Part shown: positions 1 to 64,000 of the stretch, piece by piece
How positions within the stretch are numbered: position 1 is the stretch's first letter
Layout of the letters: every line of letters starts with the position of its first letter
From: Hemileia vastatrix
Taxonomy: Eukaryota; Basidiomycota; Pucciniomycetes; Pucciniales; Zaghouaniaceae
Reading direction: 5' to 3'
Length of the DNA: 64,000 nucleotides
Assembly (NCBI GenBank): GCA_030280995.1
Contig: JASXTE010000007.1
Coordinates: 4,510,001 to 4,574,000 of the forward strand
Position numbers and translations under genes: made by a program
The notes under the pieces: model-generated
Told to the model about the DNA's origin: nothing
Databases searched by the model: none
The model's input: only the letters and a program-made list of their open reading frames with translations

Positions 1-62
1 CAGAGGAATCGTTAGTATTGATAGAACTCGGGGTAGCCAGCTTTCCTTAATACAACAGGGGC

Positions 63-78
63 GCTGGGCCCATAACCC
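63..78 (-). promoter_or_regulatory. Copia-A primer binding site, complementary to an internal part of initiator tRNA-Met
   Basis: The plus strand reads GCTGGGCCCATAACCC directly beside the LTR end. This equals the anticodon arm of eukaryotic initiator tRNA-Met, so the sense strand is its complement. Priming by a half tRNA cut in the anticodon loop is known for Drosophila copia and yeast Ty5. Identical sites are at 4741-4756 and 9419-9434. Confidence 0.85.
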
Positions 79-480
79 TGATAACAATGATAATAAAAGA
101 TTAGTGGACTTAGTGGACAGAGGGAGGATGGACACGAGAAGAGGTTGGACAAGGACAGAGAAAAATCTACCTGATAACAATGATAATAAAAGATTAGTGG
201 ACTTAGTGGACAGAGGGAGGATGGACACGAGAAGAGGTTGGACAAGGACAGAGAAACTAGGGACAAAAGTAAAGATAAGTAAAGTGGACGAATAATAATA
301 ATAAATAAGGGAGAAAGAAATGGATGCATTGCTGAGGAAGAGCACACATACAATCTACCTGATAACAATGATAATAAAAGATTAGTGGACTTAGTGGACA
401 GAGGGAGGATGGACACGAGAAGAGGTTGGACAAGGACAGAGAAACTAGGGACAAAAGTAAAGATAAGTAAAGTGGACGAA
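79..480 (-). repeat. Tandem repeats inside the Copia-A LTR
   Basis: Three copies of a repeat of about 85-90 bp, each opening with TGATAACAATGATAATAAAA and containing TTAGTGGACTTAGTGGACAG, start near 79, 172 and 359. The stretch from CTAGGGACAAAAG to GAAAGAAATGGATGC is present twice (about 257-327 and 444-514). Identical blocks recur at 4757 and 9435. They lie downstream of the TATA box on the sense strand, so they would form much of the transcribed 5' leader. Confidence 0.85.
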
Positions 481-537
481 TAATAATAATAAATAAGGGA
501 GAAAGAAATGGATGCGGAAAGAGAAACAACACCGCAT

Positions 538-547
538 CCATTTATAG
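538..547 (-). promoter_or_regulatory. TATA box of the Copia-A LTR
   Basis: The sense strand reads CTATAAATGG about 100 nt after the LTR start. Identical copies sit at about 5216-5225 and 9894-9903. The position fits a U3 promoter; the transcription start is inferred, not seen. Confidence 0.55.
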
Positions 548-659
548 AATGCTTGTAATATCGATATGTATTTAGACTAGAGTAGAATTATAAACTAACA
601 TATAATATAGTCGTTAAATATTATTATAGTAAGCGATGATATTTAACACCCTCCCGTGC

Positions 660-1808
660 TCAAGACAGCAATGGATGAAGATTAAGTTTATCTACAAATT
701 CATTATGTTTAATGCGAGAAAGTGATTTAGTTAAGATATCAGCACACATATCATTGGTCGAGACATAGTCTATATCTAATTCTTTATTGTTAACAAGTTC
801 ATGCAACCAACACACTCGGGTATTGATATGTCTAGTTCGATGTTGATAGAGTGGGTTGAGAGCAAGTTTGATGGCGCCTTGATTGTCACCAATTAATTTG
901 ACTTCAGACAGTTGAATCGAGAAGTCATTAAAGAGTTCTTTCATCCAAAGTAAGTCTTGCCCACATTCAGTCATTGAGTAATATTCAGATTCAGAGACAG
1001 ATAATGAAACGGATTGTTGTTTGCTGGAACGCCAACTGAGTAATCCTAAGTGAAAAACTAAGGTTCCAGATGTAGATTTTGAGTCTTCTGACTTATTGTA
1101 ATCAGAGTCGGCATAGCCTGTAAGAACACCCAATTGAGAGTTAGTGACATTGCCCAAGGTAAGACCATAATTCTTGGTTAACTGAAGATAACGTAAAATA
1201 TGGAAAAAAGATGTTATTTGTTGATCGGTGGGTTCATTGAGGTATTGAGCAAGAGCACTAGCTGCAAATGCTAGGTCGGGCCGAGTACAGAGAACTAGGT
1301 AGTTAAGCAGACCAATAGCCCTTCTGTAATTGAAAAGACTGGTTAGTTTAGTTGTTGAGCATTTGGTGAAATGAAGATTCGGAACAAGAGGGGTGGTAAC
1401 AGTTCGACAGGATTCATGATTAAATTCTTTTAATATATTTTTGATGTATAATTGTTGAGAAAGTGTGATAGTTCGGTTTGATCTGTTTCTGGTGACCTTC
1501 ATTCCAAGTACCCATTTAAGTTCTCCTTGATCATCCATGTCAAAAACTTGAGATATTTTGTTTTTGAAGTCGTTGACTGCTGGACCACCAATAATAAGAT
1601 CATCGACATGTATGAAGACATAACAGGGGTTCGCAAGATCTTGATTGAGAAACAGACAAGGATCAGCTTTGCTGGCCTTAAAACCAATGTCGGAGAAGAA
1701 TGTAGCTAATTTATTATACCAACAACGAGGACTTTGTTTCAATCCGTATAAGGATTTTTTGAGGTGAAGACAATAATCTTTATTTTTGGGTGAATAGCCA
1801 TTTGGAAA
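660..1808 (-). CDS. Copia-A unit A: rest of reverse transcriptase and RNase H
   Basis: This continues the polyprotein in the same frame after the TGA at 1809. It contains KKSLYGLKQSPRCWYNKL, the RT active site FIHVDDLIIGG, and a copia RNase H with YADSDYNKSEDSKSTSG, SLSVSESEYYSM, GDNQGAIKLA and HINTRVCWLHE. It ends at a normal stop at 660, about a dozen bases before the LTR. Without suppression of the TGA the RT and RNase H would not be joined to the front half. Apart from that stop nothing is missing. Confidence 0.92.
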   Translation of the reverse strand, partial: FPNGYSPKNKDYCLHLKKSLYGLKQSPRCWYNKLATFFSDIGFKASKADPCLFLNQDLANPCYVFIHVDDLIIGGPAVNDFKNKISQVFDMDDQGELKWVLGMKVTRNRSNRTITLSQQLYIKNILKEFNHESCRTVTTPLVPNLHFTKCSTTKLTSLFNYRRAIGLLNYLVLCTRPDLAFAASALAQYLNEPTDQQITSFFHILRYLQLTKNYGLTLGNVTNSQLGVLTGYADSDYNKSEDSKSTSGTLVFHLGLLSWRSSKQQSVSLSVSESEYYSMTECGQDLLWMKELFNDFSIQLSEVKLIGDNQGAIKLALNPLYQHRTRHINTRVCWLHELVNNKELDIDYVSTNDMCADILTKSLSRIKHNEFVDKLNLHPLLS

Positions 1809-4646
1809 TCAAAGATAGAGATCCTCGTCCGGTTCCCCATGTAAGAACGCTGATTTAACATCCATTTGATGAATTTCCCAGTCCTTGTAAGCAGCAATAC
1901 TGAGTAAGAACCGAAGAGTTGCAAGTCTACCGGTGGGGGCATAAGTTTCATTATACTCTATACCCTCAATCTGAGAAAAGCCTTGCACACAAAGTCTTGC
2001 TTTATATTTGACGATATTCCCATTAGAATCCGTCTTTTTCTTGAAGGTCCAAATAGTGCCTAAAAGATGATTATTAGCTGGAAGTGGAGACTCTTCCCAT
2101 ACCTTATGTTTGGATATGCTTGAGAGTTCAGCATTAATGGCTTTAAGCCATTCATCGCTTTCAGGTGAGTTTAGCGCTTGATAGTAATTTTGGGGAGTGT
2201 CGAATTGAGTGATGGCTAGGCAAGTCATATTGGCTCTTCTTTTGTTTGATAATATGTTGGAGGTGTCAATATCAGAGGAAATTTCTTTAGACGGTCGAAG
2301 ATTTTTGTCGATATAAGTGTAATGTTTGGATACCGGTGGTTCAGATGTTGCCATGTCAGGTGGTGATGAATTGAATTCAGGTTCATTTGACATAGCTTCG
2401 ATTACGGGGTCTTCAAAAGTGACTGATTTGGAAGTATTAGAAGGTGTAAAGTTGGGGCAGATGTCTTCTAGATCAGGAAATTGAAGTGTCTCTGCTGATT
2501 TTCCATTAGAGATTTTGCGTGATAGGTTAAAGGTATTGAGAAATTTGACATCATGAGTTATAATAATTTTATCTTCAGGAATAGAGTATATTTGATAGTT
2601 AACATGTCCATCACAATAGCCAAGAAATATACCTTCTTCTCCACTCCTCTCAAATTTTCCGTTTCGTTTTGATTTTTGCAAGTGGTAGACGACATCTGAA
2701 CCAAAAGGATGAAGATTGGTGGGTTCTTTGGAGTTTTTATGCCAGAGAACCCATGGAGATTTATTTGATTCGAGTGATGATGAAGGAAGGATATTAAGAA
2801 GGTATGTAGCCGTGTTAACGGCTTCAGCCCACCAGGTGGAATCAAGACCCGATTCAATCAATAGGCATTTGGCTTTCTCTACAATGGAGCGGTTACCCCT
2901 CTCAGCTATTGGATTCTGTTGTGGAGAATAGGGAGCAGTGCGTAAATGAATAATACCTTTATTTTTAAGATGATCTCGCATGGAATAATTAGTGAATTCG
3001 CCACCATTATCAGAGACAATATTCTTGATTTTTCGGTCAAGTTGATTTTCGACTAATGTTTCGTATTCTTTATAATGATGGAACGTCTCAGATTTGAGTT
3101 CAAGAAAGTAGACATGTCGATAACGTGAATGACCATCCACAATTTGAAGAAAATATGATTTGCCACCCCTGGATTCTGGAGTAATTGGTCCACAGAGGTC
3201 CATATGAATAACGTCGAGAGGTGATTCGGGTGTCGGAAAAGTTCCAGAATAGGGTAAAGTATGTGCTTTAGCTAATGCACAAGTTTTACAAGTAAATTTA
3301 GAGAAATTCAAACCTGGGAATAATTTCTCCATGGTTTGATTACTAGGGTGCCCGTAATTATGATGTAGTAACATTAGTTTTTGTTCGTGATTGTTAACTG
3401 GAGTTGATAGGTTGTAGATAGGATGGATTGATAAGGGAAAAGTTAAAATTTGTCCATTTGAATTGCAATTTATATATGAGGAGTCATCGAGTTTTATTTT
3501 GAATTGTCCAGATTCATTAATAAGACTCCGTCCGTCCGATAAAATATCGATGGCTGAGATAAGATTAGCTTTAACTGAGGGAATATAAAGAGAATCTTCA
3601 ATTACAAAGTTATGACCTGCAGAGAGAAATGAAACTGTGCCTTGTCCAAGGGCAATAATTTCATCTCCATTGGCCATTGTTAAGGTGATATTGGAAGATT
3701 GATAAGATTTGAAGTACTTTAAGTCATTAAATATAGTAAACGAAGCGCCACTGTCCAGGATGGCATGGTCGTTAGGTAAATTGGATATAATTGATAAAAC
3801 TTTGTGAGTGGTGTCCTTGTCTTTATTTTCCCTCTCTTTCTTTCTTTTTAAAAATTCATCTCGTTTCTCAGGATGTAGCTGGAAACAAGAAGATTCAGGA
3901 TGAGGAGCTAGAGGGTTATGTTTTCCTTTTGAGCAAAACGTTTTGGCTTTCGCGTCCATAGTTAAAGCTGTCCCGGATGAATTATTGAGAGCCTTTCTCC
4001 TGGTGATCTCTGCTTCTATGTCGGAAAATATATTTTCAATGGTAGGTCGCTGATTAGTTATATCGTATTTACTTAGGATAATAGTAGCGGCGGTTTGGTA
4101 GGATTCAGGAAGTAAATTTAATACATAATTTCCCATAATATACGATAAAATGTTTTCTTTAAATAAATCAGGAGCTACTTCTCTGAGTAATTTCATAGTA
4201 CTTCTGAATTCGTTAATTGCTCCTAACAGATTGCTTTCCGTGAATTTAATTTTGAAAAGTTGATTGACGACATAGGAACAATTCTGAGTGGATTTAGATG
4301 CGTAATGATCCTTAATACGAGACCATAGTTCAGCCGGCTCTACTAGATCATCGTTGAGGACAAATTTGTCTTGATTAGGTCGATCCAAGAACATTTTAAT
4401 TATTGTATTTGTTTGTCTTTGTCGCAACTTGAAAATACTTAGGAGCTCAGGATTGGTAGGTATTGATATGTCTTTAATAAGAAACTGATCCAAATTTCGT
4501 ACAGTAAGAGCATATTTGATATCGGTTTTCCAAGTACTGTAATTTTTGTCGTTTAACTTTTCAATGCCTTTTATTTCAGAATAAGTAGCAGAGTCTTGTA
4601 AATAAGAGAAGTCAGGAGAAGTAGTGGGGGTCGACGATTCAGGCAT
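1809..4646 (-). CDS. Copia-A unit A: gag, protease, integrase and start of reverse transcriptase
   Basis: A 945-codon frame encodes the front part of a Ty1/copia polyprotein. In order it shows a Gag domain of the UBN2/retrotran_gag type near the N-terminus (KLNDKNYSTWKTDIKYAL), an aspartic protease motif DSGAS near residue 300, a GAG-pre-integrase zinc region (H..H then CKTCALAKAH), an integrase core with DLCGP, SDNGGEF and the glutamate of AERGNR, and the start of RT (YKARLCVQGF, QMDVKSAFLHG). The order PR-IN-RT is diagnostic for copia. The start ATG at 4646 is followed directly by the Gag fold. The frame ends at an in-frame TGA (1809-1811) inside RT; the sequence beyond continues in the same frame, so this is a single nonsense change or a readthrough site. 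Confidence 0.93.
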   Translation of the reverse strand: MPESSTPTTSPDFSYLQDSATYSEIKGIEKLNDKNYSTWKTDIKYALTVRNLDQFLIKDISIPTNPELLSIFKLRQRQTNTIIKMFLDRPNQDKFVLNDDLVEPAELWSRIKDHYASKSTQNCSYVVNQLFKIKFTESNLLGAINEFRSTMKLLREVAPDLFKENILSYIMGNYVLNLLPESYQTAATIILSKYDITNQRPTIENIFSDIEAEITRRKALNNSSGTALTMDAKAKTFCSKGKHNPLAPHPESSCFQLHPEKRDEFLKRKKERENKDKDTTHKVLSIISNLPNDHAILDSGASFTIFNDLKYFKSYQSSNITLTMANGDEIIALGQGTVSFLSAGHNFVIEDSLYIPSVKANLISAIDILSDGRSLINESGQFKIKLDDSSYINCNSNGQILTFPLSIHPIYNLSTPVNNHEQKLMLLHHNYGHPSNQTMEKLFPGLNFSKFTCKTCALAKAHTLPYSGTFPTPESPLDVIHMDLCGPITPESRGGKSYFLQIVDGHSRYRHVYFLELKSETFHHYKEYETLVENQLDRKIKNIVSDNGGEFTNYSMRDHLKNKGIIHLRTAPYSPQQNPIAERGNRSIVEKAKCLLIESGLDSTWWAEAVNTATYLLNILPSSSLESNKSPWVLWHKNSKEPTNLHPFGSDVVYHLQKSKRNGKFERSGEEGIFLGYCDGHVNYQIYSIPEDKIIITHDVKFLNTFNLSRKISNGKSAETLQFPDLEDICPNFTPSNTSKSVTFEDPVIEAMSNEPEFNSSPPDMATSEPPVSKHYTYIDKNLRPSKEISSDIDTSNILSNKRRANMTCLAITQFDTPQNYYQALNSPESDEWLKAINAELSSISKHKVWEESPLPANNHLLGTIWTFKKKTDSNGNIVKYKARLCVQGFSQIEGIEYNETYAPTGRLATLRFLLSIAAYKDWEIHQMDVKSAFLHGEPDEDLYL

Positions 4647-4756
4647 ATCGGGTAAAGCAGTGTAGGTAGAGTTATGATCAGAGGAATCGTTAGTATTGAT
4701 AGAACTCGGGGTAGCCAGCTTTCCTTAATACAACAGGGGCGCTGGGCCCATAACCC

Positions 4757-5326
4757 TGATAACAATGATAATAAAAGATTAGTGGACTTAGTGGACAGAG
4801 GGAGGATGGACACGAGAAGAGGTTGGACAAGGACAGAGAAAAATCTACCTGATAACAATGATAATAAAAGATTAGTGGACTTAGTGGACAGAGGGAGGAT
4901 GGACACGAGAAGAGGTTGGACAAGGACAGAGAAACTAGGGACAAAAGTAAAGATAAGTAAAGTGGACGAATAATAATAATAAATAAGGGAGAAAGAAATG
5001 GATGCATTGCTGAGGAAGAGCACACATACAATCTACCTGATAACAATGATAATAAAAGATTAGTGGACTTAGTGGACAGAGGGAGGATGGACACGAGAAG
5101 AGGTTGGACAAGGACAGAGAAACTAGGGACAAAAGTAAAGATAAGTAAAGTGGACGAATAATAATAATAAATAAGGGAGAAAGAAATGGATGCGGAAAGA
5201 GAAACAACACCGCATCCATTTATAGAATGCTTGTAATATCGATATGTATTTAGACTAGAGTAGAATTATAAACTAACATATAATATAGTCGTTAAATATT
5301 ATTATAGTAAGCGATGATATTTAACA
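4757..5326 (-). repeat. Copia-A LTR 2, shared by two tandem units
   Basis: Same boundaries as LTR 1, shifted by 4678 bp. It serves as 3' LTR of the unit to its right and 5' LTR of the unit to its left (minus-strand orientation). Confidence 0.93.
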
Positions 5327-5337
5327 CCCTCCCGTGC

Positions 5338-6486
5338 TCAAGACAGCAATGGATGAAGATTAAGTTTATCTACAAATTCATTATGTTTAATGCGAGAAAG
5401 TGATTTAGTTAAGATATCAGCACACATATCATTGGTCGAGACATAGTCTATATCTAATTCTTTATTGTTAACAAGTTCATGCAACCAACACACTCGGGTA
5501 TTGATATGTCTAGTTCGATGTTGATAGAGTGGGTTGAGAGCAAGTTTGATGGCGCCTTGATTGTCACCAATTAATTTGACTTCAGACAGTTGAATCGAGA
5601 AGTCATTAAAGAGTTCTTTCATCCAAAGTAAGTCTTGCCCACATTCAGTCATTGAGTAATATTCAGATTCAGAGACAGATAATGAAACGGATTGTTGTTT
5701 GCTGGAACGCCAACTGAGTAATCCTAAGTGAAAAACTAAGGTTCCAGATGTAGATTTTGAGTCTTCTGACTTATTGTAATCAGAGTCGGCATAGCCTGTA
5801 AGAACACCCAATTGAGAGTTAGTGACATTGCCCAAGGTAAGACCATAATTCTTGGTTAACTGAAGATAACGTAAAATATGGAAAAAAGATGTTATTTGTT
5901 GATCGGTGGGTTCATTGAGGTATTGAGCAAGAGCACTAGCTGCAAATGCTAGGTCGGGCCGAGTACAGAGAACTAGGTAGTTAAGCAGACCAATAGCCCT
6001 TCTGTAATTGAAAAGACTGGTTAGTTTAGTTGTTGAGCATTTGGTGAAATGAAGATTCGGAACAAGAGGGGTGGTAACAGTTCGACAGGATTCATGATTA
6101 AATTCTTTTAATATATTTTTGATGTATAATTGTTGAGAAAGTGTGATAGTTCGGTTTGATCTGTTTCTGGTGACCTTCATTCCAAGTACCCATTTAAGTT
6201 CTCCTTGATCATCCATGTCAAAAACTTGAGATATTTTGTTTTTGAAGTCGTTGACTGCTGGACCACCAATAATAAGATCATCGACATGTATGAAGACATA
6301 ACAGGGGTTCGCAAGATCTTGATTGAGAAACAGACAAGGATCAGCTTTGCTGGCCTTAAAACCAATGTCGGAGAAGAATGTAGCTAATTTATTATACCAA
6401 CAACGAGGACTTTGTTTCAATCCGTATAAGGATTTTTTGAGGTGAAGACAATAATCTTTATTTTTGGGTGAATAGCCATTTGGAAA
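5338..6486 (-). CDS. Copia-A unit B: rest of reverse transcriptase and RNase H
   Basis: Copy of 660-1808. The residue sequence from the first in-frame Met onward is identical to unit A, including FIHVDD, the RNase H motifs and the stop close to the LTR. Confidence 0.92.
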   Translation of the reverse strand, partial: FPNGYSPKNKDYCLHLKKSLYGLKQSPRCWYNKLATFFSDIGFKASKADPCLFLNQDLANPCYVFIHVDDLIIGGPAVNDFKNKISQVFDMDDQGELKWVLGMKVTRNRSNRTITLSQQLYIKNILKEFNHESCRTVTTPLVPNLHFTKCSTTKLTSLFNYRRAIGLLNYLVLCTRPDLAFAASALAQYLNEPTDQQITSFFHILRYLQLTKNYGLTLGNVTNSQLGVLTGYADSDYNKSEDSKSTSGTLVFHLGLLSWRSSKQQSVSLSVSESEYYSMTECGQDLLWMKELFNDFSIQLSEVKLIGDNQGAIKLALNPLYQHRTRHINTRVCWLHELVNNKELDIDYVSTNDMCADILTKSLSRIKHNEFVDKLNLHPLLS

Positions 6487-9324
6487 TCAAAGATAGAGAT
6501 CCTCGTCCGGTTCCCCATGTAAGAACGCTGATTTAACATCCATTTGATGAATTTCCCAGTCCTTGTAAGCAGCAATACTGAGTAAGAACCGAAGAGTTGC
6601 AAGTCTACCGGTGGGGGCATAAGTTTCATTATACTCTATACCCTCAATCTGAGAAAAGCCTTGCACACAAAGTCTTGCTTTATATTTGACGATATTCCCA
6701 TTAGAATCCGTCTTTTTCTTGAAGGTCCAAATAGTGCCTAAAAGATGATTATTAGCTGGAAGTGGAGACTCTTCCCATACCTTATGTTTGGATATGCTTG
6801 AGAGTTCAGCATTAATGGCTTTAAGCCATTCATCGCTTTCAGGTGAGTTTAGCGCTTGATAGTAATTTTGGGGAGTGTCGAATTGAGTGATGGCTAGGCA
6901 AGTCATATTGGCTCTTCTTTTGTTTGATAATATGTTGGAGGTGTCAATATCAGAGGAAATTTCTTTAGACGGTCGAAGATTTTTGTCGATATAAGTGTAA
7001 TGTTTGGATACCGGTGGTTCAGATGTTGCCATGTCAGGTGGTGATGAATTGAATTCAGGTTCATTTGACATAGCTTCGATTACGGGGTCTTCAAAAGTGA
7101 CTGATTTGGAAGTATTAGAAGGTGTAAAGTTGGGGCAGATGTCTTCTAGATCAGGAAATTGAAGTGTCTCTGCTGATTTTCCATTAGAGATTTTGCGTGA
7201 TAGGTTAAAGGTATTGAGAAATTTGACATCATGAGTTATAATAATTTTATCTTCAGGAATAGAGTATATTCGATAGTTAACATGTCCATCACAATAGCCA
7301 AGAAATATACCTTCTTCTCCACTCCTCTCAAATTTTCCGTTTCGTTTTGATTTTTGCAAGTGGTAGACGACATCTGAACCAAAAGGATGAAGATTGGTGG
7401 GTTCTTTGGAGTTTTTATGCCAGAGAACCCATGGAGATTTATTTGATTCGAGTGATGATGAAGGAAGGATATTAAGAAGGTATGTAGCCGTGTTAACGGC
7501 TTCAGCCCACCAGGTGGAATCAAGACCCGATTCAATCAATAGGCATTTGGCTTTCTCTACAATGGAGCGGTTACCCCTCTCAGCTATTGGATTCTGTTGT
7601 GGAGAATAGGGAGCAGTGCGTAAATGAATAATACCTTTATTTTTAAGATGATCTCGCATGGAATAATTAGTGAATTCGCCACCATTATCAGAGACAATAT
7701 TCTTGATTTTTCGGTCAAGTTGATTTTCGACTAATGTTTCGTATTCTTTATAATGATGGAACGTCTCAGATTTGAGTTCAAGAAAGTAGACATGTCGATA
7801 ACGTGAATGACCATCCACAATTTGAAGAAAATATGATTTGCCACCCCTGGATTCTGGAGTAATTGGTCCACAGAGGTCCATATGAATAACGTCGAGAGGT
7901 GATTCGGGTGTCGGAAAAGTTCCAGAATAGGGTAAAGTATGTGCTTTAGCTAATGCACAAGTTTTACAAGTAAATTTAGAGAAATTCAAACCTGGGAATA
8001 ATTTCTCCATGGTTTGATTACTAGGGTGCCCGTAATTATGATGTAGTAACATTAGTTTTTGTTCGTGATTGTTAACTGGAGTTGATAGGTTGTAGATAGG
8101 ATGGATTGATAAGGGAAAAGTTAAAATTTGTCCATTTGAATTGCAATTTATATATGAGGAGTCATCGAGTTTTATTTTGAATTGTCCAGATTCATTAATA
8201 AGACTCCGTCCGTCCGATAAAATATCGATGGCTGAGATAAGATTAGCTTTAACTGAGGGAATATAAAGAGAATCTTCAATTACAAAGTTATGACCTGCAG
8301 AGAGAAATGAAACTGTGCCTTGTCCAAGGGCAATAATTTCATCTCCATTGGCCATTGTTAAGGTGATATTGGAAGATTGATAAGATTTGAAGTACTTTAA
8401 GTCATTAAATATAGTAAACGAAGCGCCACTGTCCAGGATGGCATGGTCGTTAGGTAAATTGGATATAATTGATAAAACTTTGTGAGTGGTGTCCTTGTCT
8501 TTATTTTCCCTCTCTTTCTTTCTTTTTAAAAATTCATCTCGTTTCTCAGGATGTAGCTGGAAACAAGAAGATTCAGGATGAGGAGCTAGAGGGTTATGTT
8601 TTCCTTTTGAGCAAAACGTTTTGGCTTTCGCGTCCATAGTTAAAGCTGTCCCGGATGAATTATTGAGAGCCTTTCTCCTGGTGATCTTTGCTTCTATGTC
8701 GGAAAATATATTTTCAATGGTAGGTCGCTGATTAGTTATATCGTATTTACTTAGGATAATAGTAGCCGCGGTTTGGTAGGATTCAGGAAGTAAATTTAAT
8801 ACATAATTTCCCATAATATACAATAAAATGTTTTCTTTAAATAAATCAGGAGCTACTTCTCTGAGTAATTTCATAGTACTTCTGAATTCGTTAATGGCTC
8901 CTAACAGATTGCTTTCCGTGAATTTAATTTTGAAAAGTTGATTGACGACATAGGAACAATTCTGAGTGGATTTAGATGCGTAATGATCCTTAATACGAGA
9001 CCATAGTTCAGCCGGCTCTACTAGATCATCGTTGAGGACAAATTTGTCTTGATTAGGTCGATCCAAGAACATTTTAATTATTGTATTTGTTTGTCTTTGT
9101 CGCAACTTGAAAATACTTAGGAGCTCAGGATTGGTAGGTATTGATATGTCTTTAATAAGAAACTGATCCAAATTTCGTACAGTAAGAGCATATTTGATAT
9201 CGGTTTTCCAAGTACTGTAATTTTTGTCGTTTAACTTTTCAATGCCTTTTATTTCAGAATAAGTAGCAGAGTCTTGTAAATAAGAGAAGTCAGGAGAAGT
9301 AGTGGGGGTCGACGATTCAGGCAT
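6487..9324 (-). CDS. Copia-A unit B: gag, protease, integrase and start of reverse transcriptase
   Basis: Second tandem copy of the 945-codon frame, with the same domains (Gag, DSGAS protease, HHCC region, D,D,E integrase, RT start) and the same terminal TGA. It differs from unit A by three residues, caused by changes at 8688 (Glu to Lys), 8822 (Ser to Leu) and 7271 (Gln to Arg), plus silent changes. The shared TGA shows that the stop predates the duplication or was present in the source element. Confidence 0.93.
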   Translation of the reverse strand: MPESSTPTTSPDFSYLQDSATYSEIKGIEKLNDKNYSTWKTDIKYALTVRNLDQFLIKDISIPTNPELLSIFKLRQRQTNTIIKMFLDRPNQDKFVLNDDLVEPAELWSRIKDHYASKSTQNCSYVVNQLFKIKFTESNLLGAINEFRSTMKLLREVAPDLFKENILLYIMGNYVLNLLPESYQTAATIILSKYDITNQRPTIENIFSDIEAKITRRKALNNSSGTALTMDAKAKTFCSKGKHNPLAPHPESSCFQLHPEKRDEFLKRKKERENKDKDTTHKVLSIISNLPNDHAILDSGASFTIFNDLKYFKSYQSSNITLTMANGDEIIALGQGTVSFLSAGHNFVIEDSLYIPSVKANLISAIDILSDGRSLINESGQFKIKLDDSSYINCNSNGQILTFPLSIHPIYNLSTPVNNHEQKLMLLHHNYGHPSNQTMEKLFPGLNFSKFTCKTCALAKAHTLPYSGTFPTPESPLDVIHMDLCGPITPESRGGKSYFLQIVDGHSRYRHVYFLELKSETFHHYKEYETLVENQLDRKIKNIVSDNGGEFTNYSMRDHLKNKGIIHLRTAPYSPQQNPIAERGNRSIVEKAKCLLIESGLDSTWWAEAVNTATYLLNILPSSSLESNKSPWVLWHKNSKEPTNLHPFGSDVVYHLQKSKRNGKFERSGEEGIFLGYCDGHVNYRIYSIPEDKIIITHDVKFLNTFNLSRKISNGKSAETLQFPDLEDICPNFTPSNTSKSVTFEDPVIEAMSNEPEFNSSPPDMATSEPPVSKHYTYIDKNLRPSKEISSDIDTSNILSNKRRANMTCLAITQFDTPQNYYQALNSPESDEWLKAINAELSSISKHKVWEESPLPANNHLLGTIWTFKKKTDSNGNIVKYKARLCVQGFSQIEGIEYNETYAPTGRLATLRFLLSIAAYKDWEIHQMDVKSAFLHGEPDEDLYL

Positions 9325-9434
9325 ATCGGGTAAAGCAGTGTAGGTAGAGTTATGATCAGAGGAATCGTTAGTATTGATAGAACTCGGGGTAGCCAGCTTT
9401 CCTTAATACAACAGGGGCGCTGGGCCCATAACCC

Positions 9435-10004
9435 TGATAACAATGATAATAAAAGATTAGTGGACTTAGTGGACAGAGGGAGGATGGACACGAGAAGAGG
9501 TTGGACAAGGACAGAGAAAAATCTACCTGATAACAATGATAATAAAAGATTAGTGGACTTAGTGGACAGAGGGAGGATGGACACGAGAAGAGGTTGGACA
9601 AGGACAGAGAAACTAGGGACAAAAGTAAAGATAAGTAAAGTGGACGAATAATAATAATAAATAAGGGAGAAAGAAATGGATGCATTGCTGAGGAAGAGCA
9701 CACATACAATCTACCTGATAACAATGATAATAAAAGATTAGTGGACTTAGTGGACAGAGGGAGGATGGACACGAGAAGAGGTTGGACAAGGACAGAGAAA
9801 CTAGGGACAAAAGTAAAGATAAGTAAAGTGGACGAATAATAATAATAAATAAGGGAGAAAGAAATGGATGCGGAAAGAGAAACAACACCGCATCCATTTA
9901 TAGAATGCTTGTAATATCGATATGTATTTAGACTAGAGTAGAATTATAAACTAACATATAATATAGTCGTTAAATATTATTATAGTAAGCAATGATATTT
10001 AACA
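9435..10004 (-). repeat. Copia-A LTR 3, outer 5' LTR of the array
   Basis: Same 570-bp LTR, with A instead of G at 9991 (compare 635 and 5313), a change at a CpG. It marks the right end of the array; the next bases belong to an older LTR fragment. Confidence 0.92.
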
Positions 10005-10524
10005 ACATCCTTCCAACCCATAAATCCGTGAATAACCATCCAAGGAAGTAATTTTAGTTGTCCAAACTGGGTGTATGCCCCTGATATAGGTGTCTATGCT
10101 TCTGTAGGCGTTGTGAGTCCACTGATTTTGTCCATATGACCTAAAATAAGCAGAAAAAAAAAGGTTATAGGCTATTAAGGGGCTAAAACCCACTTATATA
10201 CCTAAATATACATAATATACTGCATATTTCACTGAATATGAGATTTATGTATACATTTAAGCTTATGTATGTCAATAATTACTTCATATCACTTAGGATA
10301 AGTATATTATGACTCCATTACCACCTTAATAAGTATTATTAGGCCATGGATAAGCTATTTAAACTATTATAAATTATATAATAGAATAATATTTATATAT
10401 ATATATAATAAAATAATATATATTAATATTTTAACCTTATTTTTAGGATAAAAGCTTAATCTACTTAAAGTTATCTTATTTTAAGCATAAGAAATACTCA
10501 GTCCTAAGGATATTTAGGCTTACA
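10005..10524 (-). repeat. Truncated LTR of the Gypsy-6 family
   Basis: The reverse complement of this stretch aligns with 46798 to about 47320, the first 520 bp of the Gypsy-6 LTR: both share CTTAGGACTGAGTATTTCTTAT-like text at the start, runs of TATA, and CATAAATCTCATATTCAGTG. On the plus strand it ends GGCTTACA, i.e. sense TGTAAGCC, against TGTCAGCC in the other copy. Its other side is cut at 10004 by the copia array. The two copies are clearly diverged, so this is an old insertion. Confidence 0.75.
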
Positions 10525-11003
10525 AATCTTGTGATGATTCCACTACGAGAGCAAGGTTTGAATCCCTTCAGACTCCCATTAACCAGTCTTCCTTCTTGTC
10601 ACAGCATTGAGAGAGTGGATCTTCCTATGAGCCGAATACTCCTGATTCCAACCTCATAGGGCCCCCCACTGAGACGAATTCTATGATTCCAATCTTGCCA
10701 TAAGGTCCTCCAAGCTTCACACCAAAAAAATGGCCTAACTATGAGGCACTAAAAAAAATCATTCCCTAAAATCCAACTACCATCCTAACTTCTGATTCCT
10801 TCATCACAATTTTCAAACTTTGCTATACAGCAAACCCATAAAATACTTTTTCCAGGCTTCCAATAATAATATTAACTTTAGACCATGTTAAAGAGCCGCA
10901 AATTTCACCTAATTAACCATTATGCTTTCTTTAGCATCATCACCACCTATAGTTTTAACCTCCTAAAGCTTATCAGCCCTCAATTCCAGAAATAATTGAA
11001 TAA

Positions 11004-11662
11004 CCAGTTTAGAGTCTTAGTGGACAGTGATAAATTAAAAGATTGAATTGAGTTATCCAAACAAGATTGACATTCCAGTTTAAAGTCTTGGTGGACCAAA
11101 CATATAATCGATTGCCAGTTTATGGTCTTGGTGGACCAAAGATCGTTTAGGTGCATAAATAACTTGATAAATTCCTAAGTAAGGCCTAGGCTTGACCAAA
11201 GATTGAATAAATTTGATAATCCAGTTTAATGTCGTAGTGGACCAAACATTTGATCGACAAGTAATCCAGTATAAGGCCATAGTGGACCAATGAATGTTGA
11301 ATTATCCTGCAGATATTAATTTTTCAGTTTAAAGTCATAGTGGACTAAACAATGAATGAACTACCAGTTTAAAGTCATGGTGGACCAAACATTTGATCGA
11401 TAAGAAATCCAGTTTAAGGTCATGGTGGACCCAACAGCTTGATAACAGCCCAGTTTAAGGTCTTGGTGGACCTAACAACTTCTCTATCCTTGAAATTCAG
11501 TTTAAAGTCTTGAAGGACTAACAGCTCCAATATAAAATTTTTAATGGCATTCTTGAAAATTAGCCAGTTTAAAGTCTTGGAGGACTAACAGCTCCAAAAT
11601 TCGTATAAAAAAAAACCTTAAAGAACGTCTTGAACAGTAGCCAGTTTAAAGTCTTGGAGGAC
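11004..11662 (+). repeat. Array of CAGTTTA-hairpin motifs (class GTC/GAC)
   Basis: Twelve copies of a motif of about 22 bp of the form CAGTTTAAAGTCTTGGTGGAC start at 11004, 11075, 11115, 11221, 11266, 11325, 11364, 11409, 11450, 11498, 11564 and 11641. Each has a 3-4 bp stem around a 6-nt loop, for example GGTC-TTGGTG-GACC or AGTC-TTGGAG-GACT. Spacing is irregular, about 40-75 bp. A further copy is at 12393. Confidence 0.85.
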
Positions 11663-11744
11663 TAAACAGATGTCTTGAAGTAAAATCCCATAGGTATTGA
11701 GTTCCCCTAGACCCTGTTTCCTGTCTAAACTATATGAATAAACT

Positions 11745-12060
11745 AAAAAGAATGAAAACTAAAAAAATAAAACTGAGAAATAAAATATTTTTTATTTAAT
11801 TAATTAATTTTTTATTTTACTATTTTATTTTTATTTTATTTTTATATATTTTTTTAATTTAATTTTTTTTTTTTTTCCCTTTAATAATTTTTTTTATTTT
11901 TAATTTTAATTTGTTTTTTTTTTAAATTAAAATAAAAGATTTTAAAAAAGATAGTTTTGAAATAAAAGTTAAAATTTATTTTTTAAAGAAAGATAAACGA
12001 ATGTGAAAAGAAAAATAAAAAAAAGTAATAATAATAAAAAATTTCAAAATAAAAATTTTA
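11745..12060. repeat. AT-rich low-complexity tract
   Basis: Long runs of T and A with TTTTATTTTATTTTTAT-type repeats and no coding potential. Confidence 0.8.
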
Positions 12061-12740
12061 AAAGATGCCCCCCAGCCATTTGATGAGCCGTACCCTCGAC
12101 ATCATACCCACATCCAAGTGCAACTTGATGTGGTTACACAATTTTGAGAAATTGAAATGAAAAGAAAATAAATGAAAGTTTTTAGAAGATAATTTTTATA
12201 ATGATGATCAATGGGTGGGCTCCCTCCAATTTATAAAAAATGATTAGAGACCACCAGTGAGCATCACCTTTACAATAATTCATAATATATATTAAAGAAA
12301 ATAAATCACAATTTAAAATAAAAAAATTAAAAACAAAATAAAATAAAAAAAATCTTGAATCCGGCGTTGAGAGCGGTGTCTCTTGATTCGTTCCAGTTTA
12401 TAGTCTTAGTGGACTTCCTATAATTTAAAGACAAAGCCAGGATTCAACTAGAAACAGGGAAAATTTTGGAAACGAACATTATGGGGTAATTGTGTATAGA
12501 GCAGCCAGCCCATCAATTACCCCCCACACTTGCCAATATTAAATTAAGAAGGTTCCCCTGTGAACACTTCTTCCAATAAATTTAAAAAAATTTTCCAACA
12601 CTATCTTCACCCATATTTTAAGAATTTTAAGTTTTTGAAAATTTCAAAGAAGGTCTTCTTGAATTTCGTTAAGTTTCATCATAGTTTCGTCGCCCATATA
12701 CAGTGTAACGATAGTAAAGTGTTTTTGATAAAAAAGAAGA

Positions 12741-12902
12741 TAGTTTATCCTCGTTGCGGAGGTCATCATAAAATTTTGTTGGTATTATAGTTTACCCTCA
12801 TTGCGGAGGTCGATAAGGCTTTTATAAACATCATAGTTTATCCTCATTGCGGAGGAAGTCATAAAATTTCATTGATATCATAGTTTATCCTCGTTGCGGA
12901 GG
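12741..12902 (+). repeat. Four CAGTTTA-type hairpins (class CCTC/GAGG) at the end of the Gypsy-1 integrase
   Basis: Copies start at 12741, 12788, 12834 and 12881 and read TAGTTTATCCTCGTTGCGGAGG with small changes, period about 47 bp. The stem is CCTC/GAGG with a 6-nt loop. The last copy overlaps the end of the integrase frame. Confidence 0.85.
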
Positions 12903-13436
12903 TAGACTTTGGCACTCCTGGTACCTCTAGGATAGAACTGTTTCACTTGATCAGCCGCTACCCTCTTCTTTAATACTACTCCATCCAACTCTTCTAGCAC
13001 ATATGAACCGCCGGAAACTTGCTCCTTGATTTTATACGGTCCATTCCACCTATCTGCAAACATCTTTCCCCACTGACTTTCCAAACTCCTATTATACACC
13101 AAGACCATATCTCCTGGGTTCAAAGTTTTCCTTAATTGATGTGCCAACCGCTCATCCCAATATCTAACTGATTGGTTTCTGATCTTCATCATCCGCGAAT
13201 ATGCCTTTTCTAAATATTCTTCTTTCTTTTCTCATTCTCGCACACAATAATTCTTCAGTAGTTTTGACCGTGTCCCAGTCAACTCCAAGATATGATTCAG
13301 CTTCTAAATCAACCGGTAAAACTGCTTTCTGTCCAAAAACAATTTCATAAGGTGAAAATCTGGTCGTCCTTTTGGCAGTGATTCGATCAGCAAATAAAAC
13401 TAAAGGTAAATAGTGCCTCCACTTTTAGGCACTTGT
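12878..13436 (-). pseudogene. Gypsy-1 integrase, C-terminal part, separated from the core by Gypsy-2
   Basis: The sense strand encodes the C-terminal part of a Ty3 integrase: RFSPYEIVFGQKAVLP, then RYWDERLAH, NPGDMVLVYNRS and RWNGPYKIKEQ, typical of the region after the catalytic core. It is the direct continuation of the frame ending at 23118. The break is the Gypsy-2 insertion, with CTTGT repeated at 13432-13436 and 23118-23122. A one-base shift near 13215-13230 further damages the frame. The closest intact stretch is 12878-13192. Confidence 0.85.
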
Positions 13437-13460
13437 TGTCAGGCCTGAGTCACTGTAAGA

Positions 13461-14324
13461 CACCATGCAATATAGGGGGAGGACTTGCTAGCAAGTCCGC
13501 AACTTGAAGTCAGATGGAAATCAGATGGAACTCAGACTGAAGTAATACTGAACTTTCACTTGAAGTATCACACAAATAACAATGGATCTATATTGAAAAA
13601 ATAGTGAAAGTGTGAGGATAACTGAATGGAAGCCAGAAAAAATCATTCCATGAGTCTACTCAATTCAAAGTATTTTTTGAAACAGCTTATTAAAATAATA
13701 CTTTATTAAATTAATTTGATCAATAAAAATTGATTGACAATATTGCAATTCTTAAATACAATAATTTTATTAAAAAATTTCAGATTACATATAAAAAAAA
13801 TCAGTGACTTTTTCTATCACTTACAACTGTTTTTACAGAATTGAAAACTATGTTTCAGCTAATATTTTATGGAAGTGAACTCTGTTCTCCGCCCGAAGAA
13901 CAGAGTTCATCCTCCTATTTTCACACTCTGTTTGCACCAATCTCCATCCCTTTAATTCTATCAACACATGCTTGTCTTCCCTTCCCATGCCTTTCGCTAT
14001 CCTCCCAGCCCCATTGTATGCCATCCTCTTTTGATCCCCATTTCACCCCTCTCAACCTCTCCCAGACCCTTTTCTTCATTTAAAATGCCTCGGAACCCTT
14101 AATCTTCCCTTCCAACTCTTTCCCAACCTTTTCGCTACCCCATACACCCTTCCTCACCCCTCTCTCCAGCCTTTCCAGCCCTTGTAGCCCCATTTGTGTT
14201 CAATGTAAATTCAATACTTCTTCATGATGGTTTCATCACTTCCTCAATGTGTGCTCAAAAAGATATGAATTAGGGTTCAAGGTTGCGGACTTGCTAGCAA
14301 GTCCGCCCCCCATATTGCGTGGTG
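13461..14324. mobile_element. MITE (864 bp), family CACCACGCAATAT, copy 1
   Basis: Terminal inverted repeats of about 43 bp start CACCATGCAATAT and end ATATTGCGTGGTG. The target duplication is AGA (13458-13460 and 14325-14327), proven by the empty site in the sister LTR. Inside each TIR sits the palindrome GGACTTGCTAGCAAGTCC (13481-13498 and 14287-14304). A central 12-bp inverted repeat lies at 13877-13908. No transposase is encoded; short open frames inside are not conserved in frame between copies. A 3-bp TSD with a CACC terminus is closest to CACTA-like elements, but the superfamily is not established. Confidence 0.92.
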
Positions 14325-15183
14325 AGAGGTATAAATAAGTCTTATCAGCAGCACTAAGGTCTGAATAGAACTAAACCAAGGTTAGGTATAATAATATACT
14401 ATAAAATCCCACACTATTTATAACTTTGATTATATGTTATAAACCAGGTACTGTTTATATAATACTATAAATCACTCAATCTAGTGTTATAACAATATTT
14501 AAATACTATATATAGTTATTTCCATGTCTGTTTATATACAATATAAACCAGGTTCCAAACTAAAGTATATAAATAAGTTACCCGGACTAGTAAGTTATTA
14601 ATTCAATATATTAATAAGATATAGTACTTATGCTTCTGTAATTCTTACTTGGACTACTCAACAAGTTGGGAACCAGGAATAAGATATCAATATTTATAAT
14701 CTACTGAGAAATAGAGCTTACCTATTTAAGATACAATATCAATAATATAATATTGAATTTATATTAAATGATAAGGGGAAACTAATAATAAATATATTAC
14801 CCTATGCAGTGGACCTCACTCAATATAGCTGTAATGATATTTAATTATTAAGACTCAAGAGACTACACCAGTAGTAACTTCAATAATACTAAAAGTATCA
14901 AGTTTAAGTTGTGGTAAAAGCAGATGGTGATTTCTAGGGGAAATCACCTCCTTATATCTTATTTCATCCATACTATTTACATGTATTTTCTTATCTGTAT
15001 TTTCATAAGCCCTGCATTTAATTTATCTGTACCCCTGACTCCTTATCTGCTTGCATTCATGTTTCTGCATTTATTCCTGCATCTTTTCCTACCTGCATGC
15101 TGTTTCTGCTTCTTTATTCCCCTGCATCTGTTCCTGCATCTGCATTTCTTCCTGCATGCTTTTCCAGTTTCCTGCATCTTTAT

Positions 15184-15290
15184 CTCCTTGAATCTACTCT
15201 TGCATCTGCTCCTGCATCTACTCCTGCATCTACTCCTGCATCTACTCCTGCATCTGCTCCTGCATCTACTCTTGCATCTGTTCCTGTGTC
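15184..15290 (+). repeat. 12-bp tandem repeat in the Gypsy-2 left LTR
   Basis: About eight units of CTCCTGCATCTA with minor variants. The same array is at about 22844-22950 in the right LTR. Looser TCCTGCATCTG units extend upstream to about 15080. Long open frames across it are an artefact of the 12-bp period. Confidence 0.85.
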
Positions 15291-15492
15291 TGCATGCATT
15301 TCACCTGATGTCTGATATTCCTGCATTGTATACATATTCTGCATTTATCCTTTACTCCTGTCTTCTTATATATATTCTTTATTTAGTTAATTTATTCTTT
15401 ACTTTACTTATTTGATACTTACTCTTTTGTCAGCTATTCTACTGATCCTAGCTGACATTCCCTTCTTCTAAAAAAAATAATAAAAAAAATGT

Positions 15493-16178
15493 TCATTCTT
15501 TATATGATTTCTTCTTATATCTGTAATCTCTTAATAATTTATCTTTTTCTACTATTCCTTCTAATGTTATCCATTTATCATGTTCTGCTGATTTCTTTCT
15601 ATATCTTACCAAGTAAAGTCTTTCCTCTTTTTTTCCTTTTTTTGTCATTTTCTCATCTATTATTTTTTCGATTACCTCTTCTTTCTCATTTATTTCTTTA
15701 GGTATTTGTTTATTATTCCTTTTGTCAAATTTTTCTTCATTGTTTTTATAATATTTTTTGGCTAATGATACTGGGAATGTTGGATGTTTATTTTGGTATT
15801 CTGTTGGTAATTTTACTTCAATAGCATTTGTTCCATGTTTTTCTGTAATCAGAAAAGGTCCTATAAATGGATCCTGTAATTTCTTTGGTCCTGGTAAATT
15901 AAAATTTTTTTTTGTTGATATTAATACCCAATCTCCTATTTCAAGATCTGGTTCCTGATGATGTTGGTCCCATCTCTGTTTTGAATATTCATGTGCTTTA
16001 GTTACTGCTAGTTGAGCATGTATTCTTGCTTTTTCTAACATATCTGAAATTATTATTGAATTTGGATGTAATTTCATATCCACTAGTTTGTCTTTTAAGT
16101 AGAATAATGGGTTTCTTGTGATATACCCTCTTTCCAATTCAAAAGGTGTTTTCCCTGATATACTGTGTTTCTTGAATT
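15493..16178 (-). CDS. Gypsy-2 integrase C-terminal region with chromodomain-like tail
   Basis: This continues the pol product after a break at about 16179. It has GKTPFELERGY, RWDQHHQEPDLEIGDWVL (GPY/F-type region with FIGPFLI), KHPTFPVSLAKKYYK, and a C-terminal segment RLYLVRYRKKSAEHDKWIT that resembles the chromodomain core of chromoviruses. The frame from 16137 is open to the stop at 15493, 36 bp from the LTR. The upstream junction has a TAA at 16179-16181 and a one-base shift, so the integrase is split. A chromodomain would bind histone marks and steer integration; here that is inferred from position and short motif similarity. Confidence 0.8.
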
Positions 16179-18878
16179 TTATGCATATTCTAATGCAGGT
16201 AATAGTGTATACCAGTCATGTATAAATCCTTGTTTGTCTTTATAATTTATCCCAAAAGCAATATATCTTCTTAACATGTCTTCCAAGGTTTGTATCATTC
16301 TTTCTGCTAATCCATCTGTTTGTGGGTGATATGCTGTTGAAAATGATAATGAACATCCCAATAATGTCATTAAATTTTTCCATAATTCTGATGTGAATTT
16401 TGGGTCTCTATCACTTATTATAATTCTAGGTAATCCTACATCTGAAATTATTTTCATCCAGAATGATATTGCTAATTGTTGTGTATCCACTTCTTTATGT
16501 GTTGGTATAAATCTTGCTCTTTTTCTCAACCTGTCAGCTATTACTAGAATTGAATTATAATCCAATGGTCCTGCTGGTGGTAAAGCTGTTACAAAGTCCA
16601 TATTTATTATTTCCCATGGTTTTGTTGGTATTTCTATTTGTTGTAATAATCCAAATTTTTTTCCTGTATATCTATTTGATTTCTGACATATCTCACATGT
16701 TTTAACATACTCTCTTGTATCTTTGTTATAATTGTACCACCATGCTGTTTGTTCTACCCTTCTTACTGTTTCTTCTGTTGAAAAATGTCCTGATAATAGT
16801 TCATCATGACACATTCTTAAGTTTTCTTGTATCATTTTTCTTTCTGTAATTACTATTCTTGTTTGATAATTATCTTTGTAGTATAGTAGTTTATCAATTA
16901 TTGTAAATTTATTTTCTTCTAATAATATTTTATATTCTTTGTCTAATTTCTCTTTCATTTCTTTTTTTTCTGGTTGTTGTAATATATTTTGTATAATATT
17001 TATATTTTTATCATCTTTATAATTATTTCTTATTTTTTCCCAAAATTCCTCACTAAGTTCTATTGTTGTGATCCCCATTATTTCAATCTCTTCTTCTTGT
17101 GCTGCTGGGTTTTCTTCATTGTTTGGTAATGGATCTCTACTTAATGCATCTGCATTTTGATGTTTCTTCCCTTCTCTATGTATTATTGTCATATTCCCTC
17201 TAAATTCTTGTATTGCTAGTTGCCATCTTAGCATATGTCTGTTTGGTGTTTGCATATTTAGTAAACTTTTAATAGCTGTACAATCAGTGATTATCTCAAA
17301 TCTTGATCCATCCAAATAATAATATAGCTTTTCCAGTGCCCATATCACACATAAGCATTCCAATTGGGTTGCTCCATATCTTAGTTCTCCATTTCTCAAT
17401 TGTCTTGATATAAAGCATATTGGTAATTCCTTTGGTTGTTCATTTATTATTTGTATTTGATGTAATGCTGCTCCTAGGCCAGTGAAACTTGCATCTACAT
17501 ATACTATGAAAGGTTTGTTCCAGTCTGGTAATATTAGTACTTGTGTTGATGTTAGTTTTCTTTTTAATTCTTCAAATGCTTCTATTCTTTCTTTTGTCAT
17601 TTCAAAGATTGTATTTTTTTCTAATAATTTATATAGTGGTTTACTTATTTGTGCAAAGTTTTGTATGTATTGTCTGTAGTAGCTGCAAAATCCTAAAAAA
17701 CTCTGAAGTTGTTTTACTGTTTGTGGTAGTTGTTTATTTTTTATTGGAGCTACTTTTGCTTCTTCTGCTGATATGTATATTCCTGATATTTTATGTCCCA
17801 ATGCTGTCAATTCTTGATATCCAAATTTGCATTTCTTTATACTTATTCTTATTCCCATTTCTATAGCTTTTCCTAATACTTTCTCTAAATGTTCTTTGTG
17901 TTCCTCTATTGTTTTTGATAATATTATTATATCATCAATATATATTTTAAGCCATCCTTCCCTTATTTCTTCATAATATTTCTGATCCATTATTCTCTGA
18001 AATATTGCTGGGCCATTTTTAATGCCGAATGGCATTAATAAATATTCAAATACTCCCATGTGACAAACTATTCTCAACAATTCTCTTGTATTTTCTTCTA
18101 CTTTTATCTGATGATATCCTTTAAAAATGTCCATAGTTGTTATATATTTTGCTCCTTTTATTGTTGCTATTGTTTGATCTATTCTTGGCATTGGATATAA
18201 GTCTGATATAGTGTAAGTATTTAGTGCTCTAAAATCTCCACACATTCTTGATTTCCCATTATGATATGTGATTATTACTGGAGCTGTTATACATTTTCCT
18301 CCTACCTCTGTTACTTCTTTAATTACTTTTAAGTCTTTTAATTCTTTAATATGTTTTTCAATTTCCTCCTTATTTCTTGGGCTTGTGTTATATGCCTTCC
18401 TTTTTAATGCTATTGGAAATGGTTCTTCACATGTTAGTTGTATTTTTACTTCATAATTCTTAATCATCCCTAATTTCTTTTCTCCAAATGAGAATGCTTC
18501 TTTATTATTTCTTATTACTCTTAATATCTCTTGTTTTTCTTCTTCTTTCAATTTTCCATTTATTTTAATTTCTTCTAATTCTTTTTCAAATTCATCAAAC
18601 TTCTCTTCTTCCATATTATATATTTTTATCTGTGGCTGTTTGTTTAGTAATTTAAATTTTTTCTTTGAATCTGTTCCTATTGTAAATTCTTTTTCAAAGT
18701 AATTAATTTTAAAGCCATATTTATACATATTTTCATTTCCTAGTATAATTGTATTTTCATTACGCATATTTTCCAATACTATTATTTCAGTTTGTAATTT
18801 AGTGTTACTTTGTTTATGTGGGAATACTATTTCTAATTCAGTTATTCCTATTGCTTTTAAGCTTCCTCCTAGTCCCAC
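16179..18878 (-). CDS. Gypsy-2 pol: protease remainder, reverse transcriptase, RNase H, integrase core
   Basis: The 899-codon frame encodes Ty3-type enzymes in the order PR-RT-RH-IN. Visible are the end of protease (IILGNENMYKYG), RT with SRMCGDFRALN, the catalytic YIDDIIIL and LGFCSYYRQYIQNF, RNase H with YVDASFTGLG and NADALSRDPL, and integrase with the zinc region H..H..CEICQKSN, the D of NMDFVTALPP, D of IISDRDPKF and E of GLAERMIQ. It lies in the -1 frame relative to gag and starts within the protease, so PR is spread over both frames. The frame stops at 16179 within the integrase (LPALEYA). Confidence 0.92.
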   Translation of the reverse strand: MGLGGSLKAIGITELEIVFPHKQSNTKLQTEIIVLENMRNENTIILGNENMYKYGFKINYFEKEFTIGTDSKKKFKLLNKQPQIKIYNMEEEKFDEFEKELEEIKINGKLKEEEKQEILRVIRNNKEAFSFGEKKLGMIKNYEVKIQLTCEEPFPIALKRKAYNTSPRNKEEIEKHIKELKDLKVIKEVTEVGGKCITAPVIITYHNGKSRMCGDFRALNTYTISDLYPMPRIDQTIATIKGAKYITTMDIFKGYHQIKVEENTRELLRIVCHMGVFEYLLMPFGIKNGPAIFQRIMDQKYYEEIREGWLKIYIDDIIILSKTIEEHKEHLEKVLGKAIEMGIRISIKKCKFGYQELTALGHKISGIYISAEEAKVAPIKNKQLPQTVKQLQSFLGFCSYYRQYIQNFAQISKPLYKLLEKNTIFEMTKERIEAFEELKRKLTSTQVLILPDWNKPFIVYVDASFTGLGAALHQIQIINEQPKELPICFISRQLRNGELRYGATQLECLCVIWALEKLYYYLDGSRFEIITDCTAIKSLLNMQTPNRHMLRWQLAIQEFRGNMTIIHREGKKHQNADALSRDPLPNNEENPAAQEEEIEIMGITTIELSEEFWEKIRNNYKDDKNINIIQNILQQPEKKEMKEKLDKEYKILLEENKFTIIDKLLYYKDNYQTRIVITERKMIQENLRMCHDELLSGHFSTEETVRRVEQTAWWYNYNKDTREYVKTCEICQKSNRYTGKKFGLLQQIEIPTKPWEIINMDFVTALPPAGPLDYNSILVIADRLRKRARFIPTHKEVDTQQLAISFWMKIISDVGLPRIIISDRDPKFTSELWKNLMTLLGCSLSFSTAYHPQTDGLAERMIQTLEDMLRRYIAFGINYKDKQGFIHDWYTLLPALEYA

Positions 18879-18922
18879 TAGTTTATAGTTCTTTTTTATT
18901 TCTTTTATTGTCCATTTTTGAT

Positions 18923-20668
18923 TTATATTTTTAATAATTTATCACTTATTATTGAACATGCTGCCCCTGTATCAATGCATACTTTAATTAAGTGTTCATT
19001 TATATATGCTAATGTCATTGCTGGTATACTATTTTCATACCCACTATCTTCTATTATTTTCTTTGCTTTGATGTTGTGTTCAGACAGTTCAATTTCCATA
19101 TTTTCTGGTATTTCTTCAATTGAATTTATTTCTAAATTTTCATTTTCTATATTTAATGTATATTCTTCTATTTCTTCATCTTCTTTTTCACTTTCATCTG
19201 TATCCTCTTTTTCCTCATTGCTTACTTCAGTTTCTTTTTGTTCTTCTACATCTATATTTTGTATCTTCTTATTTGGACATGTATTACTGTAGTGTCCTTT
19301 CTTATTACATATATAACATTGTATATTTGAGTTTATTATTGCTTTCTTATTTTCATTCTTTTTTTCTTGTTCTTGTTGTCCCTTCTTGTAACTTGGTTCA
19401 TAAAATGTGTTTGATCTATATAATGGATCATTGTGTATTAATTCATCTAGCTGATGACAAAAAGTATCTAATTTTTGTCCTCTTCTCCATCTTGCCTGTA
19501 TATCATTTTGTATTTTACCAGGTAATTTTAACATTAGAAATTCTATTATTTCATCTTCATCCCATGTATTTTCTATTGCTTTTAATTTGTATGCTAAATT
19601 CATAAACCACCTTCCTGGATTTCTTGCTCTCTCTACATTTAATTTGTTATTATTAATATAATTTCTCATTCTTACTTTCCATGCTCTTGTTGAGAATTTT
19701 TCTATAATTCTTTCTTTCCAGTCATTCCATGTTTTTGCATTACTTTCTAATCTTGTTTTTAAATACCAATCTCTAGCTTCTCCTTTAAATATTGATCCTA
19801 ATTTTGATGTAATGTATATATCTGGCATATTAAAGTCATTCTTTAATACTTCAATATTGTTTATAAATTCCATATGATTATAAGTACCTTCTCCATAAAA
19901 TACTGGAAAATTTTCAATCCTTGGGTAATCTTTTGGATTAATTTTTTCTTCATTTTGTTCTTCATTCTTTTCTTCTTGTTGTTTATTTTTATTATTAATT
20001 TTATATTCTATATTATTTATTTTATTCTTAATTTCTATTGTTGTCTCTTCTATTTTCATTAATTTTGGTTCTATTTCTTCTTGGTGCCATTTTATTATCT
20101 CTTTTTTAATATCCTTAATATATCCTTCGTTATTTTCCTTTATTTCTTTAATATGATTAATTGTTTCTTCGTTTGTTAATATCATCTCATCAAACATCTC
20201 CAACGTTTTGTCAAATAGTTTAAGGTTCTCTTTCTCTTTTTTTATTCTCTCTTCATCTTTCTCTCTTTTAATGTTACTAATGTTTTTAATTTCATGGCAT
20301 GTATCGTTTATTGGTAATAATGCACTAGTAAGTATATTTGCTATAGCTATCAAATTGTCTTGTATTAATTCTTTCACGTTTTTTGTATCGCTAATTAATA
20401 CCTCTTCGATTTTATCTGCTAATCTATCCATCCAATCTTTCAGCTCCATCTCCTCCGTTGGCACCGCTTGCTCCTTCGTCCATATCGATGTTTCTTCTGT
20501 TTTAATATTATGTAAGTTTTTTTTTTCTTCTTCATTTTGCCATGGATTATTACTTACTGTATTCTCGTCTCCGACCATTGAAGAATATTCGTTATCCACG
20601 ATTCCTCCCCTTTCGTCAAGTTTTCGATTTGTTTTGTCTTTGCGCGGTTCTCCTCTTGAAGGTTCCAA
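18923..20668 (-). CDS. Gypsy-2 Gag with zinc knuckle and start of protease
   Basis: A 581-codon frame. Its first third is charged and rich in E, K and N (probable coiled coil). The Gag core (residues about 240-430) shows YPRIENFPVFYGEG, YITSKLGSIFKGEARDWYL and WNDWKERIIEKF. A CCHC zinc knuckle CYICNKKGHYSNTC follows, then an acidic stretch and the protease site DTGAACSII close to the end. The pol frame begins in -1 a few codons later. The zinc knuckle binds the element RNA during packaging. The same Gag type occurs in Gypsy-6 at 49298. Confidence 0.9.
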   Translation of the reverse strand: MEPSRGEPRKDKTNRKLDERGGIVDNEYSSMVGDENTVSNNPWQNEEEKKNLHNIKTEETSIWTKEQAVPTEEMELKDWMDRLADKIEEVLISDTKNVKELIQDNLIAIANILTSALLPINDTCHEIKNISNIKREKDEERIKKEKENLKLFDKTLEMFDEMILTNEETINHIKEIKENNEGYIKDIKKEIIKWHQEEIEPKLMKIEETTIEIKNKINNIEYKINNKNKQQEEKNEEQNEEKINPKDYPRIENFPVFYGEGTYNHMEFINNIEVLKNDFNMPDIYITSKLGSIFKGEARDWYLKTRLESNAKTWNDWKERIIEKFSTRAWKVRMRNYINNNKLNVERARNPGRWFMNLAYKLKAIENTWDEDEIIEFLMLKLPGKIQNDIQARWRRGQKLDTFCHQLDELIHNDPLYRSNTFYEPSYKKGQQEQEKKNENKKAIINSNIQCYICNKKGHYSNTCPNKKIQNIDVEEQKETEVSNEEKEDTDESEKEDEEIEEYTLNIENENLEINSIEEIPENMEIELSEHNIKAKKIIEDSGYENSIPAMTLAYINEHLIKVCIDTGAACSIISDKLLKI

Positions 20669-21129
20669 ATATCTTGTCGATATGTTTTTACTAATTCGTT
20701 CAAGGTTTTATTGTCTCGTTTAAGGTAAGTAAATCGTCTTCCATTTGATTCACTTTCATATCTAGTCGGTAATGGTTTATTTCGACTTCTTCTATATTTT
20801 CTTCTAAACATTGAGCTAATTCTTTTATTTGTATTATCTCCGGTCTTACTTCTTCGTTCATTATTACTTCCATTTCCCTCGTCATAATCGCTCGAAGTAT
20901 TTGACGTATTCGATTCAGCAAGTTCTCTTGATTTTCCTTTTTTACTTGGTAAGTATGTTTCTATTATTTTATTGGTATAATCTTTATACTCACTAGATGC
21001 GTTTGATTCCTGGTCATGACTTCTTGATTTTGATTTTCCATATTTTATTTCTTTAGACGTCGACGGTAATGGTTGCAGTTCAGGTTGTAAGTTTTTTATT
21101 CTGTGTGATCTTCTCATGTCTTTTTCCAT
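20554..21129 (-). CDS. Gypsy-2 N-terminal ORF (basic, serine-rich), probably the front of Gag
   Basis: A 191-codon frame overlapping the start of the Gag frame in another phase. It is rich in R, K, S and N (MRRSHRIKNLQPELQPLP) and ends with a leucine-rich helical part (LNELVKTYRQDIWNLQEENR). Its position directly before Gag, and overlap of about 115 nt, suggest that it is the N-terminus of Gag joined by a frameshift, or a separate first ORF. No known domain is recognised. Confidence 0.55.
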   Translation of the reverse strand: MEKDMRRSHRIKNLQPELQPLPSTSKEIKYGKSKSRSHDQESNASSEYKDYTNKIIETYLPSKKGKSRELAESNTSNTSSDYDEGNGSNNERRSKTGDNTNKRISSMFRRKYRRSRNKPLPTRYESESNGRRFTYLKRDNKTLNELVKTYRQDIWNLQEENRAKTKQIENLTKGEESWITNILQWSETRIQ

Positions 21130-21963
21130 TTTTTATTTGTATTTGTTTTATTTTTTCTTAACCGTTTTATTTTCTTTCTCTTTTTATTGCTTGATTATGC
21201 ACGTCTTTCTGCACTTCTTTATTTGTCTTCCCCCCTTTTTTTTCTTTTCCTCCGGTTATCCTTTATTTGTCTTGTTTATTTCTTTTTCTTCTTTTCCTTT
21301 CTTCCTTTGTTCTTTTCTTCTCCTTCTTTTTTTTTATTCATTAATCTTATTCCCACTTTTTTATATTTTCCTTTTAGAAATCGTTTTATCTTTTTCTTTT
21401 TTTTTTATATATATTTATTTCTTTTAATTAATTATTATATTGTTTTTTTTTTTTATTATTGTCGGAAAAAAAAATATATCGTCTCTATCCTCTACTAAAA
21501 AACTGTAACAGAAAGTTACGAGTTTTTCTAAAAAAAAATGTATATATCTGTCTTTACTAAATTATATCTATATATATAAAACTTTTTTTTTAAAAAAAAA
21601 AACTGTTGTATTGCTTTGTATAAAATTTATGTCAAACTTTATACCTTACCTCTGAAAATATTATCTTATCCTGTCTCTTTTTTTTTTTAAAAAAAAAATT
21701 AAATTGTTGTAGCTATATTTTTATAATTTTTCTAAAATCTATTTTCTATTTAAATATTTAGTTTAAATTTATTTTTTCTTCTTTTTTTTTTATAAAAGTT
21801 TTTAGTATAGTAATATAATACTATTTGTTGTAATAATTTTTAATAATTGTTATTTTTGTAGAATAATATTTAATTTTATTTAAGTATATATTTTATATAA
21901 TAATTATTTCTTGACACTACTTTGATGAGGTGCCTGGATTTTTTCAAAGGAAAGACCCCCAAA
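21130..21963 (-). other. Gypsy-2 5' leader
   Basis: Pyrimidine-rich on the plus strand, with many T runs and A/T tracts and no coding content. It joins the first ORF to the primer binding site at the LTR edge. Confidence 0.8.
21949..21961 (-). promoter_or_regulatory. Gypsy-2 primer binding site
   Basis: On the sense strand TGGGGGTCTTTCC starts two bases after the LTR end, the usual spacing, and begins with TGG as expected for pairing with a tRNA CCA end. Gypsy-6 has TGGGGGACTTTCC at the same position (47974-47986). The tRNA was not identified. Confidence 0.7.
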
Positions 21964-23117
21964 TGTCAGGCCTGAGTCACTGTAAGAGGTATAAATAAGT
22001 CTTATCAGCAGCACTAAGGTCTGAATAGGACTAAACCAAGGTTAGGTATAATAATATACTATAAAATCCCACACTATTTATAACTTTGATTATATGTTAT
22101 AAACCAGGTACTGTTTATATAATACTATAAATCACTCAATCTAGTGTTATAACAATATTTAAATACTATATATAGTTATTTCCACGTCTGTTTATATACA
22201 ATATAAACCAGGTTCCAAACTAAAGTATATAAATAAGTTACCCGGACTAGTAAGTTATTAATTCAATATATTAATAAGATATAGTACTTATGCTTCTGTA
22301 ATTCTTACTTGGACTACTCAACAAGTTGGGAACCAGGAATAAGATATCAATATTTATAATCTACTGAGAAATAGAGCTTACCTATTTAAGATACAATATC
22401 AATAATATAATATTGAATTTATATTAAATGATAAGGGGAAACTAATAATAAATATATTACCCTATGCAGTGGACCTCACTCAATATAGCTGTAATGATAT
22501 TTAATTATTAAGACTCAAGAGACTACACCAGTAGTAACTTCAATAATACTAAAAGTATCAAGTTTAAGTTGTGGTAAAAGCAGATGGTGATTTCTAGGGG
22601 AAATCACCTCCTTATATCTTATTTCATCCATACTATTTACATGTATTTTCTTATCTGTATTTTCATAAGCCCTGCATTTAATTTATCTGTACCCCTGACT
22701 CCTTATCTGCTTGCATTCATGTTTCTGCATTTATTCCTGCATCTTTTCCTACCTGCATGCTGTTTCTGCTTCTTTATTCCCCTGCATCTGTTCCTGCATC
22801 TGCATTTCTTCCTGCATGCTTTTCCAGTTTCCTGCATCTTTATCTCCTTGCATCTACTCTTGCATCTGCTCCTGCATCTACTCCTGCATCTACTCCTGCA
22901 TCTACTCCTGCATCTGCTCCTGCATCTACTCCTGCATCTGTTCCTGTGTCTGCATGCATTTCACCTGATGTCTGATATTCCTGCATTGTATACATATTCT
23001 GCATTTATCCTTTACTCCTGTCTTCTTATATATATTCTTTATTTAGTTAATTTATTCTTTACTTTACTTATTTGATACTTACTCTTTTGTCAGCTATTCT
23101 ACTGATCCTAGCTGACA
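21964..23117 (-). repeat. Gypsy-2 right LTR (5' LTR), MITE-free
   Basis: 1154 bp, colinear with the left LTR. At 21976-21992 it shows the uninterrupted sequence ACTGTAAGAGGTATAAA, the empty site for the MITE present in the other LTR. Differences to the left LTR are few single bases (for example in the GAATAGGAC, CCACGTCTG and CTTGCATCT stretches). Confidence 0.95.
22844..22950 (+). repeat. 12-bp tandem repeat in the Gypsy-2 right LTR
   Basis: Same CTCCTGCATCTA array as at 15184-15290, with one or two base differences between the LTRs and the same number of units. Confidence 0.85.
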
Positions 23118-23827
23118 CTTGTCCCACACATTTTAACTAAAGCATCCTTAATAACTTGATGCCCTCTTTCAACCATGCCTTCAGCTTCAGGATAATATGG
23201 GGTTGCTACCCTAACCTTTGATCCAACTTTCAATACGGCCTCTTTAAACTCTGTCCCAAATTCAGGACCTCCATCTACCGTTACCAACTTCATCATCCCA
23301 TACCTATATACCCAATTATTCAAAAAAAATTCTGCCACATTTTTGGCAGTTAAATTAATAAGAGGTGCTGCCTCTACCCAACCAGATAAATCATCTCTGG
23401 CCACAATTAAATATTTATACCATCCCTCTTTAATATGAACGGCATCTAAACTAACTCTTCCAAAGAGCGTATATTCACCGGTTGCGCGTCCAGGTTCTTT
23501 TGGCCTTAAATAACTTCGTCTTTGACATTCTTCGCATGACTGAACCCACTGTTTAACAGCCATCTTCATGCCAGGCCACCAAAATGGATCAGAAATTCTT
23601 CTAAACGTTTCTCCAACGCCTCTATGCCCGAGATCTTCATGCAGTGATTTCAAAACTAATTCTTGCCCCTTCTCTTGAGTTATAACTACTTGAGGATTTG
23701 GATACCTTCTCCTCATTAAACGTCGACCAGATAGGTAAAACGTAGATGACTTCCTCTTGATAGCCACCCATTCATTGTCTTCACACTCTTCTGGCCTCTC
23801 TAAAGTCAACAAATATTTGACTAACAA
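23118..23827 (-). pseudogene. Gypsy-1 integrase, zinc region and catalytic core
   Basis: The frame encodes an integrase with an HHCC zinc region (HEDLGHRGVGETFRRI...CEECQRRSY) and a D,D,E core: D of LDAVHIKEGW, D of VTVDGGPEF, and E of GMVERGHQV. Homologous sequence stops at 23118, where Gypsy-2 begins; the rest of the protein is at 12878-13436. Upstream the frame is separated from RNase H by a TGA at 23849-23851 and a shift. Confidence 0.88.
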
Positions 23828-23871
23828 AAAATAAAAACCAGTCTGACCTCAGACTTCATCTTGAAAATCGA

Positions 23872-24951
23872 TTAATATAACATCAATAGGGACTTCTCTA
23901 TCACCAATATCACCTGCACATGAATGAGCCAATAATCGTTGACCCCTAAATAAATCATTAATCGAGCTATGTCGACGTTTTTCTTCTGACCTTTGGATCC
24001 TTCATAAACCGTATTCGAAAATACCTCTTTCTCTTTATCCACCTTTTTATTTAAATTCTCTAATTCTCCAACATATACACCATTCCTTAACTTACTACTA
24101 TCCCACACTACCAATCCATCTTCCTCTACATACACCACATCTTCTTCTACCTCCTTTCTACCGAATTTATCTACACCTTTTCCAACACCTTTATTAACAT
24201 AAAAACTATTTTCCAGTTTATCCTCTTGGTGGAGGTCATCATCACCATAATCTAAACACAATAGTCCTGCCAGTTTAACCTCATGGGGGAGGTATGGAAA
24301 GTCTTCAGCTCCTTTAGTGCTGGCTTTGATAATAGGTATATCTTCATCGAACTCTTCTGAGTCTGAATCTTCTTCAGTGGGTGGTCTCCTTGATAAACCA
24401 TCTGGCATAGTAAAAGTTTTGCCAGGCTTATGAACTAAATCGAACAAAAAATGTTGAATAAAAGCTACCCATCTAGTCATGGGTGCGTTCGGTAAACTTG
24501 GGGAATTAATCATCTGGATTAACGATTTTTCATCCACTTGCAACTCAAAATGTTGCCCCCACAAAATATGCTGAAGTTCCTTCAGTATTTTTGCCACACC
24601 ACATAATTCCAATTTTGGTTGAGAATATCTTGATTCGACCTCAGTAAATACTACAGATTCATACCTAACTGGCCTGATGTAACCAGCTTTATCCATCTGA
24701 GACAAAACCGCCCCAGCTGCAACCTGACTTGAATCAACTGCTAAATAAATTCTGCCAGCATTTTTTCCATAATCCAACTTGTGCAGGACTAAATCCTTCC
24801 CCACAACCTCCTTCAACTTCCCAAACGCCTTCTCACACTCTTCATCCCACTCCCAGTCTGCATCCTTTCTTGTTAACTGTCTCAATGGAGCTGCCAATGA
24901 AGAAAAGTCCTTGATAAACATTCTAACATATACGCAAACGCCTAAAAACCC
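23872..24951 (-). pseudogene. Gypsy-1 RNase H and linker to integrase
   Basis: The product starts GFLGVCVYVRMFIKDFSSLA, the RT-RNase H border, directly after an in-frame TGA at 24952. RNase H shows LAVDSSQVAAGAVLSQ, ESRYSQPKLELCGV and MPDGLSRRPP. A long acidic linker follows in which two hairpin motifs (24213, 24271) are translated. The frame ends with a shift near 23875. Gypsy-1 belongs to a Ty3 group with unusual motifs (FIDDGG in RT). Confidence 0.85.
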
Positions 24952-26685
24952 TCAAACTTTGGTCGTATTCTTGGGTCTTGGCCAGGACTGAATTTTGTTA
25001 ACTTTCTTCTTGGACATAATCCTACCCTCTCTACATACCACATGGCCTAATATTTCTAAGGCTGGCACACAAAACGAAAATTTTGAACCTGAAATAGTTA
25101 AACCAGCCTCTTCAATTCGAAAAAAGATTCTTTCTAATGTAATTGCAAACTCCCAAATGAATTTGCGTATCCCGGGATTCTCTTCCAACACCTGGTTATC
25201 ATAGTTGGTTGTTAGTCCCTTAATTCCTCCATCATCTATAAAGATTCCAGCATAGTGTGGAATTTCGTCCTGAAGGATCCAAGCCATCTGAGCTTGATAA
25301 ACTGCAACCGAATTTGTTGCTCCTTGAGGTAATCTTGTTAACTGTAAACGTCCTAGTGGCGTATCAAATGTAGTGAGAGGCCTTGAGTCCGGATGTAACT
25401 CTCTCTCATCATATCCACCCATAATATCTCCCAAACCATAACACACTCTCCCTGCAAACGCTTCAACAAACTCCTCAGCACTAGGCGGTATCCCAGCATC
25501 CTTTATTGTAACCCTATTTAATTCCCTAAGATCATGAACAACTCTAAGCTTGCCATTCGGTTTCTTGATACAAAATACCAGACTAGAATAACTTGATGTT
25601 GATTGCTCATACAGTCCAGTGCGTATCCGTTCTCTGACAACTTCAATATAGGCTTCTTTTAATGCAGCCGGAATAGGAATAGGTTTCTGCTGCCACGGTT
25701 CATGACATACCACAGGAATCTTGTAAGGCTCCCCATAGGAATGCTTCAACACACCCCTCTCCTCTTCTACAAAAGCAATGGCCTTCTCTCGCTTAACCAT
25801 CACATCCAACAACAACTTCTTCTCTTCTCCAGACAACCAACCATCAGGTCCAAAATTAACAACACCCAGTCTCTCAAAAGTGATTCTTGACGTCTCAGAA
25901 AATTCAGGCGGATTCTTTACCAAGGGACTTTCATAAGGATCTCTTGATAACCCTGGTCTTCTCAAGGGTGGATTTAATTCAGCAGGTAGCGGTTCATTAA
26001 TAGGTCGAACTTTATTTGCTACTTTCTTATATTTGGCTGCGTCCACATCTAAATAAACTTGAGGTAAAACATTTACTTTTGTATTGTTATTACCTATTTC
26101 ATCAAATGAATCTTCTTCATCGCCAGAATCGGAATAAGAAAAATTAGAAAAATATTTTATTTCATTTTTAAATTTTACCCTTTTCTCCTTTCCCTCGTCT
26201 AATTTATAAACAGATTTTCCAACACCTTTGCTTCCCTTATCCAACAGTAAATCGCCCGTAAAGAAAGTTGGCATTTTAACCTCTTGCTGGAGGACCGGAA
26301 TTGAATTTTCACAAAAATTATTTTTTTGTGTTTTAATTATACTGAGATTTTTAATCGGGTTTTGATAAGATTTTCGCAGTTTACCCTCTTGCTGGAGGTC
26401 CATAATAGAAGGAGATACTTGCAGTTTAACCTCTTGCTGGAGGCCCGGAATTGAATTTTCACAAAAATTATTTTTTTGAGCCTTAATTATACTGAGATTT
26501 TTAATTGGGTTTTGATAAGTTTTTCGCAGTTTACCCTCTTGCTGGAGGTCCATAATAGAAGGAGATAATTGCAGTTTAACCTCTTGCTGGAGGCCCATAA
26601 AAGAAGGAGATACTTGCAGTTTAACCTCTTGCTGGAGGTCATAAAACATACCCTTCCAATTTTTATACAACCTAATTTGGCCCAT
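24952..26685 (-). pseudogene. Gypsy-1 reverse transcriptase with repeat-bearing N-terminal extension
   Basis: A 577-codon frame. Residues about 18-140 hold repeated LQQEVKL/LQQEGKL units, each encoded by a hairpin motif. RT follows with LVFCIKKPNGKLRVVHDLRE, GDIMGGYDERELHPDSRPLT, LPQGATNSVAVYQ and the active site GIFIDDGGIKG; FIDD replaces the common YxDD. The frame ends at TGA 24952-24954 just before GFLGV, where the family usually reads RGFLG. Both sides continue in the same phase, so this is a single CGA to TGA type nonsense change. Confidence 0.88.
26271..26640 (+). repeat. Hairpin motifs within Gypsy-1 coding sequence, in two larger direct repeats
   Basis: Six motif copies start at 26271 (degenerate), 26377, 26422, 26527, 26572 and 26617 and read CAGTTTAACCTCTTGCTGGAGG. 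In the sense frame each translates as LQQEVKL or LQQEGKL. They sit in a direct repeat of about 150 bp (about 26286-26435 and 26436-26585) that also encodes NPIKNLSIIK and NNFCENSIP. Stem CCTC/GAGG, 6-nt loop. Confidence 0.88.
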
Positions 26686-27613
26686 TTGGCTTTTTCACCA
26701 TTTTTAAATTTTATAGAAAAACAGGGTAAATCCAATAAACATATAGAAAAGTCCATAACGTATTTGCACTCCAAAGTAATATTAACAGAAAATAATTGAG
26801 AATCCACTTGAATTATCTCCAAGTGAGCTGACCTATTGCAATCCGGGATCTCATCCTGAGGAGAGATTACAACATTAGAGTGATCAGCCCCCACTACCCC
26901 AAAAAATGAGGGCATCCATCTTTTTCCAACAAACATAATTCACCAGAAGCCGTCAGTTTTATATGGCGCTTCTTGGTGCAAACACAACATTGGCACAGAG
27001 TAGTAATCCCTGGCCGTGTTTCCCAACCTTTATCTCCAGGAGGCACTAACCGCATATGTAACCTCCGCATATCTTCACCAGTGATCTCCAAACTAATCCC
27101 CATGCCAGCTTGATACCCTATCCTGGCCTCAAAATCCATCAAAAAAGGACCACCAAGAACAGTTTTGACTGCTCCTCTGGCCACATAAAAGTGAACCTTA
27201 CCAAAAGATCCACCAATGCCTAACCTGACATGCTCAGCTGTACCCATCAGCTCTGTTGCATGCCCTCCAATACCTCTGAGGTTTCCCCCAGTGCCACTTT
27301 TAATTGGCAAGCCTATACTTGTTGCTTTCTCCAATGAAATTAAATTAATTTGAGACCCTGAATCGACCAAGACCTTAAATTCTTTACCATTTAGAGTTAC
27401 CACCAGGTAACCCAGGGGAGCGGAAAAATGTGTATCTACATCTTCCCCAAACTTTTCAGCATTTTCACAAATATATTCCACCTCTCCAGTGGAAACCCGA
27501 CGCCTCTTCAAATGCTTTTTTTGCTTTTCAGCAAGCGCCGGACTAATCGTAAATAACTCCCCCAAAGATAAGGGAATCTGCAGTTGATTCACCCTATTCA
27601 AAACTGCGTCCAT
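26686..27613 (-). pseudogene. Gypsy-1 protease region
   Basis: The 239-codon frame 26894-27613 encodes a retroviral-type aspartic protease: FKVLVDSGSQINLISL (active-site DSG), GTAEHVRLGIGG, and TVLGGPFLMDFEARIGY as the C-terminal part. It ends GCPHFLG; a related product continues in another phase down to about 26690 (DEIPDCNRSAHLEII, CFSIKFKNGEKAKW), so a shift has occurred near 26900-26930. The gag frame upstream is also out of phase. Confidence 0.85.
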
Positions 27614-27633
27614 CGCATTAGCTTGACCAGAAA

Positions 27634-28614
27634 CTACTGGCCGCTCATACTGGACCTTTGATTTACAAACCTTGGCCCTGGGTACCTCTTGAGGTCAACC
27701 GAGCCATCTTCACCTCCCATAATAACATCTTCACTTTCTATAACCCTAACTCTGTCACCAGCTTCTTGCACTAATCCTGATCCATCGCTAGTCCTTCTTA
27801 CACCCTCCATTGGGATGGGACCGCTAAAACTTGGTCTGGGTAGAGACGCCAACGGTACGTCCTCCTCAGAATCCGAATCATCCTCTGGCATAGGCTCACC
27901 ATTTAAATCAAACTTGCCATAACTAGGGGGCCCCATATCAGCAATCCCCTTCTGCATTTTATATAATTTGTCCTTAGAGTAAGGGTTCAATTTGTTGGCG
28001 GCATTTTGAGCGCTAGAATTCTTGTCCTTAGAGTAAGGGTTCACTTTGTTATTGGCCTTGCCAGGATTAGCCCTCAATTGGCTCTGAATGCTACTCTTTG
28101 CCTTAGTAGCAGCTGCTCTTCTAGCAGCATTAACATTGTATTCGCCGGCCATACAGCTACCCTCCACCTGGGCAACCATCGCCAGCTCTAAACCACCAAA
28201 AGAAGTAGAAAATGTGGCTTTACTGACCTCTTTCTCTTTACCTTTGTCAGCTTTTCCACCATTACCATTACCATTTTTGCCACCCTTGGCATTAACATCT
28301 TCATCCGTCACCTCTTCAAATCTGGCTCTCCTTTCAGCCGTTAAACTTCTTCTGACCAAATCAGAAGGAGACTGTCCATCACTGGGCTTGATGAACAAAC
28401 CATCAGGAAATTTATAAACTTTACCATCAAATAAAACTTGCCCAGCATCCATATCCTTATCAAGAGCAAAACAAACTGTTGCTCTATGCCCCCTCCTATT
28501 ACAATAGGAGCACACCTTTGGCTCATCATAGCCACCTCTATAACTACTACCACCATTCCCACCATTTCTCCCATTGCCTGGGAAGCGGTTACCATTATTA
28601 TTGCTATTATAATT
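27634..28614 (-). pseudogene. Gypsy-1 Gag, C-terminal half with zinc knuckle
   Basis: The frame is open from directly after the TGA at 28615 and includes an N/G-rich stretch (NYNSNNNGNRFPGNGRN), a CCHC zinc knuckle CSYCNRRGHRATVC, a segment KFPDGLFIKPSDGQSPSDLV and acidic motifs (MPEDDSDSEEDVPLASL). It ends in a shift near 27665-27690. Gypsy-3 (30785-31422) retains a diverged version of the same region. Confidence 0.87.
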
Positions 28615-29502
28615 TCAACGTTCATAACCTCTGGACTGATAAGAAGTTGACGTCAACGAAGAAGCGATTGGGGCCTTGTTAGCCTTCTGGGTTTCTTGAA
28701 CAAATATTTTTAATTGTTTCGTTAAATCGGCCAAGTGATCGACCATCTTATTATCTACATTGCCCTCAACTTTAGCAGCAGGTAATCCCATTTGAGCCTT
28801 CTTGGCCTCCTTGGCTTTGACCATAATATCGTTGTTTTCGGCCAAAACTTCGCTGACCTTGCTAACATATTGAGTGCATGACTCTTGATATTTGTCCAAC
28901 GCCAATAACTTTAGATGGGCTTGAATGTTGTCCTTGATAACCTCCAAAGCCGGCAGTTTCTGCTCACCATTAGGCAGTTCCTTCATCAAATCTTTTCTTG
29001 AAAGATCCTTCAAGACGTCTATACAAATATCCCTGCTGCATGCTGTCCAGAACAAATCTTTTGCTTGGTTCTCATGCACTAACTCGTCCACCAGTATGAG
29101 ATATTCAACCACTTCATCAAACTGGACACACAGCTTTTTGAAGTCAGCCATAGAAGAAACTCCACCTTTTGCTTGCCAGTCTCCAACAATTTTATTGAGG
29201 TCCATCATAGTAAACCTAACACCCCATCTATCAACCATAGCTTTAGAAAGCTTAACCCAATCCTTGTCCTTGAATGCCTGCATAGCAATAACCTCTTTTT
29301 CCACCTCCCTATCAGCAATAAAAAACCTAACTTGCTTCACCATATCCACATGAGAAGCACCATCAACAGCAGCAGCAGCTTCATACCTGCTAATAAACCA
29401 TTTAACCTCCTCCCCATCAAACTTTGGGCCATCCAAAGAAACAATTCTAACTGAGGGAGTAAGAGGGTTAGAAGATCCAGAAGCAACAGCAGAAGAAGAC
29501 AT
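28615..29502 (-). pseudogene. Gypsy-1 Gag, N-terminal half
   Basis: The 295-codon product has a Gag capsid-like region (VRIVSLDGPKFDGEEVKWFI, DGASHVDMVKQVRFFIADRE, KDKDWVKLSKAMVDRWG) and ends at TGA 28615-28617 directly before an N-rich stretch in the same phase. The start ATG at 29502 lies about 160 bp from the primer binding site, as expected for gag. Gypsy-3 contains a homologous Gag at 31924-32595. Confidence 0.88.
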
Positions 29503-29545
29503 CCCAATAAGTAATGAAAAGTGTTAACAATCAATAAAATAACAA

Positions 29546-29607
29546 GCCTCTTGCAGGCCAATAACAAAAATCCAATTAGAGTTCCAGAAAATATGCCTCT
29601 TGCAGGC
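29546..29607 (+). repeat. Two GCCT/AGGC hairpins in the Gypsy-1 leader
   Basis: GCCTCTTGCAGGC occurs at 29546-29558 and 29595-29607. It keeps the CTCTTGC core of the coding-region hairpins but has a different stem and lacks the CAGTTTA prefix. Confidence 0.6.
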
Positions 29608-29659
29608 TAAGAACGTTCTTGATCCAAGTAAGTCTTTAAAGAAAGCTAGAGAAATCGAA

Positions 29660-29676
29660 CCCCACGTTGGGTGCCA
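29660..29676 (-). promoter_or_regulatory. Gypsy-1 primer binding site
   Basis: The plus strand reads CCCCACGTTGGGTGCCA, a tRNA 3' end including CCA; the sense strand TGGCACCCAACGTGGGG is a PBS form common in fungal Ty3 elements. Four bases separate it from the LTR end at 29681. Confidence 0.85.
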
Positions 29677-29680
29677 ACTA

Positions 29681-30640
29681 TGGTAAGGTAAACTCTTACA
29701 GTCGCCTTGCTGTAAGCAGAATCCTGAGGAGATATGTGGATTTAGCTGAAAACCCCGTCCTTCCAATAAAAATAACAAAATGGGAATTCTAAATCACTAA
29801 GCTAACCAATCTACTTGGATCTGATTGATAAAAATAATGAAACTCTAAAATAATTAACGCTTATTGAGATTTAAGTAAAAGTGGCTGTTGAGAAAGAAAT
29901 ACTGATAACAACAATTAAGGTGTACCAGTGAAAGATCTGAAAAGATTGACTTTTATGTTTTTATAATAATTTGAATTTTTATGAGACAGCAATAATCAAG
30001 TCCCAGCGATGAAGACCTTTCTAAAGATACCCTGTTTGAAGTGTGATTTAAATTGTTGAATAGTATTTCTAAAATTTATATATAAAATATAAAGTTATAA
30101 GGGTATTACAATTTATTTAATTTGTTGAGTAATAAAAAATGAGACCGTGGTGGTTAATGATTAAGCTGTATGATCCCTCCCCCCTCTCAATTTCGAGTTT
30201 GAGAGGCACTTAAGTATTCCTAGTCACGTGCCTAAGTTTTCGCCTCCAGAGCTCTCCCAGAGTCAATCCGGAGCCCGTACGGAGTCTGTACGGAGCCGAA
30301 GCGGAGTCCGTACGGAGTCAAAACGGAGTCCGAATGGAGTCTGTACGGAGTCGAAACAGAGTCAAAGCGGAGTCTAAACGGAGTCCAAGCGGACTCAATT
30401 AGAACCTTTAAAACTATAATAAAAAATCTAGAAAAATTACACATGATAGAGCCACTTCCCCTTTACATTCCAAACTAATTTTCGTAGTCTGCGCAGCTTT
30501 AATCACCCCGTGAAAATTCATCAAAGTTAAGTAATTTCTAAAAACGTAAATATTTCTATAAAACTTTAAAATTCATTTAAAAATTCTTGACCAATATCTT
30601 CATATTTAAAACTCAAATAAATTAAATAAAACCCTTTTAT
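29681..30640 (-). repeat. Gypsy-1 5' LTR (outer end approximate)
   Basis: Starts TGGTAAGG on the plus strand after the PBS. It contains AT-rich sequence, a GC-richer block and an 11-bp minisatellite. No second copy is in the window, so the outer end between about 30430 and 30780 cannot be fixed; homology to the next relic starts near 30785. Confidence 0.55.
30269..30400 (+). repeat. 11-bp minisatellite in the Gypsy-1 LTR
   Basis: Twelve units of CGGAGTCnnnA type (CGGAGTCTGTA, CGGAGTCCGTA, CGGAGTCAAAA and others). The constant half is CGGAGTC, the last four bases vary. The unit equals about one helical turn. Confidence 0.88.
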
Positions 30641-30784
30641 AAAAAAATAATAACGCCAATCTTGCACGCCGTAATAACTCCATTTACGTACTTAGGTGCC
30701 ATACTAAACTTTAGGCTACCACACCGCGTGAGACAGAGTGACATTTACATAACCCAGAGGTTCAGAAAAATAAGTTTCCAACCC

Positions 30785-31422
30785 CTATCCAAATATCTCA
30801 GCAGAATCACATATGTATTCTACCTCCCCAGAGGAAACCCATCTCGTGGTCAACAACTGTTTCTGCCTATCAGCCAACCCAGAACTTATAGCATACAATT
30901 CCCCATAAGTAAGGGAAACATGACCCTTATTCATCCTTTCCAGGACAGAGTCCATAAAATTAACTTGGACAGAAACCACTGGCCTATCAAAGTGAGCTCT
31001 TTGCTTCACTATCATGGTCCTAGATGATTCTTGTGGACAAGAACCACCAACAGATTTATCATCAACAGGAATCAAAGCCAATCCCTCACCAGAACCAACA
31101 ACTCCAGCAGGCTTTGGCAATGAAGCCAAAGGGACATCCTCCTTAGAGTTAGAATAAACATTCATAGGCATTGGCTCACCATTCAGGTCCAATGCTCTAA
31201 AACTAGGGGGCCCATACCTGCCCTACCCTTCTGTATTTTATACAGCTCCTCATTGCTGTACTTTTTACTAGCCGCACTTAGCTTAGGATCCACCTTTGAA
31301 ACCTTAGGCCTTGGTTGGGCCTGAGAACTACTCTTAGGCCTTCCTGAATTTCCTGCTTTCACATAATACACACCAGCCAAGCATTCCCCACTTGAATTTC
31401 CACCACAAGAATACAACTCCAA
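30785..31422 (-). pseudogene. Gypsy-3 relic: Gag C-terminus and start of protease region
   Basis: Two overlapping frames (31183-31422 and 30785-31192) encode a diverged version of Gypsy-1 27450-27950: MDLNGEPMP, SKEDVPLASLPKP, FDRPVVSVQVNFMDSVLERM and SSGEVEYICDSAEIFG. Homology ends abruptly at about 30785, before the protease active site. A shift near 31190 splits it. Confidence 0.85.
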
Positions 31423-31923
31423 ACCACCAAAGGAAGATTTAAATGAGATTATATTAGCCTCCTTTCCCTTGACCTTGCATCATTTTCACCTTAACCAGGA
31501 GAAGAAGCCTCATTAGGCAACTCCTCAAATTTTGTCCTCCTTGTGTTGACATTATGTCTCCTCTGACCATCATTAGGCTTCATAAAAGAACCATATGGGA
31601 ACTTGAACACTTTCTCATCAAATTCCACCTTCCCTTCAGACACATCCCTATAAAGTGCTTAAAAATCATTGGACTTGTGGCCTGTCCTGCTGAATTAAGA
31701 GAAGACCCAAGGATCACTCCAACCAATCCTCCTATCAAAATCTCTGGACGGAAAAGGAGCCTTATTGGCCTTCTGAGCCTCCTGAACAAATATATGTACT
31801 TTTTTGTCAGATCAGCCAACTGCTACACTACTGAATCAACCTCTTTAGGCTTCTCAGGAGCCTTCCCCATATTCACACTTTCCTTCTTCCTAGATTCCTC
31901 CACATTTTCAGCAAAAGCTTCAC
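31423..31923 (-). pseudogene. Gypsy-3 relic: decayed middle of Gag
   Basis: Short pieces in several frames correspond to the Gypsy-1 zinc-knuckle neighbourhood; a segment near 31700-31820 encodes a match to the KKLKIFVQE-type region. No intact CCHC knuckle is seen. Confidence 0.6.
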
Positions 31924-32595
31924 TTACCTTGCTGTCATACTTAGTGCTAGCTTCCTGGCAAGAATCCACTTCCAATATTTCAGATGTCCCTGCACAAACT
32001 CCTTCACCACAAAAAGAGCATGCAAAGGAAGAAACTTCATCTTGTCCTTCCTAGGAAACTCCTTTAACACATTAATACTCATATTCTTGGCCAGAGCAGA
32101 CCTGAAAATATTGCTTGCAGAGTCAGTATTCTCCAACTCCTGCATATCCACAAAATAATCCACCACTGGCTCCAAGTGAGCCAGAAACTTCCTAAAAGTG
32201 TGGAGGTTATCCACACCTCCATAATCTTTCCATTCACTAGAAATCATATTGAGGTACACAATAAATTGCCTGGATCCCCACCTGTATGTAATCTGCAGAC
32301 ACAACTTTTTCCAATCTTTCCTCCTATAACCATCCATTTCAGCAACTTCCTTCACCAAAGCCCTGTCACCAATGTAAAAGATGACTTGCTTCACCATGTC
32401 CAAGTGAGAAGCCCCATCTACATTCCCATAAGCCTCAAAAAGCTCCAGAAACAACTTCACATCCTCCCCCATAAACATAGGCCCCTTCAAGGACTTGATC
32501 CTGACGGAAGGCCTAACAAAAACAGGAGGATTACCATCCTCAGGTGAACTTGATACACCACTACGACTACTAGAGAGAGAGGGTCTAGAAGCCAT
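31924..32595 (-). pseudogene. Gypsy-3 relic: Gag N-terminal half
   Basis: The product from the ATG at 32595 (MASRPSLSSSRSGVSSSPED) matches the Gypsy-1 Gag along its length: VRIKSLKGPMFMGEDVKLFL, DGASHLDMVKQVIFYIGDRA, RRKDWKKLCLQITYRWGSRQ and NVLKEFPRKDKMKFLP. The open frame extends slightly upstream, but the Gag homology and the position 90 bp from the PBS favour 32595 as start. Confidence 0.85.
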
Positions 32596-32681
32596 GGTCC
32601 AATAGATTCCAGAAAACCAATCTTTAAACACAGAAGAGATTTTAAAAGTAACAAAAAGTCTAAAAGGCTAGCAAATCCTCA

Positions 32682-32698
32682 CCCCACGTTGGGCTCCA
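32682..32698 (-). promoter_or_regulatory. Gypsy-3 primer binding site
   Basis: Plus strand CCCCACGTTGGGCTCCA, a two-base variant of the Gypsy-1 PBS with the same 4-base spacing to a TG (32703) that would begin the LTR. Confidence 0.8.
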
Positions 32699-32702
32699 GA
32701 AA

Positions 32703-33998
32703 TGTAGACAATACTATATTACTAGCTATAGGCCTTGACCAAGGAAGTTGGTGTAAAACTGGAGAGAAAAAACCCCATCCCTTTGAGGAACACCAGGTGA
32801 GATTTATGTGCTACAGAAAATTAGAGACTGTTACTATGCCCCTTCCAACACACTTCTTGACTGCTTACAAGATCAATACAGTAGCTGATAGCAAACCACT
32901 GAGAACCAAAAAACCAGAAACCTGAAATGCAGAAAGATCCACACCAGAAAAACAAAACACTGTTCAATTGTAGCACAGAAAACAGCAATAATACTTGATG
33001 TGGTTTGCAAAGCTACACCAGACAAACCAGGTGCCAAAGTTGAGTTAAATGAAGTGCTAAACTTACAAAAAGCACAGCCAATTGTGGACAAAAAAAAATT
33101 GAAAACTGAGTGAGAACAATTATATCACCTCCTGATTTTTGTATGATAATTAAAGTTGCCCCAAACTGTCATATTCACTATTTACATACAGACCACCCTA
33201 TAAAAACTCCATGCACATCAATGAATTTGGCACTTTTGGCAGCCAAATTGAATAACAATACTCTAGAAGCGCTCTCCAGGCTTCTATAACCAATGCGTGA
33301 AGCCCTACTAGAAGCATCCAGACCTCCCTGAAGCTAGAAAACCACCAAAAACCTCCAACAAACCCAAAATACTTAGAAAAATCCACAACTACTAAAACCC
33401 TTAAAACACAAAATTAAGCTATGACAAAATTGAGACATAAAATATGGAGCCAAATCAGCTCTACTTAATGGTACTCAGAACTTAACCCTAAGACTTAAGG
33501 TTTGCCCATAAAGCACAAAAAACAAAATTAAACAGCTATCTTTTAGAAGTGAAAAATGAGCAAATGACCCCTTAAAACTTAGAATATGAAAAATGTCAAA
33601 AGGACATGAAATATAGAGAAAACTTGGTGCTATCTAATGTTAGTACCCACATACTTATAGTACCAATATTCACTGAATAAAACCAGAAAAATACACAATT
33701 ATTCAACCAATGTCAATTAAGACATACCAAAACAGTGCCAAACAGACCAACAAAGGCCTCTGCCAATGTTGGAAGACCACAATGTGAAACATCAAAATTA
33801 TACTTTTTTAGAAGTATGATTAATTTAGTTAGTTTAATTCATGAATAAATAAATGTTTTAAACTATTTAAGCATTGTAATAACTATTTTGAGTCAAAAAA
33901 ATAATTTTATTAAATTACTAAATTAAAGTAAAATTTTTAAAATTTTGTCTTAAGTAAGTTTCTTAACTTAATTAATAATTTTCATAACATAAATAAGG
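32703..33998 (-). repeat. Probable Gypsy-3 LTR followed by AT-rich DNA
   Basis: The 5' LTR should begin at 32703 (TGTAGACAAT). Its outer end is not visible because no second copy exists here. From about 33780 the sequence is very AT-rich. No coding region is recognised. Confidence 0.45.
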
Positions 33999-34003
33999 GT
34001 CAA

Positions 34004-34777
34004 TGTCACCGGACGACCTACACACAAGGTCGAGGATGTTCCTGTAAGTGAGATGAGGGATTTTAGAAACTTCTTCGAAGTACAGAGGAATGATTCGAGG
34101 AAATGATTCGAAGGTCACTCGAAGTAATAATTATAGGTTCGAGGTTTGATCAAGAAGAATTATAAACTAGTTCCAAGGTAATAATAATTCTTAAAATCTC
34201 ACGAAGGGTTGGAAGCTCAATAATCAAAGATTTAGGATTTAGAAATGAATATTGAGAAGGTAAAAGAAAGATACAATAACAATGATTTAACTTTTAAGGT
34301 TTTTCCACTATTAATGTAAATACGATATTATAATTTAATTCTAAGGAATATCAAACCAAATACCCAACTCCTTTTATATCCTTTGTTCCTCCTCGCATCG
34401 ACCTCCCTTCCATCGCAGTATTCCCATTCCATTGACCATTACTAACATACACTTAGACCCTCTTCACTAAATATCCGTCCATGCTCAATATACCCCTTTT
34501 TAATTAATTAACAAAACTTTAATAAAAAACTACTACTGTACTATTTCGTTGATCCTAGCGCTGTGCGTCGCTTATTGAAAAGGACTAAGCTACCCTATTG
34601 GGAGATTGACTAATTTAGATTTAGAGTTTAGGCTAGCGCAGTTAAATAGTAAGTACACAAAGGAAAAATCGCAGTTGCTATGGAGAATTGCTTTCTGCGC
34701 TTCGAGTATAGATGTAGGACTCGATATTATTGATTTATTGAGTTAATTTTGCCTCGAGTGTCACGTGGCGCGTGACA
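34004..34777 (-). repeat. Chromovirus 3' LTR
   Basis: 774 bp, nearly identical to the LTR at 41663 with scattered single-base differences. It contains the TATA box (sense GATATAAAAGG, about 34369-34380) and the self-primer sequence at 34329-34342. Confidence 0.95.
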
Positions 34778-34886
34778 GATGCCCGGGTATGAAAAACGTG
34801 AACTCCGTTGAGCTTGAACCATCTTCCCACACTAATTTCACTTGTCTAATACTTTTTTCCCTCATCTCTCAATTATTTATTTTATA

Positions 34887-35838
34887 ATGAACTGCCCTAC
34901 CCCCACACCCACGCCTCCACACCCTAAAGCCGATGGGGGAATAATCACACAACAGTTTTCACAGACTTGCACGGCTTGTGAAAGCATGGAATATTTCTTT
35001 GTCGAAAGTACGGCAACTCGAGGCCCTCTCCAGAAATGCGAGTTTTGCCGTTGGCGGCGAGTGGCGTGAGATGCGTTGACGAAGAACGCGGAAATCGAAA
35101 AACGATTCACAAAAACAAAATTTTGGGTAGTTCCAAAGACCAAAGAGGTGGTCGAGGACATTTGGGATGTCTCGATCGAAGATGAACAATCGGTGGGGGA
35201 AAATGATAAGGAGATGAACAACGAGATCTCAACCTGGGTAACCCAGGCCACGAGTTCGAAGCGAGGTGTCGAGGAAGAGGTCGATGAATTGGTGGAGGAG
35301 GATGAAGATGAAGTCCCTGTTCCAGGGCGGGCACCCAAGAAACGTCGGGTGGTCATCGAGGACGATGAGGAAGAGAGAGAGGTAGAAGTCGAAGTGGCGC
35401 CCAGGTTATTTCTGGAGCCTGATCCCATCTTCGAGGTAAGTTTTAATTTTTTTATTTCAAGGATGAAGTTACTGATGAGTCGTGTTTTAGACATCGAATA
35501 ACCTGGAAGAGCCAATTGCGGAGCCTGCACCGGTTATACCAACTGAGGCAAACCCTCCAGCCACGGAAGTGGTTGAAGAGCCCGAAGACACCCTGGACCA
35601 GGTGTGGTCGAAGAAACCTCGTCAAGGTCGACGAGTAAGGTTCGCGGAAGAACTATGTGGGGAGGTCGACGCTATTATTGACGCTGCTTCCTTCGACGTG
35701 GCGGAGGAGCTCTTGGAGATTGGAGAGGTGGTTCCGGTAGGAGAGGAGGAGGTATTTGATAAATGCAGGAAGGAGATAAGGGTAGTTTTGGAGAAAAGGA
35801 AAAGATTGGTTCGAGAAAAATTAAAAGAAAAAATTTGA
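34887..35838 (+). pseudogene. Antisense accessory gene of the chromovirus: two exons, zinc-binding and acidic NLS protein, one in-frame stop
   Basis: It runs opposite to gag-pol, starting 110 bp from the inner edge of the 3' LTR. Exon 1 is 34887-35435, a GT-AG intron of 55 nt lies at 35436-35490 (GGTAAGT...TTTTAG), and exon 2 is 35491-35838; the phase is kept across the intron. The product has a CTAC...CEFC pair of CXXC motifs (possible zinc site), an aromatic part (KTKFWVVPKTKEVVEDIW), a long acidic stretch, a basic cluster PKKRRV like a nuclear signal, RQGRRVRFAEEL, and a charged helical C-terminus. One TGA at 35067-35069 interrupts exon 1 between VA and DAL. Codon use is GC-richer than its surroundings. 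No known family is recognised. Role unknown; a nuclear protein is inferred. Confidence 0.7.
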
Positions 35839-36178
35839 AAATGAAAAGGAGATGGAAAGAAGTAGAAGAAAAAATTGTATTTTAGTTTTATTTTATTTTT
35901 ATTTTATTTTATTATTAGTATTATTTTTTTTTTTATATATTGTAGGTGAATGTTGTTAATTTTACAAGATTTGAGAAAGAGAAAAAGAAGAGAAAAAAAA
36001 AGAAAAAAGAAGTTTTAAATAAAAAATTTTAGAATTTGAAAGAAGAATTTTAAAGAAAGAAAAAAGGTTGTTTTAATTGAAGGAAGTTTTAGTGTTTTTA
36101 AAAGGAAAATTTTTATGTAAGAAAAGAGAGAGAAAAAGAAACGGTTTTGTGATTGAGATGAGTTGTTAAATTGAGGAT

Positions 36179-36209
<31 letters not shown>

Positions 36210-36779
36210 AAAGAAATTTTAGTTTGAAAAAGAGGAGAAAGAAAAGAAAAAAACAAAGTGTAGAATTTAAGAGAGTTTGAAAAGAAGATTTATTTGTTTC
36301 GAAGAATTATTATAGGGAGATTCAGGGGTTGAAGTTAAGTTCGAGGAAATGGTCGTGCCATACAGGATTTGATGATTCGAAGAAAAGAAAGTCTTTAAAA
36401 GAGAGAATAAAAAATTTTTGAAAGAGAAAATTTTGAAGAGAATTTTAAATTTAAGAAAAGAATGTATTTAAAGAATTGAAAAAGAAAAGAAGAAAATATT
36501 TAGAGAGATTTATGAGTTTTTTATTTTATTTTATTATTTATGTTTATTCTATTTTATTTTATTTTATTTAATTTTAATTTTGATTTTACTTTTGGTTTTG
36601 GAGGAAATTTTATAGAAAGAGAAGAAAGAAGAGAAAAAAAAAAAAAAAAAAAAAAGAAGAGAGAAAAAAAGAAAACAAGGCTAAGAAATTTAAGAGGTGT
36701 TTTAGATTTTAAAGAAAGAAAGAAAAGAAAAGAAAATTTTAAATAAAGAAATTTTAAGGTTTTGGTTTTAAAGGATATT
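35839..36779 (-). other. Purine-rich spacer between antisense gene and chromodomain
   Basis: The plus strand is dominated by A and G runs (AAAAGAAAAGAGAGA types) with a few T tracts at 35880-35940, 36183-36210 and 36520-36600. No gene is recognised. On the sense strand of the element this is a long pyrimidine tract. Confidence 0.75.
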
Positions 36780-36999
36780 TCGAATGAAAAGATTTTAGGA
36801 GTTCAGGAGCATTGGAAACATTGATGGCTGGTTCCCAGGATGTTTTGTCTGAGTCATTGAGGAAGCCTTCCCATTCCACAAGGTATTGAAGTTTCCCCTT
36901 GCGTATTCTTGAATCAAGGATACGACTTACTTCCCACTCTAGATGATCTTCTACTTCGACCGGTTCCGGAGGGGGTTGGTTCTTGCCCGGGTATATTTC
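36780..36999 (-). pseudogene. Chromodomain at the C-terminus of the chromovirus integrase
   Basis: Directly after the TGA at 37000 the same phase gives EPVEVEDHLEWEVSRILDSR, KLQYLVEWEGFLND and TSWEPAINV: the three aromatic and hydrophobic blocks of a chromodomain. In chromoviruses it recognises histone H3 methyl-lysine and directs integration to heterochromatin. It is cut off from the integrase by the TGA in this copy. Confidence 0.85.
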
Positions 37000-37347
37000 T
37001 CAAGCCAGTTCCAGGAGAGATACATGGAAAACAGGGTGAATTGCCTGCCATTTAGGAGGTAACTTGAGTCGAAATGCAGTTTTAGAGACTTCAGAGTCGA
37101 TTTCGAATGGTCCCAAGCGCTTTTCAGCCAGTTTCTTTGATGGTCTTGTTGTTCGGATGTTTCGTGCATCGAGCCATACTTTGTCGCCTGGTTTAAAGGA
37201 AGGAGCAGATTGTCGATGTTTGTCGGCCTGTTCCTTGTATCTTCGAATTGCTGATTCCAAATTTGTTTTAAGTTCTTCTTGGAGTCGTGATATAGTTCGA
37301 AGATAATGTTCTGCAGGATGATTAGTTCCTACATGAATTGAGTTGAA
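37000..37347 (-). pseudogene. Chromovirus integrase C-terminal (GPY/F) region
   Basis: Between two in-frame TGA codons (37348 and 37000) the frame encodes YKEQADKHRQSAPSFKPGD, WLDARNIRTTRPSKKL, RLGPFEIDSEVS and HPVFHVSLLELA, the typical region between integrase core and chromodomain. Confidence 0.9.
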
Positions 37348-38300
37348 TCAAGGATGTCGTCCATAAATGGTTTCAAAGGGAGATTGTCGTGTCAAAGAAT
37401 GAGTCGAGTTATTATAAGCAAATTCGGCCAATGGTAGCCATGTGGTCCAATCGTCTTGTTGGTAACTGACATACATTGGAAGATATTGTTTGAGGATTTG
37501 GTTAACTCTTTCTGTTTGACCATCGGTTTCAGGGTGATAGGCCATGGAGAGATTCCTCGTGATATTGAGTTGTCGACACAGTTGGGTCCAGAATGTGGAT
37601 ACAAACAATGAGCCTCTATCTGAAATAATATCATTTGGTAAGCCGTGTTTAGAAAATACATATTCTAGAAACAATTTTGACAAATCTTCTGCTGTAGCAG
37701 TAGTAGTGGTTTTAATAAAAATAGACATTTTTGAAAATCTATCTACTATTACTAATATAGCATCAAAATCATTAGAAATAGGAAGTTGAGAAATGAAATC
37801 CATTGATAAAGATTCCCAAGGTTTAGAGGGAATAGGAAGTGGTTGAAGCAACCCATGCTTCCGGTGACGGGGAGCCTTATTCCTATTACATTCGTAACAA
37901 GCTTTTATATAGGCCTTGATTTCCTTGGTCATACCTGGCCAGAAGAAATCCCTCGCTATTAACTGGTAGGTTTTATCAACCCCAAAATGACCAGCTAACG
38001 GAGAATCATGTCGACTATTGAAAATCCATAATTTTATCTCATTGTTGTTGGGTATGACTACTCTACCTTCGAAGACTAATAGACCTGATTCAATACTAAA
38101 TCTTTTGGCCCCTTGCTTCGAGAGTATTTTGTCTTTTAACCCTAAACAAAAATCGTCCTTCGACTGAGCTTCAAGGATGTTGGATAGTGGATTTCGAAAA
38201 GATTGAATTGTCATCGAATTAAGTTGATGAGTTGTTAACATTGATTTGTTGAAGATTGATTGCACATTTGCTAGGTTCTTGTCAGCAAATGCCTTCCCCC
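37348..38300 (-). CDS. Chromovirus integrase, zinc region and catalytic core
   Basis: The frame encodes a zinc region (HDSPLAGHFGVDKTYQLI...CYECNRNK), the first catalytic Asp in LSMDFISQLP, the second in IISDRGSLFV and Glu in DGQTERVNQIL, then AEFAYNNSTHSLT. It ends at TGA 37348-37350 in the sequence YGRHP*, where the family usually continues with Arg. The same phase stays open beyond, to 37003. Confidence 0.93.
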
Positions 38301-40387
38301 CGCTGTGGGTAAACGTCGTCCTGACGTGACAAGATATCTGGGACAATGCAGTTTTTTCCTGGGCGATAGGAAATAGAGAAAGAAAATTCAGACAAAAATT
38401 CAGCCCACCTGGCTTGACGCCTGGTTAACACTTTAGAAGACATGAAGTATTTCAAAGCATTATGATCTGTTAAAATTTGAAAAGGACTATCTAGGCTGAG
38501 AAGAAAAGAACGCCATTTTTTAAGACAATGGATAATAGCTAAAAGCTCTTTGTCATGAATTTCATAATTTAATTCCGCGGCTATGAGTTTGCGTGACTCA
38601 AAAGCAACAGGATGAAACAAATTTGTTTCAGGATTTAATTGGGAGATGACCCCTGCAATAGCATAATCGCTCGCATCTGTCTCAACTATTGTCGAGGCCG
38701 AAGGATCAAAATGCCGAAGAATTGGGGCTGTGGTGAACGCCGTTTTTAGTGCTTCGAATTCCTTTCGTGCTTTAGAAGTAAAAACAAAAGGAATATCTTT
38801 TCTAAGAAGAGAAGTAAGATTGGAAATAGTTTTAGAGTAATCTTTAATAAATCTTCTATAGAAGTTTGCAAAACCCAAAAATCCTTGGAGTGATTTAATG
38901 TTTTTGGGCTCAGGCCATTCCAGGATTTTCTGGACTATTTTGTCATCCATGACTAAACCGTCAGTGGACAACGTAAACCCCAAAAAATCAATTGATTTGA
39001 GGTGGAATTCGCATTTATTATGCTTGGCGTAGAGACCATGATCTCGAAGACGATTTAGGACCTGTCGAACATGATGAATATGTTCATCCAGTGTTTTCGA
39101 GAATATTAAAATATCATCTAAATAGACGACTACAAATTTTTCAACAACATCTTGAAAGATATCATTAACAAAAGTTTGAAAAGTTGAAGGTGCGTTACAT
39201 AATCCAAAAGGCATAACTAAATATTCAAAACTACCAAATCTAGGGCGCATTGCAGTCAGTGGTTCATGACCTTCCGCAATGCAAATAAGATTGTAAGCGC
39301 CTCTAAGATCAATATTAGAAAAGAAATTAGCACCATTGAAAAGGGTAAGAAGTAATGACATAGGAGGAACAGGATATGCATTTTTCTTTGTGACTGTGTT
39401 GAGCTTTCTATAGTCAACACACAACCTAAGACTACCGTCCTTCTTTTTTACAAAGAGGACTGGGGAGCCGGTTGGAGATTTACTGGCTCTGATGAAACCT
39501 TTGGCTACATTCTCTGCAATGTAGTCTCGAAGAACTTGAGATTTGTCCTTCGATAGAGAATAGACAGGACCTGCAGGAGGTACTGGGCCTATTAACTCTA
39601 TTTGATGGTCGTAGGGTCGATGAGGTGGTAACTTATCGGCCTTGCGGATTGAGAAAACATCGAGGAAATTGTGGTAGATTTCCGGTAGAGTTGATTTAAT
39701 GGCTTCAACGTTGATTTGGTCATCCTCTTCATCTTCGAGAGAATCTGTCGAGGTGATACCTGTATTGAGAGAGCATAATTCGATTACTTCGAGGCAATTT
39801 AAATCCTCTTCGAGTGAAGTCATCGAGCTAGAAGGGTTAGCCAATTGCTCATTTAAAGAAGGTACAGATGCTTGCAAGTCATCTGGCAGAGATTTGTCCT
39901 CTAGCAGGACGTTGTCAGGCGGGTTGTTTAACTCCCTATTGACCTGCATTAAAGAATCAGAAATATACTTAGAGCGTGGGGTGATCAATCCCCGGGTCCA
40001 ATCAATTTCGGGATTCCAATGCGTTAAAAAGTCATGGCCAAGAATGGTATCGTCCATCCTTGGGGCGTCCAAGACTGATAATTCCCACTCGAAGAGGGGA
40101 AAATTCGGAAAGTTGAAAACCCATAAAACTTTCTTACTTACCCAATATTTGGGTTCCTCTGATTCAACCAAATAGATGGGAGTTCGATCGATATCTGTAA
40201 ATGTCAGTTGAAGCTTCTCGGCAAAAGATAAACTAACAAAAGAAATTGAAGCTCCAGAGTCTATAAGACAACTGAAGGGGATATCCTCCTGAAAAAGAAT
40301 GAATCTCAAGCGGTTTAAGGCAACTCCAGTCCTTAAGACATGGAGGTTCTGTGCACTGGGAGAGATAAGATAGTTTGCTTTGCACAC
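38282..40387 (-). CDS. Chromovirus pol: protease, reverse transcriptase, RNase H
   Basis: A 701-codon frame with protease (CLIDSGASISFVS, ILGHDFLTHW), RT (SPVLFVKKKDGSLRLCVDYR, VVVYLDDILIFS, GFLGFANFYRRFIKDYS) and RNase H (IVETDASDYAIAGVIS, ELNYEIHDKELLAI, NCIVPDILSRQDDVYP). The active site is YLDD. The frame is lost in a run of six G (sense strand) near 38300; integrase continues in another phase, consistent with a one-base change in the run. Confidence 0.94.
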   Translation of the reverse strand: MCKANYLISPSAQNLHVLRTGVALNRLRFILFQEDIPFSCLIDSGASISFVSLSFAEKLQLTFTDIDRTPIYLVESEEPKYWVSKKVLWVFNFPNFPLFEWELSVLDAPRMDDTILGHDFLTHWNPEIDWTRGLITPRSKYISDSLMQVNRELNNPPDNVLLEDKSLPDDLQASVPSLNEQLANPSSSMTSLEEDLNCLEVIELCSLNTGITSTDSLEDEEDDQINVEAIKSTLPEIYHNFLDVFSIRKADKLPPHRPYDHQIELIGPVPPAGPVYSLSKDKSQVLRDYIAENVAKGFIRASKSPTGSPVLFVKKKDGSLRLCVDYRKLNTVTKKNAYPVPPMSLLLTLFNGANFFSNIDLRGAYNLICIAEGHEPLTAMRPRFGSFEYLVMPFGLCNAPSTFQTFVNDIFQDVVEKFVVVYLDDILIFSKTLDEHIHHVRQVLNRLRDHGLYAKHNKCEFHLKSIDFLGFTLSTDGLVMDDKIVQKILEWPEPKNIKSLQGFLGFANFYRRFIKDYSKTISNLTSLLRKDIPFVFTSKARKEFEALKTAFTTAPILRHFDPSASTIVETDASDYAIAGVISQLNPETNLFHPVAFESRKLIAAELNYEIHDKELLAIIHCLKKWRSFLLSLDSPFQILTDHNALKYFMSSKVLTRRQARWAEFLSEFSFSISYRPGKNCIVPDILSRQDDVYPQRGEGIC

Positions 40388-40401
40388 AAGTAAACTATCT
40401 A

Positions 40402-41589
40402 CTAGTTTTTTGACTTCGAACTAGTACCTTCTCTTTCCTTCAACTTTACACAGTCTTCCAACTTGTGCTTACCCCCACAATACATACATAACCCATTATC
40501 TGCTCTTCTCTTCCTCTCAGCTTCTTTAAGTTCCCCTTTAGGATCCAGTACTTTGCTGATATCGCCTGGGGTTGAGCCTTTTGGTCGAGTTTTATCCTTT
40601 CCCTTATTGGGTTTGGATTGAGTCGAGGAGGATTGATTTGGTCGTGGGTGTGAAGAAGGTCCCGATTTAAAATTTAGGCCTTGAGATTTGTTGGCATATC
40701 GACGATGTTGAAGTCGTCCTTGATAAACGCCATCAATTTCGAGGGTTCGATCCATTAAATCCGTTAAAGTAGTCATCTTCTGACCGTGAAGATTTAATTG
40801 ATCCAGAATCCTCGAAGGAAGTCCTTTCTTGAAATGATACTTAAGGGCAGCATCATTCCAACCTACTCGAGTTTGAAGTGCTCTGAAGTTCGAGATATAT
40901 TCAGAGGCTTTACCATTATCACTCATGCGAAGAAAATCAAGTTCAATTTCTGCCTTGTCCGTTTCATTAGGGTCCCCAAACAACGTAAAAAGTTGGTCTT
41001 CGAACTTTTCCCAATTATTGATAAGTAAGTGGGTTTCTGTCGAAGAAAGCATGAGTAGATAAGATTCGAACCATCTTGCTGCTTTCCCGGCTAGGAATGA
41101 AGAAGCGTAAACAACATTTGATCGGTCGCTGTTAAAGGTTCGAGGGTCATTATGGAACAGTAGCTTGCAGGTTTGCAAGAAGGGTCGCAATCTGTTGGGG
41201 TGATCTCCGTCGAATTTGTCAGGAGATTTCATAGAAGGAGTTTTGAACTTAGATCCCTCTGAAGACGTTGGATTTGAAAGGGTTTTCATAAAAAGTCTCA
41301 TGAAATCTTCCAGAGAGTTAGATGGTCCCGGTTCTGAGGATTGGCCAGAAGGGTGATTGGCAGGGGCAGATGGTGCCTCATGCATTGTATCCTCTCCTTC
41401 TTCTTCATCACTAGAATCCTCAAAATCTTGTGGAATATCTTCTACAGATTGAACTGAGTGTTGCCGTTCCCTAAGGTCAAGTGGTTCCAAAGAGTGAGTG
41501 CGAGAAACAGACCTTGTGGCTGTTGGCCTGACTCTAGCGCGAGCTCTAGTAGTAGCGCCCGTAGGAGGAGTGCGTTGAACAGGTGCCAT
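40402..41589 (-). CDS. Chromovirus Gag
   Basis: An intact 395-codon frame. The N-terminus is basic with many R (TTRARARVRPTATRS), followed by an acidic stretch, the Gag core (KSPDKFDGDHPNRLRPFLQT, FLAGKAARWFESYL, DQLFTLFGDPNETDKAEIEL) and a C-terminal zinc knuckle CMYCGGKHKLEDC (CX2CX3HX4C). It assembles the particle and binds RNA. The start ATG at 41589 lies about 60 nt after the PBS. Pol starts just after its end in another phase. Confidence 0.94.
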   Translation of the reverse strand: MAPVQRTPPTGATTRARARVRPTATRSVSRTHSLEPLDLRERQHSVQSVEDIPQDFEDSSDEEEGEDTMHEAPSAPANHPSGQSSEPGPSNSLEDFMRLFMKTLSNPTSSEGSKFKTPSMKSPDKFDGDHPNRLRPFLQTCKLLFHNDPRTFNSDRSNVVYASSFLAGKAARWFESYLLMLSSTETHLLINNWEKFEDQLFTLFGDPNETDKAEIELDFLRMSDNGKASEYISNFRALQTRVGWNDAALKYHFKKGLPSRILDQLNLHGQKMTTLTDLMDRTLEIDGVYQGRLQHRRYANKSQGLNFKSGPSSHPRPNQSSSTQSKPNKGKDKTRPKGSTPGDISKVLDPKGELKEAERKRRADNGLCMYCGGKHKLEDCVKLKEREGTSSKSKN

Positions 41590-41647
41590 TTAAAATTTTA
41601 GAAGCACCTAAAAAAGACATAGTAGTGCAAAGAATGAGAACTACGGA

Positions 41648-41661
41648 GAATTAAATTATAC
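41648..41661 (-). promoter_or_regulatory. Chromovirus primer binding site, complementary to the start of its own transcript
   Basis: One base after the LTR, the sense strand reads TATAATTTAATTCT. This is the exact 14-nt reverse complement of AGAATTAAATTATA in the LTR, at the expected transcription start. Tf1/sushi-type elements prime reverse transcription by folding back their own mRNA 5' end in this manner. No tRNA match is evident. Confidence 0.8.
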
Positions 41662-41662
41662 T

Positions 41663-42435
41663 GTCACTGGACGACCTACGCACAAGGTCGAGGATGTTCC
41701 TGTAAGTGAGATGAGGGATTTTAGAGACTTCTTCGAAGTACAGAGGAATGATTCGAGGAAATGATTCGAAGGTCACTTGAAGTAATAATTATAGGTTCGA
41801 GGTTTGATCAAGAAGAATTATAAACTAGTTCCAAGGTAATAATAATTCTTAAAACCTCACGAAGGGTTGGAAGCTCAATAATCAAAGATTTAGGATTTAG
41901 AAATGAATATTGAGAAGGTAAAAGAAAGATACAATAACAATGATTTAACTTTTAAGGTTTTTCCACTATTAATGTAAATACGATATTATAATTTAATTCT
42001 AAGGAATATCGAACCAAATACCCAACTCCTTTTATATCCTTTGTTCCTCCTCGCATTGACCTCCCTTCCATCGCAGTATTCCCATTCCATTGACCATTAC
42101 TAACATACACTTAGACCCTCTTCACTAAATATCCGTCCATGCTCAATATACCCCTTTTTAATTAATTAACAAAACTTTAATAAAAAACTACTACTGTACT
42201 ATTTCGTTGATCCTAGCCCTGTGCGTCGCTTATTGAAAAGGACTAAGGTACCCTATTTGGAGATTGACTAATTTAGATTTAGAGTTTAGGCTAGCGCAGT
42301 TAAATAGTAAGTACACAAAGGAAAAATCGCAGTTGCTATGGAGAATTGCTTTCTGCGCTTCGAGTATAGATGTAGGACTCGATATTATTGATTTATTGAG
42401 TTAATTTCGCCTCGAGTGTCACGTGGCGCGTGACA
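41663..42435 (-). repeat. Chromovirus 5' LTR
   Basis: 773 bp. On the sense strand TATAAAAGG (about 42028-42037) precedes AGAATTAAATTATA (41987-42000) by about 30 nt, a spacing that puts the transcript start at the latter sequence. Confidence 0.95.
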
Positions 42436-42440
42436 GTCAA

Positions 42441-44404
42441 AAAAGCACACAATATACATGGATTATAAGATATGTATAAGATTATTTAATAAGTATATAT
42501 AATTAAGTAATTGATAAATTCAAATATTAAATTTATACTTTATAATTATAATATAGTATTAAATTAATTAATAAATAATTTATTTTTATCAAATAAATTG
42601 ACAAAACAATCATATCTTATAGAATAAAATGTATTTTTTTTAATTGTATATACAATTTATATTGTAATTAAATTCATATAAATCTTATTTTAATTTATTA
42701 TTATGAGTTAGTTATGTAATTTTATTGCTTAATATAATCCTAACTTATGTACATAATATAAATATACATTCAACCATTTTTAAGTCCAATGGAATTTTAT
42801 AACATTTAATGGACTCCTGGTACATCTTGGCTGACAGTATTATATTATATTGTATTTCATTCATTTCACTTACTATTATTCTATTCTATTCTATTTAATT
42901 AATTTTGTTTTAATTCTTTATATTTTCTTCCCTTTCATCTTAATTTAATGATTTATATCTTATTTTATTTCAAAAGGTGATAATACATATGCAAATAACA
43001 GTTTTTGGATTCTTAAAATTAGCTGGTGAACTCTGATGTACACCCATAGATCAGAAATCACAACCTAATTACATGCATGTAGACTCTGATCTACAGCTGC
43101 ATATCAGAGCACCACATCCAATTTGATGCATGTGACCTCTGATCCACATCTGTAAACCAGACTTTTCCACCCATTCTTATGCATGTGGACTCTGATCTAA
43201 GGCTGTACATAAGAGTACCACATCCATTTTATTCCTATGGGCTCTGAGCTATGGCCATAAATCAGAGTTCACCAGACAATTTTAACTAACTTAATGCTTC
43301 TACATTGCTATACAACAGCATTTATAAAGTCTAATAAAATGAATTAAATGAAATTAAGACTTATTATAGTGTAATTAGATATAAAAAAGACAGATAGATG
43401 AGTATAATAGCTAAAATTAAAAAAATATAAATACAAATGGTGTAAAATGAAATAAATTAAATTAATTAATTTTTCTATATTTTGAAAATGAATTTGATAA
43501 AGTGCAATAAAATAAAATAAAATATTAATATAATAAAATAAAATTATATAAAAAATAACCAAACACAACTCAATATAATAAAATACAATAAAATTTAATT
43601 TGATTAAATTTTAGTTAATTTATTAAATAAAATGAGTGCATTAAAATATAATAAATTATAATAAAAACAATAAATTAAATTTAAAAATTAAATAATATAA
43701 CATAAAATAAATTTATACTGAATTTTTTTTAATATTTTATTTAAAATGAGTTTTAATAGGTATATGCAATTAACTTATTTGTATGAATATTAATTAAGAT
43801 ATTTCATATAAATTTTCAATATGAATTTTGCATATGTATCTTAAATATGAAGTTTAATATGCATATTAAATATAAATTTTTTATGCATAATTTTTTGAAT
43901 GAATATTCCAATTGAAATTCATTATACATATGAATCATCAACTTAAATTTACATACTAAATACCATTTTGAAAGTGAGTATTCAATTTCACTTATCCTGA
44001 TTTAAAATAATATTGAATGACTGAAGAATATCAAAAATTTAATCAAAGAAAATTAAATTTGTATTAGTTTTCTAAAATTCATAGATTGGAAAACTGTGGA
44101 TTTTTTTTAGAAAAATATTAAATATTTAAATATGATTTTTAATATGATTCAAACTATTTTAAATAAGTTTTAAATTTAAATACAAATATCACTTAAAAAA
44201 TTGATAGTTTTAAATAGGTTTTCTTCTCCATCTTGAACTTTAATTTAAAATACTAAGTCAAATTATGTGCTTGAGCTTTACAGTGCTTGGAATGATTACT
44301 GAAACTTTTTTCACTCAAAATTTAAAATGAGTTCATTTCACTTTCATTATGATACCACTAAAGATTTAGCTAGGTTTTTACAATAGTTCAAGTTGGTTTT
44401 CAAG
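42441..44404. other. AT-rich DNA with an old 53-bp repeat
   Basis: Apart from the repeat at 43022-43286 only AT-rich sequence without recognisable coding is seen. Short open frames here are compositional. Confidence 0.7.
43022..43286. repeat. 53-bp tandem repeat, five diverged units, each with an inverted repeat
   Basis: Units start at about 43022, 43075, 43128, 43181 and 43234, exactly 53 bp apart. The best unit contains CTCTGAT-12 nt-ATCAGAG. Other recurrent parts are GCATGTGGACTCTGATC and CACCACATCCA. Confidence 0.85.
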
Positions 44405-44511
44405 CACAGTTCAGTAAGAGTTCCATCAAATTTCAGTCTGAGTTCCATCTGAGTTCTAACTGACTTAATGTTGAGGACTTGCTAGAAAGTTCCCCCAAAT
44501 ATTGTGTGGTG
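44405..44511. mobile_element. Decayed end of a MITE of the CACCACGCAATAT family (inverted)
   Basis: The reverse complement begins CACCACACAATATTTGGGGG and continues with the palindrome region (44474-44491) and AACTCAGATGGAACTCAGAC, matching the first 90 bp of the MITEs at 13461 and 59345. The opposite end was not found. Confidence 0.75.
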
Positions 44512-44874
44512 TATGGTTAGAAGCTGAAGGGGATTGATTTTGTTTAAGTAAAGGTGTGTTGGGAGGATAATTAGATGGTTGAGAACCAGAGGGTATATCC
44601 TTAGTAGTATCCTGTATTAACCAATGGTTGAAATCAGCTCAGGAACCAAATAATCATACATTTCCTCATATAAAGGACACATGAAATTGAGCTTTTTAGA
44701 AACAGTTGAAATTCCATTCTCCAAATCATCATCATCAATTCAAAAGCCAGTGGAAATAGATGCAAAATGAGCTTTTTTATATTTTGATTGACAAATTTTA
44801 AACATCCCCTTCATTTGCTTACAAGTGATGTTAATACTCCCATTTGTTTTCTTTTTTAATTCATTTGCATGTAT

Positions 44875-45626
44875 TGTGACACATAAAACTTGAGGAAAAA
44901 TTCAATATTTTAATCCATATATTAATGCAAAAATCCATACTCAAAGCCCAGAAAGCAAAATCTACCTAGAAACTGCTTTTCTCCTTTGTTGTCTTGATTC
45001 AAACACAATAGCTACTGTGCTATCTATATCTTAAATCTAAATTAGTCAATCATCTGCTTATGATTTTTAAATTTAAGCAAACATGTGGTGTATTAGTGCT
45101 TGGAGTAATAGTATAGTTTTAATGTTGGTTTATTGTGTGATTAAGGGTAATTAAAGGTCTGTGAATGGGAATAGGAGTAAGGTTAAAGGACCTGTGGGTT
45201 ATAGTGGTGGGTCAGTGATAAATTAAGGGTGGATAATATAAGGGTACAATGTGAGGTGGAATTTTCCATATAATTTAGGGGATTTGGTATGGAAATCCTT
45301 AGAATTAAATTATAATATTGTTGTGATAGTATTTAAATTACATAAAAACTATTATTGTTTCCTACCTTTCTAAAAAATCAATTTCTATTTAAACTCCTAA
45401 AACTCCTAAATCCCTTGTAGCTATTAAGTTGCAGCCCTTCAAGAGATTTCTTGAATTTCAGTGCTACTCTACCATATATTATTATTCACCTTGAACTTAC
45501 CTGGAAGCAGATAATTCAACTTAGACGTACCTTCAAATCACTTCCTTTAAGTAGCCCTTAATTACTCTTATGATTCTCACTTAGTCAGGAATACCCACAA
45601 CCTTGTGCATAGGCCCTCCAGTGAAA
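44875..45626 (+). repeat. Decayed LTR related to the chromovirus LTR
   Basis: It aligns over its length with the sense strand of the LTR at 41663-42435: shared pieces include TCTAAATTAGTCAATC, CCTTAGAATTAAATTATAAT, and the end AACCTTGTGCATAGGCC.CCAGTGA. Boundaries, especially the left one, are approximate. GC-rich sites of the intact LTR are mostly TpG or CpA here. Confidence 0.8.
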
Positions 45627-45627
45627 G

Positions 45628-45641
45628 TATAATTTAATTCT
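45628..45641 (+). promoter_or_regulatory. Self-priming site preserved in the decayed chromovirus
   Basis: TATAATTTAATTCT lies one base after the decayed LTR; its reverse complement is intact at 45301-45314 inside that LTR. Both 14-mers are unchanged from the complete element although their surroundings have diverged strongly. Confidence 0.75.
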
Positions 45642-45695
45642 CTGTAGTCCTCATTTTTGACTCATACTACTACATATTTAAGGGGCTAAGTTTAA

Positions 45696-46714
45696 ATGGC
45701 AACCATTCAATGCATTCCTCCTATGGGCACTACTACTAGAGCTTGTCTCAGGGATAGGCCAACAGTTTCTCAACATATTTCTTTCACTCACTCCCTTGAA
45801 ACTCTCAAATTAAGGGAGCCGGAACATTAAGTCAATCTGTAGAGGACATCCCTCATAGTTTTGAAGATTCTAATGAGGAGGAAGAAGGAAAGGCTACAAT
45901 TCATGAGGCAACATTGGTAGCAGCTGAAAATACTTTGTGTTAAACCTCTGAACCTGGTCTAACTCCTTCATTGGAGGATTTCATGAAATTATTAGTGAAA
46001 TCCATTTCAAATCTTCATCATTCAGAGAAATTTAAATTTAAAACTCCCTTGATGAAATCCCCAGATAAATTTGATGGAAAATATCCTGACAGATTGAGAC
46101 CATATTTAAAAACCTGCAAATAATTGTTCCACAATGACCCTCAAACCTTCAATACATACTGTTCCAAGATAATTTATGCTTCATTATTCTTATCTAGGAA
46201 GGCATAATAATGGTTTGAGCCTTATCTGCTCATACTTTCTTCAACAAAACCCCATTTTCTAATTAAAAATTTGGAAGAGTTTGAAGATCAAATATTTATA
46301 TTTTTTAGTTACCCTAATGAAACCAATAACACATAAATTGAATTAGATATCCTTTTCATGAAAAATAATGGTAAAGCTTCTGAATATATTTCAAGCTTCA
46401 GAGCTCTAAAAACTCAAGTATGTTTAAATGATGTGGCCCTAAATTATAAATTCAAAAAGAGACATCCTTTGAGGATTCTTTACTAACTAAATCTTCATGG
46501 TCAGAAAATGAAAAACTTAATGTATTTCATAGAAAGGACCCTTAAAATACATTGCATTCACCAAGGCTGTTGTGGAACACATCTTGCAAATATGCAGCAA
46601 AAGTCACAGGAGCACAGCAATGACTCAACTCTCATAAAGCCCAACAAAGGTGTTGCAAAGAAGGATGGTTACAGAAGCACAAATAAGGGTTCTTCAAAAG
46701 TGCAGAAAAAGTAG
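45696..46714 (+). pseudogene. Decayed chromovirus gag
   Basis: It begins ATG at 45696 and shows diverged pieces of the Gag at 40402-41589 in order: TTTRACLRDRPT, HSLETLKLREPEH, SVEDIPHSFEDSNEEEE-like, KSPDKFDGKYPDRLRPYLKT, and the C-terminal part to KVQKK at 46714. There are many stops and shifts. The zinc knuckle and all of pol are missing because Gypsy-6 begins at 46798. Confidence 0.85.
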
Positions 46715-46797
46715 ACTTTCAACACACACTTTTTTAGGGGCAGTATGGATACACAAGCTGTGGAAATCAAAGATAAAGTGAAGTGTAAAACAGAATA

Positions 46798-47971
46798 TGT
46801 CAGCCTAGATATCCCTAGGACTGAGTATTTCTTATAATTAAAATAAGATGACCTTAAGTAAATTAAGCTTATATCTTAAAAATATGGTTAAAACAATGAT
46901 ATATATGATTATATTACATATATATAATTAATACTCTATTATATAAATAATAGTTGTTTAAATAGCTTATCCATGGCCTAATAACACTTATTAAGGTGTT
47001 AATGGAGTCATAATATACTTATCTTAAGTGATATTAAGTAATTATTGACATACATAAGCTTATATGTTTACATAAATCTCATATTCAGTGAAATATGTAG
47101 TATATTATGTATACTTAGGTATATAAGTGGGTTTTAGCCTCTTAATAGCCTATAAACTTTGTTTTTCTGCTTATTTTGGGTTATATGGACGTATCCAGTT
47201 GACTCAAAACACCTACAGAAGCATAAACATCTATTTCAGGCGCATACACTCAGTTTGGACAACTTAATCTGCTTCCTTGGATGGATATTCACAGATTTAT
47301 GGGTTGGGAAGTCTTTTCTGGGTTAATATGGATACTTGGGGATGTTATTGGGGGCTAAGAAATTTCATTTATCTCCTTTATGTGCTTTGAGTTTCATTAT
47401 ATACTCTTTGGATGAGTTATTAAACCTGTTTCTTTATGGTATCCGCTTTTATCTGGATTTTCTATTTATGGTATGGGTCTGTGTTATCATTAATTGTGAT
47501 AGAGGGTCCTTACTGGAGGTCTTGGTGTTGAATCTGCTTAAAGTGGACGCCATGGGGAGGTGATGGGCCCTCAAAGTTCTGTAATTTCCGGGGATAGAAG
47601 TGACATCATCTGGATTGAAGGTCTGTGCACTCCATTGGATTTTGGTATAAATAAGGGAGGATTTTGATGGTTATTAGACATCACTTACTTACTACAATTA
47701 AAAAAAACATTATAACACAAATATTATCATATAGAAATATATTATAAAGCCTTTATAAATTGATATTATCTTTATATAAGCTATAACTATATTATATTAA
47801 TCTATTTTCTACCACTAGCACACATTTAAATCCAAGTATTGTGAGTTTTATTTGAGTAAAACTATTTTATTAGTCTTCCCCTGAGGTTTAATCACTAAAT
47901 AATTTATTAAAAAGTAGTAGGACTATTAATAAATACTATTAAATCATACTTAAATACTAGATACATTGACA
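46798..47971 (+). repeat. Gypsy-6 5' LTR (1174 bp)
   Basis: Starts TGTCAGCC inside the old gag and ends ATTGACA two bases before a PBS that matches that of Gypsy-2. The length is close to the Gypsy-2 LTR (1154). A diverged copy of its first part is at 10005-10524. A TATA box (GGTATAAATAAGG) lies at about 47644-47656. Confidence 0.8.
47644..47656 (+). promoter_or_regulatory. TATA box of the Gypsy-6 LTR
   Basis: GGTATAAATAAGG, about 325 bp before the LTR end, in the only moderately GC-containing part of the LTR. Confidence 0.45.
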
Positions 47972-47973
47972 AT

Positions 47974-47986
47974 TGGGGGACTTTCC
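47974..47986 (+). promoter_or_regulatory. Gypsy-6 primer binding site
   Basis: TGGGGGACTTTCC, one base different from the Gypsy-2 PBS TGGGGGTCTTTCC and at the same two-base distance from the LTR. Confidence 0.75.
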
Positions 47987-48479
47987 TTAGTTTTTTACTT
48001 ATTTTTTAGTATAAGCCTTGGGACGTGATTTTTACTTTAGTATAGCTCAAAACAAACCAAATATTTGGGTCTGCTGCATATTAGTGGGTCATCATAACTC
48101 AGTGATTTCTGAAAAGAACCCTTATAATAATTGTACTAATTTTTTATAAAAAAAAATAGGTATTTACAGTAGTAACTGTACCCAATATAAACCCAATTTC
48201 ACTTGTTATTTGGTCACCAATATAACACCCAATTAAATTGGTATTTGATTTAAGCTTGTTAAGCTATTTATTCACCCTTATAAAGGTGTAGTTAAACTTA
48301 TTTTTTATTTTTAACAGATTTTTTCAAATTTTATTACATTTTATTTAAATGAATAAAGATTTAAATTCACGGTAAGCTCCGGTGCTTTTTATTAGTAATA
48401 ACATTGCTAATACTTTTAATATACTAATTCCAATTGATTTTCCTTTCTGTAGACGTGATATATTGTTATTTTTATCAAT

Positions 48480-48995
48480 ATGAGTGCTCCCCAAGACAAT
48501 GTAAGTGAAAAGCCTGCTTATAAACCAGCTCTAAAGCTAACAAAAACATTGCTCCAGGACATAACCATGGAGGGTCAGTCATACCCCCAGGCAGAGAAAA
48601 TAAGCATTGAGGAAAAAGACGCCCTCTTAAAAAAGATTACCATAAAAAAGACGTCTCCTCCTCTTCAGGATCAACTATCCCATCTGTCAAAACAGGTATT
48701 GAAGTTGGAGGAATCAAAGTCCCTCAACAATTGCAAGGTAGGATTTCAGCAGATGAACCAATCATTGGCAGAGCTAAAGGGAGGCCAGCCAAGTCACCAA
48801 CCCCCTACCCCAGGAGGGTCACATCACTCCCAAGAGAAAATACTGGTAGACAAATGGAAGTGGGATTGGCTCCATCAACAATGGTCCAGTCACAACTGCA
48901 ACAATGATCCTCCTCCTCATCAGACTTCTTCAGTTCACCCCTACAAGGGAAAAAAAAGGCGCGAAAAATCAGGGCTCACACAAATTCTGTGGTAA
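48480..48995 (+). CDS. Gypsy-6 N-terminal ORF, probably front of Gag
   Basis: A 171-codon frame starting MSAPQDNVSEKPAYKPALKL, rich in K, Q, S and P, without a recognised domain. It overlaps the following gag frame by a few bases in another phase, the same arrangement as the first ORF of Gypsy-2. Confidence 0.5.
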   Translation: MSAPQDNVSEKPAYKPALKLTKTLLQDITMEGQSYPQAEKISIEEKDALLKKITIKKTSPPLQDQLSHLSKQVLKLEESKSLNNCKVGFQQMNQSLAELKGGQPSHQPPTPGGSHHSQEKILVDKWKWDWLHQQWSSHNCNNDPPPHQTSSVHPYKGKKRREKSGLTQILW

Positions 48996-50614
48996 GTAGA
49001 TTACCCTCTCAGATTGAACACAATACTGATAACTACAATGTAGGTAATATTATTGTTGTCAAATCTGTGCAGAAAATAGAGGAGGACTTAAGAAAATTAG
49101 GTTTTAATGTAGATACACCTGACTTGTCTTTTGTAAATAACAACAGTAGTATTTATAATACAGTTAATCCTCAGTTGCCACCACTTACTAGTGAGATTAG
49201 AAGTTCACAAGAGAGTGATAGAATTGAGAAGGAAGACTTGGAGTATTTTAACAATAATCCAACTTTCCATAGAATTGTTTCAGCATTGTGGAATTGAATG
49301 ACTGATTGTGAGGAACAGACAGTTAAGCTCACAAGTGATACAATTTCATCCTTAACATTAAATATTTCTCAACTGGAAACGCGTAATAAAGAATTAGATA
49401 ATGAAAATTTGTCTTTAACTCTTAAATATTATTCATTGAGTAATGAATATAATGAGCTTTCAAACAAATTCTGTGAGTTGGAAAAATTGTATGAAACACA
49501 TTTATTGAAAACTGAATCAAGAACTAGGTTATCTTTTGCCCAGACAAATAAAAGTGTCTCTGAGTTACTACAAAGATTGACTAAAGTTGTGATTGAAACT
49601 GCCAATCTACTAATGAACCAGGATAAGCATCAGTATATACAGTATAATAATAATCCTTTCATTGGCAAAAGTGAATCTCATTCCTTCCCTATACCACCAC
49701 AACTAAGACCATCTGGTGGTAGTGTCAAATCTGAAAATGTAAGTCACAAATCTGTACAGGAAAAAATACAAGACCATTTATCAAGAGTAAATGAGTTGTT
49801 GAATTTACCTAAGATTAGTGAAATAAAATCCAATCAGAAGAGCTGGACTAAGATAGATCAGTACCCAACTTATGATAGGGAAGCCAGCTCTTATTGGCAA
49901 CATTTTATCCAAAGAATTGACAACTTGAAATTCTCATATAAGTTACCAGATGAAGAAATAACATCAAAATTGATCTCCTTATTTAAGGATGTTGCTTTAT
50001 TATGGTTTGAAGCTGTTTTGAATGAGGGTAAAGATTACTCTTGGGCTGCATGGAAACAACTAATTGAAAAACAATTTGGAGGCTCTAAATTTAGGCTCAC
50101 TCAGCAGAGACTTTATGAGAGAACTAGGTATAATCCGTTGAATGGTGTCAAACCTATGGTATTTTTAATGAATTTAAATAAAATATTAAAAGCCATTGAG
50201 CCTAACATGGACTTTAAATTATGGAAAGATAAGATAATATATAAATTACTTGTATCTGTCAGAGACATTGTTGTAGCTAGAACAATTAATGTTACTGAAT
50301 ATTCTGACTTTATTAATATTTGCAATGAAATATTACTAAACCATAAGTATGAAGCAATTTATTCCACTTATAAAAAAATTTTTGAACCTGTGAAAAATCA
50401 GAATTCAAAAACACTTCAGGAGAAGCAGAAAAAACCTACTGCACCTGTAGTACCAAAAAAGTATGAGACAAATACTTGTTATAAGTGAAACAAACCTTGG
50501 TTTAAAGGTCACAAATGTGAGAAGAATATAAATATTGTTGAAAATCAACAAGAATCTGAAATTGAAACAGAGAAAAGTAAAGATTCAAGTGATTATGACA
50601 GCAATATCTCATAT
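48989..50614 (+). pseudogene. Gypsy-6 Gag
   Basis: One phase stays open from 48989 apart from TGA at 49295-49297 and TGA at 50486-50488. It contains a coiled-coil part (SLTLNISQLETRNKELDNEN), the Gag core (ITSKLISLFKDVALLWFEAV, WAAWKQLIEKQFGG), and a zinc-knuckle-like region CYK*NKPWFKGHKC in which the second Cys codon is the TGA. The core resembles Gypsy-2 Gag (SKL.S.FK..A..W and W..W...I.EKF). After KDSSDYDSNIS the frame meets a MITE-like terminus at 50615; no protease or pol follows. Confidence 0.85.
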
Positions 50615-50652
50615 CACCACAGAAAAAATGGGGGGGTATTGCTAGCAATACC
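50615..50652 (+). mobile_element. Left terminus of an element related to the MITE family
   Basis: CACCACAGAAAAAATGGGG followed by the perfect palindrome GGTATTGCTAGCAATACC (50635-50652). The layout (CACCAC end, G run, palindrome with TTGCTAGCAA core) equals that of the MITEs at 13461 and 59345, but the sequence differs. The interrupted Gypsy-6 gag ends here. The matching right end was not found in the window. Confidence 0.65.
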
Positions 50653-52558
50653 CCTTGCTTGAACTCCGTTGAGCCACAAATCTATGCTTGAATTATGCAC
50701 ACATCATCACCATGTAGGAAATTGTTTGGCCTTACATTTAGTCAGAGATTTGTCACAAATTGAGCTCAAGATGAGCCTACATTGATCACCGTTTGATCTT
50801 GTAAAATCCTAATTTGATCATCAGTTGAACTCCCTTTGATCTCACTTTGATCTAACATAAGCTTTTGCATATCCAATATGTCAACTATTCACTTTCAAAA
50901 AGATTCGTAATGAATTTCACATGGAATATTAGAAGCGAAACCAGTAATTTTTAGTAAATGGCTCATCAAAATGATTAATCTACAACAAAATACCATCAAA
51001 ATTCAATCTGATTACTGAAAACATTTGGTAAAATGACTAATAGATATTTAAATTGGAAAATAATATTCCATTTCTCAATTTCAAATTCAAAATATAAATC
51101 CTCATTTGAAATGTGAATTTTGTAGATTCCTTGCCTTCCTATATTATGAGTAATATTTGAGGTATTTTACACCTTTGTAAATATGGTGTTGTGCTGCTAG
51201 AAATTATCTCTTTTTCAATTCAACTTTATTGAAGCTTGATTCCAGAATGATACATATTTTATAACTATTTTGAGAAAAAAGTCACTAGTAATGAATTTAG
51301 CCTTTTATCTGTCCTTTATTAAACCTCACTTAATCCTACTTAAATCCAAATTGACCCACAAAAACCTTATTTGGGATATTTTTAGCCCAGGATGATTCAA
51401 GATTGGAGAAAAATATTATTTTAAATATCCAATATGTCTATTGATTAAATTTCTTCAAGCTTACTTTAAATTCACATTAACATTAACTTTCACAGGAAAT
51501 ATTAAACACAAATCTTGAAAATATAGTATTTAAAATCATAATAAATATAATATAATATGCTTACAACAAAATTTTCTTTCTGGATTAATTGAAACAAAAA
51601 ATTGTTCATTTGTGAAAATAGAAAAAATACTATCCATCCTGAATTTAGAATTCATTTTTAAAAATTTAATGCCCCCTCACTTTCAAGTTTATCATGTATT
51701 TCAAAAATTATATTTTTAATAATTTTGTGAATAATACACCTGAGATATAAACTTGGGGATATCAAAAACTAAAACATCAGCAAATTGAAATGTTTTTTAT
51801 TGTTATGAATGGAAATAATGATTGAAAAACACCATTAGAGCAAGTTTGATTTTGAATAATAGGCATACTTTCTCGTATAAATTTCAATAAAAATAATTTT
51901 TATTCTTACATAAGTTGCGGTGGATACATTTGAGCTCAAAAAGAATTAAAATTGACAAAATAAGACTTCTATAATTCATATTCAAAAATGAAATCACCCT
52001 TCATTATCTACCTGTAAACTATTTTAAATTGAATGATTTCAAAGTCAGTATATACTGATGTTATTTTTTCTTCTAAAAAATTTATTATATAGATTAATAG
52101 TCATAAACAGTTGACATAGATGTTAAATTTATATAAGCAATCTTTAATTCATAAAATGATAAAACTATCTTTTATGTAAAAAGTGATGAAGGAAAAAAAT
52201 ATTATTAAATTTTTGATGCACTATCAATAAAATTGAAGATAGAGCATATCAAAAGTTTAAACTTAATTTCAATTTTGATATCATCATTTTATTTTATTTT
52301 ACTTGAGTAGAAAACAGATTTTAAATCTCAATATAATTTTAAATCCCATTAGTTTGTAGATTTCAACATTTGAAACTATGAAATAAATATTTATGAAAGA
52401 ATTTTACAATATTTGCCCTTCTAAAAACTCATAAATCCAACTTCAAATCTTCTAAACTTCACAAGTAACCACAATGCATTCTGAAAATACTCTATATTTA
52501 AATAATTAAAGGTAAATAAAATTATGTTTTTATTCTTTATTTCAATTTTTGATAAATA

Positions 52559-52589
<31 letters not shown>

Positions 52590-55500
52590 ATTTCTTAAAA
52601 AGTCTAAGAGGGAACTTAATAGTGGTTTTGGCATTAGATATATAGATTCAACTTTCAAAAAATTTGTTTGGAATAAATTACAAAGACAAAAAGGATATAT
52701 TTTGATGAAAGAATACTGATTTAGGTTCTCTTAAAATATTATTAACCATTTTTATGGAATATTAATCCATGGTTATCATTCTTTATGATATTATCATACA
52801 ATTTTTTCCTTTTTTAATATAATGATTTTCTATTGTGTGGTATTTAGGCTAAGATAAGTTTAAAAGATTTATTGAAGATATATATACCAGAAACAGTATA
52901 ATCTGTAGATTTATAACTATAACTTACTTTTCTGATGTTTTACATCATTGATAAGTAGCTCATGCATTACACAAGTAAATAATTATAGTCTCTGGAAATA
53001 ATTCCTTGTGAATTTCAAATTTTTTGTTATTCTTAAAATCATTACTCAAATAAACTAAAAATTTCTTCAAATATTGGTTGAAAGAAGGAGTTACAAAATC
53101 TTATTTTGTAGTTATAAAAGTTTGAGTTATTTTTCATATTATCAAGTATAATGAACATTTGTAAATTTTAACTTGAAAACTAGTGATCATAGCAAAGTAA
53201 TACTGGAAGAATCAGATAAAAAGGGTGGAATAAAGTCATAGCACAACAGGAAATGATACAAAATTGTTGATTTTTATCTCACAAAATTCAACATATTTTT
53301 AACATATTTTACCACCTTTAGATAATTTTTAGTGGATTTTAACATTATTATAACAAGCAAACTTAACAATGTTTTGATTTTTTTAACAAAAATAAATATT
53401 GTTAGATCATTTTTTTAAAAAATATGACTTATTTTTATGCTTTATCTACAATAGTTAGTAGTTTTTTTTGCAGAAATTATTTGTTTTGATATTCTATTTT
53501 TGAATTTTTTAAGAGACTTCATTGCATTAAAGTTTTGTAATAATTTTTCATGAAAGCATCATATTTTAAATCTAGAGATTTGGTTTTGAAATAATATATA
53601 ATTTCATGTTAATTGACTCATTATTTTTGGATTGATAAATTATGTTAAAATTGGGATTGCTTATTTCTAGTGAGTGTACATCATAGTTTGTTTTCAAATC
53701 AAAGATTAATAAATGGTGAAATTTGGTAAAATTCTAAATATCTTTTAAACCTTTTTGGTTTAAATAATGTTTAATGTTATGTAATCATTCTATAAGTAGA
53801 ACACAGTTAAAATCTGATAATGGTACATTGCTTTCAATTTCTAATACTAAAATTCTATTCTACTTGAAACAATGTAAACTAAAGCTTGGTATCTCATAAG
53901 AAACTCACAATTTTCAAAAATCATATTTCCAACTTTTTAAACATGATACACATTAAAATATATTTTTAGAATAATTTCCTAATTAGTTTCAAATACTAGA
54001 AAATAATGACCTCAATTTATTTTAATACTTAAACTATTCTGATGAGTGAATTTCACAATCCTCTAAGTAACATATGGTTACCATTTATACACATATGCAT
54101 GATTTCTCCTTTTGTTTAATTTTAGCTGAATCTAAAAAGTAAAATCACATTTTGAATATCATCTATAGATAAACTTCTTATATTAGAAGCTAATATTTCA
54201 TATGAGAAATTTGTTATTGAGTTTGGGAAACATTAATAAGTGTTGGGTATTATAATTGAGCCATTTATTCAAGTAAATAAAAAAGGATGACCTTCTAATT
54301 ATTTCATATATATATATATATATTTATATATATAATAAAAATTAATTATATAGTAGCATTTAACCATGTTTTTATACTAATGTCATAAAAAAAGGGATTG
54401 AACTAAAACTTTCAGTAAAGAAAATAAAAATAAGATAAGTTAATATTCTTGTTTATATTCTCATATTTTTGAAATGGCTTACTTAAGGGAGAAAATTATT
54501 TGGTTTTAGAGTACAAGAATTTCTAGATAAAAATCTTCACAATATAGTTTGACCCTCTCAAAAAGAAAATTCCTCAAATTTTACTATCACATTTTATATA
54601 TTTGTTAAGTAATAGAAAATGGAGTTTTGTCTTTGACAATGAAGCTTTAGAAAATGAAATAAATGATTTAAATTTATAATATAATTTTTGAAACAATAAA
54701 TCATGTATTCAAAAAAAAATTATATATCTTACAATCAAGATAACAGTATTAATTAAGCAACTCTAACAACTTTGGAAAGAAAACAAGAAAAAAATAATTA
54801 GTAAAATGCATAAGTTATTTTTAGAATTTAAGGAAACTTAATAGCTCTACCTGTAAACTAGCCTTAAAGCAGGTTTGGATTTAACATGTGGAAATTCATA
54901 CATAGTACCCTTCCATCATTGGAGCAGAATAAAATTTATGTAGTTTTATTTTTTTAATTTATAATAGTATTTTTATTTTTGGCTTTTTCATTATTATAAC
55001 AATATATTTTTTAACTTTTTTGTTTTTCATAACATTAGTTCAAAGCTGCACATCACTACTTCAAGATGAAACTCCATATAATGTAATAAATGAATGATAT
55101 ATTATAATGAATTTTACTAGAGACTTTTCAAAAATGGTGATTAAGAATACTTATTATAATTTTTTAAATTTTTATTATTATTCTATCTCTTGAAAGGAGA
55201 TGGCCATATCTCAATTTAATTAGTTTTTCCTCAGAAAAATTTATTCTTGATCTAAATAAAATTGCATCACTATTAACTAGATGTTATTATACAATTTTAA
55301 CAATTTTTTTATCTGAACATAGTTGAAAGTATGTATAAATTAAAGTGTTTCCACATTGTCTTACTATTATCCCACCATTATTTTCACATTTAGATCTCAT
55401 TATAACTGTAAAATAAGTTTTTCAATAATTTTAATAATACCTTAATATTTAATAATTTAGTTACATAGTAGATTTTTTATCCTTTTTTTATATGAGGCTT

Positions 55501-56489
55501 ATTATATAAACAACACTTTTAGATTTTATCCATTTTGATGTCTGATAATTTAAATTTTCATTTAACTACCCAAATTATATCAAAAAAAATTCAAAAGTAT
55601 ATTTTTTAATGTACTCTTTTTAATAAACTTATCTTTTCTTAAAGGTTATTCTTCAACTATTTATTGTAATTAATTACCCACTCATTTATGGTCTGTTATT
55701 GTTGTTCATTACATACAGACAAAATAAGGATACTCTCATATTATATTGGAGTTTTAAATTAAAAAGTAAATACTAGTGGCTGGTATTAAATATGAAGTTG
55801 TTATAACTAAGTTGAACATTAATTAATTATTAAATGGCATTTTATATTACAAATTTTATTGAATGTATATAAAAATAACACTCAAGAAATATATATAAGA
55901 TATATATATAACCATTGTATATCAAAAATGAAGTACTTATCAACATGGTCTTTTTAAATGATTTTCAAATTTACTTAAAGAGACATTAATATTATCAATT
56001 CAAATTTTATATCAAATATAAAAATATTATTATTTCATTTTTAATTATTTTACAAAAAATTTGAGTTTCAAAGTAATTAAATTCAGTATTTAATGAATGT
56101 TTTTGAAAAATATTTTTAAAAATAGAAGTAACCCCTCACAAAAAAAAATATAATTTTTTTACTTACAATTTGCACCATATTTCTACCCTTAAAATATTTG
56201 TATTCTTCTAACAAAAATATTTTTTAAATAAATTTAAAATTTTTTTCATTATTCAATTACAAAATGTCAAATTTAGAATTTATTTTACCTTACTAAAAAA
56301 TTTAGTTGAAAATTTAATTTTGTATTTCCAAAAAATAAACTTAAATGTCAAAAATTAAAAAAACAAAATTATAAATATAATTATGACAAAGAGGTAGATT
56401 AAATTTATAATATTCATATAAAAAAAATTCATATATTTTATGGTGTTTGAATTTTAAATTTAATGTATTAAAAAATAATTATTAAATAA
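50653..56489. other. Very AT-rich block without recognisable genes
   Basis: About 5.8 kb of A/T-dominated sequence with no open frame of 60 codons or more, no LTR, and only simple repeats such as TATATATA at 52560-52590 and 54308-54335. The first 250 bp repeat TGAACTCC and TTTGATC words reminiscent of subterminal repeats. It may be the interior of the element that starts at 50615 or decayed older DNA. Confidence 0.7.
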
Positions 56490-57190
56490 CCAAGCCAAAT
56501 GAAATTGGCTTGGATTTTTGGTATCACTAGCACTTATTTTTTTTCTTATACTCACATTTTAATTTTTAACTTTTTTTTTCTTTTCTACATTTCTCATTTT
56601 ATTTTATGATTTTTAATGTTTTTAAGACTGAAGTTGCTTTCAAACAACTTCGGTCTAACGTTTCTCTCACTTTACCACCAGATTGCACCTGGTAGGGAAA
56701 GTTGCTTCCATTTTAGAGACCAAAGTCCCTTGCAGGGACTTTGGTTTCTCTGTGTGCATTGCACAGCCAGAAAAAAACTGGCTGTGCAATGCACTGCATG
56801 CAGCACATGCAACACACATCGTTGCTGCAAGTAATGCGCGTTGCATGCAGCGCGCGTTGCATGTGCTGCGCATATCTCATGCAGCTGACTTGATATCAGC
56901 TGCATGAGATATGGTAGCGATTGTGCAACGCGCATTACTTGCAGCAGCAACGCACGTTGCACACTGCTTTGGCCACCTCCCAGCCTAGTAAATTAGCTGG
57001 GAGGGTGGCAAACATTACAGCAAGCAATCGAAGTCGCTAAAAGCAACTTCGATTGCTTGAAAGAGACACTTCCAGCCAGGGGAAACCTGGCTGGAAGTAC
57101 TAAATTGCAATGTAAGGGACCCAAGCCAATTTCAAAGGCTTGGGTCATAAATTAAGGTTTCTAAAAAGCAGCCAGTATAAATCTGGCTGC
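56490..57190. repeat. Train of eleven consecutive hairpins
   Basis: Inverted repeats follow each other at 56490-56513 (9-bp stem), 56625-56656 (12 with one mismatch), 56670-56701 (imperfect), 56717-56747 (11 core), 56755-56793 (16, loop A7), 56820-56952 (outer arms 26 bp with one extra triplet; inner 18-bp hairpin 56871-56913), 56972-57009 (13 with one bulge), 57021-57059 (14), 57068-57098 (13), 57118-57146 (10) and 57168-57190 (8). The block is much richer in GC than its surroundings. No coding region is convincing. Several stems share words (GCCAG/CTGGC, CCAAGCC/GGCTTGG, GAAGT/ACTTC). Confidence 0.92.
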
Positions 57191-58344
57191 AATAAAAAGT
57201 AAATTTTTTAAATAAAATACATAAAAAAATAAAAATGTGTTCAAATAAAATATACAACACTCTTCAGCCAGTAAGAAACAGCCTTCCATTGTTACACATA
57301 GAAACAAAATCAAATGTTTCTTTCATCAACATTGGCCATGTTTCAATATTTTGAACCAAGTAAGATCAGGAAAAAGGTCACGGCAAAAAAATTGCATAAT
57401 TAAAAGTCTCCCAATTTAATATGGTGCGGAGGTTCATATTTTAGAAATAGGTGGTGCACATTATAGTTCCCTTTAAAAAAATTCAAAAATGAATTAATTT
57501 TGGTGCAATGTAAATTTAAATGTGATGAGTGTATGTTTTTTAGCTACGTGAAACATGGTAGCTAGAATTATGTGGCGTCAATTTTTTTTAGATGTGAAAT
57601 TCAGTGTTCCACAAATGTGCATCTGTACAACATGCAGCCAAGTAAATTCTAGCTGGAATTAGTATATGCATAGGAAAAAATGATCATGCTGTGTACAGTG
57701 CCTTGGCAACATCATTCTTGGAATTTAGATGAAGTTTATCATATGACTTGGAGAGCTGCATTTTTTTGAAAATGTGATCAGTGAAAATTCATGATATATA
57801 CATCTGTTTGCCACCCAATTTATTTTTCCTTTCTCTTTCTCACTTACCTTTTTCAAAAATTATCAATCATATTTTTTCTTTATCATTTTGATTTATTGGT
57901 ACTATTTTCTTGACCTTATCTGATTACCGGTAAGCAAATTTTTCTTGCTATTGCATTTCATATCATTTTGGTTTGTTACACTTTTTTACACTTTTGACAA
58001 GTTAATCTAAGGATTCTAATTCTGAATTTATTTTTATGGTATCTTTTACTGTACCCTTTTGATTCATTATAAAATAATTCTTTTTCAGTTAACTTAAAGT
58101 TTTTTTATTTGTTTGTCAATTTACTTTTCTTTATTCCTTATCAAAAATGTTCAATTTATTTATCTAACCATTTATTTTTTAAAACAGTGATTATAAAATA
58201 AACTTTATAATTAATTTTGATCAATCAGCTACAAATGGAAGAAGATTTTATAGACATTTAAGTTCATGTTTTGCTTATCATTTTTCTATATTTCTTTAAT
58301 ACTTTCTCAACCATTATATTATTAATATGAAAAGTAAAACATCA
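57191..58344. other. Non-coding AT-rich DNA
   Basis: No gene or known repeat is recognised. Composition is intermediate between the hairpin block and the AT-rich flank. Confidence 0.6.
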
Positions 58345-58690
58345 TCTCGTACATGCTGAAAGCATACAGGATAATGTTTTGATTTTCATAATAATAATTA
58401 GATTGTTTGTACTTTACCTTTAATTTATTGATTTTTAAGTTGTTTCAAAGTCTCGTACTTGCTGAAAGCATACAGGACAATGCTACAATTTAAAAATTAA
58501 TAATTTATTGAAGTATAACTTTCTAAGTCAATATATTTATCAGAGAAAGATTTTTCATTTTATATATGTGGATATCATAATTCCGTAAATTTTTTAATAT
58601 TACTAGTGTATTGGAGTTATACTTTCATTATATTATTAATATTAAGTGTAGAGCCAAATCTCGTACTTGCTGAATGCATACAGGATAAAG
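58345..58690 (+). repeat. Three spaced copies of a 32-bp sequence upstream of the Tet-like gene
   Basis: TCTCGTACTTGCTGAAAGCA followed by TACAGGATAATG occurs at 58345-58376, 58451-58482 and 58659-58690 with one to three differences. The spacing is 106 and 208 bp, i.e. one and two steps of about 105. Each copy contains TGCT-GAA-AGCA, a short inverted repeat. All are in the same orientation as the gene that begins near 58937. Confidence 0.85.
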
Positions 58691-58936
58691 CTATACTCTT
58701 TATATGTATAATTTAATAAATTATACCTTTGAAACGCTTTCTTAATATTTGAAATAAAGAAAAAGTATATAAATTTACTAATATGTAGATATGCTAACTT
58801 TTGTATTTCTAATATTGAAGATATGATAAAGTTAAAGGTATCATTGACTGATAATTGAAATTATGTTACTATTTTCTAATTTTTGATTTTTTTCTATTTT
58901 AAATCAAAATTGAATTCTCTTAGGATTGAACCATCA

Positions 58937-61035
58937 ATGAGTAACGATTTGAAAAAAAAAACGGCCAGGGAAGAACTCTAACAATAGGTGGGCGAAAGAC
59001 ATTGCTACTGGAATGAAGCTTGTAAACGCTCTTGGAATGGATACAAACGGGAAGAAGCCACATTTCTATGCACAATCTTATGCAAATAATTTGACAGATT
59101 GCAATAATTATTACAATTTTTTTCCTGGATGTAGTATTTATAAACCAAAAGGTGTCTTAATACCTAATGTTCTTGTGCAGACTTTTGAAATTCATGAGCT
59201 CAAAGAACTAGATATGTTAGAAGCTACGGTGCAATGCATTAAGGATCTTTCTTACTGCGAACATGAAATTAAAAATAATGGTTATCATCGAAGAGCTGGT
59301 GGTTTTGTAAAAATGTTTGGTGGTGGCTTTATTTTAGATAGAAACACCACGCAATATGGGGGGTGGACTTGCTAGCAAGTCCGCAACTTGAAGTCAGATG
59401 GAAATCAGATGGAACTCAGACTGAAGTAATACTGAACTTTCACTTGAAGTATCACACAAATAATAATGGATCTATATTGAAAACATAGTGAAAGTGTGAG
59501 GATAACTGAATGGAAGCCAGAAAAAATCATTCCATGAGTCTACTCAATGCAAAGTATTTTTTGAAGCAACTTATTTAAATAAAACTTTATTAAATTAAGT
59601 TGATCAATAAAAATTGATTGAAAATATTGCAATTCTTAAATTCAATAATTTTATTAAAAAATTTCAGATTACATATAAAAAAAATCAGTGACTTTTTCTA
59701 TTACTTACAACTGTTTTTACAGAATTGAAAACTATGTTTCAGCTAATATGTAATGGAAGTGAACTCTGTTCTTCGGGCGAAGAACAGAGTTCATCCTCCT
59801 ATTTTCACACTCTGTTTGCACCAATCTCCATCCCTTTCAATTCTATCAACACATGCTTGTCTTCCCTCCCCATGCCTTTCGCTATCCTCCCAGCCCCATT
59901 GTATGCCATCCTCTTTTGATCCCCATTTCACCCCTCTCAACCTCTCCCAGACCATTTTCTTCATTTAAAATGCCTCATAATCCTTAATCTTCCCTTCCAA
60001 CTCTTTCCCAACCTTTTCGCTACCCCATATACCCTTCCTCACCCCTCTCTCCAGCCTTTCCAACCCTTGTAGCCCCATTTGTGTTCACATGAGCTTCAAG
60101 GTGTGTTAAAAGTAAATTCAATACTTTTTCATGATGGTTTCATCACTTCCTCAATGTGTGCTCAAAAAGATATGAATTAGGGTTCAAGGTTGAGGACTTG
60201 CTAGCAAGTCAGCCCCGCATATTGCGTGGTGAAAGAAATCTTTACATATTCGTAAGTATCACTTTTTTTAATTTAAATACTGAATTTTTGAATGCTTTTC
60301 CTTGCAGATGAATACACTGATGATATTGTAAAAACGGATGAATATAAAAAACGAATGAAGAGGATTACAATGTACTTTGAATATTTTTTTAAAAAAATAT
60401 CATATGTAAAGTACAATGAGGCAACTAATCTTTGCGCAAAACTTGGTATCCCTGGATTTTCAAAAGTTTCTAGTGAAGAAGAGGGTGTATCGTTTGCTAG
60501 TAATTTAACTTGGACATCTGGAGGGAATGGTAATGGGTTCTCTAATGAGGTTCATCTCGATAAGGATGCAAGTGAGTATACTTTAGGAATATTTTTTCCT
60601 AAAGATACAGAAAAAAACACCATTCATATGAAGTATGATAAGACCCAACCACGACAAATAGGTGGAGAACTTATGTTTCCCGAAATTCGAAGTAAAATCA
60701 ACTTTGAAGCAACTAATGGAATAACAGTGACATTATGGCCTGCAAATCAACTAAGGCATTTTCCCTCAAGATGTCATGAAATTCCTGGCTTCACTAGGAT
60801 AGGTTCTTCTATTCAAATCAGCACTAGACTTTTTCATGCTATAGAAAAGCTTAATGTTTTTGATATTGATATTTCAGAATACTTAGAAATTAAAAAAGAA
60901 AAATTTAGGTTAGAATATTTGATTAGTGCTTTGAGAGTTTTTTTGAAAAGAGATGACTTAATAGAGGAAGAAATAGAATCAGCAAAGTATTATTTATCTA
61001 ATGTTAAGAAAAATCTAAAAAATCTAGATATATAA
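58937..61035 (+). pseudogene. Tet/JBP-like 2OG-Fe(II) oxygenase gene interrupted by a MITE
   Basis: The first part (open from 58962, ATG candidate 58937 separated by an A10 tract, 58952-58961, that puts it out of phase) encodes RWAKDIATGMKLVNALGMD, and HRRAGGFVKMFGGGFILD. At 59345 a MITE cuts the exon; removing it with one TSD copy keeps the phase up to a splice donor GTAAGT directly downstream. An intron of about 50 nt ends TTCCTTGCAG (about 60299-60308), and the last exon runs to 61035. It shows an HxD iron motif in SNEVHLDKDASEY, GGELMFPE, LWPANQLRHFPSRCHE (second His candidate) and SSIQISTRL (Arg candidate for 2-oxoglutarate). This pattern fits the Tet-like 2OG-Fe(II) oxygenases common in rust genomes; relatives oxidise 5-methylcytosine, but activity of this group is not established. 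The start is uncertain. Confidence 0.75.
59345..60231. mobile_element. MITE (887 bp), family CACCACGCAATAT, copy 2, inside the Tet-like gene
   Basis: TIRs begin CACCACGCAATATGGGG and end ATATTGCGTGGTG; the target duplication is AAA (59342-59344 and 60232-60234). Palindromes GGACTTGCTAGCAAGTCC at 59365-59382 and, with one change, 60194-60211. The central inverted repeat at 59761-59792 has a 15-bp stem and a 2-nt loop. It is highly similar to the MITE at 13461 along its whole length, apart from small indels such as the extra bases near 60083-60110. Confidence 0.93.
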
Positions 61036-61834
61036 ATATTAAAAATTTATATTATATATACACAACTTAATGCAAGTTTAAACATGATAAATACTGGGAG
61101 TAGCTGTAACATTTTCAGTTTTGATAATTATAGTATTATCTATTTTTTTTATTTGTGAAATAAAATAATTTTTTTTCATAATATTATAAGAAAATTTGAT
61201 TTACTTTTGAGGAAATATATAAGTTGTGAAATCTTTAAATGTCATTTTTATTAAATTGGTAGCAAAGGTTCTAAAATAAAAAAAACTATAATAAAGAATT
61301 TGAAATATATTAGCCATAAAAATGTGCTTTTAATGCTACCAAATTAACTGTATAGTATTTTAGGTCAAACAGGCTTATTAATAAAAAAGTTAATAATAAA
61401 GAGTTGAAGAAATAATTTTGAATCAATAATAGATTAAATTGTATTTTTTTAAGAATTTACTCATTTAATTATTTAAATTGTTCTACTTCTGATTAAAAAT
61501 GTTACAATCAATGAAAATATTTGTAATAATTAATAGATTATATAATATTAAAGGTAAAGTAACAAAACTAGAGCAGTTATCATATTTTTATATAAACAAT
61601 AAAATATTTAATAATTTAATACAAGTATTTGAAATCATATAAGTAGATTTTAAAATCTTTGTTATTGCTGGACTTACAATAATTTTTTTTAATAATTGAT
61701 TTAGAAAATCATGTCAAAGGTTACTTAATAAATTTCAAAGATGGTCACATTTTTGACGTATTTGAAGGAAAATAACTTGAATTATACAAGATATATCATA
61801 TAGACAGAACTTTATCTATTTACATGTTGGAATA
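61036..61834. other. Convergent intergenic region
   Basis: AT-rich, between the stops of the Tet-like gene (plus) and the unknown gene (minus). No gene is recognised; it should hold the 3' UTRs of both. Confidence 0.7.
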
Positions 61835-64000
61835 TTAATTTGTTGAAAGGCTATGTTTAGCAAAAAAAGGTGATACTGGCTGAATGGAGCTCCAGTGATT
61901 AAGAAAATCTGCAGAAATAGCCCTAGCAATTCCAGGAGGACTTGGGGTATCAAATTTTAAAGGAAATGGATCACACTTGCCTATAAAAGGTTTTATTAAT
62001 GTTAAAATATAGTTATTTAAATTTTTCCAAATTATTTCTTCCATCAAATGATTTTTTTTTTCATGTAAATTAAGAAACTTAACTTCTGATATTACCTCCA
62101 AGAAATCAGCTGCTGAAGCCAATCTATGATCTTGAGAGCTCAGAAATAAACCACGGACACCATCGATTATATAGAATGTGAAAGATTGATATCGGTGGTG
62201 GGAGTATTCAGATTTTATTTTGTTTAGTGCAGCCTTTTGTTTCTCTCTCATTATAGTCAGTTCAGTATTTTCGTTTTTCTCACTTGATTGTTGAGCTTCA
62301 CTAGTCTTGCCACTTGATATTGTTTCAGCACAATATTTTGATTTAAGAATGATAATTGACATAATTATATCAATGATAATAATGCTGATTTGAAGAAGAG
62401 TTGACATTGATATATCACGGGTTTGAAGTGCAGTGGGACCAACTTCTAAGCCATCAGAAATCGGACTCTTCAGATTTGAAAGGTGAGCTAGAAGCTGAAG
62501 ACCACGTTCAATTGGACAATCTGAGTTAATATTTTGATGTGATGGAAGCTGGCTGAATTCATGTGTGGTCAGATAAAGTGAAGATGATATAAGAGATACC
62601 CATGAAGAACGGCAGTGGTCACTTGGGATCATTAATCTCATGAGCATTCGGATAAGATTGGATTCAGGGTGATCCGTTTTCTTTGTTGAGGAAAGAATTT
62701 CAGTATTTAAAACATCAGGATCACATAAATCTTCCATTTTTTTGAAATCAATATTATCGAGTACCCATAGCTGTGAGCTATCAATCTCTAAAAAAATATT
62801 TGCTACAAAAGGAAAAAAAAAATAAGTAAAAGAACAAAAGTCAAGACTAAAAATTATGGTAACTTACATAACTCAGTAAGTTTTGAAAGCCAATCTTCTC
62901 CACAAGATTTTTCCCAATGAAAAGTAAACATTGGAATATTTGACATGGGTTCTTGGGAAGAAGTAGAAGAGCGTAATTCGAGGAGAGTAACAATTTCTAA
63001 CCACGACCTGAGGACCTTTGCCATGCTGATTCTACCTTTATAAAAATTATGAATTTTACAGAATTCCTCCTGCAAATCAGATTCTTTTAGAACTGAGGGT
63101 GAATAAGTTAGAGGTTTTTTCAATATCTTGATTGGAGTTGATTTCATTGGTAGAGAAGCTTTCAAAGTGGTCAAAGTAGGTAATTTAGGAGGTGATGGGT
63201 ATTGCTTCTTAGAAATGAAGGAATTCGGTGATGAGCTGTTTGAATCATCATCTTTATCAAACATATCAACATGTCTTGAAGAAGATTTTAAACTTTGCTT
63301 TTTTTGATGAACAAGCATAGCTTCATATTCTGACAGTTGATCATCGCTATTTTCATTGCTCTTTTCATCATCTTCATCAGGGAGAGGGCATTTATGGATG
63401 GAACAATCTACAGCAGGTGAGTTTCTGGTACAAAATATCAAAAGAAAGATAAAAAGTACAATATGTAAGCAATAAAAGAGATATATGATAGAATTTTAAA
63501 GATAAAAGAATAACAATAAAAAAAAAGGAAACAAGAATATACTCATTATCAAAACCTTTGCTTTTTTTTTGAGATTTATTATTTGATACATCAGAAAATT
63601 CATTAGCAGAAGCCGGTCTAATACGTCGAACAAAAGAGGAGCCTTGGGATAATCTCTTTTTCTTGGAGCGAATAACAGGTGTTTCAAGATTTTCCTTAGA
63701 AGTTGAAGCATGAGTTAAATCTGATGGTTCATCTGTCTCATCATCATCCCTAATGACAATGATTTCATCAGGAGGAATCATACCCTCCTCATAAGCTACA
63801 AATATATATGAAGAAAAAAAAATATTAATAATCTTATCTACTAATTTAAAAGGAGACAAAAAAGGTGATGAACATACATTTTTCAAGGCTTTTCACATAT
63901 TGGAGTAAGTCATTACAAGGGTTAGATAAATAAGAAGGAGAAGGATTATTGTTAAGGATCTTGAAAAGCTCTTCTGTTTTATCTCTAGCCAATTCAAGTA
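61835..64000 (-). CDS. Hypothetical multi-exon gene, 5' end beyond the window
   Basis: Four exons are visible on the minus strand: 63878-64000 (partial), 63543-63795, 62868-63424 and 61835-62802, with GT-AG introns of 82, 118 and 65 nt (donors GTATGT, GTATAT, GTAAGT; acceptors TTGTAG, TACCAG, TTGTAG). The reading phase is kept across all junctions and gives more than 600 residues. The front half is hydrophilic, acidic and serine-rich, with a basic patch RSKKKRLS; the middle has KSTPIKILKKPLTYSPSVLK; the last exon is mostly helical, with a hydrophobic run (LLQISIIIIDIIMSIIILKS) that may be a membrane or buried helix, and YIIDGVRGLFLSSQDHRLAS. No family is recognised. Unlike the transposon frames it has no nonsense changes, so it may be a functional host gene. 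It is convergent with the Tet-like gene. Confidence 0.75.

Follow-up and report, generated by a model that had tools for sequence, protein, structure and literature searches.

A hairpin array with a variable palindromic centre lies inside a giant, high-copy EnSpm/CACTA-type transposon carrying a Tet-like dioxygenase in Hemileia vastatrix

We analysed a 64,000-nucleotide stretch of Hemileia vastatrix DNA (the window), which a whole-genome search places at G000:C42:4510001-4574000 of the 747.6-Mb assembly. Its right-hand part belongs to a giant EnSpm/CACTA-type DNA transposon (Table 1). Reading of the adjoining DNA puts the right end of this element 14.4 kb past the window edge, for a total length of 27,790 bp (26,900 bp without an 887-bp insertion and its 3-bp duplication). 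The element is bounded by 41-bp terminal inverted repeats (TIRs) that are 95% identical, the right one at window-scale 78364-78404. It begins with CACCAC and ends with GTGGTG, the CAC..GTG form expected of TET+ EnSpm/CACTA elements, and is flanked on the left and on the right by the 3-bp target-site duplication (TSD) TAT (one copy checked). A subterminal hairpin, GGGGTATTGCTAGCAATACCCC, is present at both element ends. The surrounding DNA suggests that the element was inserted in a Gypsy element, with a gag-like open reading frame to the left by our own reading, and an aspartic-protease match below cut-off (E 0.011) and an integrase-like reading to the right. Farther away, positions 12-9943 hold a tandem Copia element whose near-identical open reading frames return every 4,678 bp.

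Between its ends, the transposon encodes a tnp2 transposase (PF02992, E 1.5e-15; score 57.5 bits, the cut-off being 28.6), a Tet-like dioxygenase, an SNF2-type helicase and gene X, for which we obtained no Pfam match. None of 281 candidates in a large protein database matched the Tet-like protein at E 0.001. The 887-bp insertion disrupts the Tet-like gene of the window copy and is absent from all 36 other copies covering that site. This insertion and a second, related non-autonomous element of CAC..GTG type at 13461-14324 share the subterminal hairpin GGACTTGCTAGCAAGTCC, and the ends of both look like those of the giant element. A further small element at 43013-43285 has inverted ends of 43 bp (84%); the CTCTGAT...ATCAGAG hairpins that occur several times inside it make up a second hairpin row of the window.

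Table 1. Features of the transposon. Positions are those of the window unless a locus prefix (L) is given. Counts out of 40 overstate the uniformity of the hairpins, because the 40 copies are those most like the window.
Feature	Position	Strand	Evidence or remark
EnSpm/CACTA-type transposon	50615..64000, on to G000:C42:4588404 (window-scale 78404)	+	TIRs, TSD, copies
Left TIR, CACCACAG...	50615..50655	+	partner at L052:4364-4404
AT-rich non-coding left part, almost CpG-free	50656..56489	.	nearly 6 kb; no ORF of 150 aa or more
Hairpin array 1, short centre	56490..57190	.	stems, folding, genome copies
H1	56490..56513	.	identical in 35/40 copies
H2	56625..56656	.	one CpG-type mismatch in window copy; perfect in 27/40
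H3	56675..56696	.	stem
H4	56715..56749	.	identical in 37/40 copies
H5	56754..56794	.	17-bp stem, A7 loop; identical in 33/40 copies
Variable palindromic centre (H6, H7, H8)	56795..56967	.	short here, long in L053-L058
H9	56968..57012	.	identical in 33/40 copies
H10	57021..57059	.	14 bp perfect, 18 bp at 94%
H11	57068..57098	.	13-bp stem; identical in 35/40 copies
H12	57118..57146	.	identical in 36/40 copies
H13	57168..57190	.	identical in 38/40 copies
Apparent decayed relatives of CAGCCAG...CTGGCTG hairpins	57265..57656 (57265, 57635)	.	short matches
Three 104-bp direct repeats	58312..58729	.	65-74% to first; between array 1 and Tet-like gene
Tet-like gene, first coding part	58953..59344	+	ORF; disrupted by insertion in window copy
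887-bp insertion, CACCACGC..GCGTGGTG	59345..60231	.	TSD AAA; within Tet-like gene; CAC..GTG type
Tet-like 2OG-Fe(II) dioxygenase, main part (PF20515)	60292..61035	+	E 2.2e-21
Gene X, apparently with introns	61835..64000	-	5' end near L051:265 by reading
Array 2, palindrome CATTAATTTCGATCGAAATTAATG about 17 times (at most 5 mismatches)	L051 ~1,300-3,240 (window-scale 65300-67240)		upstream of gene X
SNF2-type helicase gene	L052:1450-3511		near right end, inside element; SNF2 and helicase-C domains

Array 1 is a row of hairpins that precedes the Tet-like gene by about 1.8 kb. As DNA, the block folds at -198.5 kcal/mol, against -93.4 +/- 7.1 kcal/mol for 20 dinucleotide shuffles (z -14.8), in agreement with the view in the initial annotation that so many stems exceed chance. 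The minus-strand RNA fold of the block reaches z -30.4 (20 shuffles). When a 200-bp frame was moved along the 64 kb and compared to 25 shuffles at every step, 17 of 638 frames gave z < -4; the six starting at 56601-57101 gave z -7.3 to -14.0, and the next lowest, at 58301 (z -8.4), lies outside the block in the stretch of direct repeats. Six of the window's 12 perfect stems (10 bp or longer, with 4 or more G/C and loops of 3-30) fall in the block, which is a GC-rich island (0.43, compared to 0.21 in 51.0-56.4 kb) as had been described. The stems of array 1 are mostly different sequences, and the short words said to be common to them could be confirmed: AGCCAG-N3..12-CTGGCT occurs three times in the block and 0.00 times on average in 100 shuffles.

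The individual stems named in the initial annotation are all present, with 18 bp at 56871-56913, 14 bp at 57021-57059 and 13 bp at 57068-57098, although some details require correction. The stem with the A7 loop, given as 16 bp, has 17 bp and spans 56754-56794, and the 26-bp outer stem is perfect over 23 bp (56823-56845/56924-56946) and longer with mismatches. Likewise, the row is real, but it comprises 12-13 hairpins rather than eleven, the number varying with the way one counts the nested centre. Finally, the suggestion that the block is the end region of a large element holds insofar as it is part of one; we rejected the remainder, as the element's ends are 5.9 kb away to the left and roughly 21 kb to the right.

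Array 1 recurs throughout the genome. Of 1537 candidate places, the best 40 were scored, and these (the window itself plus 39 more, at 95-97%) match the block practically from end to end; at least 40 full-length places thus exist, arguing against the idea that the inverted copies are assembly chimeras. The match extends leftward in all 39 fetched copies (5.8 kb each), and rightward to and beyond the start of the Tet-like gene in 36 of them, ending at 58694 in L019, 57745 in L035 and 57578 in L037. Because these matches run beyond it, the block must belong to some larger repeat. Together with the element ends, this leaves very little doubt that it is an internal part of the giant transposon carrying the Tet-like dioxygenase.

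The genome-wide abundance of this transposon was estimated from its ends. The end pattern (at most 2 mismatches) was found at 1417 forward and 1392 reverse places, with 0 for backward controls, and hairpin H5 (at most 3 mismatches) at 1385 places. Among the 95 end places listed on contig C2, 74 form 37 pairs and 21 are single; the pairs among these places have a median length of 27,079 bp (range 24,715-49,166), and 27 of the 37 measure 26-29 kb. These numbers point to ~1,400 copies of ~27 kb, which by simple arithmetic amounts to near 38 Mb or ~5% of the assembly.

We compared the copies of array 1 with one another, adding to the 40 window-like copies 20 further arrays that each contain an exact H5, 6 of them chosen for two exact H5 copies and 14 not. 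The outer hairpins keep a constant order in the arrays read. The H2-H3-H4-H5 spacing is constant in the further arrays, as is that of H9-H10-H11 (53 and 47 bases), while the H1-H2 distance varies by some bases and the H8-H9 distance is either 97 or 75. Two arrays (L059, L066) are without the right half, and one (L068) is too decayed to measure.

The centre behaves differently. At 56830-56872, the 40 window-like copies fall by nearest template into seven classes (A 15, E 6, B 6, B2 5, D 3, C 3, W 2). The H10 loop reads TTT in 33 of these copies and AAA in 7 (the window and 6 others), a loop inversion. Mapped onto a tree of the flanks for 38 copies (L035 and L037 left out; L019 kept, although its long branch may be an artefact), the classes change 23 times, compared to a shuffled mean of 22.4, and the H10 loop 6 times, compared to 5.7, a lack of tree signal that is weak alone because the flank tree is poorly resolved. 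Counted on the same copies, flank divergence is 1.62% for same-class pairs (133) and 1.41% for different-class pairs (570), such that copies of the same class are not closer to each other. More telling, eight copies (L012, L013, L023, L030, L033, L034, L036, L044) have in common an insertion at 55036 with TSD TAA, its joint checked in seven and L023 assigned by its match. These sister copies differ at 8-21 of ~3,170 flank bases, yet belong to classes A, B2, D and E, and the group would be suited to dating changes within the array.

A longer form of the centre is seen in other elements, some of which have a second H5 copy 149 bp from the first. In L053-L058 and L070, the centre is 310-328 bp long. 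An array in this long form comprises roughly a dozen hairpins arranged about a single near-palindrome with a 7-base loop. Five of these arrays (L053, L054, L055, L056, L057) contain a perfect stem of 62 bp, or 82-87 bp with at most 3 mismatches; L058 has a 43-bp stem and a tip loop of A7 instead of T7, and in L070 the scan gave solely the 17-bp stem of the first H5. A pattern for the second H5 occurs at 153 places genome-wide, a rough upper figure because a first H5 whose loop is flipped would be caught as well. Among ten exact places of this pattern, up to C26:41033688, 6 have two exact H5 copies, 3 have one and 1 has none. The long form is therefore present in at most about one element in ten.

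Most short centres resemble the long form with pieces removed. In 57 of the 60 arrays (excluding L059, L066 and L068), the centre comes in 13 lengths and has 51 distinct sequences. When the 51 centres shorter than that of L053 are aligned to it allowing at most 6 mismatches, removal of one block from the long form accounts for 29 of them, and removal of one or two blocks for 41; the one-deletion fit has a median of 5 mismatches, compared to 103 with a shuffled centre. The fit is exact for L021, L025, L026 and L033, each missing 149 bp, and for L056, missing 18 bp. Many deletion joints share 5-34 bases and some share none. Ten of the 51 centres, including the window's own (7 mismatches with two deletions), lie outside the limit, so other rearrangements occur too. 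In L059, which lies in a 17.6-kb end pair on C18, the Tet-like gene and gene X are gone and the centre is fused straight to array 2; in L066 a break within the centre is followed by a different repeat. We had at first read the centre classes as inversions, a reading that L053-L058 led us to replace with deletions from the long form; the inversions that remain are loop flips, with the second H5 loop being T7 or A7 among arrays, and a reversed H8 in L065.

Together, these comparisons give good support to the centre being unstable, deletion-prone palindromic DNA. Blocks would be lost from the long centre by slippage across a hairpin, for which shared bases at the joints are expected, and loops would flip singly via fold-back template switching or cruciform resolution. 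From the pattern of the copies, we consider this combination of slippage deletions and loop flips the probable mechanism of rearrangement, and we infer that the direction of change is from long to short.

Decay of the copies offers some indication of their relative age. Scored by mismatches to the majority in six other hairpins, seven long copies have 0-1 and the ten short copies that could be measured among the 20 further arrays have 1-13 (Mann-Whitney p 0.0009; Spearman -0.80, n 17), in a sample that favours undecayed long copies because six arrays were chosen for two exact H5 copies. Across all 57 copies, the correlation between centre length and mismatches is -0.43 (Spearman); restricted to the 40 window-like copies, it falls short of significance (rho -0.24, p 0.14), and six short members of that set (L017, L018, L021, L025, L026, L038) are free of mismatches.

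CpG content distinguishes the array from the DNA to its left. From 51115 to 56614 (11 bins) there are 2 CpG in all, and the two bins that follow, where the greater part of the array lies, have 17 and 4; CpG is present also in the element's genes and in array 2. Variation concentrates at these sites, with 2.6-2.8 variant cells per site at CpG compared to 0.3 elsewhere (38 copies), and C-to-T change peaks at TCG, with 0.11 inside the array and 0.15 outside it, compared to 0.005 away from CpG. This bias agrees with the TCG hypermutation reported for Pucciniomycotina (PMC12730594). Consistent with stem erosion by CpG decay following rearrangement, as we propose, the mismatches of H2 and H10 in the window are CpG-type changes absent from most copies, and the majority array has 22 CpG and a fold of -355.0, compared to 17 and -339.1 in the window. 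Array 2 has its segments in both orientations, and stretches of ~500 bp match two further copies inverted, at 90-96%. The presence of two CpG-keeping palindrome arrays in one element argues for some use, though kept CpG could equally reflect recent acquisition or a lack of methylation.

What this use might be is a more tentative matter. We suggest that array 1 may be a structural control region for the Tet-like gene downstream of it, one that would act via its folded shape and would help the element stay expressed under CpG methylation. The weakest step is that source copies would keep or renew the long form since it is useful to them. A control-region function of the array is, in our estimate, possible but less probable than its absence. 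The account as a whole, a transposon palindrome array with an unstable centre and a control-region function, seems to us somewhat better than an even bet. A bolder version, in which the Tet-like dioxygenase and a polycistronic hairpin array, yielding small RNAs or acting as a cruciform control region, would form a two-part anti-silencing kit, is improbable on present evidence; if true, the kit would act against the host methylation machinery, and the palindrome would be lost quickly after insertion, such that its presence would mark recently active copies. In this assembly, the DNA methyltransferase domain PF00145 has 8 matches, all on contigs C228, C561, C74 and C350, at positions below 126 kb; these contigs may be contaminants and the host methyltransferase may have been missed.

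The strongest competing explanation is that the palindromes have no function, having been made and expanded by fold-back template switching in one successful element, and are now decaying. The marks of hairpin-driven mutation in the centre are clear, and template switching can create perfect hairpins (PMC8794818). Weighing against such a by-product are the two separate palindrome arrays of one element, the persistence of an unstable long form among little-decayed copies (albeit in a selected sample), and the retention of CpG in the array when it is nearly absent to the left. We give this explanation roughly one chance in three.

Alternatively, the array may be a hairpin-RNA locus that is transcribed and diced to small RNAs, which could silence host genes. 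The 62-bp perfect stem of the long form and the strong folding of both strands would suit such a precursor, and there is precedent in a rice CACTA element whose miRNA, miR820, represses a methyltransferase gene (PMC3459959). However, a search of the window against Rfam gave no family at its gathering score, and those stem mismatches that have become fixed in the majority of copies would be G-U pairs equally often on either strand (2 and 2, a tiny sample); read by hand, this lack of strand preference gives no sign of RNA-level constraint. We regard the hairpin-RNA locus as unlikely. The two results bear equally on the structured non-coding RNA raised in the initial annotation, which is a possible reading.

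In plant CACTA (En/Spm) elements, repeats are subterminal protein-binding motifs, in a region that extends no more than a few hundred bases inward from each end. A comparable binding array for a transposase or accessory protein would explain why AGCCAG...CTGGCT heads are common to several stems and why a single palindrome is repeated ~17 times in array 2, and the plant elements resemble ours in superfamily and in having repeats in both orientations. By contrast, array 1 is internal, 5.9 kb from the left end and ~21 kb from the right and thus outside any such subterminal region, and most of its stems are unlike in sequence, making this interpretation decidedly unlikely.

Two remaining explanations fare worse still. 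A cluster of small independent palindromic MITEs that landed here, akin to the breeding ground of small palindromic mobile units raised in the initial annotation, is very improbable: MITE-like elements do occur in the window (43013-43285, 13461-14324, 59345-60231), but the left flank shared by all 39 fetched copies speaks against independent movement, and H5 is not commoner than the element ends (1385 compared to 1417 and 1392). Palindromes are difficult to sequence, but an artefact of sequencing or assembly is hardly credible given the same array at dozens of unlinked places and an identical, exact 149-bp deletion in four copies at separate places. We also considered homology to viral contigs, as three IMG/VR stretches of 64-65% GC contain the 27-base H5 hairpin pattern, and rejected it because no array match in these stretches falls below E 0.6.

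Comparison with described elements brings our transposon close to the TET-carrying EnSpm transposons of Pucciniomycetes, including rusts, which have CAC..GTG ends and 3-bp TSDs (Kojima 2025, PMC12730594). Like them, it combines such termini and a 3-bp TSD with an EnSpm-type transposase and a Tet/JBP gene aboard; unlike those elements as presented in the main text of that article, it has an SNF2 helicase, ~1,400 copies and two palindrome arrays. That main text contains the terms 'hairpin', 'subterminal' and 'SNF2' 0 times, and its sole use of 'palindrom' concerns the ends of TET segments shared by two families, which are without palindromic sequence. According to its section 4.2, the function of the TET genes in these elements is experimentally unvalidated. 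En/Spm elements far above the usual size are also known from Chondrus crispus (16-20 kb with 4-5 ORFs, PMC6431247) and soybean (a CACTA element of 20.5 kb), though these are smaller than the 27,790 bp found here, and the passage and title in question name no hairpin array.

The behaviour of the array likewise has partial parallels. The miR820-bearing elements of rice are CACTA elements with a hairpin, which in their case is a miRNA precursor with a shown target and counters host methylation (PMC3459959); ours has a dozen stems, for which a role as RNA is putative. Deletion-prone palindromes and template-switch hairpins have been reported (PMC8794818, PMC4134008), with the same slippage across a hairpin and reverse-complement copies as in our arrays, whereas here the changes run in parallel in many copies of one transposon. 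Among the literature matches listed, from a search that left most subscription journals outside its reach, none concerned hairpin arrays inside such elements, and the palindrome array of TET+ EnSpm elements may be undescribed so far.

With one palindrome array replicated naturally ~1,400 times in the same genome, the transposon allows the formation, flipping and loss of DNA hairpins to be followed in each copy as a function of insertion age. Furthermore, the array is a structure-rich non-coding region in a TET-carrying transposon, and might contribute to the escape of such elements from methylation.
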